Shown: positions 1 to 64,000 of the stretch, piece after piece
Numbering within the stretch: the first letter of the stretch is position 1
Layout of the letters: every line of letters begins with the position of its first letter
The notes under the pieces: model-generated
What the model saw: only the letters and a program-made list of their open reading frames with translations
Told to the model about the DNA's origin: nothing
The model's database searches: none
Translations under genes and position numbers: made by a program
From: Metellina segmentata
Lineage: Eukaryota > Arthropoda > Arachnida > Araneae > Tetragnathidae
DNA: 64,000 nt
Direction: 5' to 3'
Assembly: GCA_947359465.1 (NCBI GenBank)
Contig: OX375876.1
Location: forward strand, 123,747,444-123,811,443

Positions 1-258
1 TCAGTACAAATTCATCTCAAAACTTTTTTGGACATTTTCTTTTATATATATAATTAATAAACTATATTGCTAATAAAATTTAGAACATGATAACTTCGTT
101 TTGTTTAATTTTCATTAATTTATGTGTATATGATTGAAATTTTATTCATTGGTTTTTATTTACTCTTTTTAATTATTTCGCTTTTTTATTACAAGTATTA
201 TTTTTCAAAACAAAAGTATTAGTGACATGTTTTACAAATTTATCTAATAATTTTTCAG
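1..258. other. Intron/upstream part of P-element-like gene; no exon recognised
   Basis: AT-rich sequence before the first recognisable exon, ending in a T-rich tract and AG splice acceptor (TTTTTCAG at 251-258). The THAP domain needs an N-terminal C-x-C part that would lie in an earlier exon. I do not find it here, so that exon is probably outside the window. Confidence 0.4.
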
Positions 259-494
259 ATTTCCAAAAAATCGAGAAAGGAGAGATCTTTGGGGAAAAAA
301 CATTCGCCGGGAAAATTTTGAAGCAACAGATAGTTCATTAATTTGTTCAAAGCATTTCACCACAGATTGTTTTGATAAAGGCAAGTTTGGGGGCACCTGG
401 CTAAAGTCTGATGCGGTACCAACTATATTTGAATTCCCTCAGCACCTTCAAATCAAGACATCTAAAAGAAGAGTATTAAAGAGAAACAATGAAG
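259..494 (+). pseudogene. P-element/THAP9-like transposase, THAP-domain exon
   Basis: The translated exon carries the C-terminal half of a THAP zinc finger: a basic stretch with Trp (DLWGKNIRREN), the C-x2-H pair in ICSKHF, a CF, and the family's AVPTIF box. THAP domains are the DNA-binding heads of P-element transposases and THAP proteins. Splice sites bound the exon (CAG before 259; GAAG/GTAAAA after 494), and the exon ends after the first base of a codon, which matches the phase of the next exon at 951. The first half of the domain is missing from the window. The downstream gene is broken, so I call this the first visible exon of a pseudogene. Confidence 0.82.
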
Positions 495-950
495 GTAAAA
501 TATATTCATCATGTATTACAAACACAGAATGTTCTTAATTTTTCTAATTCTCATTGTTAGGTATTTAAAGTTTTGTGCTTGAATTATCATTTGATTACAT
601 TGGAAATAAAAATTATCTTCAAATTATTTTACGTTAGGTTAATATTAGTCAAAATCACTAATAAACACATTTTTGAAATTTTTAGGCCTAATCCACTTTA
701 AAAATCAACACAAAAGTGTTAATGTTGGCATATTATCTTTTTTATTATTTAATATATTTTGGTGTAATTTTAGCTCAAACATATTTTTATGGGTCAAATA
801 TTTTTTATCTTTCTATTTAATATTTTTGTTTTGTTTCGTAAGTTGTTCTCAAGATATTTACAATTTGAAATAAAATTGCTCGACAGATTATTTTTTTATA
901 TTTTTAAATTAACTTAATGTTAGTTTTTTACTAGTTGTACTTTTTTTCAG

Positions 951-1201
951 AAATTTCTCCTAAACCATGTAAAAGATTAAGATATGTTTGTGATTTTAAG
1001 GAAGAGGTTTTGGAGTCTCCTACCAAGGCTAAACTTGCAGTTACTGTGGCAACTGAAGAACTCAATAAGAAGGCAAGAATAATTAAGACATTGCGCCAAA
1101 AAGAACGAAGAAAGCAAAAGAGGCTGAAAACTTTTCAAGAAGTTATAGATTACCTGAAGCAGAAGGCATTTATTTCTAATCACACCCACGAAGTCTTAGA
1201 A
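951..1201 (+). pseudogene. P-element/THAP9-like transposase, coiled-coil linker exon
   Basis: This exon follows a T-rich acceptor (TTTTTTTCAG) and ends at a GTATGT donor. Its frame continues that of the THAP exon. It encodes about 84 residues that are highly charged, with a long basic helix (RQKERRKQKRLKTFQEVID) followed by a YLKQKAFIS motif. That is the position of the leucine-zipper/coiled-coil linker between the THAP domain and the catalytic core in P-type transposases. No stop interrupts this exon. Its job in an intact protein would be multimerisation. The assignment rests on order, phase and general character rather than on a diagnostic motif. Confidence 0.72.
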
Positions 1202-1454
1202 GTATGTTTTTTTAATATTATATTAAATTAAAAAAATTTAAGTACCATTTATTGAATCTTTTTAACCTTATAAGATAACACATGGTCAACATAATTTGTC
1301 TAAGTGATATCATTATTAAAAGATGTCACTTTACTAAATACTTCATAGCTAATATTAAGTAACTATCTAGTTTATTAGCATCCATGTCTCACTTGGCCAA
1401 ATAAGTGGGAGTGGTTAAACGTGGCAATATTGTTCCTGTAACCTGAAAAACTAA

Positions 1455-1841
1455 TCTCTAATATTATAAAAGGAAGTATTTGTCTGTTTGTTTCTTGCCC
1501 GCAAAGTCCTGACAAATCTATGACACTTACAGTAATGGGATTTGGCACACAGGTAGTCCAAATATTTTGCGATCATAGGGTCATGGCAAAGTTTAAAATT
1601 CCATTCGCTTTCCAAAATAAACAGATTGTTTTTTTTTCCTGCCCTTTTCCATTTCAGCAAACGGGGAAAAAATGTATTTACTTGCATTGTTTAGTTTTTT
1701 TCGTACAATCGGAATTATTAAAGATACATAAAAATTTCAACGGATTTGAAATCTGCTGTAAATTCGACACCAGACCAACATCACGGCGTTGCCCGTGGTG
1801 TTGGTTTGCGAAGCATAAGCCGCTAGCCACGCAGTGGCTAG
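1455..1841 (+). mobile_element. Non-autonomous Helitron-like element in the intron
   Basis: The block begins TCTCTAATATTATAAAAGG after an A and ends with a hairpin (GCTAGCCACGCAGTGGCTAG) and CTAG before a T. A TC start, a terminal hairpin, a CTRR end and insertion between A and T without target duplication are the Helitron signature. The 387-bp body has no real gene. The same termini recur at 17.2 kb and, inverted, at 38.1 and 43.0 kb. Confidence 0.7.
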
Positions 1842-1974
1842 TAAATTTATTATTAAATTTTATGAAATTTAATACTTTTAAATTGAATAACTACTCTTGA
1901 TTTTTCTATCTTCAATGAGAGGTCTTGAGTGTTCCTCCTCAATATTTTTTTAAGATGATTTTTTTAACTTTCAG

Positions 1975-3338
1975 CTTTCTGTGACAATATCAGACTCTTC
2001 AGCAGAGCTTTTTAAACAACTGCAGAATAAGCAGGGAATTTATGAAAAATAAATAAAATCTTTTGCCTTAACTCTCAACTTCTTTTCGAGCAAGGCATAT
2101 GATTTTGTACGAGAAGCTCTTTCCCTCAATTTGCCTCATCCATCAACCTTAAGAAGATGGTTCCAATCAGTGGATGGTGATCCTGGTTTTTCTAATGTTG
2201 CATTTGAAGCTTTAAAGGTTAAAACAGATGCATCAGAAAGCAAAGAAATATGTTCCTTAATTATAGATGAAATGTCGATTCGCCGCCAAATTGAATTTGA
2301 TGGTAAAAGACTCTATGGTTATGTAGATCTCGGAACACAAATTGACAGTGACCAACTACCTGAGGCTACAGAGGCATATGTGTTTTTGCTTAATTGCATT
2401 AATGGAAAGTGGAAATTACCTGTAGGTTATTTTTTAATAGCAGGGTTAGATGCCTCAGAGCAAGCCAGTATGGTTAGAAAAGCTCTAGAGTTAATTCATG
2501 ACACGGGAATTGATGTTGTGTCTCTAACGTTTGATGGATCTTCAACTAACACTGCTATGGCTAGAGAACTTGGTTGTTCATTTGAAGCTGAAGCAATAAA
2601 ATCCCATTTTCTCCATCCTGTAACTCAAAGAGAGATTGTAGTTATTTATGACCCAAGCCATATGGTAAAATTAGTCCGTAACTGTTTAGCATCAAAACAT
2701 TCAATTTTTGATGGTCAAAACAGGATGGTGAGATGGGATTTTATTATCAAGCTTCATGAGTTGCAGAAAAAGGAGGGGCTACACTTGGCAAATAAGTTAC
2801 AAACCCGCCACATTCAGTGGCAAAGAGAAAAGATGAAAGTTAAGCTGGCTACACAGGTGTTTTCAAAAAGTGTTGCTGATGCCTTGCTATATTTAAGCAA
2901 TTCGTTACAACACCCAGACTTTGAAGGTTGTGAGGTCACAGTTGACTTTGTAAATCTTTTCGACTCGCTATTCGATATATTCAATTCAAAAAAATTTGCT
3001 TGCCAAAGGCTTTAAATCTCCTTTGTCAAAAAATAATAATGAAAACTTCTTTAAATTTTTATGTGATGCTGAGAGTTATATCAGAGGTCTAAAAATTTCT
3101 AGAAATGGTCCTTCAATACTTAACAGTAATCGCCGTACAGGTTTTTTCGGATTTCTTGTATGCATTAAAAGTCTTAAACTGTCATACATAAATCTCGTAG
3201 AAAGCTCAACTTTAAAATTTATTTTGACTTATAAATTATCGCAGGACCACGTGGAAATGCTATTTAGCATGATTCGTAGCAAAGGAGGGTTTAACAATAA
3301 CCCTACTGCTAAACAGTTTCAAGCAGCCTATAAAAGGA
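1975..3338 (+). pseudogene. P-element/THAP9-like transposase, catalytic-core exon (broken)
   Basis: After the acceptor TTTCAG, a long frame encodes the RNase-H-like core of a P/THAP9 transposase. Visible motifs in order are SLIIDEMSIRR (first catalytic Asp), LTFDGSSTN (second Asp), YDPSHMVKLVRN, and, after a frame change, LSQDHVEMLFSMIRSKGG with the late acidic residue. A GTP-binding insertion normally follows the DPSHMVK region. Two lesions are visible: an in-frame TAA at 2050-2052 and a one-base frame change near a poly-A run at about 2987-2995. The coding sequence then stops abruptly at AAGGA (3334-3338), where a solo LTR is inserted, and resumes at 5951. It is certainly transposase-derived and certainly non-functional as it stands. 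Confidence 0.9.
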
Positions 3339-3492
3339 TGTTGGGTTAGCAGAGATAGTGGCCAAACATAAGGATGACAAACGTTACTTTTATTATTCAC
3401 ATATAATTCACAATACAAACAATAAACTTAGAAATTACGGGAGCGCCTATGGTAACACACTCCCTCTGAGTAAAGTCTCAACAGCAACTGAG

Positions 3493-5855
3493 TAGAGATG
3501 GGCGATCCGCTCAGGAGCTGACTCAAAGAGTCGACTCTCTTGACGGAGTGAGCGAGCGCTGATTCGTCAAAAAAGAGCTATAGCTCTTTTTTAACCAATC
3601 AGGGCTGAAGAGCGGTAACTCTTTTTTAACGAATCAGCGCTTCCACTCTCGAAGAGTCATTTCCGCATGCGATCACCAGCTCAGTGATTCTTTTGGGAGT
3701 TGATTCTTTGGGAGTTGATTCTTTTGAGAGTTGATTCTTTTCGGAGTTGATTCTTTACGAGAGTTGGCTCTTTCGAAGAATCATTTCCGCATTCGATCGT
3801 TTGCGCTCACTGATTCTTTTGAGATTTAACTCTTTGGCTCTTTTCGATAACTATCGCTCTCGAAGAGTCAATTCCGCATTCGTTCTTTTGCGCTCCCTAG
3901 CTTTTTGTTACTTTTTTGAAGTTTCAAATTTTTAAATATCTATGTATTATCATAAATGTTATTTTTTTAAATTTAATTCAATTTTAGATTGAAAGGGTGT
4001 TTTTACGGCTTAAGTCATATCACGCCTTTTAGCACTAATTAAAACTAGTCTTAAGGTTGTTATTAAAACATATTCTAACAGTTATTATGTTATTCACTTA
4101 ACATTAATATAATAATAACCTTGATTTCTCGGGAGTGATATCATTTTAATAAAGCTACACAAAATTAAATTAAACGTAACTCGTTTTTATTGCATTGCCT
4201 TCACAAAACAAGGCATTTTGAAAATATTTTATTAAAAGACAGGGAGGGGATTTGGATTTTGAAAATCTTTGGGACAACGAGTATTTGAGGGTATTATATA
4301 CCTATATCTTAAAATAAATAGTTAAAAATCTTAAGTACTTAAATAAATTATTAATATTTTTATTATATGATTTTAAAATATCATTTAAATTATTAGGAAG
4401 TCTCATTTGGTAACTAAGTGGTTTTAGAAAGAAATCTTAATGTATCCAAACACGTCCAAGACACTTTTTTTAAATGTGGTATAGAAACATTTTAATGATA
4501 TTTTTATGTTTTGTGTTTTAAACAATAGCAATGGGCTATAAATATTAAAAGTATATATTAATAATTTTGTAAAAATATGATAATTATGTATGAAATTTTA
4601 AAGAAATGTGTCAAAAACTTCAAATGTGCTACATGAAAATCTATTCAACCAATTTGAAAAATGATGCTACCAAAATAAACTACATGCATATTTCTAGGGA
4701 ATGAACTAGAATAAAAGGATATTTAAATAAACAACAATTTTACAAGTGATTGAAAAATGAATAGAAGATTTTTTATAGTTTTACAGTCCTACTTCTTAAA
4801 TAAATAGTAATAATTTAGAAACTTTTGAACTCAGCATAATTATTCTAGTTCATTCACTTGACAACATTATAAATAACAAACTCTCAAAAGTTTACTAGAA
4901 TCCAGTTATAAGTTTTTGTATTATAACATTTGAAGTGAGGAAATAATGCAAAAATATTAATTTAGAGTTAAAGGTAGTTTCAAGTGCATCGCTTGCTCCC
5001 TTGCGTTTGCTCTTTGTGTAAACAATTTTGTTCTTCCTTCTCTTTAAAAAAGTTCACTCCATTTCCAAAAGAAAAACCATTTAAATATTTGAAAAAACTT
5101 TCTAAAATTATATTTGCAAAAAAAAGTCAGGTTTAAATTTAGATTTTGCCATGTTTTTGGTCTTTTAATGGCCATTTCCAGTGTTTTCCATTCTTACTTC
5201 TTGTTTTCCCGCCTTGATTAAAATCTTAATACTTCTTCAAGTAATTAACAGAGAAAAAATTAAATATGTTTTGGAAAGTCAAATAAATACTCTATCCAAT
5301 AAAATCGAAAACTTTTTTAGAATTCTTGGTCAAAAATGAGATTTTTAACGTGTTTGGATATTTTAATTGCTACTTCTGTAATCTCAACGGGTTCATGACG
5401 GGAATTACAAACGTAGAAGTGTCCTCAAAGTAATTTATTCTTTATGGATAATTTCAAAGTTATATGAATTGACATGGTTTGGGGCCATCTTATGCCTTAG
5501 CAATTAAATTTTACAGCTTAGCAGCTCTATGCTGCAATGCCTATCGTCCTCGGGCCCCGTCTCCCTCCTTTTGTTGATTTTAGAGGTAAACTGCGCAATT
5601 GCTGGATGAGTGAGTGTTTCAAGTGTTGTGTGCGTTGGTGTTTCAAGCACGCTTGGCGCCTCTTCGTCTGGACACATGCGCTCACGTGACAACGAGGGAT
5701 GTTCGATGGCCCAAACATATTGTATAAATTTCGATGTGTTATATACATTATTATATATGTCAAAGGAGCGGTGAGTCATCAAAAAGAGCTAGCTCTTTTT
5801 AGTGAGTGAGCGGTTCCGATCCGATCCCTGAAAAGAGTTATTTTCCCCATCACTA
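3493..5855. mobile_element. hAT-type element, apparently non-autonomous, inside the solo LTR
   Basis: Terminal inverted repeats are TAGAGATGGGC at the left and the complement of TAGTGATGGGG at the right. The element is flanked by an exact 8-bp direct repeat CAACTGAG (3485-3492 and 5856-5863). TAGRGATGGG ends and 8-bp duplications are typical of hAT elements. The 2363-bp interior has subterminal repeats rich in GATTC/GAGTC and no frame resembling a transposase. Most of 3920-5480 is AT-rich and shows nothing I recognise. Confidence 0.78.
3690..3785. repeat. Subterminal tandem repeat GGAGTTGATTCTTT
   Basis: About five imperfect copies of a 14-18 bp unit containing GAGTTGATTCTTT lie in a row. 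Related GATTC/GAGTC words continue towards both ends of the hAT element, as expected for transposase-binding subterminal repeats. The function is inferred from position only. Confidence 0.6.
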
Positions 5856-5950
5856 CAACTGAGGTGAAGACGGTAAGCGATGACGTTAGAGGTGACGTCA
5901 GATAGTTATGACGTATTGGTGAGAGGGAAAATAAGGATTATTCTCCAACA

Positions 5951-6635
5951 AAGGATTTTGCTACGAAATCACATTAAGGCATCTAGTTCTGGAAACTGTC
6001 TACCATTAGATGACACATTTATTTTAGATATTACGCAATATAAAAATAAATTTCTTTTTAAAATAAATGAAACGGTTGATCCTTTTGCTGAATCAGATGG
6101 AGATTCATGTAGTGCTATTGAGGATATGCCTGCAGATCTAAAAGGCTTGTCTTTTTTCGTCAGTGATGTGGTGAGCTACATAGCTGGTTTCATTTGTCGA
6201 AAATTGGCTAAAAGTTTGAAATGTGGTGTTTGTGTGTCAGCAATGGTCAGCAATCCTACTTTCTCTGACCATATTGAACAAAAATATAGGGGAGGTTTAG
6301 TATATCCTGGTTTGGAGACTGAAAAACTATGCAAGGCAGGTGAGAGAAAATTACGGTACTTTGAGTATCAGAATTGGTTGAAAAGAAGAAACATAATTCA
6401 ATATTTAATTGTCCACACTCTTACAGATATCGAAAGCAGTCTATTTCACTCTTTAAGTGACCATATTTTAGAACAAGAAGTGCTACATGACCACAGAACC
6501 TTGTTAATGAAATCCATTTTACATGAATTTTTTCGAATAAGATTAAACCATATAGCTAAATTAATCACTTCAAACTTGCAAAAATTAAAAAACAGAAGTC
6601 AAAGTACAAAATTAGTTCTATTCAAAGGCCATTAA
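5951..6635 (+). pseudogene. P-element/THAP9-like transposase, C-terminal part
   Basis: The frame picks up right after the solo LTR's second target copy, continuing the core that stopped at 3338. It encodes the conserved C-terminal region: a YIAGFICRKL helix, a C-x2-C pair (KCGVCVSAM), GGLVYPG, and a final TKLVLFKG segment before a TAA, which resembles the end of THAP9-type proteins. About 225 residues are open with no stop, so this part decayed less than the core. I infer that this is one gene split by a late LTR insertion, not two genes. Confidence 0.85.
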
Positions 6636-6703
6636 TATTTAACGCAACTTACTAGGGCTTAAATAATTTTAATTTACTTGGTAATGGCCTCTAAATTCAA
6701 GAA

Positions 6704-7493
6704 CAGGGTGGTAACAAAACCTGGAAAACCGGGAAATCAGGGAACTTTTTAATTCTGGAAAAATCAGGGAACTTTTTAATTCTGGAAAAATCAGGGAAAA
6801 TTTCCAAATTTTACAAAAAATCAGGGAAATTTTGACAGCTTAAACGGCTGCCATTATCGTTTGTCCTATTTAGAGATGCACTATTACAAGTAATTTTGAT
6901 AATCGAATAAATCGTATTCGTCGAAATTGTAATTCGAATAAAGAACCATGGCGTCGTAATTTTTAAACACCGAGAAAACCGCCGCCGCCGTTTTCTTCGC
7001 GGCTGCAGCGTCTTGTCGCCGTGAGGCTAGCGATACAACTGGTGGTATACAATTTGAAATTTGTGTAACTTATGATTTTTTTTGTGTATTAAATAAAAAT
7101 AAATTTTTGCAATTACATTTTTGTAGAATTTTTTAGGTATATTTGCATTTGGCTTTAATGTGAATAGTATGATAATGTAGGGTCAGGTGTAAAATGTTCA
7201 TATCAAAACGTTTTGAATTTTTTCTCCATTTTTTTTCAATTGCAATTATAAAACTTCCATTAAGTGTTCCAACCCTTACAATAACAAAAAAAAAATACAA
7301 AATATTTGTGAAGAATTATCCTTTTACACCCTCTGACCTTAAATATTTAAAAACAGTGTTGTGTGGATACTGTAAGTCGATATCAATCACGGATCACAAC
7401 ATTTCTTAAGGGAATTGTTAAATCATGGAAATTTTTGTGAGACTATCAGGGAAATATCAGGGAACTTTTTTTCAAGGATTTGTTGCCACCCTG
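6704..7493. mobile_element. Short TIR element with CAGGGTGG ends
   Basis: The left end reads CAGGGTGGTAACAAA and the right end TTTGTTGCCACCCTG, giving inverted repeats of about 15 bp with one mismatch. Just inside both ends lie repeats of the word ATCAGGGAACTTTTT (several copies at about 6735-6840 and about 7445-7480). CAGGGTGG ends are common in hAT elements. I cannot find a clean 8-bp duplication, only a shared AAGAA. There is no transposase frame in the 790 bp, so it is non-autonomous. Confidence 0.6.
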
Positions 7494-8791
7494 AAGAAAC
7501 TTCATCTGTATAAATTATTGCTCATAGATGTGATGTGGCAACAAAGGAAATGCCCTTATCTGAAATGGCTGTCATTATTTACATATCTAGTGTTGTATTC
7601 TTTTTTAATTGTAAATAAAGTTCAGTGTCGGAATCTTTGACTTGTTTTTTTAACAATAAATAAGAATACATAACATACTAAATATGTATTTCACAAATTA
7701 AACTCTTGAAATATTTCTTGGGCTCTTCAATTTAAATTTATTGCTACCTTTGAACTAGAATTAATTGCAGCTAAATTTTTGAAGAAAAAATTCCTTCCTT
7801 AATCAATATCCACAGAACAAAATATTTAACTTTTCAATGATGAATATGTTATTCTCCAGGAAAAAATGGGTTACCTACATTCTTTTATAGCAGTTTGATA
7901 TTTTTATTAAAAAATTTGGTTAAAACAAAGTTTTGTCATTTATTAATGAACAACGAGTTCATGCAATATTATCAAATATGTGTGTATATAGGTAATTAAT
8001 AAGTTTATAATAAATTGTTAAATTATACAAGTAGTGCAAAGATGGCTTAATCTTTGGCAAAAATTTTAACAAAACAGTTTGATTTATGATTTTATGTTTT
8101 CAAATTTAAGAAATTCTAATTTACAAATTAAAATTCTTTATAATGTTCTATTTTCTAGATAAAAAAATTTTATGACTATAAAAATAAATATAAGAAAAAC
8201 CATTAACAACTTCAAATTCTTTGGGAAGAAACTAATGATTTTTTTTTATTTCAAGTAAAATAAATAAGTTTTGATAATTATGTTTACCAAAAAAATTTAG
8301 CCAAGGCATATAAAGGGATTTATTTCAAAGGGGATGCATATGTCTATTTAAGGAGCATGATCCATAACATCTAAAACTAGTCAATTTATTTCGGAGAAGG
8401 TCTCAAACTCCTTGTATACCCCCTCCCTGAAATTTTGTATTTTTTTGTATCTTAAAAATATTGTTGAAAAAAGTTCTAAGTGTATAATTTGTCATTGTTA
8501 CAGTCAGTTTGGAGTTTTATATTATTTGAGATTTAAAAGAAATAAAAATTCTGTACACATAAAATTCAATTATTTTGATTTCTTCCGTTTGTGAATTAGT
8601 TTTTAAATGAACCAACAGAGTAATGTTTCACTACTTATCGAAATGCTACTCGTTTCCAACAATCCTCATACTCGCTTCGCCAAATGTGGCGATAAGAAGC
8701 CAACAAGTTCCTCTGTAGTCACGTGACGAGTTGATTTTCGACCTAGGTGCTTGCCTCACTCCGATCGCGGGTTTTTCTACAGCGTGAGCGG
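7494..8791. other. AT-rich stretch, nothing recognised
   Basis: No frame with protein-like composition, no RNA gene and no clear repeat ends. The last 150 bases are less AT-rich but also show nothing I can name. Confidence 0.5.
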
Positions 8792-9195
8792 TCTACTATA
8801 ATCCTTAGTCTATGGAATAGGAATGGGCAAATCGATTCTTTTGAAAGATTCGATTCTTTTGAATCGACTCAGTTGAAAGATTCGTTCAAAAGAGTCGTTC
8901 ACCGGAAAGAACTCACTTGGACTTCCGGTACAAGCAGCGCCACCTGGTGTTGAACTGTCGTACTATCTCGGCTTTTCTCCGAATTTATTTCTTGGAGGGA
9001 GAGGGGGGGGAGAGCGTTTGTAAAACTTGTTTCGTGGGGGTTTTTTTCTTTCTGAGAAACACTTATTACTCGACTTGGTGTGGGGTTTTCGTCGCGCTTT
9101 CTTTGTAAATCGTATGTATTTATAGACAAATCCTATTTTTCTGTTGTCATTCTACTGATGTGTCTGTGAAATTCTCACAAATTTTAGAAAAGATT

Positions 9196-9682
9196 ACATG
9201 ATTTATATTATAGCCGTTAGCTTTCTAACCTCTAGCTTACAGGATCCGAGTTCTATTTTTTAGTCTTGCATTAGAAATTAATTACTCATGGCTTTATTCA
9301 CATATAGAAACAAAGCCTCCAATCTATGAAATATTCATTATTTCTAAAGTAAAAAATACATTCTTCTCTCTCTCATTTTATAATTAATCTCAGAAATGAA
9401 AAAAATAATTATAAACTGAAATAAACACATTTAAAAAAAACTTTACTTCAATTATTCAAGATTTTTATCATGTTTAACTCAGTTTATTATACTCTTCATT
9501 TCTGAGGTTAATTTTAAAATGAAGAATGTGTTTTTTACTTTAAAAAATAATGAATATTTTTTTTTACATTAGAAGCTTTGTTTGTATATGTGAATCAATC
9601 TATAAGAAATTTATTTCTAATGCCAGAACTCGGATCCCGTAAGCTAGTTTAGAAAGCTAGTGACTATAATATAAATCGTGCA
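9196..9682. repeat. Foldback (inverted-repeat) element
   Basis: Two arms of about 220 bp face each other around position 9440. The outer left arm reads TTTATATTATAGCCGTTAGC and the outer right arm is the complement of TTTATATTATAGTCACTAGC. Both include GGATCCGAGTTCT and its complement. The arms are imperfect, so it is an old foldback element or palindromic MITE. It has no coding capacity. Confidence 0.65.
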
Positions 9683-9966
9683 ATACTATTCAAATGGAAA
9701 GAATAAAAAAAATGTTAAAAAATAAATTTCACTCATAAAATACAGCAGTAGTTAATAGGTTCAAACTTTTCGTGCTATAAACTACATTTGTTCAATCGAA
9801 TTCATACAGTATAAAAAGTTCGCCAAGTACAGGAAAGACCATTCAATACGTACAAATTTTTAATTTACATAATTACGATTGATAAAGGGCACGAAATTTA
9901 GAAGGTGTATACTTAATTTAAAAAAAACCGGTAAAATGTGTCTATTTTTATATTTAAATAAGTAAT

Positions 9967-10300
9967 GGAACAGGTGTAGTGGTTAAGGTGTTAGCCTCTA
10001 GTTCGGAAGGTTCCTGGTTCGAATCCGAGTCCGAGCATGGATGTTTGTATGCGTATGGTGTAGAGGCGGTTGGTGCACCTTAAATCTGTCGTGGCCGAAA
10101 GTCCTCACGCTGAGTTGGTGTGGGAGTTTGGAGAGTGGGGTGCCAGCTCAGGTGTTGCTTCGTCATCTGACCGTTGTTAAAAATTACGAGGTGTTGTCCT
10201 CGGATCTTTCCCTTAAGGGACTGATCCCGGACCGTCGTCAATAGCCCGTTGTGTAGCTCTAGTACGACGTTAACTAAAAATTACCAAATTACCAAATTAT
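9967..10300 (+). mobile_element. tRNA-derived SINE
   Basis: The head has a pol III box A (TAGTGGTTAAGG) and box B (GGTTCGAATCC), then a conserved body (GGTGCACCTTAAATCTGTCG, GGGTGCCAGCTCAGGTGTTG) and a tail ending in repeats of AAATTACC. At least six other copies lie in this window. No target duplication is obvious for this copy. Confidence 0.85.
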
Positions 10301-10749
10301 CATCCATATACTCCACTTCATATTCATCGCACTTCTGCTGTAAGACAAACTGCAGAAGTTTTTTTTTTATATAAGGTGACAGTTAAAGTGAAATATTAAA
10401 CACAAAAGTTGTCACTTAATCAAGCTATAAAACTTATATTTAATTATTAACGGCATATGTTTTGTAGCGCAGCAATATTTTTTGTGATACTAAATTGTGA
10501 TATGCAAAGCATTGAAATTCGATAAAGATGTCTATGAAGCAATTTTTACTATATTTTTATTATTATTTTTTACAATGAAACCCCTATTTAACATATTTTA
10601 AGGGACCGGAAAGAAATAACGTTATATGCTGGAAAATGTTAAATCGGAGTCGGAAAAAAACAAAACATGACATCCTTTTTTTCCCTTTTAGGCTGGATTA
10701 AAAGTATTGAGCTAGTGACTGGAGATTCGAAACGCTGATAATTGTACAT

Positions 10750-13700
10750 TAGGGTGGAGCGAAAAACACGAATTTCGGAAATTAAAAACGCCTATGGTGG
10801 GAATAGTTGGGGACTACCATGCTTATTAACAGTACAAAATATGAGCTAAATCAATTCATATCTTCAGGTGCCCAAATCACTTTGAAATTTCGAAATTTTG
10901 CCAATTTTTTCACAAAAATAATAATAACGCATTTAAAAAAATTAAATATATCTTATTTAAAGCCATGGGTGGGTGAAATGAACTTCCCTGCTTGTAAAAA
11001 AAAAGTTTTACACGTAACATTATCTCGGAAAATAAAAAATTTCCCCCTTTTTTTAGAGCGCCATCACGCGAGTCTCCACTCCTCTCAATAGACTCATCAT
11101 TGCGAACACGCGTTTACACGGGAGCTTCCCCTTGTAGACCTTCGCTGTTTTTGCATTATGAAAACAACCCAGAACTCAGCACGAGGAGGTGGCTGCATAT
11201 CGAGTTCCACCCCCCCCCCCCTTAAAAATTTCAATTTAAGTAACTAGCTTACCCTAAAAAATTAAACTGAAGTTAGTGGCAAGTGGTTTAGCTTAAAAGT
11301 GGTTGATATTGGATTTTAGTTTCAAATCTTGGTAAAGCAAGTCTGGAAGCAATTCTTGACCGAATAAATCCATCTCGTGCTTTTGTACCACATACTGTAC
11401 TATATGCTTCAGTTACTAATTTAACGCAACGTTCTACTGCTTGTGAATGGCATGGAAAGTTAAACATATTACTATTGGTTGGAACGTCTAGAATCATAGA
11501 CTTGAGTTGATCATTAGAAAGAGATACTGTAAGTGGTGGATCTGTAATGGAATCTGATTGCCATTCAATTAAATTTATGTAATCGTCTGCTTCGAAGTTT
11601 AACTTGGGAATTTTGAACTCTCAAATATTCTTTTCGACTTTTTTTTTTTTTTGTCTTAATTTAAAATTTTTCTGAGGTTCAATTCTCTGACGTGTTTTCT
11701 ATCATCAGCTAACATTGCCAAAATAATATTTTCTGGATGGGCATAATAAGCATTTCTTATCTACAACAATTTTTTATATCCTCAGGCTAAAATCTCGATT
11801 TATTTAAAATATGGTAAAAATTAGGAATTCCCTTACCGACATGATGACTGACTTTTAATTTTAAACCACACATATGAGTGTACCTTCATAACATACTCTG
11901 TTAATATTTTCAAGTTATGGGTTGGATCTTCTGTTGAAACATATAACCTTACAATTATATTTGTCGTGATCAACCATCTGGAATGATTCAATTTTCCTGG
12001 ATTTTTTTGTGACAAGCTTAATGGAATATATTTATTTGATATACCTGTGCACATTTCGTAAATGTATCGTTGAACAGTGATAAGATCCTCTAGGACAATA
12101 TCTGGCAAAGTTATTTATATCTTTTCAAAGGCAATTTTTCACAAGATTCAAACATTTTTCCAATTTTTCCGTTGTATCCTTTTGGTCCTGTGGTTTTCCC
12201 TTCTAAATGTTGCAACAAATGACGTAAAGGTAGCTGGGTAGCTCATTTGTATGTAATAAACAAATAAACCAATGCACAGGACATCCTAAAAAGAGCTCGA
12301 TATGTCGAATGACTCCATTTTTCAAACATGTATTTACCACTGTACCATCACAACCAACCACTTGCATCTTAGAAAAATCTATATTTTTCTCCAAAAAAGT
12401 TAAAATATTTGTTTTAATATTTTGATAAGAGTCAGTTGTAGGAGTGACACGTCCCATATATTTTGATCCTGGTTCTTGTATTAGAACGATATGTTCTTCT
12501 GTTACCGTCTTTCTAGAAATCCTTTCTCTTTCTTTAATCATTACTAAAGTTTAATCCTTTCGCTCATCGAAGTATATTCCATATTCTGATAAAGAGGTAG
12601 TTTCCTCATTTTTCCTTTTCAGGTAGCTGCGAGTCTTTGTCCTTTCTCTTCTAAGTTTACTACGATCAACTATGTTTGAAGAATCGTCCTTGGAAATTTT
12701 TCCCATATCCTTCAAAGCAGCATTTATTAGAATTGCTGCTGATCTATCTGAAACGCCAGTTCTGTCACAAGCCTGAGCTACATTTGGAAGTTTAGTTCTC
12801 GTTTGTGAAGTTGAAGAAGAATTATTATCAATGACTGTGTTTATAGTGGCATTAGAATTCTGAAGCAAATTTAAACTTAAAGTAGCTCCCGTAGTAGAGG
12901 GCGAGAGATTTTGGATTGTTGTCCTTTACAATCTTCGAGCTAAACGTTTTGGCTCTCTGCTTCCCTTTCTTTGCGCTGCAACCTTTTTTTCAAGCATTCT
13001 GCTGGTTTTAATGCCAACATTTCCAATGACCATTTTTCGAAATGTCCTTTGATCTGTTAAAAAAGCTCTTTCAGCAATAGGTACTTTAATTTTGAAAGTA
13101 CAACTGGGAAAGTTTTTACATTTACATATGCTAATATCAAATAGATTTTTTTTCTGCTGATTCCCTGAAGGACACAACCTTTCGAGAAATATAGTTTGAC
13201 TGTATTTTTTAATAGTTTCTTAATATTTCTATATGCTTTATGGTATTTTTTCAGCATATATATTATTTGTTGGTTTATTACAGTTGGAATCGAACTTTTC
13301 TCTCATAATCCTTTGAGCTCTTTAATTAAAATTGAACATCCATCAGCCACATACTAGCATCTCTTTTACAATCTTTCTGTATCTAAAGATAATACTTCAT
13401 AAATTTGCATATGTTGGAAGTGTGTTAGGCTTCATTATTTCAGCCATTCCAAACACGGGACATACATCTACTGATCGTGTCCTAGGCATTTCGACTAATT
13501 CACAGAACCGTGTATCCTTAACAAACAAAACAAACCAAACCCAAACAAAACTGAACTTAAAGATTAAAATTTCTATATAAAAAATATCTAAAATAAGTAA
13601 AAATAAGCAGAAGGGGGGGGGTGGAACTCGATATGCAGCCATCTCCTCATGCTAAGTTCTGGGTTGTTTTAATAATTTAAAAAAAAAAAGCGAAGAGCTG

Positions 13701-14084
13701 CAAGGGGAAGCGCCCGTGTAAACGCGTGGTCGCAATGAGGAGTCTATTGAGAGGAGTGGAGACGCGCGTGATGGCGCTCTAGAAAAAGGGGAAATTTTTT
13801 ATTTTCCGGGATAATGTTAAGTGTAAAACTTTTTTTTATACACGCAGGGAAGTTCATTTCATCCACCCATGGCTTTAAATAAGATGTATTAATTTTTTTT
13901 AATGCGTTATTATTATTTTTGTGAAAAAATTGGCAAAATTTCGAAATTTCAAAGTGATTTGGGCACCTGAAGATATTAATTGATTTAGCTCATATTTTGT
14001 ACTGTTAATAAGCATGGTAGTCCCCAACTATTCCCACCATAGGCGTTTTCAATTTCCGAAATTCGTGTTTTTCGCTCCACCCTA
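10750..14084. mobile_element. 3.3-kb DNA transposon with long terminal inverted repeats
   Basis: The element begins TAGGGTGGAGCGAAAAACACG and ends with its complement. The inverted repeats extend about 475 bp (10750-11225 and about 13608-14084). An exact 8-bp duplication TTGTACAT flanks it (10742-10749 and 14085-14092). The region between the repeats encodes a decayed transposase-like protein on the minus strand. The 8-bp duplication and TAGGGTG ends suggest a hAT relative, but the unusually long inverted repeats make the superfamily uncertain. Confidence 0.8.
11288..13257 (-). pseudogene. Decayed transposase-like gene of the long-TIR element
   Basis: Reading right to left, pieces of one protein appear in changing frames: a Cys-rich zinc-like segment (ICKCKNFPSC) and an FLTDQRTFRKM motif (about 13177-12926), a segment with ACDRTGVSDRSAA and SKLRRERTKTR (about 12868-12551), an acidic-motif segment VGCDGTVVNTCLKNG with a following WFICLLHTNELP (about 12541-12203), a segment with HSRWLITTN and RLYV (about 12108-11833), and a last piece near 11497. 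The order is like proteins I recall as uncharacterised, transposon-borne arthropod proteins. Multiple frameshifts and stops make it non-functional. Internal location between two inverted repeats supports a transposase. Exact family unknown. Confidence 0.6.
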
Positions 14085-14089
14085 TTGTA

Positions 14090-14345
14090 CATGCTTATCC
14101 TTTTCGTGATTTGGAAATTTATACTTGGTGTAGAAATTGGATATCATAAAATGTATTATAAATGTATACTAGAGTTTTTGCTGCATTTTGTTAAAAAAAA
14201 ATTTTACGTAAAAAGATTACGTTTTGTGTGTCACATGCATATCCTTTTCGTGATTTGGAAATCTATAATTGGTGTAGATATTGGATTTCATAAAATGTAT
14301 TATAAATGTATACTAGAGTTTTTGCTGCATTTTGTTAAAAAAAAT
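14090..14345. repeat. Two direct copies of a ~145-bp unit
   Basis: The sequence CATATCCTTTTCGTGATTTG through TAGAGTTTTTGCTGCATTTTG occurs at about 14090-14200 and again at about 14237-14340 with few changes, so this is a local tandem duplication. The open frame running through it is a by-product of the repeat and shows no domain. Confidence 0.7.
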
Positions 14346-17060
14346 GAAAAAAAGTTCAGAATGAGAAATCAATGATGAATTAATCATCAGTAAAATTTAA
14401 TGAATATTTTTATTAATGAGAGATTTAGCAATTGCAAAATCACCTGAAAAAGGTATCGTGCATGCCGAATATTCTTTATTACCTGTAGAGTAAGATTTAT
14501 TCATGTTAGAGTTGATTTCTGAAACTGCCTGATTACGTTTCTTTACAAAACGGACTACCAGGTCCAGAAAAGGCCAAAAAAGGAAGATTAGATTTCTGAA
14601 TTTTATAGTGGAAAATAATTTGCAGGCGAGTGTCATTACAAAAAATGAAATGGAATAATTTGAACTTAAATTAATTTCATCAATGTCTTGTACGGTATTA
14701 AAAATTATAAAAAGAGGTGAATTAAATTACAATTATCAGTTGTAATTGCATATTGTAAATATTCCTTTTGTGAAAATACTTGAAATAAACACGGTTTTGG
14801 CGTGCATCAGTAGTTTAATCAGATGTTTCATTTTACCGTTTAGGTGACACGTCTCGCAACAAGGGTTAGTCTATGGTTAGGGTCTGGCTCCCCCAAACAT
14901 GAGAGATAAATAAAACGAATACATAGATAATCTTTGCAAAGAAATGAATAAAATTAATTATTCATGAAACACTCATAAATATGTAAAGCATTTATTATTT
15001 TGTATGCTTTCAATAATTTCTCCAAGTTGGTACCATTGCTCTCGACCATTAGCGCACATTAAAACTTTAATATCTTGGTTTTGCGAGATATATATTTTTT
15101 ATATCTCGCAAATCTTTTCTTTTATTCTTTCTTCTATTGTCTCTTTATATCTTTTTTTGCTTTGCAGATCACAGATTATGATTATCGTAGTATTTATATG
15201 GAGTAGTTTACTCAGTTGCATGATCATTTAATCAATGAAAATCTAAAATCTTATATGAAGATCATGTAGAATGAGAAATTTTTTAATGACTCACGTTAAG
15301 CAGAAAATAATATTAAAAGTAGTAAATAAATTATTTCAAAACAGGTAGGTAGTTGAATTAACGCCCCACTAATGCAACACAACGAGATTGTCTACTGTCG
15401 GGATCAATTCCGAAGAGAAAGATCCGATGACACCTCGTCGTTTTGATCCACGGTCAGATAACGCTGGTATCCCTCTTTGCAAACTTCCACACCATGCCAA
15501 CGAAGGAAATTTGAAGCCACGACAGAATTAACAGGCACCAGCCCACACGTACACAACGGTATTTTGTTGAATCGAGTATCGAACTCACAACCCTCCGGTT
15601 GTCAATCCGATACTCCTCCTACCGGGTTATTAAGGCCCCATCTCAAAATACAATTGCTGTTATTCTTATTCTTCAACATTTTTGTTTTCGAGAAGATAAT
15701 ATATTCATTACTGGAAATTAAAGAAAAGTTTTCATAATTGCAGTTCATTTAATGCATTAAAAGTACTGCCCGATTTTAAATTCGTAAAATATGAAAAAAT
15801 TCCTAAAAGGAAATATAAAGAATAAAATCAAAGCAAGAAAAATGAAATGAAAGTTCTTTAACTCGAACCGAATCAAGAGTTGACTCCCTAATATCCTCGA
15901 AATAGCCTATTGGGTTGCTCTACTACCGAAGCGACCGTAATTCAACCTTTTAACATTTTAAAAGTCTTACCTAAGATTTGTTAGATTGGTCTAATTTCCT
16001 CGTCCGTCACCAACCCATTATGTTGCTATAGTGACACGCAAATTCAATAACATCCTTGTTCGTCCTCGATAAAATAATAATAATAAATAACGATAAAATA
16101 AAAAACAGCAGTAAGCACTTTAAATGTATGTTAAATATGTAACTTTGAAATCGATTCTGTTTGTTTTCAAGATTGAACATTCATACCTTTCACAACTTCA
16201 ATTTAGCGCACGTTATAACTTTACTCTCAAGGTTTTTCGAGATACATTTGTTGTATACTTGAGATAGACCACATGATATAGCATGGAAATATATTTCTAT
16301 TAAATAGTATTAGAAAATTTATATCCATCTGTATTAATTTCAAATTAAAGCTGAATTATATAATGCAATGAATTAATTAACATGCTGATTTATATAATGA
16401 CTTTCTTTGTCACATATTTAGTAGTATAGATATCAGTGAAGTAGATTGAAGTTGTTTTCTTATAAGTAAACTACTAATTATCATTGCAACGAAGTCTATC
16501 TAACATAATAAAAAATCTAACATCTTATATAAAATCTCACAAGAATGAGTGATTTTTTGATGATTCATACGAATGAAAACAATTTCAAACTAGTAAATAT
16601 ATGTCCTCAAAATATAATTGCGCAAAATGTAATTTGATTGCTTTAAAAAATAAAACGGTGTAAAATACAGAAATGCTTCAATAACGAAATTTTTCTAGGA
16701 AAATGAATAAAATGTTGAAAGAAAATTTTCGTTGTCAAAATTTTCATCAAAACTACTTTAAATAAATTCAAAATAATTAATCAATTTTCTTTTTAAAAAT
16801 ATTAAATTAGAAGATATTTGACGAACTCAAGTTTATGTTTATGAAAAACAATATTTGTTTCCGAAAAGAAAAATTCATTTCTGGAAATAATAGTGGTACC
16901 TAATTTTAAATTCCATATTTTGTGAAGAAATTGTTGCCTCAGAACCTGTTCAACCACTTTTCAATGAAAAGATTACCGCTAAACCTGAAAATGTAGTAGC
17001 CATACAATGGAAAGTAGTAACCCTACAGACAAAAAAGAAAAAAAAAACGCACATGAGGAG
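14346..17060. other. Interior of hAT composite; no gene recognised apart from a SINE
   Basis: AT-rich sequence without protein-like frames. A degenerate direct repeat is visible: the TTAGCGCACRTTA word followed by a gag-ATA-rich segment and an AATCTAACATCTTATAT-like segment occurs near 15050-15340 and again near 16200-16610. Otherwise nothing I can support, except the SINE at 15354. Confidence 0.45.
15354..15638 (-). mobile_element. Divergent tRNA-derived SINE
   Basis: On the minus strand this matches the SINE family body in order (CGGGATCAATTCC region, CCACGGTCAGAT, GACAGAATTAA) but with many differences and a different head. It is an older or sister-subfamily copy. Confidence 0.65.
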
Positions 17061-17180
17061 AAAAGTAGGGAATCGATGATTCGATTCATTTTGAAAGGAG
17101 TTGTTTGACCGATTCGTTCATTTTAAAGATTCGATTCAATTGAACGAATCACTCATTTTCGTCCCATCCCTACTATGGAA

Positions 17181-17231
17181 CCAACACCACAAGCACGGGC
17201 AACGCCGGGCTAGCCACGCAGTGACTAGTAT
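17181..17231 (+). mobile_element. Helitron-like 3' end
   Basis: CCAACACCAC...GGGCAACGCC is followed by the hairpin GCTAGCCACGCAGTGACTAG and a T, the same end as the element at 1841. The hAT composite sits immediately to its left. The matching left flank (8792-8817) starts TCTACTATAAT, so the pair may be one very short Helitron derivative split by the hAT. Confidence 0.5.
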
Positions 17232-17822
17232 TTTATAAGCAGATAAACAAATGTAAACGATGAAACACTTACTTGCACACACATCGATTTCCTGTCGGAC
17301 GATAAACAAACGTAAAGATATTTAATCGCGCGTTGTTTGCACACTATAGACAACTGTTGTGGTTTTTTTATTCGAGAAACAAAACAAAAGGAGCTTTAAC
17401 CGGCAAAAGTGCGGAACTTTTGCCTTAACCGGCAGAAGTTCCGGAGGGCAACTGCTTGGCGATCTTCTCTTTCCGATGGGAGATAACCAGCCGAATGTTG
17501 CAAACTTAAAAGTCGCCAATTGCAGTTGCAATCGCTTATTTTTCTCATAGGGAATAAATAATTCCCTTTTAATGTGTGGGAAGCAATATTAGGGATTTTA
17601 TTCCAAGTTTGTTCTTTAAAATGGCGTATTTTTTCGTACTGCAATACGAAGTAGAACTTTTTTTTGAACTATAACATATAATTCTGACGGTTCCCGAAAC
17701 CAGAATATTTATATGCAATATGCTTATATTAATATATAATGCTTTATTAATTATATATTTTTTAAATACAATATGCTTATATTTTTAAAATAAAAGCATA
17801 TTTGTAATGCAGATGAATAATT
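17232..17822. other. No gene recognised
   Basis: Contains a small imperfect hairpin region around 17398-17450 (CCGGCAAAAG / CTTTTGCC / CCGGCAGAAG) but no protein-like frame. The function is unknown. Confidence 0.4.
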
Positions 17823-17830
17823 CAATTAAT

Positions 17831-18159
17831 GATACGCCGACAGACCGGTATAGTGGTTAAGGTGTTAGCCTCTAGATCGGAAGGTTCCTGGTTTGAATCC
17901 GGGTCCGGGCATGTTTGTTAGCGTATGGTGTAGAGGCGGCTGGTGCACCTTAAATCTGTCGTGGCCGAAAGTCCTCACGTTGGGTTTCTGTGGAAGTTTG
18001 GAGAGTGGGGTGCCAGCTCAGGTGTTGCTTCGTCATTTGACCGTGGTACAAAATTACGAGGTGTTGTCCTCGAATCTTTCCCTTAAGGGACTGATCCCGG
18101 ACCGTCGTCAATAGCACGTTGTGTAGCACTAGTACGACATTAACTAAAATTACCATTAC
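17831..18159 (+). mobile_element. tRNA-derived SINE
   Basis: Full-length family member with box A (TAGTGGTTAAGG), box B (GGTTTGAATCC) and the usual body and AATTACC-type tail. The 8-bp direct repeat CAATTAAT flanks it (17823-17830 and 18160-18167), consistent with LINE-type retroposition. Confidence 0.85.
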
Positions 18160-18314
18160 CAATTAATTTTCCGTAATCAATTGTTATTCTGAATACGATA
18201 GCGATTGTAAATTTTTATTTCTCAATGCAAATTAGTTTTAATTACGTGAACAAGTGTATTTAAGGCAATCAAACTATACTTATACGAGATTTCTCACTAT
18301 CTCTCAGAATCGGC

Positions 18315-18637
18315 GCCGAACAAACGGGATAGTGGTTAAGGTGTTAGCCTCTAGATCGGAAGGTTCCTGGTTCGAATACGGGTCCGGGCATGTTTGTTAG
18401 CGTATGGTGTAGAGGCGGCTGGTGCACCTTAAATCTGTCGTGGCCGAAAGTCCTCACGTTGGGTTTCTGTGGAAGTTTGGAGAGTGGGGTGCCAGCTCAG
18501 GTGTTGCATTTGACCTTGGTTCAAAATTACGAGGTGTTGTCCTCGAATCTTTCCCTTAAGGGATTGATCCCGGACCGTCGTCAATAGCCCGTTGTGTTGC
18601 TCTAGTACGACGTTAACTAAATTTACCATTACCAAAA
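18315..18637 (+). mobile_element. tRNA-derived SINE
   Basis: A close relative of the copy at 17831, sharing its diagnostic changes, with an internal loss of a few bases (GTTGC followed directly by ATTTGACC). Box A and box B are present. The two copies lie only about 150 bp apart in the same orientation. Confidence 0.85.
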
Positions 18638-18639
18638 CA

Positions 18640-19585
18640 TAAAGTTTGTTCCAAAGATATGAAGTTGTGCGAAAGTTATTTCATAAAATGTGGCCAAAAG
18701 TTTGTATAAATCCTCAAAAATTGATAGGTTATTGCAGAAGACTTGCTACACTTATCTATTAAAATATATGTTTACATGTAAATCCGTCAAAATTATCGTA
18801 ATTGAAAAATTCATTTTCCATTTAGTTTGATATCAATTAATTTTTAACTGTAAAATGTAAAAACTGATTATAAGACCAATTGTGATGATTATGAAAGTCT
18901 ACTGTCCCCTTCAAAGTAATGCGATACGCAATTAGAAACCGTACTTTCATTACCATCAAATTTTCTTGCATGTTGTAATTAATGGAAAACATGAACGATT
19001 TGCTTACTTTTCTTTTATGAATAAATTGATAAAAACTTCTTGCATCATTGTTTTCCCGGCACAGTGAATATCATCAGAACCATTATCAATGTCGCTTATT
19101 ATCAATCGAAATGTCGAACCAAGTCGTGATCACCTACATAATTCGAATTTTCATTTTTTTTTCGTTTTACTATGAATTGTTCTTTATATTGCAGGACAAA
19201 ACAGATTTAAAATTAGATAAAAAATCATATTTAAATTCAGAGTTAAATCGAATCAGAACTAATTATCTTTTTACTGTTTTTTTGTATTTTGTTAGAATAA
19301 TCAGAAAAACAATTCAGAGTTAGCGGTTCATAGGTTAACATTGAATATGTTCGGATTAAACTAAGTCATTCTTGGAGGGGAAATTTATGTTCAACTCTTT
19401 GATGTTCTTACTCGTTCCATAAAATTCGTATTATGTTCTTTATTCTTTTACCCAACAGAATCAATTAGGTTTGTGCTTGATAATCAGTCATTTTAATCAA
19501 GATGTTGTGTTAAGATAAAATCAAAGGTTCTAAAGAAATTTTTCGTTTTAGGTTCAAATATGATAAACTTAAAATTTTTTACTTG
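18640..19585. other. No gene recognised
   Basis: AT-rich. The frame near 19048-19323 has no domain, and I do not support it as a gene. Confidence 0.4.
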
Positions 19586-19588
19586 ACA

Positions 19589-19740
19589 CACGCGCGCATT
19601 CATGCGTATGCATCACATGTATGGCATTCATGCGTGAGCATGTATACACGTATGTTATGCATACGTCTGTGTGCATGCTTATAAGTGTATATGTATGATT
19701 TTATATGCGTATGCATGCACTTACGTGTGTTTGCGTGTGA
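19589..19740. repeat. Alternating purine-pyrimidine tract
   Basis: A degenerate run of GCGTATGCAT, ACACGTATG, GTGTATATG and CATGCATGC-type words. This composition is prone to Z-DNA and is a decayed dinucleotide microsatellite. It has no coding capacity. Confidence 0.55.
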
Positions 19741-19792
19741 TATTTTCTATTTTTTAATTATTATGGCAAAGGAAAGGACCTTTTTATATGAT

Positions 19793-19895
19793 GGCTCTGA
19801 AAAGAGCCGTTTCTTAAATGATGGCCCTGAAAAGGGCCGTTTTTTATGATGGCCCTGAAAAGGGCCGTTTTTTTATGATGGCCCTGAAAAGGGCC
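19793..19895 (-). promoter_or_regulatory. Tandem array of four histone-mRNA-type 3' stem-loops
   Basis: On the minus strand there are four 16-nt hairpins: GGCTCTTTTCAGAGCC at 19793-19808 and GGCCCTTTTCAGGGCC at 19823-19838, 19851-19866 and 19880-19895. Each has a 6-bp stem starting GG, a UUUC loop, an A-rich 5' flank (CAAAAAA in the first transcribed copy) and an ATCA 3' flank. This matches the metazoan histone stem-loop consensus GGYYYUHUHARRRCC that binds SLBP and replaces the poly(A) tail. They recur every 28-30 bp. They begin 25 bp past the stop codon of the transposase on the same strand, so they would lie in its 3' UTR. No histone gene is nearby. Confidence 0.6.
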
Positions 19896-19919
19896 TTTTT
19901 TGAGATCACGCGTATAGAT

Positions 19920-20849
19920 TTATGGCACAGGATAGTAGATTTTTACGATTTCTATAAACTTAGAAAAACAGTCCAAGTTTTGCTTGCGGCATGTTCTTCT
20001 CCAAACGTATTCTAATAACCTGTCCGTCATCATTTCTTTTCTAAGGCCGCCCCGATTAATTTTCATTTTTAGATCTTTCCAGGATGATTCTATCGTTTGG
20101 GTGTGGGCCCCTGTCAGAGGATCTACAAAATTCTGCGAGTGGTTGACGGTTGCATGAAAGTATAATCCCGTCCTCCGAAGTCCAGAGTATGCTCTCCACT
20201 GGTCACTCATTATGGTCGTTCCTGGAGCAACATGCTTCAAAATTAAGGGCATTAAAGTTGCTGCATTTCTTCTATTGTTGGGGCAAACTTCAAACCGAAT
20301 TTCTTTGGTCTCCCTCTGAATGAGGCCCAACACCCAAGTCCCTTCCCTCAACCTACCAACATGGTACTTCCTTCTTCCTATTTTAGATTCATCAATTTCA
20401 ACTATCATTCCAGGGCCTCCTAAAAGACTCTGGCCAACTTGGTGGTTGACCACAAAGTCTGTTAAAATTTCCCTACAGTAGCTGAACCAGTCAGCTACTG
20501 TCTCCCGGCTGGTTGTTTCACTCCTGTCCGATGAATTCAAAATTGTCTGATCATAAGACAATCCCTGAGTAAAACAAAAAGTAATTTTCATTACCTTTTC
20601 CGGGGATAGCTTTGTATTAGCGAACCACGTACCATGCGCCCGTGAGACACTCTCTTCTCTTCCAGAACGGTGTTTCTTTTGGCATCTGAATATACCCAAT
20701 CCTTTCCGATTGTCCAGCTTCATTAAATGCCCCTCTGAACAACGCTTCTCCTTGGGGATCAATCTTTGAGCCTCTAGCCACGAAATACAAGTTCCTCTAT
20801 CCCGCGTGATCTCCAGCGAAACACGGAAAAAGTCCATGCGAAAAGCCAT
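19920..20849 (-). CDS. ISXO2/IS1595-like (Merlin superfamily) DDE transposase
   Basis: An uninterrupted 309-residue frame. An N-terminal zinc-ribbon-like part has C-x3-H (CSEGH) and C-x3-H (CQKKH) around residues 38-60. The RNase-H-like core shows IVEIDESKIGRRK (first Asp), TTIMSDQWRAY (second Asp) and HTQTIESSWKDLK (final acidic residue), the standard pattern of the ISXO2-like transposase domain. These enzymes cut and paste DNA elements; eukaryotic versions are Merlin elements. The length matches the family. I did not find its terminal inverted repeats. Because the frame is intact it may be a young copy. Four histone-type stem-loops lie just downstream of its stop. Confidence 0.85.
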   Translation of the reverse strand: MAFRMDFFRVSLEITRDRGTCISWLEAQRLIPKEKRCSEGHLMKLDNRKGLGIFRCQKKHRSGREESVSRAHGTWFANTKLSPEKVMKITFCFTQGLSYDQTILNSSDRSETTSRETVADWFSYCREILTDFVVNHQVGQSLLGGPGMIVEIDESKIGRRKYHVGRLREGTWVLGLIQRETKEIRFEVCPNNRRNAATLMPLILKHVAPGTTIMSDQWRAYSGLRRTGLYFHATVNHSQNFVDPLTGAHTQTIESSWKDLKMKINRGGLRKEMMTDRLLEYVWRRTCRKQNLDCFSKFIEIVKIYYPVP

Positions 20850-22190
20850 CAGGAAGAAATGTAAACCTTCTCTCTGATATACTCAAAAAATGATTGTAGG
20901 AATGCATAATTCACGTTTCTTATATACCCTTATATATCATTTACGCAGACGATAAATGTTAATCAATATAGACACATTTAATGCAACGCAAACGATAATT
21001 TTATAGAAGGTTATTCACTGTAATCCAACACAGACGATATTTTTTACATACAGCTGTTCATTTAAATGTACCGCTGATGATAATTCTGCATCTGAAAATG
21101 TTTTGGTTTGTTTGGGTGGACAATAATGGACAAACTGCACGAAAGGCAAAGCATACAAACTAATAAAAAGTGATGATTTGATAAAAATTAATTGACCACT
21201 TGCCTCTGTGGCACCATATGAGTCGAACTGATTGCTATTGCGCTCAAAGCAATTCCAGCAAAGGAAGTCAAAACAAATATTAAAAAAAATTTTGACTGGC
21301 ATCGCTTGGTTCTTTTTTTAAAATCGGGATAGTTAAAGATAGAGTAAATATTTCAACGGATTTGAAATCTTCCGAAAATTTTACACCAAATTGATACCTT
21401 AAATGTGAATGTCTGTAAATATATAATTTTTTAATTGAAACTTTTATGTGTTCACAATACGAATTCGACCGCATTTGACGAACATATTCATTACGCGAAC
21501 ACAAACAGCACTATTTATCTCGTTTTATATAAACTACTTTAGAAGAAAAACATTTTATAAAAAATTTCAGTTCACTTTATACTTAATATAAAATTAAGGA
21601 TTTACAAAAACATTATTTCGATGTCGATGGTTTCATAAAATCTAACAAGTTCGTCTGTCAACACAATGCCTTCTATTTTCACGCAGAATTTCTTCGTTGG
21701 AGTGTTTTCGAAATCTTTTAAGCCCCCTTCAATTAACACAGACGGTCTTCGACAGTCGTCCCGTTGGTTTTGAGTGCAGGTGATTTGTAACCGATTCCCT
21801 GAAAAATCTGTCGACACAAAGGAATCTGGGATTAAAATCTATTGTAATAAATCGTATGAAAAAACAACAACATTTTTTTTTTGTAAAATAAACGCAAGTT
21901 AATTGTAAATTAAGCTGTTTCGTTGTCTTGACAGACACACCACTCGGCCCACTAATTAAAATACGCAATTGTCAAACGTCCGGCAGTTTCAGCATTCATG
22001 ACAGATGCGTCGAGCCCCACGAGAAGCGATTGTGTTAGGGAACGAGAGTTAGTCATGTAGTAGTAGCTCTTTGACAAAGATCTTTTATAAAACTTCTATT
22101 TTACCACTGGACAAATTTATCATTTGCATTTTTGTAATTGGCTTCGATTTTAAAAAATAGGAAGAAAAATAAGTTTAGTGTGGGTAAGAC
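20850..22190. other. No gene recognised; one Helitron-like fragment
   Basis: Short frames without domains. At about 21325-21395 the words AGTAAATATTTCAACGGATTTGAAATC and CACCAAAT resemble the internal part of the Helitron-like element at 1455, so this is probably a fragment of the family. Confidence 0.4.
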
Positions 22191-22560
22191 CAGTAGCGTA
22201 GCAAGGTCAGGTGGTACCCAGTGCGGAAAATTTCTTTTGTCAAACCCCATTGAAATTATTAAAAGAAGGAAAAATAAGATTCAACTATACAAGAGTTATT
22301 TTCTGGTTTATTTCTTGGTATTGATAAATAAGCACTTAAAAGACTTATTTTCCTAACTTCGTTCCCTGCAATTTTTAAAATGACATAATCAAAATCAATT
22401 CCTTTCGCTACTTTGTTTTCAATTGACAAGATAGCTAATTCAGAGAGCCAAGCTTTACTCATAGTGGACCTAAGATAACATAAGATGATTAATTTTAGTT
22501 TTGAAAAACGCATCTCACATGATGCTACTGAAACACATAGTAGTAGCGCGGCAAGCGCTG
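22191..22560 (-). pseudogene. hAT/ZMYM1-like transposase relic, C-terminal dimerisation part
   Basis: Read on the minus strand, this encodes the hAT dimerisation motif: FSKLKLIILCYLRSTMSKAW, then LSELAILSIEN. That is the typical end of hAT transposases and of ZMYM1-like, hAT-derived proteins. The plus-strand left edge reads CAGTAGCGTAGCAAGG, a hAT-type terminal repeat, so the transposon probably ends at 22191. The rest of the same gene is found at 23003-23290 and at 37641-38114, separated by a SINE and by the large palindromic element. Non-functional. Confidence 0.72.
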
Positions 22561-22805
22561 GCCCACGAATAGAAGGGAAGAGTGGAGAAAGGGTGACGCT
22601 GAAAGGGGAGATGCAAGAAAATCGGCGTAGGAGGAAGGAAGGCTTCTTTCGAAGTACCAATAATTGTGTGTATTTATCCGTTCAATAAAGTTTCATTTAA
22701 GAATGGAAATTGTTTGCTCTACTTGTAAACAAGGATGACAATAAGTAGGACGAGATCGCTCGGAGTACTACACAAATAATGTTAACAAGATTCTTCAGGC
22801 TAAAC
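22561..22805 (-). pseudogene. hAT relic, degraded stretch next to the SINE
   Basis: Only weak traces of the transposase frame remain (minus strand, near 22770-22805). The purine-rich part at 22565-22650 shows nothing else. Confidence 0.35.
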
Positions 22806-22817
22806 TTAGATTTGGTA

Positions 22818-22990
22818 ATTAATTAATTAATTTTTCAATTAACGTCGTACTAGAGCAACACAATGGGCTATTTACCACGGTTCGGGATCAATCCACTAAG
22901 ACAAAGATCCGAGGACAACACCACGCAATTTTAAACCACGGTCATCTGACCGTAATTCAAAATCGCGTGGTTTCGTCATCTGACGAAAAG
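22818..22990 (-). mobile_element. 5'-truncated SINE in the hAT relic
   Basis: The 3' half of the tRNA-derived SINE family, flanked by an exact 12-bp direct repeat TTAGATTTGGTA (22806-22817 and 22991-23002). Target duplication length and 5' truncation fit LINE-driven retroposition. Confidence 0.8.
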
Positions 22991-23002
22991 TTAGATTTGG
23001 TA

Positions 23003-23290
23003 CAGAATCCGAAAGTTCATATTCAACAACAAACTCTAAAAATCTTATAGAAGATCCTTCCAGAGAATCTTCTTTTGAAACTTGGTTAGCTTGTAGATGT
23101 CTTCTTAGTAGTGAAATCTCTCTAAGGCTATCATCTACAGAAAGTTCACAGTTTACGATTACGTTTTGTATTAACTGTGGCAGTTAGTCTTCTGAAGTTG
23201 TAATCAGTTTCTTGGGCTCGAAAACTACAAACCGAGCTGTAATATTTTCCATGTCTTTACTGTCAGTGTCTATTTCTTGATAAAAACCTG
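23003..23290 (-). pseudogene. hAT/ZMYM1-like relic, segment after the palindromic element
   Basis: The minus strand encodes YQEIDTDSKDMENITARFVV, then FEPKKL, and ends with SLREISLLRRHLQ and an FLEFVV segment, matching the middle of ZMYM1-like hAT proteins. It continues, in frame, the segment that ends at 37641. The last six bases (AACCTG) are the target site duplicated by the large element. Confidence 0.78.
23285..23290. repeat. 6-bp target-site duplication (left)
   Basis: AACCTG directly before the palindromic element. The second copy is 37635-37640. Confidence 0.85.
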
Positions 23291-23366
23291 AGTAGTATGG
23301 GGGTCCCTTGAGCGTCTAAACAAGATGGCCGCCGTTTGTTTACATTTAGGAGGAGGAATCAGATAA

Positions 23367-23414
23367 CGTTGTTGGGGGGAGATAAGGATTCGTTGTTGGG
23401 GGGAGATAAGGATT
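23367..23414. repeat. 24-bp tandem repeat, two copies (left arm)
   Basis: CGTTGTTGGGGGGAGATAAG plus GATT, twice without change, about 75 bp from the element's tip. The G-run on one strand is a possible binding site or structure element. The mirror copy is at 37511-37558. Confidence 0.85.
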
Positions 23415-23470
23415 TGAGGTGGTTACTGATAAGAACTTGACGTTTTGTTTTCATTTTTCGGTGGACGAGA

Positions 23471-23478
23471 TGACGTCA
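23471..23478. promoter_or_regulatory. CRE-like palindrome TGACGTCA (left arm)
   Basis: An exact cAMP-response-element/ATF-CREB consensus between the tandem repeat and the first CTCF-like site. The mirror copy is at 37447-37454. A regulatory role is inferred from the motif and from its clustering with others. Confidence 0.4.
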
Positions 23479-23519
23479 TGTTGTTGATGGTGAGTTTCCA
23501 TGGTGATGAAGGACTGGTA

Positions 23520-23877
23520 GCGCCACCTGGTGGTGGGATGAGTAACCGTATTATATGAATTTAAAAAGGATTTTCTCGGATTCGAACCGGGGACCATGGG
23601 TTCCGAAAGCAGACATGCTATCCGTTGAGCTATCGAGCACTTGCGAGGAAAGGGTGTTTAAATGTAGCGTTTGCTTTTTCTCTCAGTTTGGGACTTGTGA
23701 AAATATTGGGAGTGGTGGGGTTTTAATTTTGAATAATTAATCTTCTAATGAATTGAGTTGGGAAACGACTGGTAGCGCCATCTAGGGATTTTTCAAGTAA
23801 CTAATTAAATATAAGATTTGATATTCTCGTATATAATTTCTAATGGAGTGAAAATGACAGGTACCGCCATCTAGGGG
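23520..23877 (-). promoter_or_regulatory. Cluster of three CTCF-consensus-like sites (left arm)
   Basis: On the minus strand, 23520-23533 reads CCACCAGGTGGCGC, matching the CTCF core consensus CCASYAGRKGGCRS at all 14 positions. 23864-23877 (CCCCTAGATGGCGG) matches 13 of 14 and 23775-23788 (TCCCTAGATGGCGC) 12 of 14. All three point the same way and lie in degenerate repeats that share an ACTGGTAGCGCC-like start and a GTAAC end. This suggests an insulator or chromatin-loop anchor, by inference. Confidence 0.5.
23568..23640 (-). ncRNA. tRNA-like sequence 1 (left arm)
   Basis: The minus strand has a box-A-like TAGCTCAACGGATAGCATG and a box B GGTTCGAATCC at normal tRNA spacing. Acceptor and anticodon stems do not pair properly, and two bases seem missing from the D-arm, so it is unlikely to make a working tRNA. 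It may still act as a pol III promoter. Confidence 0.45.
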
Positions 23878-23968
23878 TGGAGAAAGTAACACATAGTATT
23901 AAAAGGATTTATTTCCCAGCTATATTTTAGAATTAAATGGATAATTATTTGAAAGAAAAATAATAATA

Positions 23969-24047
23969 CGTGGATTCGAACCCAGCAAAAGGTAATCACG
24001 GCCAACCGATTTTACACAAGCACTTTATGCGTTCGACCATGATAACC
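23969..24047 (-). ncRNA. tRNA-Ser-like sequence A (left arm)
   Basis: The minus strand has TCATGGTCGAACGCATAAAG, a long variable-arm region and GGGTTCGAATCC. Length and layout resemble a class II (serine-type) tRNA, but the stems are degenerate. It belongs to a direct duplication of about 360 bp whose second copy holds sequence B. Confidence 0.45.
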
Positions 24048-24327
24048 TATATATGATAGTGTTGTATTTAAAATAGACTTTCATTTTGTGAATGCGTACA
24101 GTACCAAAGATTGAAAATTCTAGAAGCTTCTGGAAAGGGTGACTCAGTTTTGTTTAGCCTGTATAAGGTTAATTAAGGTAGCAGAAGAACCGGAGTTATA
24201 CCCGAAGACACTGATAGGATACAATCTTAATTAAACAACTGTGGCCAAAGTGACTTTTGCAATATGTGTGTTTTACATGAATCATCTATAGTATAGATAT
24301 AATAATATCCTGTGTGAATAATAATAT

Positions 24328-24404
24328 GTGAATTTGAACCCAGCAAAAGGTGCTCGCGGTCAACAGATTTTACACAAGCACTTTATCCGTTTGATTACGA
24401 CTAC
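24328..24404 (-). ncRNA. tRNA-Ser-like sequence B (left arm)
   Basis: Starts GTAGTCGTAATCAAACGGAT on the minus strand, close to the usual 5' end of serine tRNAs, with a T-arm GGGTTCAAATTC. It is the more decayed at box B. Probably not a functional tRNA. Confidence 0.42.
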
Positions 24405-24796
24405 ATAAATGATCGTGTTATATTTAAAATAGTCTATCATTCTGTTAATGCGTATAGTACATACTACCAAATATTGAAAAGTCTAGAAGCCCCTGGAACG
24501 TGTGAGAATTACACATGACTAAGGATAATGTTTTTGCACGTGTAGGTTAAAGAGAAGGAACGGACTTATACAAGGAGTCATCGATAAAAGTGACTCAAAA
24601 GAAAATTAAAGATTAGCTTAAACTACTGAAGTACACGTGTTGTGGTATCTGAAAATGTTAGGGACCAAACAAAAGAAAGTGATTATACTGTTTGATAACT
24701 AAGAGGCTTTTAAAAGCATAGTTGAATTTGTTTCTAGGGTCTTTGAATAATTTTGCTTCTCTGGATTTTTGCCCTTCTACTGTTTTCAGATACATC

Positions 24797-25432
24797 ATGG
24801 ATTCTAGTGATATTAGACCTGCAAAGAAAATGCGTACAGACAAAGAACAGTGTTTTCAGAAATACTGTAAAGATTCTTTATGCTATGAATATGGTAAATT
24901 GTTTACAGATTGTGATGGTTGGTCATATTTCCGTCGATTGGAAAACGAATTAACGTATTTAAAGAAAGAGGAAACTACTATAGAAATTTACGGTAAGAAA
25001 CATACTGTGCCTCGACAACTTGTAGCATATGGAGACGAAGGTATAAGCTATACCTTTAGTGGATCTTGTATTGCAGCCAAGCCCTGTTCTCCTTTACTGT
25101 TGGAAATAAAGGGTGAAGTGGAACGAATAATTGATGCAAGATTTAATTTTGTGTTGGTGAACCGTTATAAAGATGGTAAGGACTGTATAGGTGCACATAA
25201 AGACAACGAGAAGGACTTGGATCATAATGCACCCATAGCATCTGTTTCATTTGGACAAAAAAGACAGTTTGTGTTTTCTAGAAAGAACTACAACTCTTTA
25301 AAAATTGTTCTGGAAAATGGAAGTTTACTTTTAATGATTTATCCAACCAACAAATTTTGGTTACACAGCTTACACCGTGGAAATGCATTATGCCCTAGAA
25401 TCAACTTAACGTTTCGAAAAATTATTGTATAA
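24797..25432 (+). CDS. AlkB-like 2-oxoglutarate/Fe(II) dioxygenase, ALKBH2-type (left arm)
   Basis: An intact 211-residue frame from ATG at 24797; an in-frame ATG at 24722 is less likely because a splice-acceptor-like TTTTCAG lies between. AlkB enzymes oxidatively remove N1-methyladenine and N3-methylcytosine lesions from DNA or RNA. Visible: VPRQLVAYGD and YTFSG (substrate-lid region, residues 71-89), N122-Y124-DG, the iron ligands H134 and D136 in HKD, PIASVSFG (146-153), GSLLLM, the distal iron ligand H190 in WLH, and the 2-oxoglutarate-binding R-x5-R (R201, R207 in RINLTFR). All catalytic residues are present and the length fits a minimal ALKBH2/3. The gene is compact and intronless, and a second full copy sits in the other arm. 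Viral or transposon cargo is inferred from context. Confidence 0.92.
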   Translation: MDSSDIRPAKKMRTDKEQCFQKYCKDSLCYEYGKLFTDCDGWSYFRRLENELTYLKKEETTIEIYGKKHTVPRQLVAYGDEGISYTFSGSCIAAKPCSPLLLEIKGEVERIIDARFNFVLVNRYKDGKDCIGAHKDNEKDLDHNAPIASVSFGQKRQFVFSRKNYNSLKIVLENGSLLLMIYPTNKFWLHSLHRGNALCPRINLTFRKIIV

Positions 25433-27197
25433 ATTAGTGATAATACCCATATGACCCCCTGAACTGGAACACAGTGTAAATAGGAATGTACACTAAACGA
25501 TATTTGGAAAACGTTACAATTAATATTTATGCCTTTGTGAATATTATTTTTTATACTTACATCTTATTGTTATTTTAAAGAAACTTTTATGCGTGTCTTA
25601 TGACATACACAGTATTCTGGATTTAAAAAAAAATTAAATACTAATTTTATAAATTGTGTCTTTTTTAATGCAAGATCTGAAATAAAATTTTATTTGCTAT
25701 AAATATTTATGTGTTTTTTTAAATTTAGATGCTTTCACTTAAACACTAATTATACATTAGATTCTACAGCACATATTTTTATTGCAGAATTTATTTTTAA
25801 ATACTGTACACTTAAGTAAAAATAAAAAAATATTATTTATTTTATTTGAAAACTTTGCAAAACCATACTATGCACATGTTTCCTTGTAAATTTTTTTTTA
25901 AATTGAACTAAAGAAAACTCACCCATATACCACAGAAGTACAACATGGTACTTACAGAAGTAAGTTGATTAAACAAAGAAACAGTAGAACAAAGTTAATT
26001 AAACTTACAAGATTTGATGACCTTAACAAATGAGTAGAAACGCAGATGTACATTTGAAGAAGTTATAATCGTATTGAAATCTAAACCATATGTTATTTTT
26101 TAATTATTATTTCCTAGTCATATAATTTTTTTAAAATTAATCTGGCTAAAATTTAATGATTCAATTTTTTAGATTTACAAACTTTTTTAAATGAAATTTT
26201 CTTTGATTTATTGTAAAATATTAAGATGCTTTTACACAAAAATTAGATACTATTACACATATTTTAATAATGATTTTAAAAACATACGATTGAAACATAT
26301 AAATTTGGTATTATTAAAAAATTTTAAATGCAGATTACAAAAAATAATTATTTACAATTTAGACATTTAGCATTTTGATTTCTTAAAGCATGTTTTTATG
26401 TAAGAAAAAAATTAAGAAGAAACCTGTAAAAGTAAAATATTTTTTACCTTTAGTTGAAACATTGCAAGACCCATACTATGAAGATGTTTAATTGTACATT
26501 TGAAGTAGTGAAAATGAATATTAATAAACTTTTAGTGCTTGAAGTTCTAAATTAAATGTCTTTATTCTAATGCTCTTGCAAACCATACATTTTACTAAAC
26601 ATATGAACTTCTTTTTATTTACTTGAAAACCTTGTGTATATTATGCAGTTTAAATTGCAGAGTCAAATGCCAATTTTGTACAAGTATTTTACAAGATACT
26701 TTGTATAGGTCTTTTATAATTTTAGATGTACTACATTGCTACGTTAAATGGATAGTAAGTGGGTTTTTGTGATTTTTGAAAATAATGTGTACATTTTAAG
26801 GCTGCTAAACAAAATAAATTATTGCCCTTTCTTGATAGTTAATGCATAATCTAAAGATTTACTCACACCACTGATAGTTTTACACATGAGTAAAATTTAA
26901 AAAACAACGGAAAATTTTAAATACTAATTAATTTTTAAATGAACAAATATCATTGAAATAATGTTTAAGTATGAATTTTATGTATTCTTCAAACAATCTC
27001 TGCAAAAAACAAATTGTTCTAAAACATATTGAAAAATAATTCTAAAACATATTGAAAAATAATTCTAAAACATTTTGAAAGAAGTCATACTGAAACAAAG
27101 TAAACTATATAACACTTTTTAATTGAAAAAAAAAACACAGGATTCATATATTTTACACAAAGTAATGCACTATAGTAAAAACAAAAGAACGTATTTT
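25433..27197. repeat. AT-rich region with degenerate repeated modules (left arm)
   Basis: No gene-like frame. Modules recur: an AGATGCTTTCACTTAAACAC-like word with a following TACAGCACATATTTT (25725-25780) has a diverged partner at 26222-26275, and AAAACTTTGCAAAACCATAC (about 25848) has partners at about 26458 and 26625. At 27010-27082 a 24-bp unit with ATTCTAAAACATATTGAAAA repeats three times. The repeats could serve replication or chromatin roles; that is only a guess. The mirror region is 33728-35492. Confidence 0.5.
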
Positions 27198-27744
27198 TTA
27201 CATGCCTGCATTTTTTAAGAGACAAATATTTCCTATGAGCCAGTTATTAAAAGCCGTCACCTCAGCTTTTGGGCAATGCAAATGATTTTTGTGATGACCA
27301 CATGATAGTTTTTCGATCTCTTTGTTGGTGCTTAGAGCACATAGTACATCGAATTTTGGACACCCAAAGTGTTCCAAGTTGATGTTTGGAATATTCAAGG
27401 CATCTAAGCGTTGTTTCTCAACACAACCACCTTTGTAAGCAACTAGGTACTGAGAGACACTCTTTGTCTGCTTGTACAATTCCAAAAGTTTAGAGTCTAG
27501 ACTTTCTAAGGGATACACATTTTCCCATGCTATGGGACAAAAAAGGAAGTCCACACACGTAATTTTCAACATATCGCACAGTTTTACGATCTTTGACACT
27601 AAGTTTATACTTATAAGGCGATAGGTTAAAACGAATACTCGCAGCTACTTGCGATTTTATAGCGATGTAACCGTATTCACGTACTAAGAAACCTTCGTTA
27701 GTTTGAAAACCATCAAAATGCACAATTGCGCAAATGTTAAACAT
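27198..27744 (-). pseudogene. RNase-H-like/nuclease-like gene with one frame break (left arm)
   Basis: Two overlapping minus-strand frames look like one protein of about 180 residues. The first (from ATG at 27744) has AIVHFDGFQTNEGFLVREYGYIAI, whose acidic D in a beta-strand followed by a second strand resembles RNase-H-fold proteins common in arthropod mobile elements. The second (ending at 27198) contains HFGCPKFDVL and a C-x2-H-x3-H-x2-C cluster (CGHHKNHLHC) and ends NNWL. The change of frame maps near a run of six T/A at 27539-27544. The same break is in the other arm, so it predates arm copying, or the frames are read by a programmed shift. The gene has its own TATA box. The family assignment is tentative. 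Confidence 0.5.
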
Positions 27745-27810
27745 TGCTATTCAAAAGCGTTATATGCTCGTGGAAAAATAGTTGTAAACTGGAGACACAA
27801 AGAACTGAAC

Positions 27811-27818
27811 TATATATA
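27811..27818 (-). promoter_or_regulatory. TATA box of the RNase-H-like gene (left arm)
   Basis: TATATATA on the minus strand, about 67-74 bp before the start codon, followed after about 28 bp by a TCCAGTTT initiator-like word. This is a plausible pol II core promoter. The mirror copy is 33107-33114. Confidence 0.5.
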
Positions 27819-27856
27819 GCACCATACACTTACTAATCAGTAAAGTTAATCTTATT

Positions 27857-28374
27857 TTAGTCTTTTATCTTTTGTGAGTAACAATAAACTCGTAAGTGAA
27901 GAATGTACTCAGAAAACACGTGCTTGTGATAATGTGACAAGTAAAGCTTTATGTTGTAATACAGGATTTTAACAAAAGGGGGTATGCTTAAATGTGCATG
28001 TAATTTGTTCTTTTTTTTTGCTCTATCACGTAGATGAGTTGAATACAATTCAATTCGGTGACTAAACTTGAGCAAGAAAAAAAAATATGTAATCAAATAT
28101 AATTTATACTCGAGGAACTTGTTTTTTTTTTACTTTCTTTAAAGTATACCGATTTCTCTTGATTATGTTGTTTTATTTTTCTAAATTTATATCAGTAAAT
28201 TGAATTACTTATTTATGGGCTCAAATCTTTGCCTTTTGTTGAACAGAAATTAGTATCTTTGACTAGTATCCGATTTTTTTAAATTGACGAAGATAACCTT
28301 TATGAGGGGATTTAACTCAATAGGCCCTATAATTTTACACTTAAGAGTAACAGAGCAGTATAGTTTTTAGGAAA
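27857..28374. other. Intergenic region between RNase-H-like and IAP genes (left arm)
   Basis: AT-rich. A minus-strand 79-residue frame (27857-28096) has no domain and is identical in the mirror arm only because the arms are nearly identical. I do not support it as a gene. Confidence 0.4.
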
Positions 28375-28926
28375 ATGAATAACCATTATGTAAATTTGAA
28401 GCCAAAATTTCCAAGCATGTCTATGCTTAATAAACGCCTATCTACGTTTAGAGATTGGCCACGCACAAACTTTGACATTTGGGACCTGGCCGAAAACGGA
28501 TTGTTTTATACGGGTGTATCGGACAGAGTCAGGTGTTATTGGTGTGGCGAAGGGCTTGAAAATTGGCAAGAAGAGGATGTAGTGAGACACGAACACGTAA
28601 AGTTTTATCCAAAATGTTTGGTAGCCCAGCAACAGCAAATGATTGCTGACCCTAGATCAAAAAGAACACCAACAGATGAAATTGTACAGGTGGATGAAAT
28701 CAAGAATAATACCAATGGTTTAATAAAACCCTATGTAAAAAACTACCCCTCAAACAACGACAAGGACGTACGACTTTGTAAAATTTGTTTAGAATCCGAA
28801 ATGGATGCTACTTTACAGCCTTGCGGGCATCTGGTGACATGCATGAGATGTACGAAAGGTCTCTTAACGTGTCCTATGTGCCGAACCAATATTTTACATA
28901 AAATTAAAACGTACATTTGTTACTAA
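28375..28926 (+). CDS. iap: Inhibitor of apoptosis protein, one BIR plus RING (left arm)
   Basis: A 183-residue intact frame. The BIR domain (about 18-84) has the start RLSTFRDWP and the zinc ligands C54, C57, H74 and C81 (C-x2-C-x16-H-x6-C) with the GLENWQEEDVVRHEH signature. A linker follows, then a C3HC4 RING (C135, C138, C150, H152, C156, C159, C166, C169). IAPs bind caspases or IAP antagonists through the BIR and act as ubiquitin ligases through the RING. One BIR and a RING in under 200 residues, without introns, is the layout of virus-carried IAPs such as those of baculoviruses. The context on a mobile palindrome next to an AlkB gene suggests host-interaction cargo. It lies 630 bp from the divergent RNase-H-like gene. 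Confidence 0.95.
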   Translation: MNNHYVNLKPKFPSMSMLNKRLSTFRDWPRTNFDIWDLAENGLFYTGVSDRVRCYWCGEGLENWQEEDVVRHEHVKFYPKCLVAQQQQMIADPRSKRTPTDEIVQVDEIKNNTNGLIKPYVKNYPSNNDKDVRLCKICLESEMDATLQPCGHLVTCMRCTKGLLTCPMCRTNILHKIKTYICY

Positions 28927-29804
28927 ACGTTATCTATCATTTATCAATTCAAGTAGTAGATGCAATTTTTAGTGACTAACTGAACATGACGTGAAAGAAT
29001 TCCATAAGAGTGGTATTTTGAGTTTAATGTTATTAAAGTAATACATGTGCGGCAGCAAAAAGACTAGTAAGGAGGTTCGATACTTCTAAAATAATTATAA
29101 GACTTTCTATCAAGGACTTGTGGTAAAATCGTGTAGGAAAGACTTATACCTCTTCTAAATATATTAAATATAATAACTATTTTACTTATCTGTTGTTTGT
29201 TCATTACATGCTAAACCTATTTTGGATAGAGGAATTTTAAAGTGCCTTAAAAAGGAGTTACAAATTGCTTTAAGAAAGATGTGTGTAAAAGTACTCTGTT
29301 AATGTAAGAATGTTAAAGCTGGAAATAAATATTGATATTTTGAAATTTTTTCCTTTTTTATTTTCTAATTGATTTTTTACTGCATAACTTTTTCTTTTTT
29401 ATTGTTCTTAATAAACTTTATTTTGCTTTTTCCTTTTTTTAAAAAAAAGAACACCGTAACTTATATTTTTTGTTACTGCTTAACTTTTTTTTCTTTTACT
29501 GTAAAAAATTTGTTTTACTGTTTAATTTTTTTTTTACTGTTTAATTTTTTTAATTGTTTAACTTCTTTTTAACATTATCAAAAAAATACTATAATTGTTG
29601 TATAGAATATTTTTTTTTTGACAACACTGGATTGAAGATAAAATATTTATTGAAAAACATAAGAATCGGTAAAACAGTTAATATAATTGTTATAACATAC
29701 ATATCTTACAAGTCTTGTACATACGTTTCTCTAACAGTATTGAAAATATCTGTTGTACTCAAATTCTCAAAAAAAGTTGCCCTCTAATATTATGTCATAA
29801 AGTT
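28927..29804. other. IAP 3' flank and T-rich tract (left arm)
   Basis: Holds an AATAAA polyadenylation-type signal near 29321 and a long T-rich stretch (29350-29570) with repeated TTTTTACTGTTTAA words. Frames through the T-rich tract are low-complexity artefacts. Confidence 0.5.
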
Positions 29805-30173
29805 TTATATTTTATTGCTCTCTCTTACAAAATTAATAGCAAACTCTTTCCAGTTAACAGCACATAAAGCAAGGGTGAAATATTCGCAAAAGCGTTCGTC
29901 AACACTCATCTTCATGCAAGCATGTACAGATTGATTGACAATTTCATTCTTACAACCTAAGAAATCATAAAGAATAGTAATATTTTTTACCACAATTTCC
30001 TTTAGGCACTTGCAGAGAGAAGCTATAACTTCTCTCCAACAATCAGATTTATCAGTATTACTGCAGTAAAGTTTGTAGCTTTCACCAGGAAAACCATTTT
30101 TTTGATTTCCAGTTTCACATAGTATGGCAGCAAATACGTCAAAAGCGATATTTTCAATACATATGACACACAA
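29805..30173 (-). CDS. Unrecognised Cys-containing protein, 122 residues (left arm)
   Basis: The frame starts at an ATG at 30173 and is identical to its twin in the other arm. The protein is mostly helical-looking with nine scattered cysteines (MCVICIENIAFDVFAA..., ALCAVNWKEF near the end). I recognise no family. Immediately upstream on the same strand, other frames (30023-30410) show similar helical, Cys-containing sequence, so it may be the C-terminal part of a longer broken protein that begins near the axis. Function unknown. Confidence 0.5.
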   Translation of the reverse strand: MCVICIENIAFDVFAAILCETGNQKNGFPGESYKLYCSNTDKSDCWREVIASLCKCLKEIVVKNITILYDFLGCKNEIVNQSVHACMKMSVDERFCEYFTLALCAVNWKEFAINFVRESNKI

Positions 30174-30250
30174 GCGTAAAATTCACACAATTTAAAGTAC
30201 TGATCGAAATTCATAAACACACAATGGGGCGAGAACTGAAAACAATTTTC

Positions 30251-30496
30251 TTATTTCTGAAATACACGTTGTAAAAAAAAGTTCAATTTTTCAGCATCAG
30301 ACGCTTTAGAAAGGAAGACTTCGTTCTCTATAACTTTAACGTCGGAGGCAGTTGCAAACGAGAAAAACTTGCTCACCTTCTCCATAAGAATATACCATGT
30401 TTTCGGATGCATAGAAACACATTCCTTCGTTGGTTGCAAGACACTGTGTTTACCTAACGTAAATTTACGTATGTGGACACAGTGTCTTGCAACCAA
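30251..30496 (-). pseudogene. Frame crossing the palindrome axis
   Basis: This minus-strand frame starts in the right arm and reads across the axis into the left arm. From CVSMHPKTWYILMEK on, it matches its twin at 30514-30735 on the plus strand. The twins diverge after EKLNFF because a poly-A/T run has eight bases here and nine there. Probably the N-terminal part of the same unknown protein as 29805-30173, broken by frame changes. Confidence 0.4.
30441..30486. repeat. Axis of the 14.3-kb palindrome
   Basis: The centre is a perfect 14-bp palindrome ACGTAAATTTACGT (30457-30470). Next to it the arms differ for 7 versus 6 bases (CCTAA-side versus ATGTGG-side), and from GACACTGTGT/ACACAGTGTC outward they match again. 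The only clustered asymmetry I noticed in the whole element sits here. Confidence 0.85.
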
Positions 30497-30513
30497 CGAA
30501 GGAATGTGTTTCT

Positions 30514-30735
30514 ATGCATCCGAAAACATGGTATATTCTTATGGAGAAGGTGAGCAAGTTTTTCTCGTTTGCAACTGCCTCCGACGTTAAAGTTATAGAG
30601 AACGAAGTCTTCCTTTCTAAAGCGTCTGATGCTGAAAAATTGAACTTTTTTTTTACAACGTGTATTTCAGAAATAAGAAAATTGTTTTCAGTTCTCGCCC
30701 CATTGTGTGTTTATGAATTTCGATCAGTACTTTAA
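30514..30735 (+). pseudogene. Axis-proximal frame (right arm)
   Basis: Plus-strand twin of the axis-crossing frame, beginning MHPKTWYILMEK at the first ATG. One extra T in the homopolymer near 30651 puts it in the frame that leads towards the 122-residue gene at 30754, but a TAA at 30733 intervenes. Unrecognised. Confidence 0.4.
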
Positions 30736-30753
30736 ATTGTGTGAATTTTACGC

Positions 30754-31122
30754 TTGTGTGTCATATGTATTGAAAATATCGCTTTTGACGTATTTGCTGC
30801 CATACTATGTGAAACTGGAAATCAAAAAAATGGTTTTCCTGGTGAAAGCTACAAACTTTACTGCAGTAATACTGATAAATCTGATTGTTGGAGAGAAGTT
30901 ATAGCTTCTCTCTGCAAGTGCCTAAAGGAAATTGTGGTAAAAAATATTACTATTCTTTATGATTTCTTAGGTTGTAAGAATGAAATTGTCAATCAATCTG
31001 TACATGCTTGCATGAAGATGAGTGTTGACGAACGCTTTTGCGAATATTTCACCCTTGCTTTATGTGCTGTTAACTGGAAAGAGTTTGCTATTAATTTTGT
31101 AAGAGAGAGCAATAAAATATAA
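30754..31122 (+). CDS. Unrecognised Cys-containing protein, 122 residues (right arm)
   Basis: Same predicted protein as 29805-30173 on the other arm. It lies in the same frame as the upstream piece 30514-30735, which supports a single original gene. No family recognised. Confidence 0.5.
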   Translation: MCVICIENIAFDVFAAILCETGNQKNGFPGESYKLYCSNTDKSDCWREVIASLCKCLKEIVVKNITILYDFLGCKNEIVNQSVHACMKMSVDERFCEYFTLALCAVNWKEFAINFVRESNKI

Positions 31123-32025
31123 AACTTTATGACATAATATTAGAGGGCAACTTTTTTTGAGAATTTGAGTACAACAGATATTTTTCAATACTGTTAGAGA
31201 AACGTATGTACAAGACTTGTAAGATATGTATGTTATAACAATTATATTAACTGTTTTACCGATTCTTATGTTTTTCAATAAATATTTTATCTTCAATCCA
31301 GTGTTGTCAAAAAAAAATATTCTATACAACAATTATAGTATTTTTTTGATAATGTTAAAAAGAAGTTAAACAATTAAAAAAATTAAACAGTAAAAAAAAA
31401 ATTAAACAGTAAAACAAATTTTTTACAGTAAAAGAAAAAAAAGTTAAGCAGTAACAAAAAATATAAGTTACGGTGTTCTTTTTTTTAAAAAAAGGAAAAA
31501 GCAAAATAAAGTTTATTAAGAACAATAAAAAAGAAAAAGTTATGCAGTAAAAAATCAATTAGAAAATAAAAAAGGAAAAAATTTCAAAATATCAATATTT
31601 ATTTCCAGCTTTAACATTCTTACATTAACAGAGTACTTTTACACACATCTTTCTTAAAGCAATTTGTAACTCCTTTTTAAGGCACTTTAAAATTCCTCTA
31701 TCCAAAATAGGTTTAGCATGTAATGAACAAACAACAGATAAGTAAAATAGTTATTATATTTAATATATTTAGAAGAGGTATAAGTCTTTCCTACACGATT
31801 TTACCACAAGTCCTTGATAGAAAGTCTTATAATTATTTTAGAAGTATCGAACCTCCTTACTAGTCTTTTTGCTGCCGCACATGTATTACTTTAATAACAT
31901 TAAACTCAAAATACCACTCTTATGGAATTCTTTCACGTCATGTTCAGTTAGTCACTAAAAATTGCATCTACTACTTGAATTGATAAATGATAGATAACGT
32001 TTAGTAACAAATGTACGTTTTAATT
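31123..32025. other. T-rich/A-rich tract and IAP 3' flank (right arm)
   Basis: Mirror of 28927-29804. One extra base near 31185 relative to the left arm changes the spurious frames there. No gene supported. Confidence 0.5.
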
Positions 32026-32550
32026 TTATGTAAAATATGTTCGGCACATAGGACACGTTAAGAGACCTTTCGTACATCTCATGCATGTCACCAGATGCCC
32101 GCAAGGCTGTAAAGTAGCATCCATTTCGGATTCTAAACAAATTTTACAAAGTCGTACGTCCTTGTCGTTGTTTGAGGGGTAGTTTTTTACATAGGGTTTT
32201 ATTAAACCATTGGTATTATTCTTGATTTCATCCACCTGTACAATTTCATCTGTTGGTGTTCTTTTTGATCTAGGGTCAGCAATCATTTGCTGTTGCTGGG
32301 CTACCAAACATTTTGGATAAAACTTTACGTGTTCGTGTCTCACTACATCCTCTTCTTGCCAATTTTCAAGCCCTTCGCCACACCAATAACACCTGACTCT
32401 GTCCGATACACCCGTATAAAACAATCCGTTTTCGGCCAGGTCCCAAATGTCAAAGTTTGTGCGTGGCCAATCTCTAAACGTAGATAGGCGTTTATTAAGC
32501 ATAGACATGCTTGGAAATTTTGGCTTCAAATTTACATAATGGTTATTCAT
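32026..32550 (-). CDS. iap: Inhibitor of apoptosis protein, one BIR plus RING, altered C-terminus (right arm)
   Basis: Near-identical to the copy at 28375-28926 up to and including the last RING cysteine. A 2-base deletion just after CPMCRT changes the frame, so this copy has 174 residues and ends TYFT instead of a longer basic-aromatic tail. All eight RING ligands and the four BIR zinc ligands remain, so it may still fold. The tail of IAP RINGs can contribute to dimerisation and ligase activity, so activity could differ between the two copies. Confidence 0.93.
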   Translation of the reverse strand: MNNHYVNLKPKFPSMSMLNKRLSTFRDWPRTNFDIWDLAENGLFYTGVSDRVRCYWCGEGLENWQEEDVVRHEHVKFYPKCLVAQQQQMIADPRSKRTPTDEIVQVDEIKNNTNGLIKPYVKNYPSNNDKDVRLCKICLESEMDATLQPCGHLVTCMRCTKGLLTCPMCRTYFT

Positions 32551-33106
32551 TTTCCTAAAAACTATACTGCTCTGTTACTCTTAAGTGTAAAATTATAGGG
32601 CCTATTGAGTTAAATCCCCTCATAAAGGTTATCTTCGTCAATTTAAAAAAATCGGATACTAGTCAAAGATACTAATTTCTGTTCAACAAAAGGCAAAGAT
32701 TTGAGCCCATAAATAAGTAATTCAATTTACTGATATAAATTTAGAAAAATAAAACAACATAATCAAGAGAAATCGGTATACTTTAAAGAAAGTAAAAAAA
32801 AAACAAGTTCCTCGAGTATAAATTATATTTGATTACATATTTTTTTTTCTTGCTCAAGTTTAGTCACCGAATTGAATTGTATTCAACTCATCTACGTGAT
32901 AGAGCAAAAAAAAAGAACAAATTACATGCACATTTAAGCATACCCCCTTTTGTTAAAATCCTGTATTACAACATAAAGCTTTACTTGTCACATTATCACA
33001 AGCACGTGTTTTCTGAGTACATTCTTCACTTACGAGTTTATTGTTACTCACAAAAGATAAAAGACTAAAATAAGATTAACTTTACTGATTAGTAAGTGTA
33101 TGGTGC

Positions 33107-33114
33107 TATATATA
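33107..33114 (+). promoter_or_regulatory. TATA box of the RNase-H-like gene (right arm)
   Basis: TATATATA 67-74 bp before the ATG at 33181, mirror of 27811-27818. Confidence 0.5.
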
Positions 33115-33180
33115 GTTCAGTTCTTTGTGTCTCCAGTTTACAACTATTTTTCCACGAGCATATAACGCTTTTGAATAGCA

Positions 33181-33727
33181 ATGTTTAACATTTGCGCAAT
33201 TGTGCATTTTGATGGTTTTCAAACTAACGAAGGTTTCTTAGTACGTGAATACGGTTACATCGCTATAAAATCGCAAGTAGCTGCGAGTATTCGTTTTAAC
33301 CTATCGCCTTATAAGTATAAACTTAGTGTCAAAGATCGTAAAACTGTGCGATATGTTGAAAATTACGTGTGTGGACTTCCTTTTTTGTCCCATAGCATGG
33401 GAAAATGTGTATCCCTTAGAAAGTCTAGACTCTAAACTTTTGGAATTGTACAAGCAGACAAAGAGTGTCTCTCAGTACCTAGTTGCTTACAAAGGTGGTT
33501 GTGTTGAGAAACAACGCTTAGATGCCTTGAATATTCCAAACATCAACTTGGAACACTTTGGGTGTCCAAAATTCGATGTACTATGTGCTCTAAGCACCAA
33601 CAAAGAGATCGAAAAACTATCATGTGGTCATCACAAAAATCATTTGCATTGCCCAAAAGCTGAGGTGACGGCTTTTAATAACTGGCTCATAGGAAATATT
33701 TGTCTCTTAAAAAATGCAGGCATGTAA
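33181..33727 (+). pseudogene. RNase-H-like/nuclease-like gene with one frame break (right arm)
   Basis: Mirror of 27198-27744. First frame 33181-33435, second frame 33326-33727, the change again at a six-T run (33381-33386). The shared lesion means both arms were copied from one already broken (or frameshift-read) gene, or were homogenised later. Confidence 0.5.
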
Positions 33728-35492
33728 AAAATACGTTCTTTTGTTTTTACTATAGTGCATTACTTTGTGTAAAATATATGAATCCTGTGTTTTTTTTTTC
33801 AATTAAAAAGTGTTATATAGTTTACTTTGTTTCAGTATGACTTCTTTCAAAATGTTTTAGAATTATTTTTCAATATGTTTTAGAATTATTTTTCAATATG
33901 TTTTAGAACAATTTGTTTTTTGCAGAGATTGTTTGAAGAATACATAAAATTCATACTTAAACATTATTTCAATGATATTTGTTCATTTAAAAATTAATTA
34001 GTATTTAAAATTTTCCGTTGTTTTTTAAATTTTACTCATGTGTAAAACTATCAGTGGTGTGAGTAAATCTTTAGATTATGCATTAACTATCAAGAAAGGG
34101 CAATAATTTATTTTGTTTAGCAGCCTTAAAATGTACACATTATTTTCAAAAATCACAAAAACCCACTTACTATCCATTTAACGTAGCAATGTAGTACATC
34201 TAAAATTATAAAAGACCTATACAAAGTATCTTGTAAAATACTTGTACAAAATTGGCATTTGACTCTGCAATTTAAACTGCATAATATACACAAGGTTTTC
34301 AAGTAAATAAAAAGAAGTTCATATGTTTAGTAAAATGTATGGTTTGCAAGAGCATTAGAATAAAGACATTTAATTTAGAACTTCAAGCACTAAAAGTTTA
34401 TTAATATTCATTTTCACTACTTCAAATGTACAATTAAACATCTTCATAGTATGGGTCTTGCAATGTTTCAACTAAAGGTAAAAAATATTTTACTTTTACA
34501 GGTTTCTTCTTAATTTTTTTCTTACATAAAAACATGCTTTAAGAAATCAAAATGCTAAATGTCTAAATTGTAAATAATTATTTTTTGTAATCTGCATTTA
34601 AAATTTTTTAATAATACCAAATTTATATGTTTCAATCGTATGTTTTTAAAATCATTATTAAAATATGTGTAATAGTATCTAATTTTTGTGTAAAAGCATC
34701 TTAATATTTTACAATAAATCAAAGAAAATTTCATTTAAAAAAGTTTGTAAATCTAAAAAATTGAATCATTAAATTTTAGCCAGATTAATTTAAAACAAAT
34801 TATATGACTAGGAAATAATAATTAAAAAATAACATATGGTTTAGATTTCAATACGATTATAACTTCTTCAAATGTACATCTGCGTTTCTACTCATTTGTT
34901 AAGGTCATCAAATCTTGTAAGTTTAATTAACTTTGTTCTACTGTTTCTTTGTTTAATCAACTTACTTCTGTAAGTACCATGTTGTACTTCTGTGGTATAT
35001 GGGTGAGTTTTCTTTAGTTCAATTTAAAAAAAAATTTACAAGGAAACATGTGCATAGTATGGTTTTGCAAAGTTTTCAAATAAAATAAAAAATATTTTTT
35101 TATTTTTACTTAAGTGTACAGTATTTAAAAATAAATTCTGCAATAAAAATATGTGCTGTAGAATCTAATGTATAATTAGTGTTTAAGTGAAAGCATCTAA
35201 ATTTAAAAAAACACATAAATATTTATAGCAAATAAAATTTTATTTCAGATCTTGCATTAAAAAAGACACAATTTATAAAATTAGTATTTAATTTTTTTTT
35301 AAATCCAGAATACTGTGTATGTCATAAGACACGCATAAAAGTTTCTTTAAAATAACAATAAGATGTAAGTATAAAAAATAATATTCACAAAGGCATAAAT
35401 ATTAATTGTAACGTTTTCCAAATATCGTTTAGTGTACATTCCTATTTACACTGTGTTCCAGTTCAGGGGGTCATATGGGTATTATCACTAAT
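33728..35492. repeat. AT-rich region with degenerate repeated modules (right arm)
   Basis: Mirror of 25433-27197, with a small cluster of substitutions near 34790-34800. Confidence 0.5.
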
Positions 35493-36128
35493 TTATACAA
35501 TAATTTTTCGAAACGTTAAGTTGATTCTAGGGCATAATGCATTTCCACGGTGTAAGCTGTGTAACCAAAATTTGTTGGTTGGATAAATCATTAAAAGTAA
35601 ACTTCCATTTTCCAGAACAATTTTTAAAGAGTTGTAGTTCTTTCTAGAAAACACAAACTGTCTTTTTTGTCCAAATGAAACAGATGCTATGGGTGCATTA
35701 TGATCCAAGTCCTTCTCGTTGTCTTTATGTGCACCTATACAGTCCTTACCATCTTTATAACGGTTCACCAACACAAAATTAAATCTTGCATCAATTATTC
35801 GTTCCACTTCACCCTTTATTTCCAACAGTAAAGGAGAACAGGGCTTGGCTGCAATACAAGATCCACTAAAGGTATAGCTTATACCTTCGTCTCCATATGC
35901 TACAAGTTGTCGAGGCACAGTATGTTTCTTACCGTAAATTTCTATAGTAGTTTCCTCTTTCTTTAAATACGTTAATTCGTTTTCCAATCGACGGAAATAT
36001 GACCAACCATCACAATCTGTAAACAATTTACCATATTCATAGCATAAAGAATCTTTACAGTATTTCTGAAAACACTGTTCTTTGTCTGTACGCATTTTCT
36101 TTGCAGGTCTAATATCACTAGAATCCAT
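35493..36128 (-). CDS. AlkB-like 2-oxoglutarate/Fe(II) dioxygenase (right arm)
   Basis: Same 211-residue protein as 24797-25432, with every catalytic residue present (HKD, WLH, RINLTFR). No amino-acid change from the left copy was seen. Two intact copies after an old insertion suggest youth, selection or arm-to-arm gene conversion. Confidence 0.92.
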   Translation of the reverse strand: MDSSDIRPAKKMRTDKEQCFQKYCKDSLCYEYGKLFTDCDGWSYFRRLENELTYLKKEETTIEIYGKKHTVPRQLVAYGDEGISYTFSGSCIAAKPCSPLLLEIKGEVERIIDARFNFVLVNRYKDGKDCIGAHKDNEKDLDHNAPIASVSFGQKRQFVFSRKNYNSLKIVLENGSLLLMIYPTNKFWLHSLHRGNALCPRINLTFRKIIV

Positions 36129-36284
36129 GATGTATCTGAAAACAGTAGAAGGGCAAAAATCCAGAGAAGCAAAATTATTCAAAGACCCTAGAAACAAATT
36201 CAACTATGCTTTTAAAAGACTCTTAGTTATCAAACAGTATAATCACTTTCTTTTGTTTGGTCCCTAACATTTTCAGATACCACA

Positions 36285-36984
36285 ACACGTGTACTTCAGT
36301 AGTTTAAGCTAATCTTTAATTTTCTTTTGAGTCACTTTTATCGATGACTCCTTGTATAAGTCCGTTCCTTCTCTTTAACCTACACGTGCAAAAACATTAT
36401 CCTTAGTCATGTGTAATTCTCACACGTTCCAGGGGCTTCTAGACTTTTCAATATTTGGTAGTATGTACTATACGCATTAACAGAATGATAGACTATTTTA
36501 AATATAACACGATCATTTATGTAGTCGTAATCAAACGGATAAAGTGCTTGTGTAAAATCTGTTGACCGCGAGCACCTTTTGCTGGGTTCAAATTCACATA
36601 TTATTATTCACACAGGATATTATTATATCTATACTATAGATGATTCATGTAAAACACACATATTGCAAAAGTCACTTTGGCCACAGTTGTTTAATTAAGA
36701 TTGTATCCTATCAGTGTCTTCGGGTATAACTCCGGTTCTTCTGCTACCTTAATTAACCTTATACAGGCTAAACAAAACTGAGTCACCCTTTCCAGAAGCT
36801 TCTAGAATTTTCAATCTTTGGTACTGTACGCATTCACAAAATGAAAGTCTATTTTAAATACAACACTATCATATATAGGTTATCATGGTCGAACGCATAA
36901 AGTGCTTGTGTAAAATCGGTTGGCCGTGATTACCTTTTGCTGGGTTCGAATCCACGTATTATTATTTTTCTTTCAAATAATTAT
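36285..36984. repeat. Direct duplication with two tRNA-Ser-like sequences (right arm)
   Basis: Mirror of 23941-24640. The tRNA-like sequences are on the plus strand at 36521-36597 and 36878-36956. Confidence 0.6.
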
Positions 36985-37047
36985 CCATTTAATTCTAAAA
37001 TATAGCTGGGAAATAAATCCTTTTAATACTATGTGTTACTTTCTCCA

Positions 37048-37405
37048 CCCCTAGATGGCGGTACCTGTCATTTTCACTCCATTAGAAATTATATACGAGA
37101 ATATCAAATCTTATATTTAATTAGTTACTTGAAAAATCCCTAGATGGCGCTACCAGTCGTTTCCCAACTCAATTCATTAGAAGATTAATTATTCAAAATT
37201 AAAACCCCACCACTCCCAATATTTTCACAAGTCCCAAACTGAGAGAAAAAGCAAACGCTACATTTAAACACCCTTTCCTCACAAGTGCTCGATAGCTCAA
37301 CGGATAGCATGTCTGCTTTCGGAACCCATGGTCCCCGGTTCGAATCCGAGAAAATCCTTTTTAAATTCATATAATACGGTTACTCATCCCACCACCAGGT
37401 GGCGC
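37048..37405 (+). promoter_or_regulatory. Cluster of three CTCF-consensus-like sites (right arm)
   Basis: Mirror sites at 37048-37061, 37137-37150 and 37392-37405 (the last is CCACCAGGTGGCGC, a full match to the core consensus). Because the arms are inverted, the two clusters are in opposite orientation and about 13 kb apart. Confidence 0.5.
37285..37357 (+). ncRNA. tRNA-like sequence 1 (right arm)
   Basis: Mirror of 23568-23640, with box A TAGCTCAACGGATAGCATG and box B GGTTCGAATCC. Stems are degenerate. Confidence 0.45.
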
Positions 37406-37446
37406 TACCAGTCCTTCATCACCATGGAAACTCACCATCAACAACA

Positions 37447-37454
37447 TGACGTCA
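37447..37454. promoter_or_regulatory. CRE-like palindrome TGACGTCA (right arm)
   Basis: Mirror of 23471-23478. Confidence 0.4.
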
Positions 37455-37510
37455 TCTCGTCCACCGAAAAATGAAAACAAAACGTCAAGTTCTTATCAGT
37501 AACCACCTCA

Positions 37511-37558
37511 AATCCTTATCTCCCCCCAACAACGAATCCTTATCTCCCCCCAACAACG
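37511..37558. repeat. 24-bp tandem repeat, two copies (right arm)
   Basis: Mirror of 23367-23414, reading CTTATCTCCCCCCAACAACG. Confidence 0.85.
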
Positions 37559-37634
37559 TTATCTGATTCCTCCTCCTAAATGTAAACAAATGGCGGCCAT
37601 CTTGTTTAGACGCTCAAGGGACCCCCATACTACT

Positions 37635-37640
37635 AACCTG
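37635..37640. repeat. 6-bp target-site duplication (right)
   Basis: AACCTG directly after the element. Pairs with 23285-23290. Confidence 0.85.
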
Positions 37641-38114
37641 TCAATGCACTCCAGCAATGATCTTTTGAATTCTTCATTCAATGTAAGTGGTTCTTGAGCC
37701 TTTTCTACAGCCATCATTTTCTTCTTTCTAATGATTCTTCTTTTCACTAAAGGAATGTCCGTCTCTTCACAAGTGTTCGTTGCAAAATACAGTGCTTTCT
37801 CACGATCTCATTTCTTTTGTCTTTCAAAAATATTTTCAAACTTCTCATTTTGCTAACATTTCTCAAAACGTATCCCAGCAATCTGTAGGTATTGTGAGCG
37901 TGGTTTACTTCTTCTAAAACACTACTCCAGAAATACAAAAGACATAAGAAAGAAAAATCACATACTGCTGGCAAAAGGGTTTCTGTGGGATTACAAAGTT
38001 CTTCTACGGCATCAACAATCTTCCAGAAATCAGCTTATACAGTCTTTACAGCTTCGTAGTGAGTACTCCATCATGTGTCTGACAGTCTCTTGACTGTACC
38101 TCCAATATTAGTTA
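37641..38114 (-). pseudogene. hAT/ZMYM1-like transposase relic, segment before the palindromic element
   Basis: Read on the minus strand from about 38040: FWKIVDAVEEL, then LLPAVCDFSFLCLLYFWSSV, LEEVNHAHNTY, LKIFLKDKRNEIV, KRRIIRKKKM and LNEEFKRSLLECIDR, in two frames because of a short deletion near 37745-37805. This is the middle of a hAT-derived ZMYM1-like protein. It stops at the AACCTG target and resumes at 23290. On the other side it is cut at 38115 by a Helitron-like end. Stops and frame changes make it a relic. Confidence 0.8.
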
Positions 38115-38299
38115 CTAGCCACTGCGTGGCTAGCCAGGCGTTTCCCGTGCCCGTGGTGTTTGTTTGCGAAGCAAACATAACGCCTAACACCACGGGCAAC
38201 GCCGTGATATAAGGTAGTATTCTGGTGAAAAATTTTCCGCAGATTTCAAATCCGCTGAATTGTTTAATCTATTTTTAACGGTCTTGGAGATAGAAAAAA

Positions 38300-41134
38300 G
38301 AACTGACTTCAGTTGAAAGATTTGTCGTCTGGCTGGAAATTTATTTGTCCGCGCAAAATCAAAGCGGAAATGAAATTAAAAAAAAAATTTCTCCGCGTTC
38401 TGCGGTTGAAAAAAAACTTGGCATACTTCTAAACCCTGACACCCCCCTAGTACAAACTGAAGAGAACACCTAGTACTCTCCACTACGCACCGTCGAATTC
38501 TGCGTTTCTCTGCGTTTATTGACTGAACTTATGTTTTAATACCCTGTGAGATCGTGAAATACTGGAGCCAGCTGCAACCCAACTGTTGTTTTTGTTTCGC
38601 GAGTTTAACGAGCGATAAAAAGGAGTCTGAAACAGAAGCCGCTTCTGCAGGTGTTCTTTCCGACGGATCGCCGACTGGCCTTTGACCTTTGCCGTTGGGG
38701 GAACTTGGAGATTGTGGGGGAGGCCGGAGTCGACGGGGAGAGAGCGAGAAGCGAGGTTGAGTTTTCCTCGCGCTGACCCGTGAGATGCACATCTCGATAT
38801 ATAAATATTGATTCTTTGTAAATTGTAAATAATTCTAACTAATAAGAACGTGATTTTCTTAGCTGTTGGTTGTTTTCTCCTCATATACGATTTTCTGATG
38901 CTACCATTTTTGGGAGACGACACCACAACCCATTATAATGATTTATTGAAGTTACTTGTCAGATGCAGTTATCAAACTCGTTTTAAGCAGGGTGTAAAAA
39001 ATCATGATTTTTTAACAAAATAATCCATTAACGGATTTATTTTATTTAAATCGGATTTTTTTTAAAATTTAAATCATGAATTTTTATTTAATTTCTGTGG
39101 TCCCTATACACTGTTTTTATAATAATTATATATAAATTTGTTAAATAAAAAATTGAGTTTGTGACATGACATGCAAACCGATATTTATTTTTAAGTAAAC
39201 AATCAGAATTTGCGACATGGTAAATCAATATTTGCTTACTAAAATCAGTTTCTTGCATGGTGATACAATTAAAAAATAAAAGCAAAAGGTAAAACATTTG
39301 CTTAACTTTAAAACACAAGTTGACATCCCTCATAGTTTTTCTTGAGTAAATTACATCATCATGTTAACAAATTTATCAGTAAGTGTAAGAACAGACCTAA
39401 ACTATTGTCTGAGAAGTAGAATAGAGAAATAATCAGACTAAAGAAATTTCGAATAATAAAACTGCCGAACAGCAATAATAAATGAATTTTCACTTAGTTT
39501 TAATTCACATTGGATCTTTCTTCCTGCTGACATTTTAATGGTTATGTGATTGAAAATGTACATTTCTACTCTTTAATTTCTATTGCACATCACAAGAATA
39601 AGCTACTGACAAATGCCTCAAAAAACTTTACTTCCCACTTGTGTTTTTTTTTTTTTGCTAATGAAATCAGTCACCCTTTTAGTTTATAATTTTGAATCAA
39701 ACTTTTGCATACTTCCTTTAAGTGTTTATATTTTGAGTGCTGTTAATCAGGAATGTTTATACATTACTCTTCCTGGTATTTAGATTTATGATGTCATGTG
39801 TGTTTACATTAACGGTTCCAGTATATAGTATATTCTAATAAGTTACAACTGGCAGTTACTATCTTTTATAATATCTAGTAATTGACCCAGTTCCCTCTGA
39901 GCTGGGTTGTAGCCATTAGTGCTGAAATCACCATGAGAGCAGAAAGATTAAAGCATTTGACCACTTCTGTGATTTTCCTATGGTGTATTTACTTACTTAT
40001 AAAAATGTAAGATTAGTTGTGATTAAAATCATTATTTTAATCGTTGATTTAAAACTTGACACCAAGGTTTTAAGTATAATATTTTTTTAAGTCATTCCCA
40101 TTTTTAAAATAAAAAGAAAACACCCACATTTTTACCATTTTGACACCCCCGTGTGTGATGACACCCCGGGCGGCCCCCACCCACCTTCCTACGCCACTGG
40201 AAGACCATGGATTTCTCGGCGACAGTTGAAAAGTGTAAAAAACTTGCTTCCGGAGAGGTCACGGAAGATCATAGACTATTTAAGGACGGATGAAATGCTT
40301 CCAATTATTTGACTCTGAAGGTGGGACCTTTAATACCATGGAAAATGCACTACTTTCAACTTTTCCGCAAGGTACTGGCTCGTCAACCAGTTTTTTTTAC
40401 ACATTTTGTGATGTACTGGAATCCATTTTCTTTCAAAACATTTTCTATTTCTTTATAAGCGTTTGTTTCGGTTTTTGTAGTCAGCATGTCCATCATGGAA
40501 AATTTCAAATCTATGATATTCACTTATTAACATCTTCGTAGCTCCCCCTGACCACCAATCACTCATTTTTGACGTAGCATACGTCTTACCTTTCGAAACT
40601 GGGGTACCACGCTTAATTTTCAAGAGTCACAAAAAAAGCGTAAGTGCGAAAAATTTAATGATTTGAAATTTTCCCCAGATGCATAAATGAAAAATATCGC
40701 TTTGAAATGATCATTGAACAAAGAATGTTATAAATACTCATAGATCGTGTGCTGACGTCATCGGCTGATGCAATCGCAGCGCAAAGTTGAGTCGTCACGA
40801 AATGCGCACTGCCGATCACATTTATTTAGTCTTGCACCGGCCTTTTTTGTTTCGTCTCTTTGCGCTTTAAAATAAAAATAGAAATAAAACTTAAATATTT
40901 AATACTTGTTTAGATATCAGACTTCAAAGTGGAAATCCCGCAAAAGTTTCAAAATGTCCAAATATATGCCTTATATAAACGTCAACAGGAAGAATGATCC
41001 AGATTCTGATGCTGAGCCTCAACGGGCTCGGCGAGTTGCTGCTCACATAATTAGTCTAGCCACAGACTCCTTTGTGTGAGCTCGACGTTTGAGAACGTGA
41101 CAGTTCTTTTCGTGGGAGTCACATTGCCCGTGGC
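38300..41134. other. Unit 1 sequence without a supported gene
   Basis: Contains a GC-richer block (38480-38790) whose overlapping minus-strand frames have no domain, AT-rich sequence to 40130, and at 40140-40199 a CAGTGGCGTAGGAAGG-type hAT end on the minus strand. Around 40889-41010 an ATGTCCAAATATATG block resembles 43045-43180. Both look like 5' ends of hAT-type genes. Nothing intact. Confidence 0.45.
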
Positions 41135-41142
41135 GTTGGTTT

Positions 41143-42336
41143 CAGGGATTAAGCTACGATAGTTTTTTTCGCAAAATGCGAAAGAAGGGTCTCAGAATGC
41201 GAAAGAAATGGTAACCACTTTCGCAAAAATGCGAATAAAAAATCTTTATGAGCATAAGTTCCAAAAACGGAAGGATTTCGAGGTAGAAAATCGCTTTTCT
41301 ATCAGAAGATCGGTTCTTAATCATTTGAGAAAGAATAATAAACGCCGAGAAAGCAATTGTTCTTAATTCTGTTATTAAAAGAAATAATTCCGATTGAAAT
41401 ATTCCGATCGTATGTTTTATAGCTTCGGTGTTTTTTCTGACAATTTTAATAGGGACATTTTAATGCGAATGCTTAGTGTCTATGTGTAACTTTGTCGTCT
41501 TAGCACGATGGAAAAGTTTCTTGTAGCAAAACGCAAACCTGATGAAATAAGCAGCGTTAATGATTGGGACCTCGAAACAAAAAAATTGGGTTTGCCATCT
41601 AAGCAGCTAGTGAAGAAATGGTGTTCACTGTATGGATGGCTTGAGGTAATATGGGAAGAAAAGTCACCTCTTTTTAAATGCAGGTTTTGCGAACCAGCCA
41701 AGAAAAAAAAACAATCTGTCAAGTGATAAAGATAAGCTAAGTTTAATTTTTCGATTCTTACATTCACATTTTATCAGTTATTTAGTTGAAAAAATACCGG
41801 AACGCACAGTTAAAAGGTTTCTTAAGGATTCGCTGTCAACACTGTGTAGACTTGTTTACTAGGTCTTTTTAATGCCAACATCTTTGCTTTATTTCTAAAC
41901 CTTGTAATGGAATTATATGAAAAGATAATGAGAGGAAATGTTGAGGAATAAATGAGAGAAACCCAAGTAAAATAATTTTCGGAACACCGTTTCGGTGCTT
42001 ATAAATCATTGCCTTTTTTCATTTTAGTAAAAGGAATTTAAAAAAAATTTTAACTTATTAAATAGGAGGGAAGCATTATTGTGCATGATCCAATGTCGAT
42101 TAGCAACCTTTAAAATAAAATCGCTTAATTTTATTACCTTTCCTTTTATAATAGTAGAGATAATTGAAAAAGTATTTAGTACTGGGTTTGTTCTTTGTGT
42201 AGTTTGTTTAAAGTGATTTTTCCCAGCCAAAAAAAAATTGCTGTTACGAACCAATTTGTTATTTTAGCATTTTTCTAAAGCTTTTTTCTACATTTTAGCT
42301 TTTTAGCTAAAGGAATTTTTTCTAGCTTAAACCCTG
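41143..42336 (+). mobile_element. 1.2-kb hAT element with transposase N-terminal remnant (unit 1)
   Basis: The ends CAGGGATTAAGCTA and TAGCTTAAACCCTG are inverted, and the exact 8-bp repeat GTTGGTTT flanks the element (41135-41142 and 42337-42344). Inside, 41508-41726 encodes 72 residues beginning MEKFLVAKRKPDE with KKWCSLYGWL and CRFCEP, resembling the N-terminal TTF/BED-type zinc finger of a hAT transposase. The frame then stops, so the element is an internal-deletion derivative. It sits inside Helitron-like sequence. Confidence 0.75.
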
Positions 42337-42344
42337 GTTGGTTT

Positions 42345-44631
42345 GCTACGCAAATCAAATGGGCGATGTCCATGACAGTTCTTTTCGTGGAGGTCACATT
42401 TCCCATATGGTGGTTATAATAAACCAAAAAATATAAATATTTAATTGAAAAATTATTTATTTAAACGAAATTAAACGTTGCGAAGAGATCCACTCGGCGT
42501 GACGTCACGATCTCTTGCAAAAATATATTAATTGAAAAAAATTTTTGAAATAAAATCAAGATATCTATATAGAGTAAAATTTTCCGCAGATATCTAATCC
42601 GTTGAAATTTTCAATATATCTTTAACGATCCTATTTTTACAAAAAAGAACTAAACAATGCCCGTCAAAATGTTCGCTGTGAAATCGTTTGAGCGGAGACT
42701 ACGCATTCCCATTTAATTAAGAGCGGAAGGTGAAAAAGTGGCATGGTTTCAAAGGCTGACGTCAATAATGACGATTGTGACGTGACGACATGGGGGGAAA
42801 ATAGAATTCCATTCTTTCTTCCAATTGCAGGAGCAGGACGAAACTAAGTTCCAAAGTTGAAAAAAACTATTAAATTCATATAAAAATGTTCTAGATTAAA
42901 TTTTTAAAATTCGCTTCGACTCTTAAATTGCAAAAAATTCGGACAACCTGTGTGCCAAATCCCATTACTGTATGTACCATAGATTCGTCAGGACTTTGCA
43001 GCCAAGAAAGAAACACTTCCTTTTATAATAGTAGAGACAATAAGAGAAAACTAAATTTTTAATACTTGTTTATATATGGGATTTCAAAGTAAGGAAAATC
43101 GCAAAAATTTCAAAATGTCCAAATATATGCGTACTAAACACCAGAAGAGCTATAAAAAACGTTAACAGGAAGAACGATCAAGAAATGGTGAGTCCAAGAC
43201 GATCCGCACATTCGATGCTGAGTGTTAGTGGAGGAAGTTCTTGAAAGAATAGATGTCGCATCTTCAAGATGAACAAATGCCTGATACGTGTGCGTCAAGT
43301 ACCTCCATCGCTCACAGTTCCACTCAAATAGCACATCTGTTGACATAAACGTTTTAGAATCAAATGGTGGAACTCTGTTCGAGTCCGTGTATTGCGCGAA
43401 AGGAATAAATCCATACTATTTAAAATAGAAATCAAATTTGTTACTAACACAGAACCTAATAATTTTATTCCCTTGTCGGTTTTTCAGATGCAGAATAGAC
43501 CAGAATTTCGAAAAAGAAACAACTTTGGGGAAAAACAATTCTCAATCCAAAGTTCGCAAACACAAATTCATCGGAATGCGATAGCGATTGATCTACTCGT
43601 CCAGTAATAAAGTGAATCAAAGAATATTTTATGCGAAAAGTTCTGAATTAGAACAAAAATTCTTAAAATCCAACAAGTTCAACCCTAGAGGGTTGATGAT
43701 AATGAGACACAACCTTCAACAGCGAGTGATCCAATTGAGATATATGTGCGCAGCGATGAACATTTAATGTGTGAATTTAAAACAGACTTGTACTAATTTC
43801 TTTCACTTTCATTCTTTATATGACCTCACTGACATATTCTACGCCTTAAACCTAGCGGCCGTGTCCCGAATCAGCCGTTTTCTTTAATTATTTGTTCAAA
43901 TCCCAAAGTATGTATGCAAAGTATGTTCAGCGATTGAAACTGCATGAACACGAATCTTTTTCAAGTATTGGATGAGGAGGCTAACTTATATAAAAGAAAC
44001 TTTGACGAAGCTTTTATCAAAGTTGACCATTACACTACCTTATTTCGTCATCAAACTTTTTTTATAAAAGATCTTTGACAAAAAACTTTTATAATGTAAT
44101 ATAATTTCAAGATAATTTTGCTCTTATGAAGTTTATGAACTTCGAAAGCTCATTTAGATGCTGAAATCACAAATAATGAGTGAAATAATTGTTTACCATG
44201 AATATAAAGCATTTATATCTAAAAGCACATTTCGCACCCCGGCAAGAAAAGTGACACAACTCAAAATTGTAGAATTTGAGAAACATCAACTTAAAGAATA
44301 CTATGAAACTTATATTGAAACATTTATTTTTTGACCTGTGTCACTTTTTTTGCATGGGTGCAATTTATAAAAACATGTCAGAAAATGATTTTCTTCTTAA
44401 AGCCAAGTAGTCTGAACTATCTAACATTCAATCTTTGGAAGGTATTAAGAAAGCCAATTGATACCATTACATTTTTTATGTAGAATCAAGTCGTTTCAAA
44501 ATATTCTTAAGGAATTTTCTGAATTGTAGTCCCCACACACCACAAGAACACGAAACGCACGACAGTAATATAGAACTAAGAATGCTTATTCTGTTAACAA
44601 ATAGTTTCCACCCTGTCAAATTTCTTAAACT
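42345..44631. other. Unit 1 sequence with hAT 5' relic; no intact gene
   Basis: Starting at 43114 the plus strand reads MSKYMRTKHQKSYKKR and then a stop, with further in-phase pieces to about 43340 (SRNGESKTIRTFDAEC, SHLQDEQMPDTCASS). This looks like the N-terminus of a ZMYM1/hAT-type protein with several stops. The rest has no recognisable feature. Confidence 0.4.
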
Positions 44632-44643
44632 TATCAAAAGTAA

Positions 44644-44969
44644 TTGGTAATTTTTAGTTAACGTCGTACTAGAGCAACACAACGGGCTATTGACGACGGT
44701 CCAGGATCAATCCCTTAAGGGAAAGATCCGAGGATAACACCTCGTAATTTTGAACCCCGGTCAGATGACGAGACAACACCTGAGCTGGCACCCCACTCTC
44801 CAAACTTCCACACCAACCCAACGTGAGGAGTTTCGGCCACGACAGATTTAAGGTGCACCAGCCGCCTTTACACCATACGCTTACAAACATCCATACCCGC
44901 ACCCGGATTCGAATCAGGAACCTTCCGATCTAGAGGCTAACACCTTAACCACTATGCCGGTTGGTCGGC
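44644..44969 (-). mobile_element. tRNA-derived SINE (unit 1)
   Basis: Full-length copy with box B complement GATTCGAATC and box A complement CCTTAACCACTA. The exact 12-bp direct repeat TATCAAAAGTAA flanks it (44632-44643 and 44970-44981). Confidence 0.88.
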
Positions 44970-45319
44970 TATCAAAAGTAAAGTTACTTACAGTGCAGAA
45001 GCCTATGACCTCTTGTACGAGAGGCGATTGATTTTTGGATGCCCCGGCCCCATTCATAAACGTTTTAAGGAGGTTTGGACCTAAAGACTAAAAATATTAG
45101 TTGGTCTCTTATTGGTAATATTTGCCTATCCCGTTGAAAAGACTTTAAACAAACAAAAAACAAACAAAATGCTCGTAAAATATTAAAATGCTCTTAATTC
45201 TCAAAAAGTGGTATAAATGAGAAAAATCTGAAACACATGTCATCAACTTCGGACCTAAGCAGCCTCCAAAAGCGTATGGAGTAAGCGGAATGTTTAATGT
45301 GTAAATTAGATACCAATAA

Positions 45320-45480
45320 AATAATAGAAAAATAAACAAAAGGATAATAAAAATAAAGTAATAGTAATAATTAACAAAAGAATAATAAAAATAAAATAAT
45401 AGTAATAATAAACTAAAGGATAATAAAAATAAAATAATAGTAATAATAAACAAAATAATAATAAAAATAAATTAATAACA
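45320..45480. repeat. AT-rich microsatellite-like tract (unit 1)
   Basis: Repeats of AATAATAAAAATAAAATAAT and close variants. The frames running through it (Tyr/Phe/Leu-rich) are artefacts. Copy at about 57102-57262. Confidence 0.75.
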
Positions 45481-45805
45481 GACCTAAAAATAAAAAACAA
45501 ATTCCAGAAAAATTCGATTATAATTAACGACATTTTGCAGGAAAATTCCAGACAAATAAAACTCATTTACTGAGCACCAATTAAAAACTTTTGCATTGAA
45601 ATAGTCAAACAATCATTCTTAAAAACAAAAAAAAATAGTAAATACTGTTATTTTTTGTTTTATAACAATGTTTGATATTATAAATAAAAAAAGTATGTGT
45701 TAAGAAAAACCTCTGACTCGACACTTACAATTTTGAATAGTGTCGTTCATGACTAATACCATTTTTGTACACAAACTTTTCAATATTTGGAAAAGGTTGA
45801 TCGAG

Positions 45806-46075
45806 GTCCTCTAGATCGGAAGGTTCCTAATTCGAATCCAGGTCAATGCATGGATATTTGTAAGCGTATCGTGTACCACGTTGTGTTACTCTAGTACAGG
45901 GCTCGAAATACCCAGGTGCACTGTGCACGTGAAAATAAAATTGTGCACCTAATTTTTTCCCGCTAGGCGCACCTGTGCACCTAATAAAAAAACTTAGGTG
46001 CACCTTGTGCACCTGTATTAAAAAATATATTTCGAGGCCTGCTCTAGTACGACGTTAATTAAAAATCTCAGTACA
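45806..46075 (+). mobile_element. Internally deleted SINE carrying a MITE (unit 1)
   Basis: The head (CTCTAGATCGGAAGGTTCC, then ATTCGAATCC) and the tail (TAGTACGACGTTAATTAAAA) of the SINE family are present, but the middle is gone. A MITE sits in the CTCTAGTA word of the tail. Confidence 0.65.
45897..46041. mobile_element. 145-bp hAT-type MITE inserted in the SINE (unit 1)
   Basis: The ends CAGGGCTCGAAATA and TATTTCGAGGCCTG are inverted (one mismatch), and an exact 8-bp duplication CTCTAGTA flanks it (45889-45896 and 46042-46049). The inside is a nest of GGTGCAC/GTGCACC words. Copy at 57679-57823. Confidence 0.82.
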
Positions 46076-49000
46076 ATAGACTACTATTCACGGTGCTGGC
46101 ACTCTTTGGAGTCACCCCCACAAAAAGTCATAATTAAAAATTACAAAATTATTCAATATTTGGTTCAATCGGAACTAAAAGTGTTCTGGTGAACCTTTAC
46201 AATCAAAACAGTTATTAATTATAAAAATATATAGAAAATGACATTTGTGCATCTAAGCTATTCTTTTGTCTCAGAAACTTCAACTATTCCATAAATATCA
46301 TTTGAGAATTCTCTGTCTACATTTCACTTGAGAAATTTTCCATAAGATTGGTATATCATCTTGCCGTGGGCTCAAGTTCGATTCACATCGCAGTCGAGCA
46401 ACAATGTGTTATTGTAGGGTCAAGAAAATTACTTGAAGGTGATTATTTTTTGTAAGTTAATTATTAATATTTTTTCAAAGTTAAAACACAGCAAAATACC
46501 TGGGTGATTCATAAAATAATGAAAAAAAATTCAGAACAAAAACAGAATTGCCATTATGAGTTTTAACATTGGAATAGTTCAATAAAAGTAACAAGTAGCA
46601 CAAAAACGCATCGAAAAAAATGAAATATATTCACAAACCTTTTTTCCCTAAAAAGGTTTCTTAAAATATCCCTAAATTTACGCTACATCATTATTTATTC
46701 AAGAAAACAAACACAAACGATAAGTAGGCTGAGACAAATGCAAGCGATGCGATTTCTAATATTGTATAAATATCGCCAAAAGAAGTTGAAATAAAATTTC
46801 GACTTCCTGAATATATTCTAAAATAAAACAATTCGACAAATTAACTTGAACAATATTGATGAAGACAATGATTTTTAAAAGCAAGCACACGACATTTCAA
46901 AGCAAAAAAGAACACTTATTTATAATACTTGGTAATCCTCAAATATGATCGCAACCATCTCGTTTTCAACTCAAATACCCCAAAAAAGAATTCTAAATCA
47001 AATTAAAAAATTAAACATTATTTCTGAGATTGCCAGATACTGAGTAGCAAAATTAAGCTTTTATGGTCAATGAGTTTATCGTTTGGGCTTTTCGTGCTCC
47101 ATTATAAAATTTCAGTAAATATGAAATTAACTGTTCTAAATATTCTTTCTTCATCAATCAAATATTTATATATATTATTTTCATCATGGGAAAAAGTAAA
47201 AATTCAGTTCAAGCATGAACATTATAATTTAATTTGTTTAAAAAAATATTTTTCAATCAACACTGGTAAAGAAATCTGAGATGCGTGCAGCAATCGTTTT
47301 ATAATCAATGTTATTTCTATGGCGATTTCAAATTGCTTTTGGCATAGGCCTTAGGTCAATTTTAGACCGCTAAGGATTCGAATTTTTCAAAATCCTTTCT
47401 TATTGCACCCCTACGGTATAAGAAGAAACACCATGCAGAATTTCAGCTTACTAGGACTTGTAGTTCTAGAGATACAGTGATAGGTCAGTCAGTGAGTGAG
47501 TGGTATTTGAATTTTATATATATATAGAGAGAGAGATTACACTAACAAGAGAACAGAAATTCATTTAAGTAATGACAGATCAATTCATTTAAATCAGAAA
47601 CGTTTTAAGATGAAATTACATTACAAATAGATTAACCTCTCTGGAGAAGATTTAATTCAAACGGACTTACCTCTGAGAAGTTTTGAAAATTTCTCCGAGG
47701 TCTCTTTTATGTGCAGGGAAAGCGATTTATTGCGCAATCGCAGACGAATTAATAGAGGAGCCATTCAAAGGTGATCCCTCTCGGCTGTTGGCTGTTGCTC
47801 GGGTTTGATTATTTCTGTTCCTGCTCTATTTTTTGGTACTTTTGTTTTGTTTGTTTCTCTTGCATTTTGGTGGTGTTTGGGAGAGTGTATGAGCAATTTT
47901 TTCAGCCTAATGCTGCTCATATGTAAAAAACATTTTATGTTGTCTGGGTCAGGCTCCTCCCTGATGACGCTCTGATCCACTTTCTTTAATTTTTTATCAT
48001 TTTTAACCCTCTACATACGGAAGGTCGAAATATCGTATTCGCACTTGGTTACGGGAAGACGGCCGAACCGGCCGACGTAGTGCCTTCCCCCAGGAGGCGT
48101 GGAGAGCGAGCCAATTCTTATCACTTAGTGTTGGGGATCTCTTTTGTTGGGTCGGGGTATGCCTGTAAGGCGCAATTATTTCCCGGAGTCATTGAAAAGG
48201 CGGCAACAACTAAGACATGGTCACTTGAACTCAAAGGATTCTGGAGTTGTCCTCGGCGTCGTTTATACCGTGGGAAATCTTTATAAGAGTTGCAGAAAGT
48301 GATAATTTTTCTTTGGTTATTCCTCTCTTGTACCTTCAAGCACTGATCCTTTGTATGAAAAAGCGACTCAAAAATAAAGATTGCTTATCAATAGCTGCAT
48401 TCAGCACTTGACTACTCCCTGACTTCAGGTGGTGCTGCTTCAATACAGATATCGAGAGAAAATATTCGAATAACAACAGGGAGAGTATTTTTGAGCCCAT
48501 CCACCACTCCACATAGACATAAAAGAAGAAAATTAGATGGTAGGAAAAGATCTTGTGTCAAATGCCGTGAATGAATCGGATAGTAGAGTTCGTGGTAGTG
48601 TGGAATGTGCAATATGCTTTTGCAAGACCTGCTTCCAAGAATCATAAATATATCCCACCCTCCTTCTCTGTCCAATGCAGAATTGAATTAAAGGAAATAA
48701 AAAATGCCTCTTGGGGAAACCGCCTAGCGAATTGCAAAAGGTGAAATTCATCAATAAACCATCCCCTTGGTTGATGAGGAAATTGGTTTGATACACTTTT
48801 TTCCAATATAAATATAGCATAATGATTAAACAAAATTTGTCAAACAAAATTATAGATGATGAAATAAATTTTTAAATGTAATATTAATTGTTTTATCTTT
48901 GAAATGTGTACATTGATACAACGCTATATTATTGGTACATCATAATACTAGTACAAGTTCAAAATACACGCAAGTATTTCTAGACATGCATTTTTCGTAA

Positions 49001-49084
49001 TCCATTCATCATTAATCAAATATCCTCAAATAAAATAGCGCTGAGCGAATATTATTTTATAATGTGCATTATTAAGATGATAAT
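46076..49084. other. Unit 1 sequence, no supported gene
   Basis: Around 47330-47540 the minus strand reads like the 5' region of a second Helitron-type family (TCTCTCTATATATATATAAA, then CCACTCACTCACTGACTGAC). 48000-48290 is GC-richer with no domain. Minus-strand frames at 48412-48847 are fragments without a recognisable domain. I support no gene here. Confidence 0.4.
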
Positions 49085-49096
49085 CCATTGAAATTA

Positions 49097-49401
49097 AGGT
49101 GTTAGCCTCTAGATCGGAAGGTTCCTGGTTCGAATCCCGGTTCGGGCATGGATGTTTGTAAGGGTATAGTGGAGAGGCGGCTGGTGCACCTAAAATCTGT
49201 CATGACCGAAAGTCCTGACGTTGGGTTGGTGTGGAAGTTTGGAGAGTGGGGTGCCAGCTCAGGTGTTGCCTCGTCATCTGACCGCGGTTCATAATTACGT
49301 GGTGTTGTCCTCGGATCTTTCCCCTAGGTGATTGATCTTGGACCATCGTCAATAACCCGTTGTGTTGCTCTAGTACGACGTTAATTAAAAATTACCAATT
49401 A
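49097..49401 (+). mobile_element. 5'-truncated SINE (unit 1)
   Basis: Begins at AGGTGTTAGCCTC, lacking the first bases of box A, with box B GGTTCGAATCC and a full body and tail. The exact 12-bp direct repeat CCATTGAAATTA flanks it (49085-49096 and 49402-49413). Confidence 0.88.
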
Positions 49402-49910
49402 CCATTGAAATTATTGACTAAATATTCTGGCTGTATAGAATTTATCTAATTCTATGAAAAACTCAAGCTTTATATCAGGTTGCATAAATCATGCTACCTC
49501 TGTGACCCTTACCTCTTCCATCAACTCTCTGAGCTACGGCAAGGCGCAAATATTCTATTTTCCCAAGTTGTTAACGGAAATAAAATTATAATTACTTCAT
49601 TCTTAAGAACAAAGAATATTATGATGCATTGAAAATTCCGCCATTTTATCAGTCATTTTTTTTTAATGATCACAAAAATTATGAAAATGATAGGAAATGA
49701 AAAATCTTAAGAATTAAAAAAAAAAAGACATAAGAAAGAAAAATCACATACTGCTGGCAAAAGGGTTTCTGTGGGATTACAAAGTTCTTCTACGGCATCA
49801 ACAATCTTCCAGAAATCAGCTTATACAATCTTTACAGCTTCGTAGTGAGTACTCCATCATGTGTCTGACAGTCTCTTGACTGTACCTCCAATATTAGTTA
49901 CTAGCCACTG

Positions 49911-52900
49911 CGTGGCTAGCCAGGCGTTTCCCGTGCCCGTGGTGTTTGTTTGCGAAGCAAACCTAACGCCTAACACCACGGGCAACGCCGTGATATAAGG
50001 TAGTATTCTGGTGAAAAATTTTCCGCAGATTTCAAATCCGCTGAATTTTTTAATCTATCTTTAACGGTCTTGGAGATAGAAAAAAGAACTGACTTCAGTT
50101 AAAAGATTTGTCGTCTGGCTGGAAATTTATTTGTCAAATCAAAGCGGAAATGAAATTAAAAAAAAAATTCTCCGCGTTCTGCGGTTGAAAAAAAACTTGG
50201 CATACTTCTAAACCCTGACACCCCCCTAGTACAAACTGAAGAGAACACCTAGTACTCTCCACTACGCACCGTCGAATTCTGCGTTTCTCTGCGTTTATTG
50301 ACTGAACTTATGTTTTAATACCCTGTGAGATCGTGAAATACTGGAGCCAGCTGCAACCCAACTGTTGTTTTTGCTTCGCGAGTTTTACGAGCGATAAAAA
50401 GGAGTCTGAAACAGAAGCCGCTTCTGCAGGTGTTCTTTCCGACGGATCGCCGACTGGCCTTTGACCTTTGCCGTTGGGGGAACTTGGAGATTGTGGGGGA
50501 GGCCGGAGTCGACGGGGAGAGAGCGAGAAGCGAGGTTGAGTTTTCCTCGCGCTGACCCGTGAGATGCACATCTCGATATATAAATATTGATTCTTTGTAA
50601 ATTGTAAATAATTCTAACTAATAAGAACGTGATTTTCTTAGCTGTTGGTTGTTTTCTCCTCATATACGATTTTCTGATGCTACCATTTTTGGGAGACGAC
50701 ACCACAACCCATTATAATGATTTATTGAAGTTACTTGTCAGATGCAGTTATCAAACTGGTTTTAAGCAGAGTGTAAAAAATCATGATTTTTTAACAAAAT
50801 AATCCATTAATCGGATTTATTTTATTTAAATCGGATTTTTTTTAAAATTTAAATCATGAATTTTTATTTAATTTCTGTGGTCCCTATACACTGTTTTTAT
50901 AATAATTATATATAAATTTGTTAAATAAAAAATTGAGTTTGTGACATGACATGCAAACCGATATTCATTTTTAAGTAAACAATCAGAATTTGCGACATGG
51001 TAAATCAATATTTGCTTACTAAAATCAGTTTCTTGCATGGTGATATAATTAAAAAATAAAAGCAAAAGGTAAAACATTTGCTTAACTTTAAAACACAAGT
51101 TGACATCCCTCATAGTTTTTCTTGAGTAAATTACATCATCATGTTAACAAATTTATCAGTAAGTGTAAGGACAGACCTAAACTATTGTCTGAGAAGTAGA
51201 ATAGAGAAATAATCAGACTAAAGAAATTTCGAATAATAAAACTGCCGAACAGCAATAATAAATGAATTTTCACTTAGTTTTAATTCACATTGGATCTTTC
51301 TTCCTGCTGACATTTTAATGGTTATGTGAGTGAAAATGTACATTTCTACTCTTTAATTTCTATTGCACATCACAAGAATAAGCTACTGACAAATGCCTCA
51401 AAAAACTTTACTTCCCACTTGTGTTTTTTTTTTTTGCTAATGAAATCAGTCACCCTTTTAGTTTATAATTTTGAATCAAACTTTTGCATACTTCCTTTAA
51501 GTGTTTATATTTTGAGTGCTGTTAATCAGGAATGTTTATACATTACTCTTCCTGGTATTTAGATTTATGATGTCATGTGTGTTTACATTAACGGTTCCAG
51601 TATATAGTATATTCTAATAAGTTACAACTGGCAGTTACTATCTTTTATAATATCTAGTAATTGACCCAGTTCCCTCTGAGCTGGGTTGTAGCCATTAGTG
51701 CTGAAATCACCATGAGAGCAGAAAGATTAAAGCATTTGACCACTTCTGTGATTTTCCTATGGTGTATTTACTTACTTATAAAAATGTAAGATTAGTTGTG
51801 ATTAAAATCATTATTTTAATCGTTGATTTAAAACTTGACACCAAGGTTTTAAGTATAATATTTTTTTAAGTCATTCCCATTTTTAAAATAAAAAGAAAAC
51901 ACCCACATTTTTACCATTTTGACACCCCCGTGTGTGATGACACCCCGGGCGGCCCCCACCCACCTTCCTACGCCACTGGAAGACCATGGATTTCTCGGCG
52001 ACAGTTGAAAAGTGTAAAAAACTTGCTTCCGGAGAGGTCACGGAAGATCATAGACTATTTAAGGACGGATGAAATGCTTCCAATTATTTGACTCTGAAGG
52101 TGGGACCTTTAATACCATGGAAAATGCACTACTTTCAACTTTTCCGCAAGGTACTGGCTCGTCAACCAGTTTTTTTTTACACATTTTGTGATGTACTGGA
52201 ATCCATTTTCTTTCAAAACATTTTCTATTTCTTTATAAGCGTTTGTTTCGGTTTTTGTAGTCAGCATGTCCATCATGGAAAATTTCAAATCTATGATATT
52301 CACTTATTAACATCTTCGTAGCTCCCCCTGACCACCAATCACTCATTTTTGACGTAGCATACGTCTTACCTTTCGAAACTGGGGTACCACGCTTAATTTT
52401 CAAGCGTCACAAAAAAAGCGTAAGTGCGAAAAATTTAATGATTTGAAATTTTCCCCAGATGCATAAATGAAAAATATCGCTTTGAAATGATCATTGAACA
52501 AAGAATGTTATAAATACTCATAGATCGTGTGCTGACGTCATCGGCTGATGCAATCGCAGCGCAAAGTTGAGTCGTCACGAAATGCGCACTGCCGATCACA
52601 TTTATTTAGTCTTGCACCGGCCTTTTTTGTTTCGTCTCTTTGCGCTTTAAAATAAAAATAGAAATAAAACTTAAATATTTAATACTTGTTTAGATATCAG
52701 ACTTCAAAGTGGAAATCCCGCAAAAGTTTCAAAATGTCCAAATATATGCCTTATATAAACGTCAACAGGAAGAATGATCCAGATTCTGATGCTGAGCCTC
52801 AACGGGCTCGGCGAGTTGCTGCTCACATAATTAGTCTAGCCACAGACTCCTTTGTGTGAGCTCGACGTTTGAGAACGTGACAGTTCTTTTCGTGGGAGTC

Positions 52901-54819
52901 ACATTGCCCGTGGCGTTGGTTTCAGGGATTAAGCTACGATAGTTTTTTTCGCAAAATGCGAAAGAAGGGTCTCAGAATGCGAAAGAAATGGTAACCACTT
53001 TCGCAAAAATGCGAATAAAAAATCTTTATGAGCATAAGTTCCAAAAACGGAAGGATTTCGAGGTAGAAAATCGCTTTTCTATCAGAAGATCGGTTCTTAA
53101 TCATTTGAGAAAGAATAATAAACGCCGAGAAAGCAATTGTTCTTAATTCTGTTATTAAAAGAAATAATTCCGATTGAAATATTCCGATCGTATGTTTTAT
53201 AGCTTCGGTGTTTTTTCTGACAATTTTAATAGGGACATTTTAATGCGAATGCTTAGTGTCTATGTGTAACTTTGTCGTCTTAGCACGATGGAAAAGTTTC
53301 TTGTAGCAAAACGCAAACCTGATGAAATAAGCAGCGTTAATGATTGGGACCTCGAAACAAAAAAATTGGGTTTGCCATCTAAGCAGAGCTAGTGAAGAAA
53401 TGGTGTTCACTGTATGGATGGCTTGAGGTAATATGGGAAGAAAAGTCACCTCTTTTTAAATGCAGGTTTTGCGAACCAGCCAAGAAAAAAAAACAATCTG
53501 TCAAGTGATAAAGATAAGCTAAGTTTAATTTTTCGATTCTTACATTCACATTTTATCAGTTATTTAGTTGAAAAAATACCGGAACGCACAGTTAAAAGGT
53601 TTCTTAAGGATTCGCTGTCAACACTGTGTAGACTTGTTTACTAGGTCTTTTTAATGCCAACATCTTTGCTTTATTTCTAAACCTTGTAATGGAATTATAT
53701 GAAAAGATAATGAGAGGAAATGTTGAGGAATAAATGAGAGAAACCCAAGTAAAATAATTTTCGGAACACCGTTTCGGTGCTTATAAATCATTGCCTTTTT
53801 TCATTTTAGTAAAAGGAATTTAAAAAATTTTTTAACTTATTAAATAGGAGGGAAGCATTATTGTGCATGATCCAATGTCGATTAGCAACCTTTAAAATAA
53901 AATCGCTTAATTTTATTACCTTTCCTTTTATAATAGTAGAGATAATTGAAAAAGTATTTAGTACTGGGTTTGTTCTTTGTGTAGTTTGTTTAAAGTGATT
54001 TTTCCCAGCCAAAAAAAAATTGCTGTTACGAACCAATTTGTTATTTTAGCATTTTTCTAAAGCTTTTTTCTACATTTTAGCTTTTTAGCTAAAGGAATTT
54101 TTTCTAGCTTAAACCCTGGTTGGTTTGCTACGCAAATCAAATGGGCGATGTCCATGACAGTTCTTTTCGTGGAGGTCACATTTCCCATATGGTGGTTATA
54201 ATAAACCAAAAAATATAAATATTTAATTGAAAAATTATTTATTTAAACGAAATTAAACGTTGCGAAGAGATCCACTCGGCGTGACGTCACGATCTCTTGC
54301 AAAAATATATTAATTGAAAAAAATTTTTGAAATAAAATCAAGATATCTATATAGAGTAAAATTTTCCGCAGATATCTAATCCGTTGAAATTTTCAATATA
54401 TCTTTAACGATCCTATTTTTACAAAAAAGAACTAAACAATGCCCGTCAAAATGTTCGCTGTGAAATCGTTTGAGCGGAGACTACGCATTCCCATTTAATT
54501 AAGAGCGGAAGGTGAAAAAGTGGCATGGTTTCAAAGGCTGACGTCAATAATGACGATTGTGACGTGACGACATGGGGGGAAAATAGAATTCCATTCTTTC
54601 TTCCAATTGCAGGAGCAGGACGAAACTAAGTTCCAAAGTTGAAAAAAACTATTAAATTCATATAAAAATGTTCTAGATTAAATTTTTAAAATTCGCTTCG
54701 ACTCTTAAATTGCAAAAAATTCGGACAACCTGTGTGCCAAATCCCATTACTGTATGTACCATAGATTCGTCAGGACTTTGCAGCCAAGAAAGAAACACTT
54801 CCTTTTATAATAGTAGAGA
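49911..54819 (-). mobile_element. Possible composite Helitron-like element (unit 2)
   Basis: Copy of 38115-43037 with the same end sequences. Confidence 0.38.
52923..54118 (+). mobile_element. 1.2-kb hAT element (unit 2)
   Basis: Copy of 41143-42336. A 2-base insertion after AAGCAG near 53387 shifts the frame of the zinc-finger remnant, so this copy is further decayed. Confidence 0.75.
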
Positions 54820-56425
54820 CAATAAGAGAAAACTAAATTTTTAATACTTGTTTATATATGGGATTTCAAAGTAAGGAAAATCGCAAAAATTTCAAAATGT
54901 CCAAATATATGCGTACTAAACACCAGAAGAGCTATAAAAAACGTTAACAGGAAGAACGATCAAGAAATGGTGAGTCCAAGACGATCCGCACATTCGATGC
55001 TGAGTGTTAGTGGAGGAAGTTCTTGAAAGAATAGATGTCGCATCTTCAAGATGAACAAATGCCTGATACGTGTGCGTCAAGTACCTCCATCGCTCACAGT
55101 TCCACTCAAATAGCACATCTGTTGACATAAACGTTTTAGAATCAAATGGTGGAACTCTGTTCGAGTCCGTGTATTGCGCGAAAGGAATAAATCCATACTA
55201 TTTAAAATAGAAATCAAATTTGTTACTAACACAGAACCTAATAATTTTATTCCCTTGTCGGTTTTTCAGATGCAGAATAGACCAGAATTTCGAAAAAGAA
55301 ACAACTTTGGGGAAAAACAATTCTCAATCCAAAGTTCGCAAACACAAATTCATCGGAATGCGATAGCGATTGATCTACTCGTCCAGTAATAAAGTGAATC
55401 AAAGAATATTTTATACGAAAAGTTCTGAATTAGAACAAAAATTCTTAAAATCCAACAAGTTCAACCCTAGAGGGTTGATGATAATGAGACACAACCTTCA
55501 ACAGCGAGTGATCCAATTGAGATATATGTGCGCAGCGATGAACATTTAATGTGTGAATTTAAAACAGACTTGTACTAATTTCTTTCACTTTCATTCTTTA
55601 TATGACCTCACTGACATATTCTACGCCTTAAACCTAGCGGCCGTGTCCCGAATCAGCCGTTTTCTTTAATTATTTGTTCAAATCCCAAAGTATGTATGCA
55701 AAGTATGTTCAGCGATTGAAACTGCATGAACACGAATCTTTTTCAAGTATTGGATGAGGAGGCTAACTTATATAAAAGAAACTTTGACGAAGCTTTTATC
55801 AAAGTTGACCATTACACTACCTTATTTCGTCATCAAACTTTTTTTATAAAAGATCTTTGACAAAAAACTTTTATAATGTAATATAATTTCAAGATAATTT
55901 TGCTCTTATGAAGTTTATGAACTTCGAAAGCTCATTTAGATGCTGAAATCACAAATAATGAGTGAAATAATTGTTTACCATGAATATAAAGCATTTATAT
56001 CTAAAAGCACATTTCGCACCCCGGCAAGAAAAGTGACACAACTCAAAATTGTAGAATTTGAGAAACATCAACTTAAAGAATACTATGAAACTTATATTGA
56101 AACATTTATTTTTTGACCTGTGTCACTTTTTTTGCATGGGTGCAATTTATAAAAACATGTCAGAAAATGATTTTCTTCTTAAAGCCAAGTAGTCTGAACT
56201 ATCTAACATTCAATCTTTGGAAGGTATTAAGAAAGCCAATTGATACCATTACATTTTTTATGTAGAATCAAGTCGTTTCAAAATATTCTTAAGGAATTTT
56301 CTGAATTGTAGTCCCCACACACCACAAGAACACGAAACGCACGACAGTAATATAGAACTAAGAATGCTTATTCTGTTAACAAATAGTTTCCACCCTGTCA
56401 AATTTCTTAAACTTATCAAAAGTAA

Positions 56426-56751
56426 TTGGTAATTTTTAGTTAACGTCGTACTAGAGCAACACAACGGGCTATTGACGACGGTCCAGGATCAATCCCTTAA
56501 GGGAAAGATCCGAGGATAACACCTCGTAATTTTGAACCCCGGTCAGATGACGAGACAACACCTGAGCTGGCACCCCACTCTCCAAACTTCCACACCAACC
56601 CAACGTGAGGAGTTTCGGCCACGACAGATTTAAGGTGCACCAGCCGCCTTTACACCATACGCTTACAAACATCCATACCCGCACCCGGATTCGAATCAGG
56701 AACCTTCCGATCTAGAGGCTAACACCTTAACCACTATGCCGGTTGGTCGGC
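56426..56751 (-). mobile_element. tRNA-derived SINE (unit 2)
   Basis: Copy of 44644-44969 with the same flanking 12-bp repeats. It was duplicated with the unit, not inserted independently. Confidence 0.88.
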
Positions 56752-57678
56752 TATCAAAAGTAAAGTTACTTACAGTGCAGAAGCCTATGACCTCTTGTAC
56801 GAGAGGCGATTGATTTTTGGATGCCCCGGCCCCATTCATAAACGTTTTAAGGAGGTTTGGACCTAAAGACTAAAAATATTAGTTGGTCTCTTATTGGTAA
56901 TATTTGCCTATCCCGTTGAAAAGACTTTAAACAAACAAAAAACAAACAAAATGCTCGTAAAATATTAAAATGCTCTTAATTCTCAAAAAGTGGTATAAAT
57001 GAGAAAAATCTGAAACACATGTCATCAACTTCGGACCTAAGCAGCCTCCAAAAGCGTATGGAGTAAGCGGAATGTTTAATGTGTAAATTAGATACCAATA
57101 AAATAATAGAAAAATAAACAAAAGGATAATAAAAATAAAGTAATAGTAATAATTAACAAAAGAATAATAAAAATAAAATAATAGTAATAATAAACTAAAG
57201 GATAATAAAAATAAAATAATAGTAATAATAAACAAAATAATAATAAAAATAAATTAATAACAGACCTAAAAATAAAAAACAAATTCCAGAAAAATTCGAT
57301 TATAATTAACGACATTTTGCAGGAAAATTCCAGACAAATAAAACTCATTTACTGAGCACCAATTAAAAACTTTTGCATTGAAATAGTCAAACAATCATTC
57401 TTAAAAACAAAAAAAAATAGTAAATACTGTTATTTTTTGTTTTATAACAATGTTTGATATTATAAATAAAAAAAGTATGTGTTAAGAAAAACCTCTGACT
57501 CGACACTTACAATTTTGAATAGTGTCGTTCATGACTAATACCATTTTTGTACACAAACTTTTCAATATTTGGAAAAGGTTGATCGAGGTCCTCTAGATCG
57601 GAAGGTTCCTAATTCGAATCCAGGTCAATGCATGGATATTTGTAAGCGTATCGTGTACCACGTTGTGTTACTCTAGTA

Positions 57679-57823
57679 CAGGGCTCGAAATACCCAGGTG
57701 CACTGTGCACGTGAAAATAAAATTGTGCACCTAATTTTTTCCCGCTAGGCGCACCTGTGCACCTAATAAAAAAACTTAGGTGCACCTTGTGCACCTGTAT
57801 TAAAAAATATATTTCGAGGCCTG
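57679..57823. mobile_element. 145-bp hAT-type MITE (unit 2)
   Basis: Copy of 45897-46041, including the CTCTAGTA duplications. Confidence 0.82.
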
Positions 57824-59412
57824 CTCTAGTACGACGTTAATTAAAAATCTCAGTACAATAGACTACTATTCACGGTGCTGGCACTCTTTGGAGTCACCCC
57901 CACAAAAAGTCATAATTAAAAATTACAAAATTATTCAATATTTGGTTCAATCGGAACTAAAAGTGTTCTGGTGAACCTTTACAATCAAAACAGTTATTAA
58001 TTATAAAAATATATAGAAAATGACATTTGTGCATCTAAGCTATTCTTTTGTCTCAGAAACTTCAACTATTCCATAAATATCATTTGAGAATTCTCTGTCT
58101 ACATTTCACTTGAGAAATTTTCCATAAGATTGGTATATCATCTTGCCGTGGGCTCAAGTTCGATTCACATCGCAGTCGAGCAACAATGTGTTATTGTAGG
58201 GTCAAGAAAATTACTTGAAGGTGATTATTTTTTGTAAGTTAATTATTAATATTTTTTCAAAGTTAAAACACAGCAAAATACCTGGGTGATTCATAAAATA
58301 ATGAAAAAAAATTCAGAACAAAAACAGAATTGCCATTATGAGTTTTAACATTGGAATAGTTCAATAAAAGTAACAAGTAGCACCAAAACGCATCGAAAAA
58401 AATGAAATATATTCACAAACCTTTTTTCCCTAAAAAGGTTTCTTAAAATATCCCTAAATTTACGCTACATCATTATTTATTCAAGAAAACAAACACAAAC
58501 GATAAGTAGGCTGAGACAAATGCAAGCGATGCGATTTCTAATATTGTATAAATATCGCCAAAAGAAGTTGAAATAAAATTTCGACTTCCTGAATATATTC
58601 TAAAATAAAACAATTCGACAAATTAACTTGAACAATATTGATGAAGACAATGATTTTTAAAAGCAAGCACACGACATTTCTAAGCAAAAAAGAACACTTA
58701 TTTATAATACTTGGTAATCCTCAAATATGATCGCAACCATCTCGTTTTCAACTCAAATACCCCAAAAAAGAATTCTAAATTAAATTAAAAAATTAAACAT
58801 TATTTCTGAGATTGCCAGATACTGAGTAGCAAAATTAAGCTTTTATGGTCAATGAGTTTATCGTTTGGGCTTTTCGTGCTCCATTATAAAATTTCAGTAA
58901 ATATGAAATTAACTGTTCTAAATATTCTTTCTTCATCAATCAAATATTTATATATATTATTTTCATCATGGGAAAAAGTAAAAATTCAGTTCAAGCATGA
59001 ACATTATAATTTAATTTGTTTAAAAAAATATTTTTCAATCAACACTGGTAAAGAAATCTGAGATGCGTGCAGCAATCGTTTTATAATCAATGTTATTTCT
59101 ATGGCGATTTCAAATTGCTTTTGGCATAGGCCTTAGGTCAATTTTAGACCGCTAAGGATTCGAATTTTTCAAAATCCTTTCTTATTGCACCCCTACGGTA
59201 TAAGAAGAAACACCATGCAGAATTTCAGCTTACTAGGACTTGTAGTTCTAGAGATACAGTGATAGGTCAGTCAGTGAGTGGTATTTGAATTTTATATATA
59301 TATATAGAGAGAGATTACACTAACAAGAGAACAGAAATTCATTTAAGTAATGACAGATCAATTCATTTAAATCAGAAACGTTTTAAGATGAAATTACATT
59401 ACAAATAGATTA

Positions 59413-60450
59413 ACCTCTCTCCCTTTTACGGAAGGTTCCGAAACCGAGTTTAAAAATAAAAGCGGAGAAGATTTAATTCAAACGGACTTACCTCTGAGAA
59501 GTTTTGAAAATTTCTCCGAGGTCTCTTTTATGTGCAGGGAAAGCGATTTATTGCGCAATCGCAGACGAATTAATAGATGACTCTCTCGGCTGTTGGCTGT
59601 TGCTCGGGTTTGATTATCTCTGTTTCTGCTCTACAGGGACGTGAAAACGTTTTGAATAAGGGGGGGGGGGCGAGAATAGGCGTAACTAGGGTTGTTAAAT
59701 CGGGGGGGGGGGAATACCCTTGTAAAAAGTTGGAAGAATAAATTAATTATATTAATATTAATTAATTATTAATAATAAATTATAAACAATTAATTAATTT
59801 ATATAAAAAGATATTCATCAATTAACACTTGATTTTTAAAAAATCATATTTTTTTTCTGTATACAATATTTACTAAATGACTTTATGATGATTTTTAAAA
59901 CTTACAATACATTTAAATTAGAAATTAAAACGTCGATTTTTTCGTAAACGTTTCGATTTTTCTGAACTTTTTAGATTTATATTTGATTTGCTGGAATCAC
60001 ATGGGTAAAAATTCTCTCGATTTTGACTCTGCCGCCTATGAATGCTCATAATTTTTTTAAACGGTATCTAAATTTAAAAATTCGGTTTCATTGAAGCACA
60101 GTAGGCAATATTTTTAAAAACCAATGAAATAAGATTAACATTAATTTTAAAAAGTTAAAAACTAATAACAATAATTAAAATATAAAATGTATTTGAAATT
60201 TTTTTTTAAAAAGCACAATTGACAACGTTAAAAAAATTCCATTTTTAATCGAAACATTTTCCTCTGACCTTTTACTCTGCATAATCTCGTATGAGTTCTG
60301 TAAAACACGATTTATTAGAGATTACACTAACAAGAGAACAGAAATTCATTTAAATCAGAAACGTTTTAAGATGAAATTACATTACAAATAGATTAACCTC
60401 TCTCCCTTTTACGGAAGGTTCCGAAACCGAGTTTAAAAATAAAAGAGGAG
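59413..60450. repeat. Extra ~1-kb block in unit 2
   Basis: A segment starting GAGATTACACTAACAAGAGA occurs twice here (59310 and 60316) but once in unit 1 (47535). Between them lie a copy of the CTCTCGGCTGTTGGCTGTTG segment, two G-runs (59659-59670 and 59701-59711) and AT-rich unique sequence. A 45-bp piece (CCCTTTTACGGAAGGTTCCG onward) present in both copies is missing in unit 1. It looks like an internal duplication with insertion, or the ancestral form that unit 1 lost by recombination. Confidence 0.65.
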
Positions 60451-61900
60451 AAGATTTAATTCAAACGGACTTACCTCTGAGAAGTTTTGAAAATTTCTCC
60501 GAGGTCTCTTTTATGTGCAGGGAAAGCGATTTATTGCGCAATCGCAGACGAATTAATAGAGGAGCCATTCAAAGGTGATCCCTCTCGGCTGTTGGCTGTT
60601 GCTCGGGTTTGATTATTTCTGTTCCTGCTCTATTTTTTGGTACTTTTGTTTTGTTTGTTTCTCTTGCATTTTGGTGGTGTTTGGGAGAGTGTATGAGCAA
60701 TTTTTTCAGCCTAATGCTGCTCATATGTAAAAAACATTTTATGTTGTCTGGGTCAGGCTCCTCCCTGATGACGCTCTGATCCACTTTCTTTAATTTTTTA
60801 TCATTTTTAACCCTCTACATACGGAAGGTCGAAATATCGTATTCGCACTTGGTTACGGGAAGACGGCCGAACCGGCCGACGTAGTGCCTTCCCCCAGGAG
60901 GCGTGGAGAGCGAGCCAATTCTTATCACTTAGTGTTGGGGATCTCTTTTGTTGGGTCGGGGTATGCCTGTAAGGCGCAATTATTTCCCGGAGTCATTGAA
61001 AAGGCGGCAACAACTAAGACATGGTCACTTGAACTCAAAGGATTCTGGAGTTGTCCTCGGCGTCGTTTATACCGTGGGAAATCTTTATAAGAGTTGCAGA
61101 AAGTGATAATTTTTCTTTGGTTATTCCTCTCTTGTACCTTCAAGCACTGATCCTTTGTATGAAAAAGCGACTCAAAAATAAAGATTGCTTATCAATAGCT
61201 GCATTCAGCACTTGACTACTCCCTGACTTCAGGTGGTGCTGCTTCAATACAGATATCGAGAGAAAATATTCGAATAACAACAGGGAGAGTATTTTTGAGC
61301 CCATCCACCACTCCACATAGACATAAAAGAAGAAAATTAGATGGTAGGAAAAGATCTTGTGTCAAATGCCGTGAATGAATCGGATAGTAGAGTTCGTGGT
61401 AGTGTGGAATGTGCAATATGCTTTTGCAAGACCTGCTTCCAAGAATCATAAATATATCCCACCCTCCTTCTCTGTCCAATGCAGAATTGAATTAAAGGAA
61501 ATAAAAAATGCCTCTTGGGGAAACCGCCTAGCGAATTGCAAAAGGTGAAATTCATCAATAAACCATCCCCTTGGTTGATGAGGAAATTGGTTTGATACAC
61601 TTTTTTCCAATATAAATATAGCATAATGATTAAACAAAATTTGTCAAACAAAATTATAGATGATGAAATAAATTTTTAAATGTAATATTAATTGTTTTAT
61701 CTTTGAAATGTGTACATTGATACAACGCTATATTATTGGTACATCATAATACTAGTACAAGTTCAAAATACACGCAAGTATTTCTAGACATGCATTTTTC
61801 GTAATCCATTCATCATTAATCAAATATCCTCAAATAAAATAGCGCTGAGCGAATATTATTTTATAATGTGCATTATTAAGATGATAATCCATTGAAATTA

Positions 61901-62205
61901 AGGTGTTAGCCTCTAGATCGGAAGGTTCCTGGTTCGAATCCCGGTTCGGGCATGGATGTTTGTAAGGGTATAGTGGAGAGGCGGCTGGTGCACCTAAAAT
62001 CTGTCATGACCGAAAGTCCTGACGTTGGGTTGGTGTGGAAGTTTGGAGAGTGGGGTGCCAGCTCAGGTGTTGCCTCGTCATCTGACCGCGGTTCATAATT
62101 ACGTGGTGTTGTCCTCGGATCTTTCCCCTAGGTGATTGATCTTGGACCATCGTCAATAACCCGTTGTGTTGCTCTAGTACGACGTTAATTAAAAATTACC
62201 AATTA
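61901..62205 (+). mobile_element. 5'-truncated SINE (unit 2)
   Basis: Copy of 49097-49401 with the same 12-bp flanks. Confidence 0.88.
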
Positions 62206-62531
62206 CCATTGAAATTATTGACTAAATATTCTGGCTGTATAGAATTTATCTAATTCTATGAAAAACTCAAGCTTTATATCAGGTTGCATAAATCATGCTA
62301 CCTCTGTGACCCTTACCTCTTCCATCAACTCTCTGAGCTACGGCAAGGCGCAAATATTCTATTTTCCCAAGTTGTTAACGGAAATAAAATTATAATTACT
62401 TCATTCTTAAGAACAAAGAATATTATGATGCATTGAAAATTCCGCCATTTTATCAGTCATTTTTTTTTTAATGATCACAAAAATTATGAAAATGATAGGA
62501 AATGAAAAATCTTAAGAATTAAAAAAAAAAA

Positions 62532-64000
62532 GACATAAGAAAGAAAAATCACATACTGCTGGCAAAAGGGTTTCTGTGGGATTACAAAGTTCTTCTACGG
62601 CATCAACAATCTTCCAGAAATCAGCTTATACAATCTTTACAGCTTCGTAGTGAGTACTCCATCATGTGTCTGACAGTCTCTTGACTGTACCTCCAATATT
62701 AGTTACTAGCCACTGCGTGGCTAGCCAGGCGTTTCCCGTGCCCGTGGTGTTTGTTTGCGAAGCAAACCTAACGCCTAACACCACGGGCAACGCCGTGATA
62801 TAAGGTAGTATTCTGGTGAAAAATTTTCCGCAGATTTCAAATCCGCTGAATTTTTTAATCTATCTTTAACGGTCTTGGAGATAGAAAAAAGAACTGACTT
62901 CAGTTAAAAGATTTGTCGTCTGGCTGGAAATTTATTTGTCAAATCAAAGCGGAAATGAAATTAAAAAAAAAAATTCTCCGCGTTCTGCGGTTGAAAAAAA
63001 ACTTGGCATACTTCTAAACCCTGACACCCCCCTAGTACAAACTGAAGAGAACACCTAGTACTCTCCACTACGCACCGTCGAATTCTGCGTTTCTCTGCGT
63101 TTATTGACTGAACTTATGTTTTAATACCCTGTGAGATCGTGAAATACTGGAGCCAGCTGCAACCCAACTGTTGTTTTTGCTTCGCGAGTTTTACGAGCGA
63201 TAAAAAGGAGTCTGAAACAGAAGCCGCTTCTGCAGGTGTTCTTTCCGACGGATCGCCGACTGGCCTTTGACCTTTGCCGTTGGGGGAACTTGGAGATTGT
63301 GGGGGAGGCCGGAGTCGACGGGGAGAGAGCGAGAAGCGAGGTTGAGTTTTCCTCGCGCTGACCCGTGAGATGCACATCTCGATATATAAATATTGATTCT
63401 TTGTAAATTGTAAATAATTCTAACTAATAAGAACGTGATTTTCTTAGCTGTTGGTTGTTTTCTCCTCATATACGATTTTCTGATGCTACCATTTTTGGGA
63501 GACGACACCACAACCCATTATAATGATTTATTGAAGTTACTTGTCAGATGCAGTTATCAAACTGGTTTTAAGCAGAGTGTAAAAAATCATGATTTTTTAA
63601 CAAAATAATCCATTAATCGGATTTATTTTATTTAAATCGGATTTTTTTTAAAATTTAAATCATGAATTTTTATTTAATTTCTGTGGTCCCTATACACTGT
63701 TTTTATAATAATTATATATAAATTTGTTAAATAAAAAATTGAGTTTGTGACATGACATGCAAACCGATATTCATTTTTAAGTAAACAATCAGAATTTGCG
63801 ACATGGTAAATCAATATTTGCTTACTAAAATCAGTTTCTTGCATGGTGATATAATTAAAAAATAAAAGCAAAAGGTAAAACATTTGCTTAACTTTAAAAC
63901 ACAAGTTGACATCCCTCATAGTTTTTCTTGAGTAAATTACATCATCATGTTAACAAATTTATCAGTAAGTGTAAGGACAGACCTAAACTATTGTCTGAGA
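62532..64000. repeat. Tandem array unit 3, partial
   Basis: Starts GACATAAGAAAG after the poly-A junction and follows unit 2 at a constant shift of about 12,806 bp up to the window end, so the array continues beyond it. Confidence 0.9.

Follow-up and report, generated by a model that had tools for sequence, protein, structure and literature searches.

Maverick elements, also called Polintons, polintoviruses or adintoviruses, end in (AGT)2//(ACT)2 or (AG)3//(CT)3 and duplicate 6 bp of target, and in vertebrates they are 12.7–24.6 kb long, with inverted repeats of 46–1447 bp and a unique core of 7–8 conserved ORFs (PMC8097293). The element described here, from a 64-kb stretch of the genome of the spider Metellina segmentata, hereafter the window, resembles them in its (AGT)2//(ACT)2 tips (AGTAGTAT...ATACTACT), its 6-bp duplication and a total length within the vertebrate range, and also through sister palindromes that carry a Polinton-type DNA polymerase (PolB). 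As opposed to a Maverick with short repeats around a core, the repeat here is the whole element: the window copy is mirrored throughout, ten others are so except for indels in one arm, and Pfam recognised no core gene, PolB included, among the element ORFs scanned. Relative to vertebrate Mavericks, what sets it apart is an inverted repeat that spans the entire element rather than reaching 1.4 kb. An earlier note on this DNA had set the element apart from Polintons; the repeat is indeed far longer and the window lacks PolB, but the ends, the duplication and the related PolB palindromes point to kinship instead.

Two other kinds of palindromic DNA invite comparison. Foldback transposons share the very long inverted repeats, but their arms are repetitive, their termini and target duplications are different and they have no AlkB, IAP or PolB genes. 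Protein-primed linear replicons, such as yeast killer plasmids and adenovirus variants, give palindromic deletion derivatives by fold-back duplication of one end; the duplication would be common to both, but those derivatives are extrachromosomal by-products, whereas the present family is integrated in the genome at dozens of sites. Among the PubMed Central papers listed for Mavericks or Polintons in connection with terminal inverted repeats and palindromes, spiders, IAP and AlkB genes or multipartite organisation, none presents such an element, judged by title and opening of the abstract, a scope that excludes subscription papers and Repbase.

The element (23291..37634) is a full-length palindrome. 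Its left arm (23291..30463, plus strand, 7173 bp) starts with AGTAGTATGGGGG, its right arm (30464..37634, minus strand, 7171 bp) terminates in CCCCCATACTACT, and the unstranded target-site duplication AACCTG lies on either side (23285..23290 and 37635..37640), with other 6-mers in its place at copies elsewhere. These values reproduce exactly the inverted ends, flanking AACCTG and arm lengths reported in the earlier note. Aligned over the full arm length, the arms are 99.79% identical. They differ in 15 columns, and four of these fall no more than 14 bp from the axis, in an axis core (30450..30477, no strand) made up of a short spacer that is asymmetric and contains an inverted repeat of its own. 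The palindrome and its duplication cannot have arisen by chance.

The element belongs to a Maverick-type family with many copies. Among the best 150 of 879 candidate AlkB matches in the host genome, at least 55 convergent pairs lie on many contigs, 39 of the 55 with a spacing of 10.5–10.9 kb, as opposed to a single neighbour pair at 8–16 kb in any non-convergent arrangement. All 12 tip pairs examined, each with both flanks, have a left tip starting with AGTAGTAT; nine have exact, mutually different 6-bp duplications, a tenth has one after an extra ACT, and two have none, one with mirrored flanks and one with unlike tips. Ten further copies are mirrored except for one-arm insertions and central asymmetries, their aligned pieces being 98.6–99.9% alike. 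The earlier claims that the element moved as one unit and that it is an ‘all-TIR’ element are strongly supported by these copies, which are mirrored and have the same tips at other sites, each with its own 6-bp duplication. The copies with different duplications that the earlier note had proposed to look for are present (9 of 12 exact), and copies without these ends or duplications, which would have spoken against it, do not prevail: the tips recur in 12 of 12 pairs and the duplication in nine plus one, leaving two without.

Could fold-back reads have produced the palindromes during library preparation or assembly? The flanks of copy C3:124.65 mirror each other with 99.87% identity for 1500 bp or more, as such a read would give. 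With a fold-back read the flank, too, should be mirrored, however, and here the flanks differ and carry the duplication (exact in 9 of 12 pairs), private differences are scattered over the arms, and the 55 or more AlkB pairs from the best 150 of 879 matches are distributed over many contigs. We therefore consider an artefact unlikely as the source of the palindrome, and give it next to no weight.

Each arm encodes a 211-aa ALKBH2-like 2OG-Fe(II) dioxygenase, AlkB (24797..25432, plus strand; mirror copy 35493..36128, minus strand, 100% identical over 211 aa), which matches PF13532 (E 9.6e-25), human ALKBH2 structures (E 6e-46) and animal ALKBH2. The IAP gene encodes 183 aa with BIR and RING domains in the left arm (28375..28926, plus strand; PF00653 E 1.5e-17, PF13920 E 3.7e-12) and 174 aa with an unlike C-terminus in the right arm (32026..32550, minus strand). 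A word-based protein search with IAP returned 0 of 7 candidates at E<=1e-3, a limit of the method, because IAPs in the PDB match well. ORF2 (27198..27750, minus strand, and 33175..33727, plus strand) is broken in the window by the same frame break in both arms; other copies have longer unbroken frames, with a 181-aa form. Its product is a nuclease-like protein of DnaQ/DEDDh fold with conserved Cys/His, in which the D-x-(D/E) and H-x4-E positions are visible in the alignment rows that cover them; the window copy has a changed residue. ORF2 and its 9 relatives gave nothing better than E 0.011 against Pfam, and the ORF2 profile matched no PDB sequence up to E 10. Maelstrom appeared only as a tied structural match, and we do not claim that identity. 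The ORF4 region adjoins the axis on both sides (29805–30463, minus strand, and its mirror 30464..31122, plus strand) and has no family match. The earlier note had placed every gene head-to-head, which does not hold for AlkB and IAP, as these run towards the axis from both sides; the remaining two ORFs are read outward.

Values of pN/pS of 0.31 for AlkB (9 copies), 0.35 for IAP (8 copies) and 0.40 for ORF2 (effectively 4 of 6 copies) hint at purifying selection on these three genes, and ORF4 is little constrained (0.74). Stops in AlkB are absent from 128 of the best 150 matches, a list biased to good copies. Integrase, capsid, protease and packaging ATPase had no Pfam match in the ORFs scanned, although Pfam may miss capsids, and PF03175 (PolB) had none there either. 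AlkB, IAP and ORF2 had no relatives in IMG/VR, and the tips had no exact match there.

A second set of palindromes in the same genome has related tips, the same length and a Polinton-type DNA polymerase. The 64 PF03175 matches in the genome, 0 of them inside the window, include nine convergent pairs of the exonuclease domain; by Pfam, one of the PolB pieces is above cut-off and two are weak. In 8 of 8 checked, the tips mirror each other in position and the 6-bp duplication is exact; the tip motif, looked for within 1.1-kb stretches, lay 4–27 bp from its predicted place. Mirroring in this set was judged from the ends, from symmetric matches and, for one copy, around the axis, which is mirrored down to a short loop; by eye, this loop repeats the arm next to it, as template switching would leave it. 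The two types have tips and subterminal blocks in common and median lengths of 14372 and 14429 bp, and this equality suggests packaging into a capsid. The terminal 945-bp stretch of the window element (23291..24235, plus strand, mirrored at the right end) is 94.5% identical to a relative at C6:15.72 Mb with a PolB match, a hybrid element in that it combines an AlkB-type terminal 0.9 kb with PolB. Of the longer relatives anticipated in the earlier note, with integrase, polB or capsid, the search thus produced PolB palindromes, of the same length rather than longer, and no integrase or capsid palindrome was seen; neither type yielded a recognisable capsid gene.

The genome also contains a conventional Maverick-like gene cluster, at C4:130.01–130.03 Mb, with an adenain-like protease, a packaging-type ATPase and PolB, as well as a chromo domain behind an apparent integrase end. 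No integrase came to light at the palindrome tips; a genome search with PF00665, in which 150 of 8476 candidates were scored, was dominated by retrotransposon-like matches. The earlier proposal of a non-autonomous element mobilised in trans is likely for the AlkB/IAP type, with the reservation that no integrase is tied to its tips.

These relationships raise the possibility, in our view a doubtful one, that the AlkB/IAP and PolB palindromes belong to one endogenised Maverick-related virus as separately packaged segments of equal size, its integrase and capsid being encoded by additional segments or supplied by a conventional Maverick helper. The common tips and subterminal blocks, the similar lengths and the hybrid element would fit such a virus, but simple common descent also explains the shared tips, and no palindrome with capsid or integrase was seen. 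A two-segment family with Polinton-derived PolB does exist, the Bidnaviridae, which resemble the palindromes in their small segments, polymerase and terminal repeats (PMC4061559). They differ in having two ssDNA segments of 6.5 and 6 kb, terminal repeats that form no hairpins, and a capsid and helicase of parvovirus type (PMC4061559). Neither a parvovirus-type capsid nor a superfamily 3 helicase had a Pfam match among the ORFs scanned, which cover the PolB-type arms in part.

Arms of one copy differ by 0.03–0.31% substitutions (9 copies), as opposed to 0.70–3.78% between left arms of different copies (11 copies). The within-copy range leaves out C5:13.2 and C3:124.65, where misaligned one-arm indels gave falsely high values of 2.0 and 2.4%; their left arms remain in the between-copy range, and both copies in the arm tree. 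Over arm positions 1–3800 of the 11 copies, 21 of 22 arms have their own partner as nearest arm, which means that the arms were born identical or kept identical. The arms are sisters in the tree for 9 of 11 copies; the exceptions are C7:86.05, nearly identical to C5:13.2 over these positions (0.05–0.13%), and C3:124.65, whose right arm clusters with C4:8.67. Without C5:13.2 and C3:124.65, the nine copies have 63 private and 10 shared arm differences, 16 of the 73 falling where two of these copies misalign close to the axis. Frame breaks are common to both arms in ORF2 of the window, AlkB of C3:131.6 and IAP of C1:2.40 and C7:86.05, and confined to one arm at the IAP end in the window and in ORF2 of C5:13.2. 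Among AlkB pairs from the best 150 of 879 matches, stops occur in both arms of five and in a single arm of one. Each new insertion seems to restore the identity of the two halves.

Sex-chromosome palindromes have arms kept alike by gene conversion, and the family might likewise be a non-autonomous Maverick derivative with one fold-back origin, amplified by conventional Mavericks, whose arms are alike only via chromosomal conversion. A conventional Maverick-like cluster is at hand in the genome, C2:128.03 has a cluster of arm differences within one 0.7-kb stretch, and in one subfamily different copies have the axis core in common, showing that the palindrome was not founded anew each time. However, C9:12.96 and C9:74.6 have each retained a one-arm insertion of ~1.55 kb, although the remaining arm sequence is 99.1–99.9% alike. 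The low pN/pS (<0.4) of AlkB and IAP and the scarcity of AlkB stops noted above, in a list biased to good copies, also weigh against this reading, as does the mostly private nature of the arm differences, though conversion would permit that too. We hold this explanation to be unlikely.

The reading we favour, with a probability of roughly 65%, is a Maverick/Polinton-derived family whose integrated form is a complete ~14.4-kb palindrome that goes through a stage as a self-paired hairpin and receives all or part of its replication and integration functions in trans. Fold-back (snap-back) synthesis, with a displaced strand as its template, would first have given rise to the palindrome. At every cycle, a displaced single strand would pair with itself into a 7.2-kb hairpin, and PolB, provided either by the PolB palindromes or by a conventional Maverick, may prime at the paired tips by protein priming. 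Repair of stem mismatches would leave the arms identical after each cycle, with the unpaired loop at the axis alone staying asymmetric, and a Maverick-type integrase would insert the linear form. AlkB (alkylated-DNA repair), IAP (cell-death block) and the DEDDh-fold protein are apparent cargo that may aid the element or its helper. The arm identity also fits a virus with hairpin ends, the alternative raised in the earlier note. More tentatively, and at odds that we put well below even, the whole could be a multipartite Maverick-type system in which each segment (AlkB/IAP, PolB, probably more) is a full-length, size-matched palindrome replicated via 7.2-kb self-paired hairpins, both halves being re-copied from one in each cycle.

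A long perfect palindrome is as a rule unstable in a chromosome; this family has nonetheless spread to dozens of sites. Its two arms form a built-in clock, comparable to the two LTRs of a retrotransposon, with which one can measure when copies inserted, at what rate conversion acts and how stable the palindromes are. The PolB palindromes bear on protein-primed Maverick replication, on the existence of a hairpin intermediate and on the splitting of viral DNA into parts.

At the insertion site itself, the earlier note had described a hAT relic with a frame that is continuous once the element is removed. The joined flanks do read protein-like on the minus strand by eye, but the frame shifts by one base next to the junction, and profile support near the junction consists of one sub-threshold hAT dimerisation match (E 0.054). 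The 64-kb window contains no second, empty version of the site. Candidate tRNA genes near the tip were rejected, as the tRNA-like stretches fail ARAGORN defaults and Rfam, with one passing at a relaxed ARAGORN setting. In the right flank, tandem repeats start ~290 bp past the end of the element.

The element at window positions 23291–37634 is a palindrome over its full length. It starts with AGTAGTATGGGGG, ends with the exact reverse complement of that sequence and has AACCTG on either side as a 6-bp target-site duplication. The arms, of 7173 bp (23291–30463) and 7171 bp (30464–37634), align end to end at 99.79% identity, which bears out the palindrome, arm lengths and duplication claimed in the earlier note. 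The 15 differing columns are scattered, 4 of them lying 14 bp or less from the axis, and G+C is 0.31 in the arm versus 0.33–0.34 in the flanks. The terminal kilobase holds three tRNA-like stretches under default detection thresholds (23565–23650, 23970–24050 and 24330–24400), two of them in copies of a ~191-bp repeat (80%). Elsewhere in the window, a P-element-like transposase fragment (PF21787, PF21788) and an ISXO2-like transposase domain (PF12762) occur at 2053–3015 and 19920–20882, and a tandem array starts ~290 bp past the right end (37931–41000, 49717–52780 and 62522–64000); its units, 98.5–99.2% alike, follow one another at intervals of roughly 11.8 and 12.8 kb.

What had been reported as a single palindromic element is real, and larger than reported: it is one of a family of Maverick-derived elements, palindromic over their full length, that has spread successfully, and a palindromic sister set bears a Polinton-type, protein-primed DNA polymerase B (PolB). 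Among the PubMed Central listings consulted, none describes such an element. In the host assembly (1.665 Gb, 173 contigs, with the window on contig C4), a 500-bp tip query gave 870 candidates, of which 40 are scored matches; 34 of these 40 make up 17 inverted pairs, spaced 13.7–15.9 kb apart. Exact 6-bp duplications, all different, flank 9 of the 12 pairs for which both flanks were fetched. A tenth, C1:2.40 (copies are named by contig and Mb; C1:2397623–2411984), carries one additional ACT at the right end, followed by the duplication CGCGTG; the resulting three ACT triplets ahead of the duplication are a possible trace of sliding-back in protein-primed initiation. The flanks of C3:124.65 (C3:124654971–124670508) are themselves mirrored over at least 1500 bp at 99.87%, a sign of either a more extensive inverted duplication or a fold-back error in the assembly; at C2:97.58, the tips do not match each other and a duplication is lacking. 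In each of ten further copies, fetched as halves, the left half mostly aligns with the reverse-complemented right half, as a single piece of ~6.5–7.2 kb in seven and as pieces split by one-arm insertions in three.

Matches to the AlkB gene of the arms give the same picture. Among the best 150 of 879 candidates, 110 fall into 55 convergent pairs, 39 of them spaced 10.5–10.9 kb apart, and 40 have no partner among those scored; only one neighbouring pair at 8–16 kb has another arrangement. Four AlkB matches in the same orientation at ~6.01-kb spacing (C13:73156616–73175284) probably arose from the element as a tandem array. As far as seen, contigs C1–C11 are in order of falling length, C12 is then longer and C13 shorter; this resembles the set of 11 autosomes plus two sex chromosomes known from orb-weaver spiders.

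Each AlkB-type arm encodes an ALKBH2-like dioxygenase (AlkB) and an IAP, which point towards the axis, and ORF2 and ORF4, which point outward. AlkB (211 aa) matches PF13532 (E 9.6e-25) and human ALKBH2 structures (E 6e-46); its top match is an unnamed protein at 66%, and the closest named one is an ALKBH2-like protein of the horseshoe crab Tachypleus tridentatus at 52%. The IAP has a single BIR and a RING finger, and the functions of both proteins are presumed. ORF2, broken in the window, is found unbroken in other copies at 181 aa; its Cys/His positions are invariant among the 9 relatives found, and its structure model (pLDDT 77.9) has a predicted DnaQ/DEDDh-like fold. Ratios of pN/pS are 0.31 for AlkB (9 copies), 0.35 for IAP (8), 0.40 for ORF2 (6 entered, 4 usable, two being reduced to one codon by start choice) and 0.74 for ORF4 (5), small samples without a significance test and biased slightly down by the use of unbroken frames only.

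Substitutions between the arms of one copy amount to 0.03–0.31% (9 copies), and those between left arms across 11 copies to 0.70–3.78%, with two copies that have misaligned ends left out of the former range and inflating part of the latter. Over arm positions 1–3800, the nearest neighbour is the arm's own partner in 21 of 22 arms, the lone exception being an arm in C5:13.2, a copy that hardly differs from C7:86.05 over these positions. When a tree is built from these columns with FastTree, the arms come out as sisters in 9 of 11 copies; C7:86.05, one of the other two, has an unsupported branch here, and in the second, C3:124.65, the right arm clusters with C4:8.67 (support 0.93), a sign of recombination or a compound history at that locus. 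Of the 73 arm differences (16 misaligned columns included), 63 are confined to a single copy. At C2:128032074–128046473, arm differences are bunched at arm positions 4377–5053, some being common to other copies, and mark a conversion or recombination tract. Frame breaks are common to both arms for ORF2 in the window, AlkB in C3:131.6 and IAP in C1:2.40 and C7:86.05. Breaks limited to one arm include the window copy's IAP end and ORF2 of C5:13.2; stops in scored AlkB pairs affect both arms in five and a single arm in one. Insertions of ~1.55 kb are still one-armed in two copies.

In this the arms are like two LTRs, which are identical at birth and diverge later. Either each cycle makes both arms from a single template, or some process equalises them. 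The simplest way would be a single strand paired with itself, as such a hairpin would give identical arms; chromosomal conversion, the rival explanation, would likewise keep arms alike. We infer a hairpin intermediate, and the axis pattern is compatible with a loop that never pairs: one subfamily has an asymmetric core common to several copies and found in both orientations, as expected if insertion of a palindrome can happen in either direction, and the core of a second subfamily is different. Because the core is common to copies, the palindrome is inherited rather than founded anew each time.

A genome search with PF03175, the PolB domain, gave 64 matches (91 of 393 candidates scored), none within the window and including 9 convergent pairs of the exonuclease domain, of which 8 were examined for ends (C12:55.05 was left out). 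In C10:116.79, the arm encodes a Polinton-type PolB in pieces, one over the Pfam cut-off, two weak and three without a match; this copy has tips at mirror positions, the duplication GGCATA, 307 bp of end mirrored at 100% and a centre mirrored at 97.3% over 528 bp, with a short loop whose sequence, judged by eye, repeats that of the arm next to it. All seven further pairs, near the places predicted from C10, have tips and exact 6-bp duplications, lengths of 14,120–14,647 bp and end arms 99.4–100% alike over 475–522 bp. The two types have their outermost 48 bp in common in most copies; they also share subterminal blocks and, as seen in C10, a block towards the axis. An element at C6:15.72 combines a terminal 0.9 kb of AlkB type with one PolB match (duplication TACATT). 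Median length is 14,429 bp for the 8 PolB-type elements and 14,372 bp for the 17 tip pairs, 10 of which lie within 14.30–14.45 kb (secondary insertions and losses included; 15 are AlkB-type by alignment or AlkB matches, and C1:10.18 and C11:52.24 have no type assignment). That the two types are equally long despite their different genes may reflect a size limit, for instance one set by a capsid, and the elements may be packaged.

Vertebrate Mavericks commonly end in (AGT)2//(ACT)2 or (AG)3//(CT)3 and have 6-bp duplications, inverted repeats of 46–1447 bp and lengths of 12.7–24.6 kb (PMC8097293). The window family resembles them in its tips and 6-bp duplication and differs in its inverted repeat, which takes up the whole element. 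In its ends and in the footprint of its integration, the window element behaves as a Maverick does; we do not class it as one, since two Maverick traits, a unique core between short terminal repeats and a PolB of its own, were looked for and not found. A candidate helper, which may supply integration machinery to the family, is a gene-dense, one-strand cluster at C4:130.01–130.03 Mb, with a 1207-aa PolB frame, a frame that resembles an integrase C-terminus and has a chromo domain (E 6.5e-8) at its end, and, under the cut-off, an adenovirus-protease-like protein (E 6e-4, just under) and an A32/IVa2-like ATPase (E about 1e-3). Adjoining this cluster is a 318-aa frame (positions 1226–2179 of the fetched stretch L073) with a PC4 transcriptional coactivator domain (E 7e-9).
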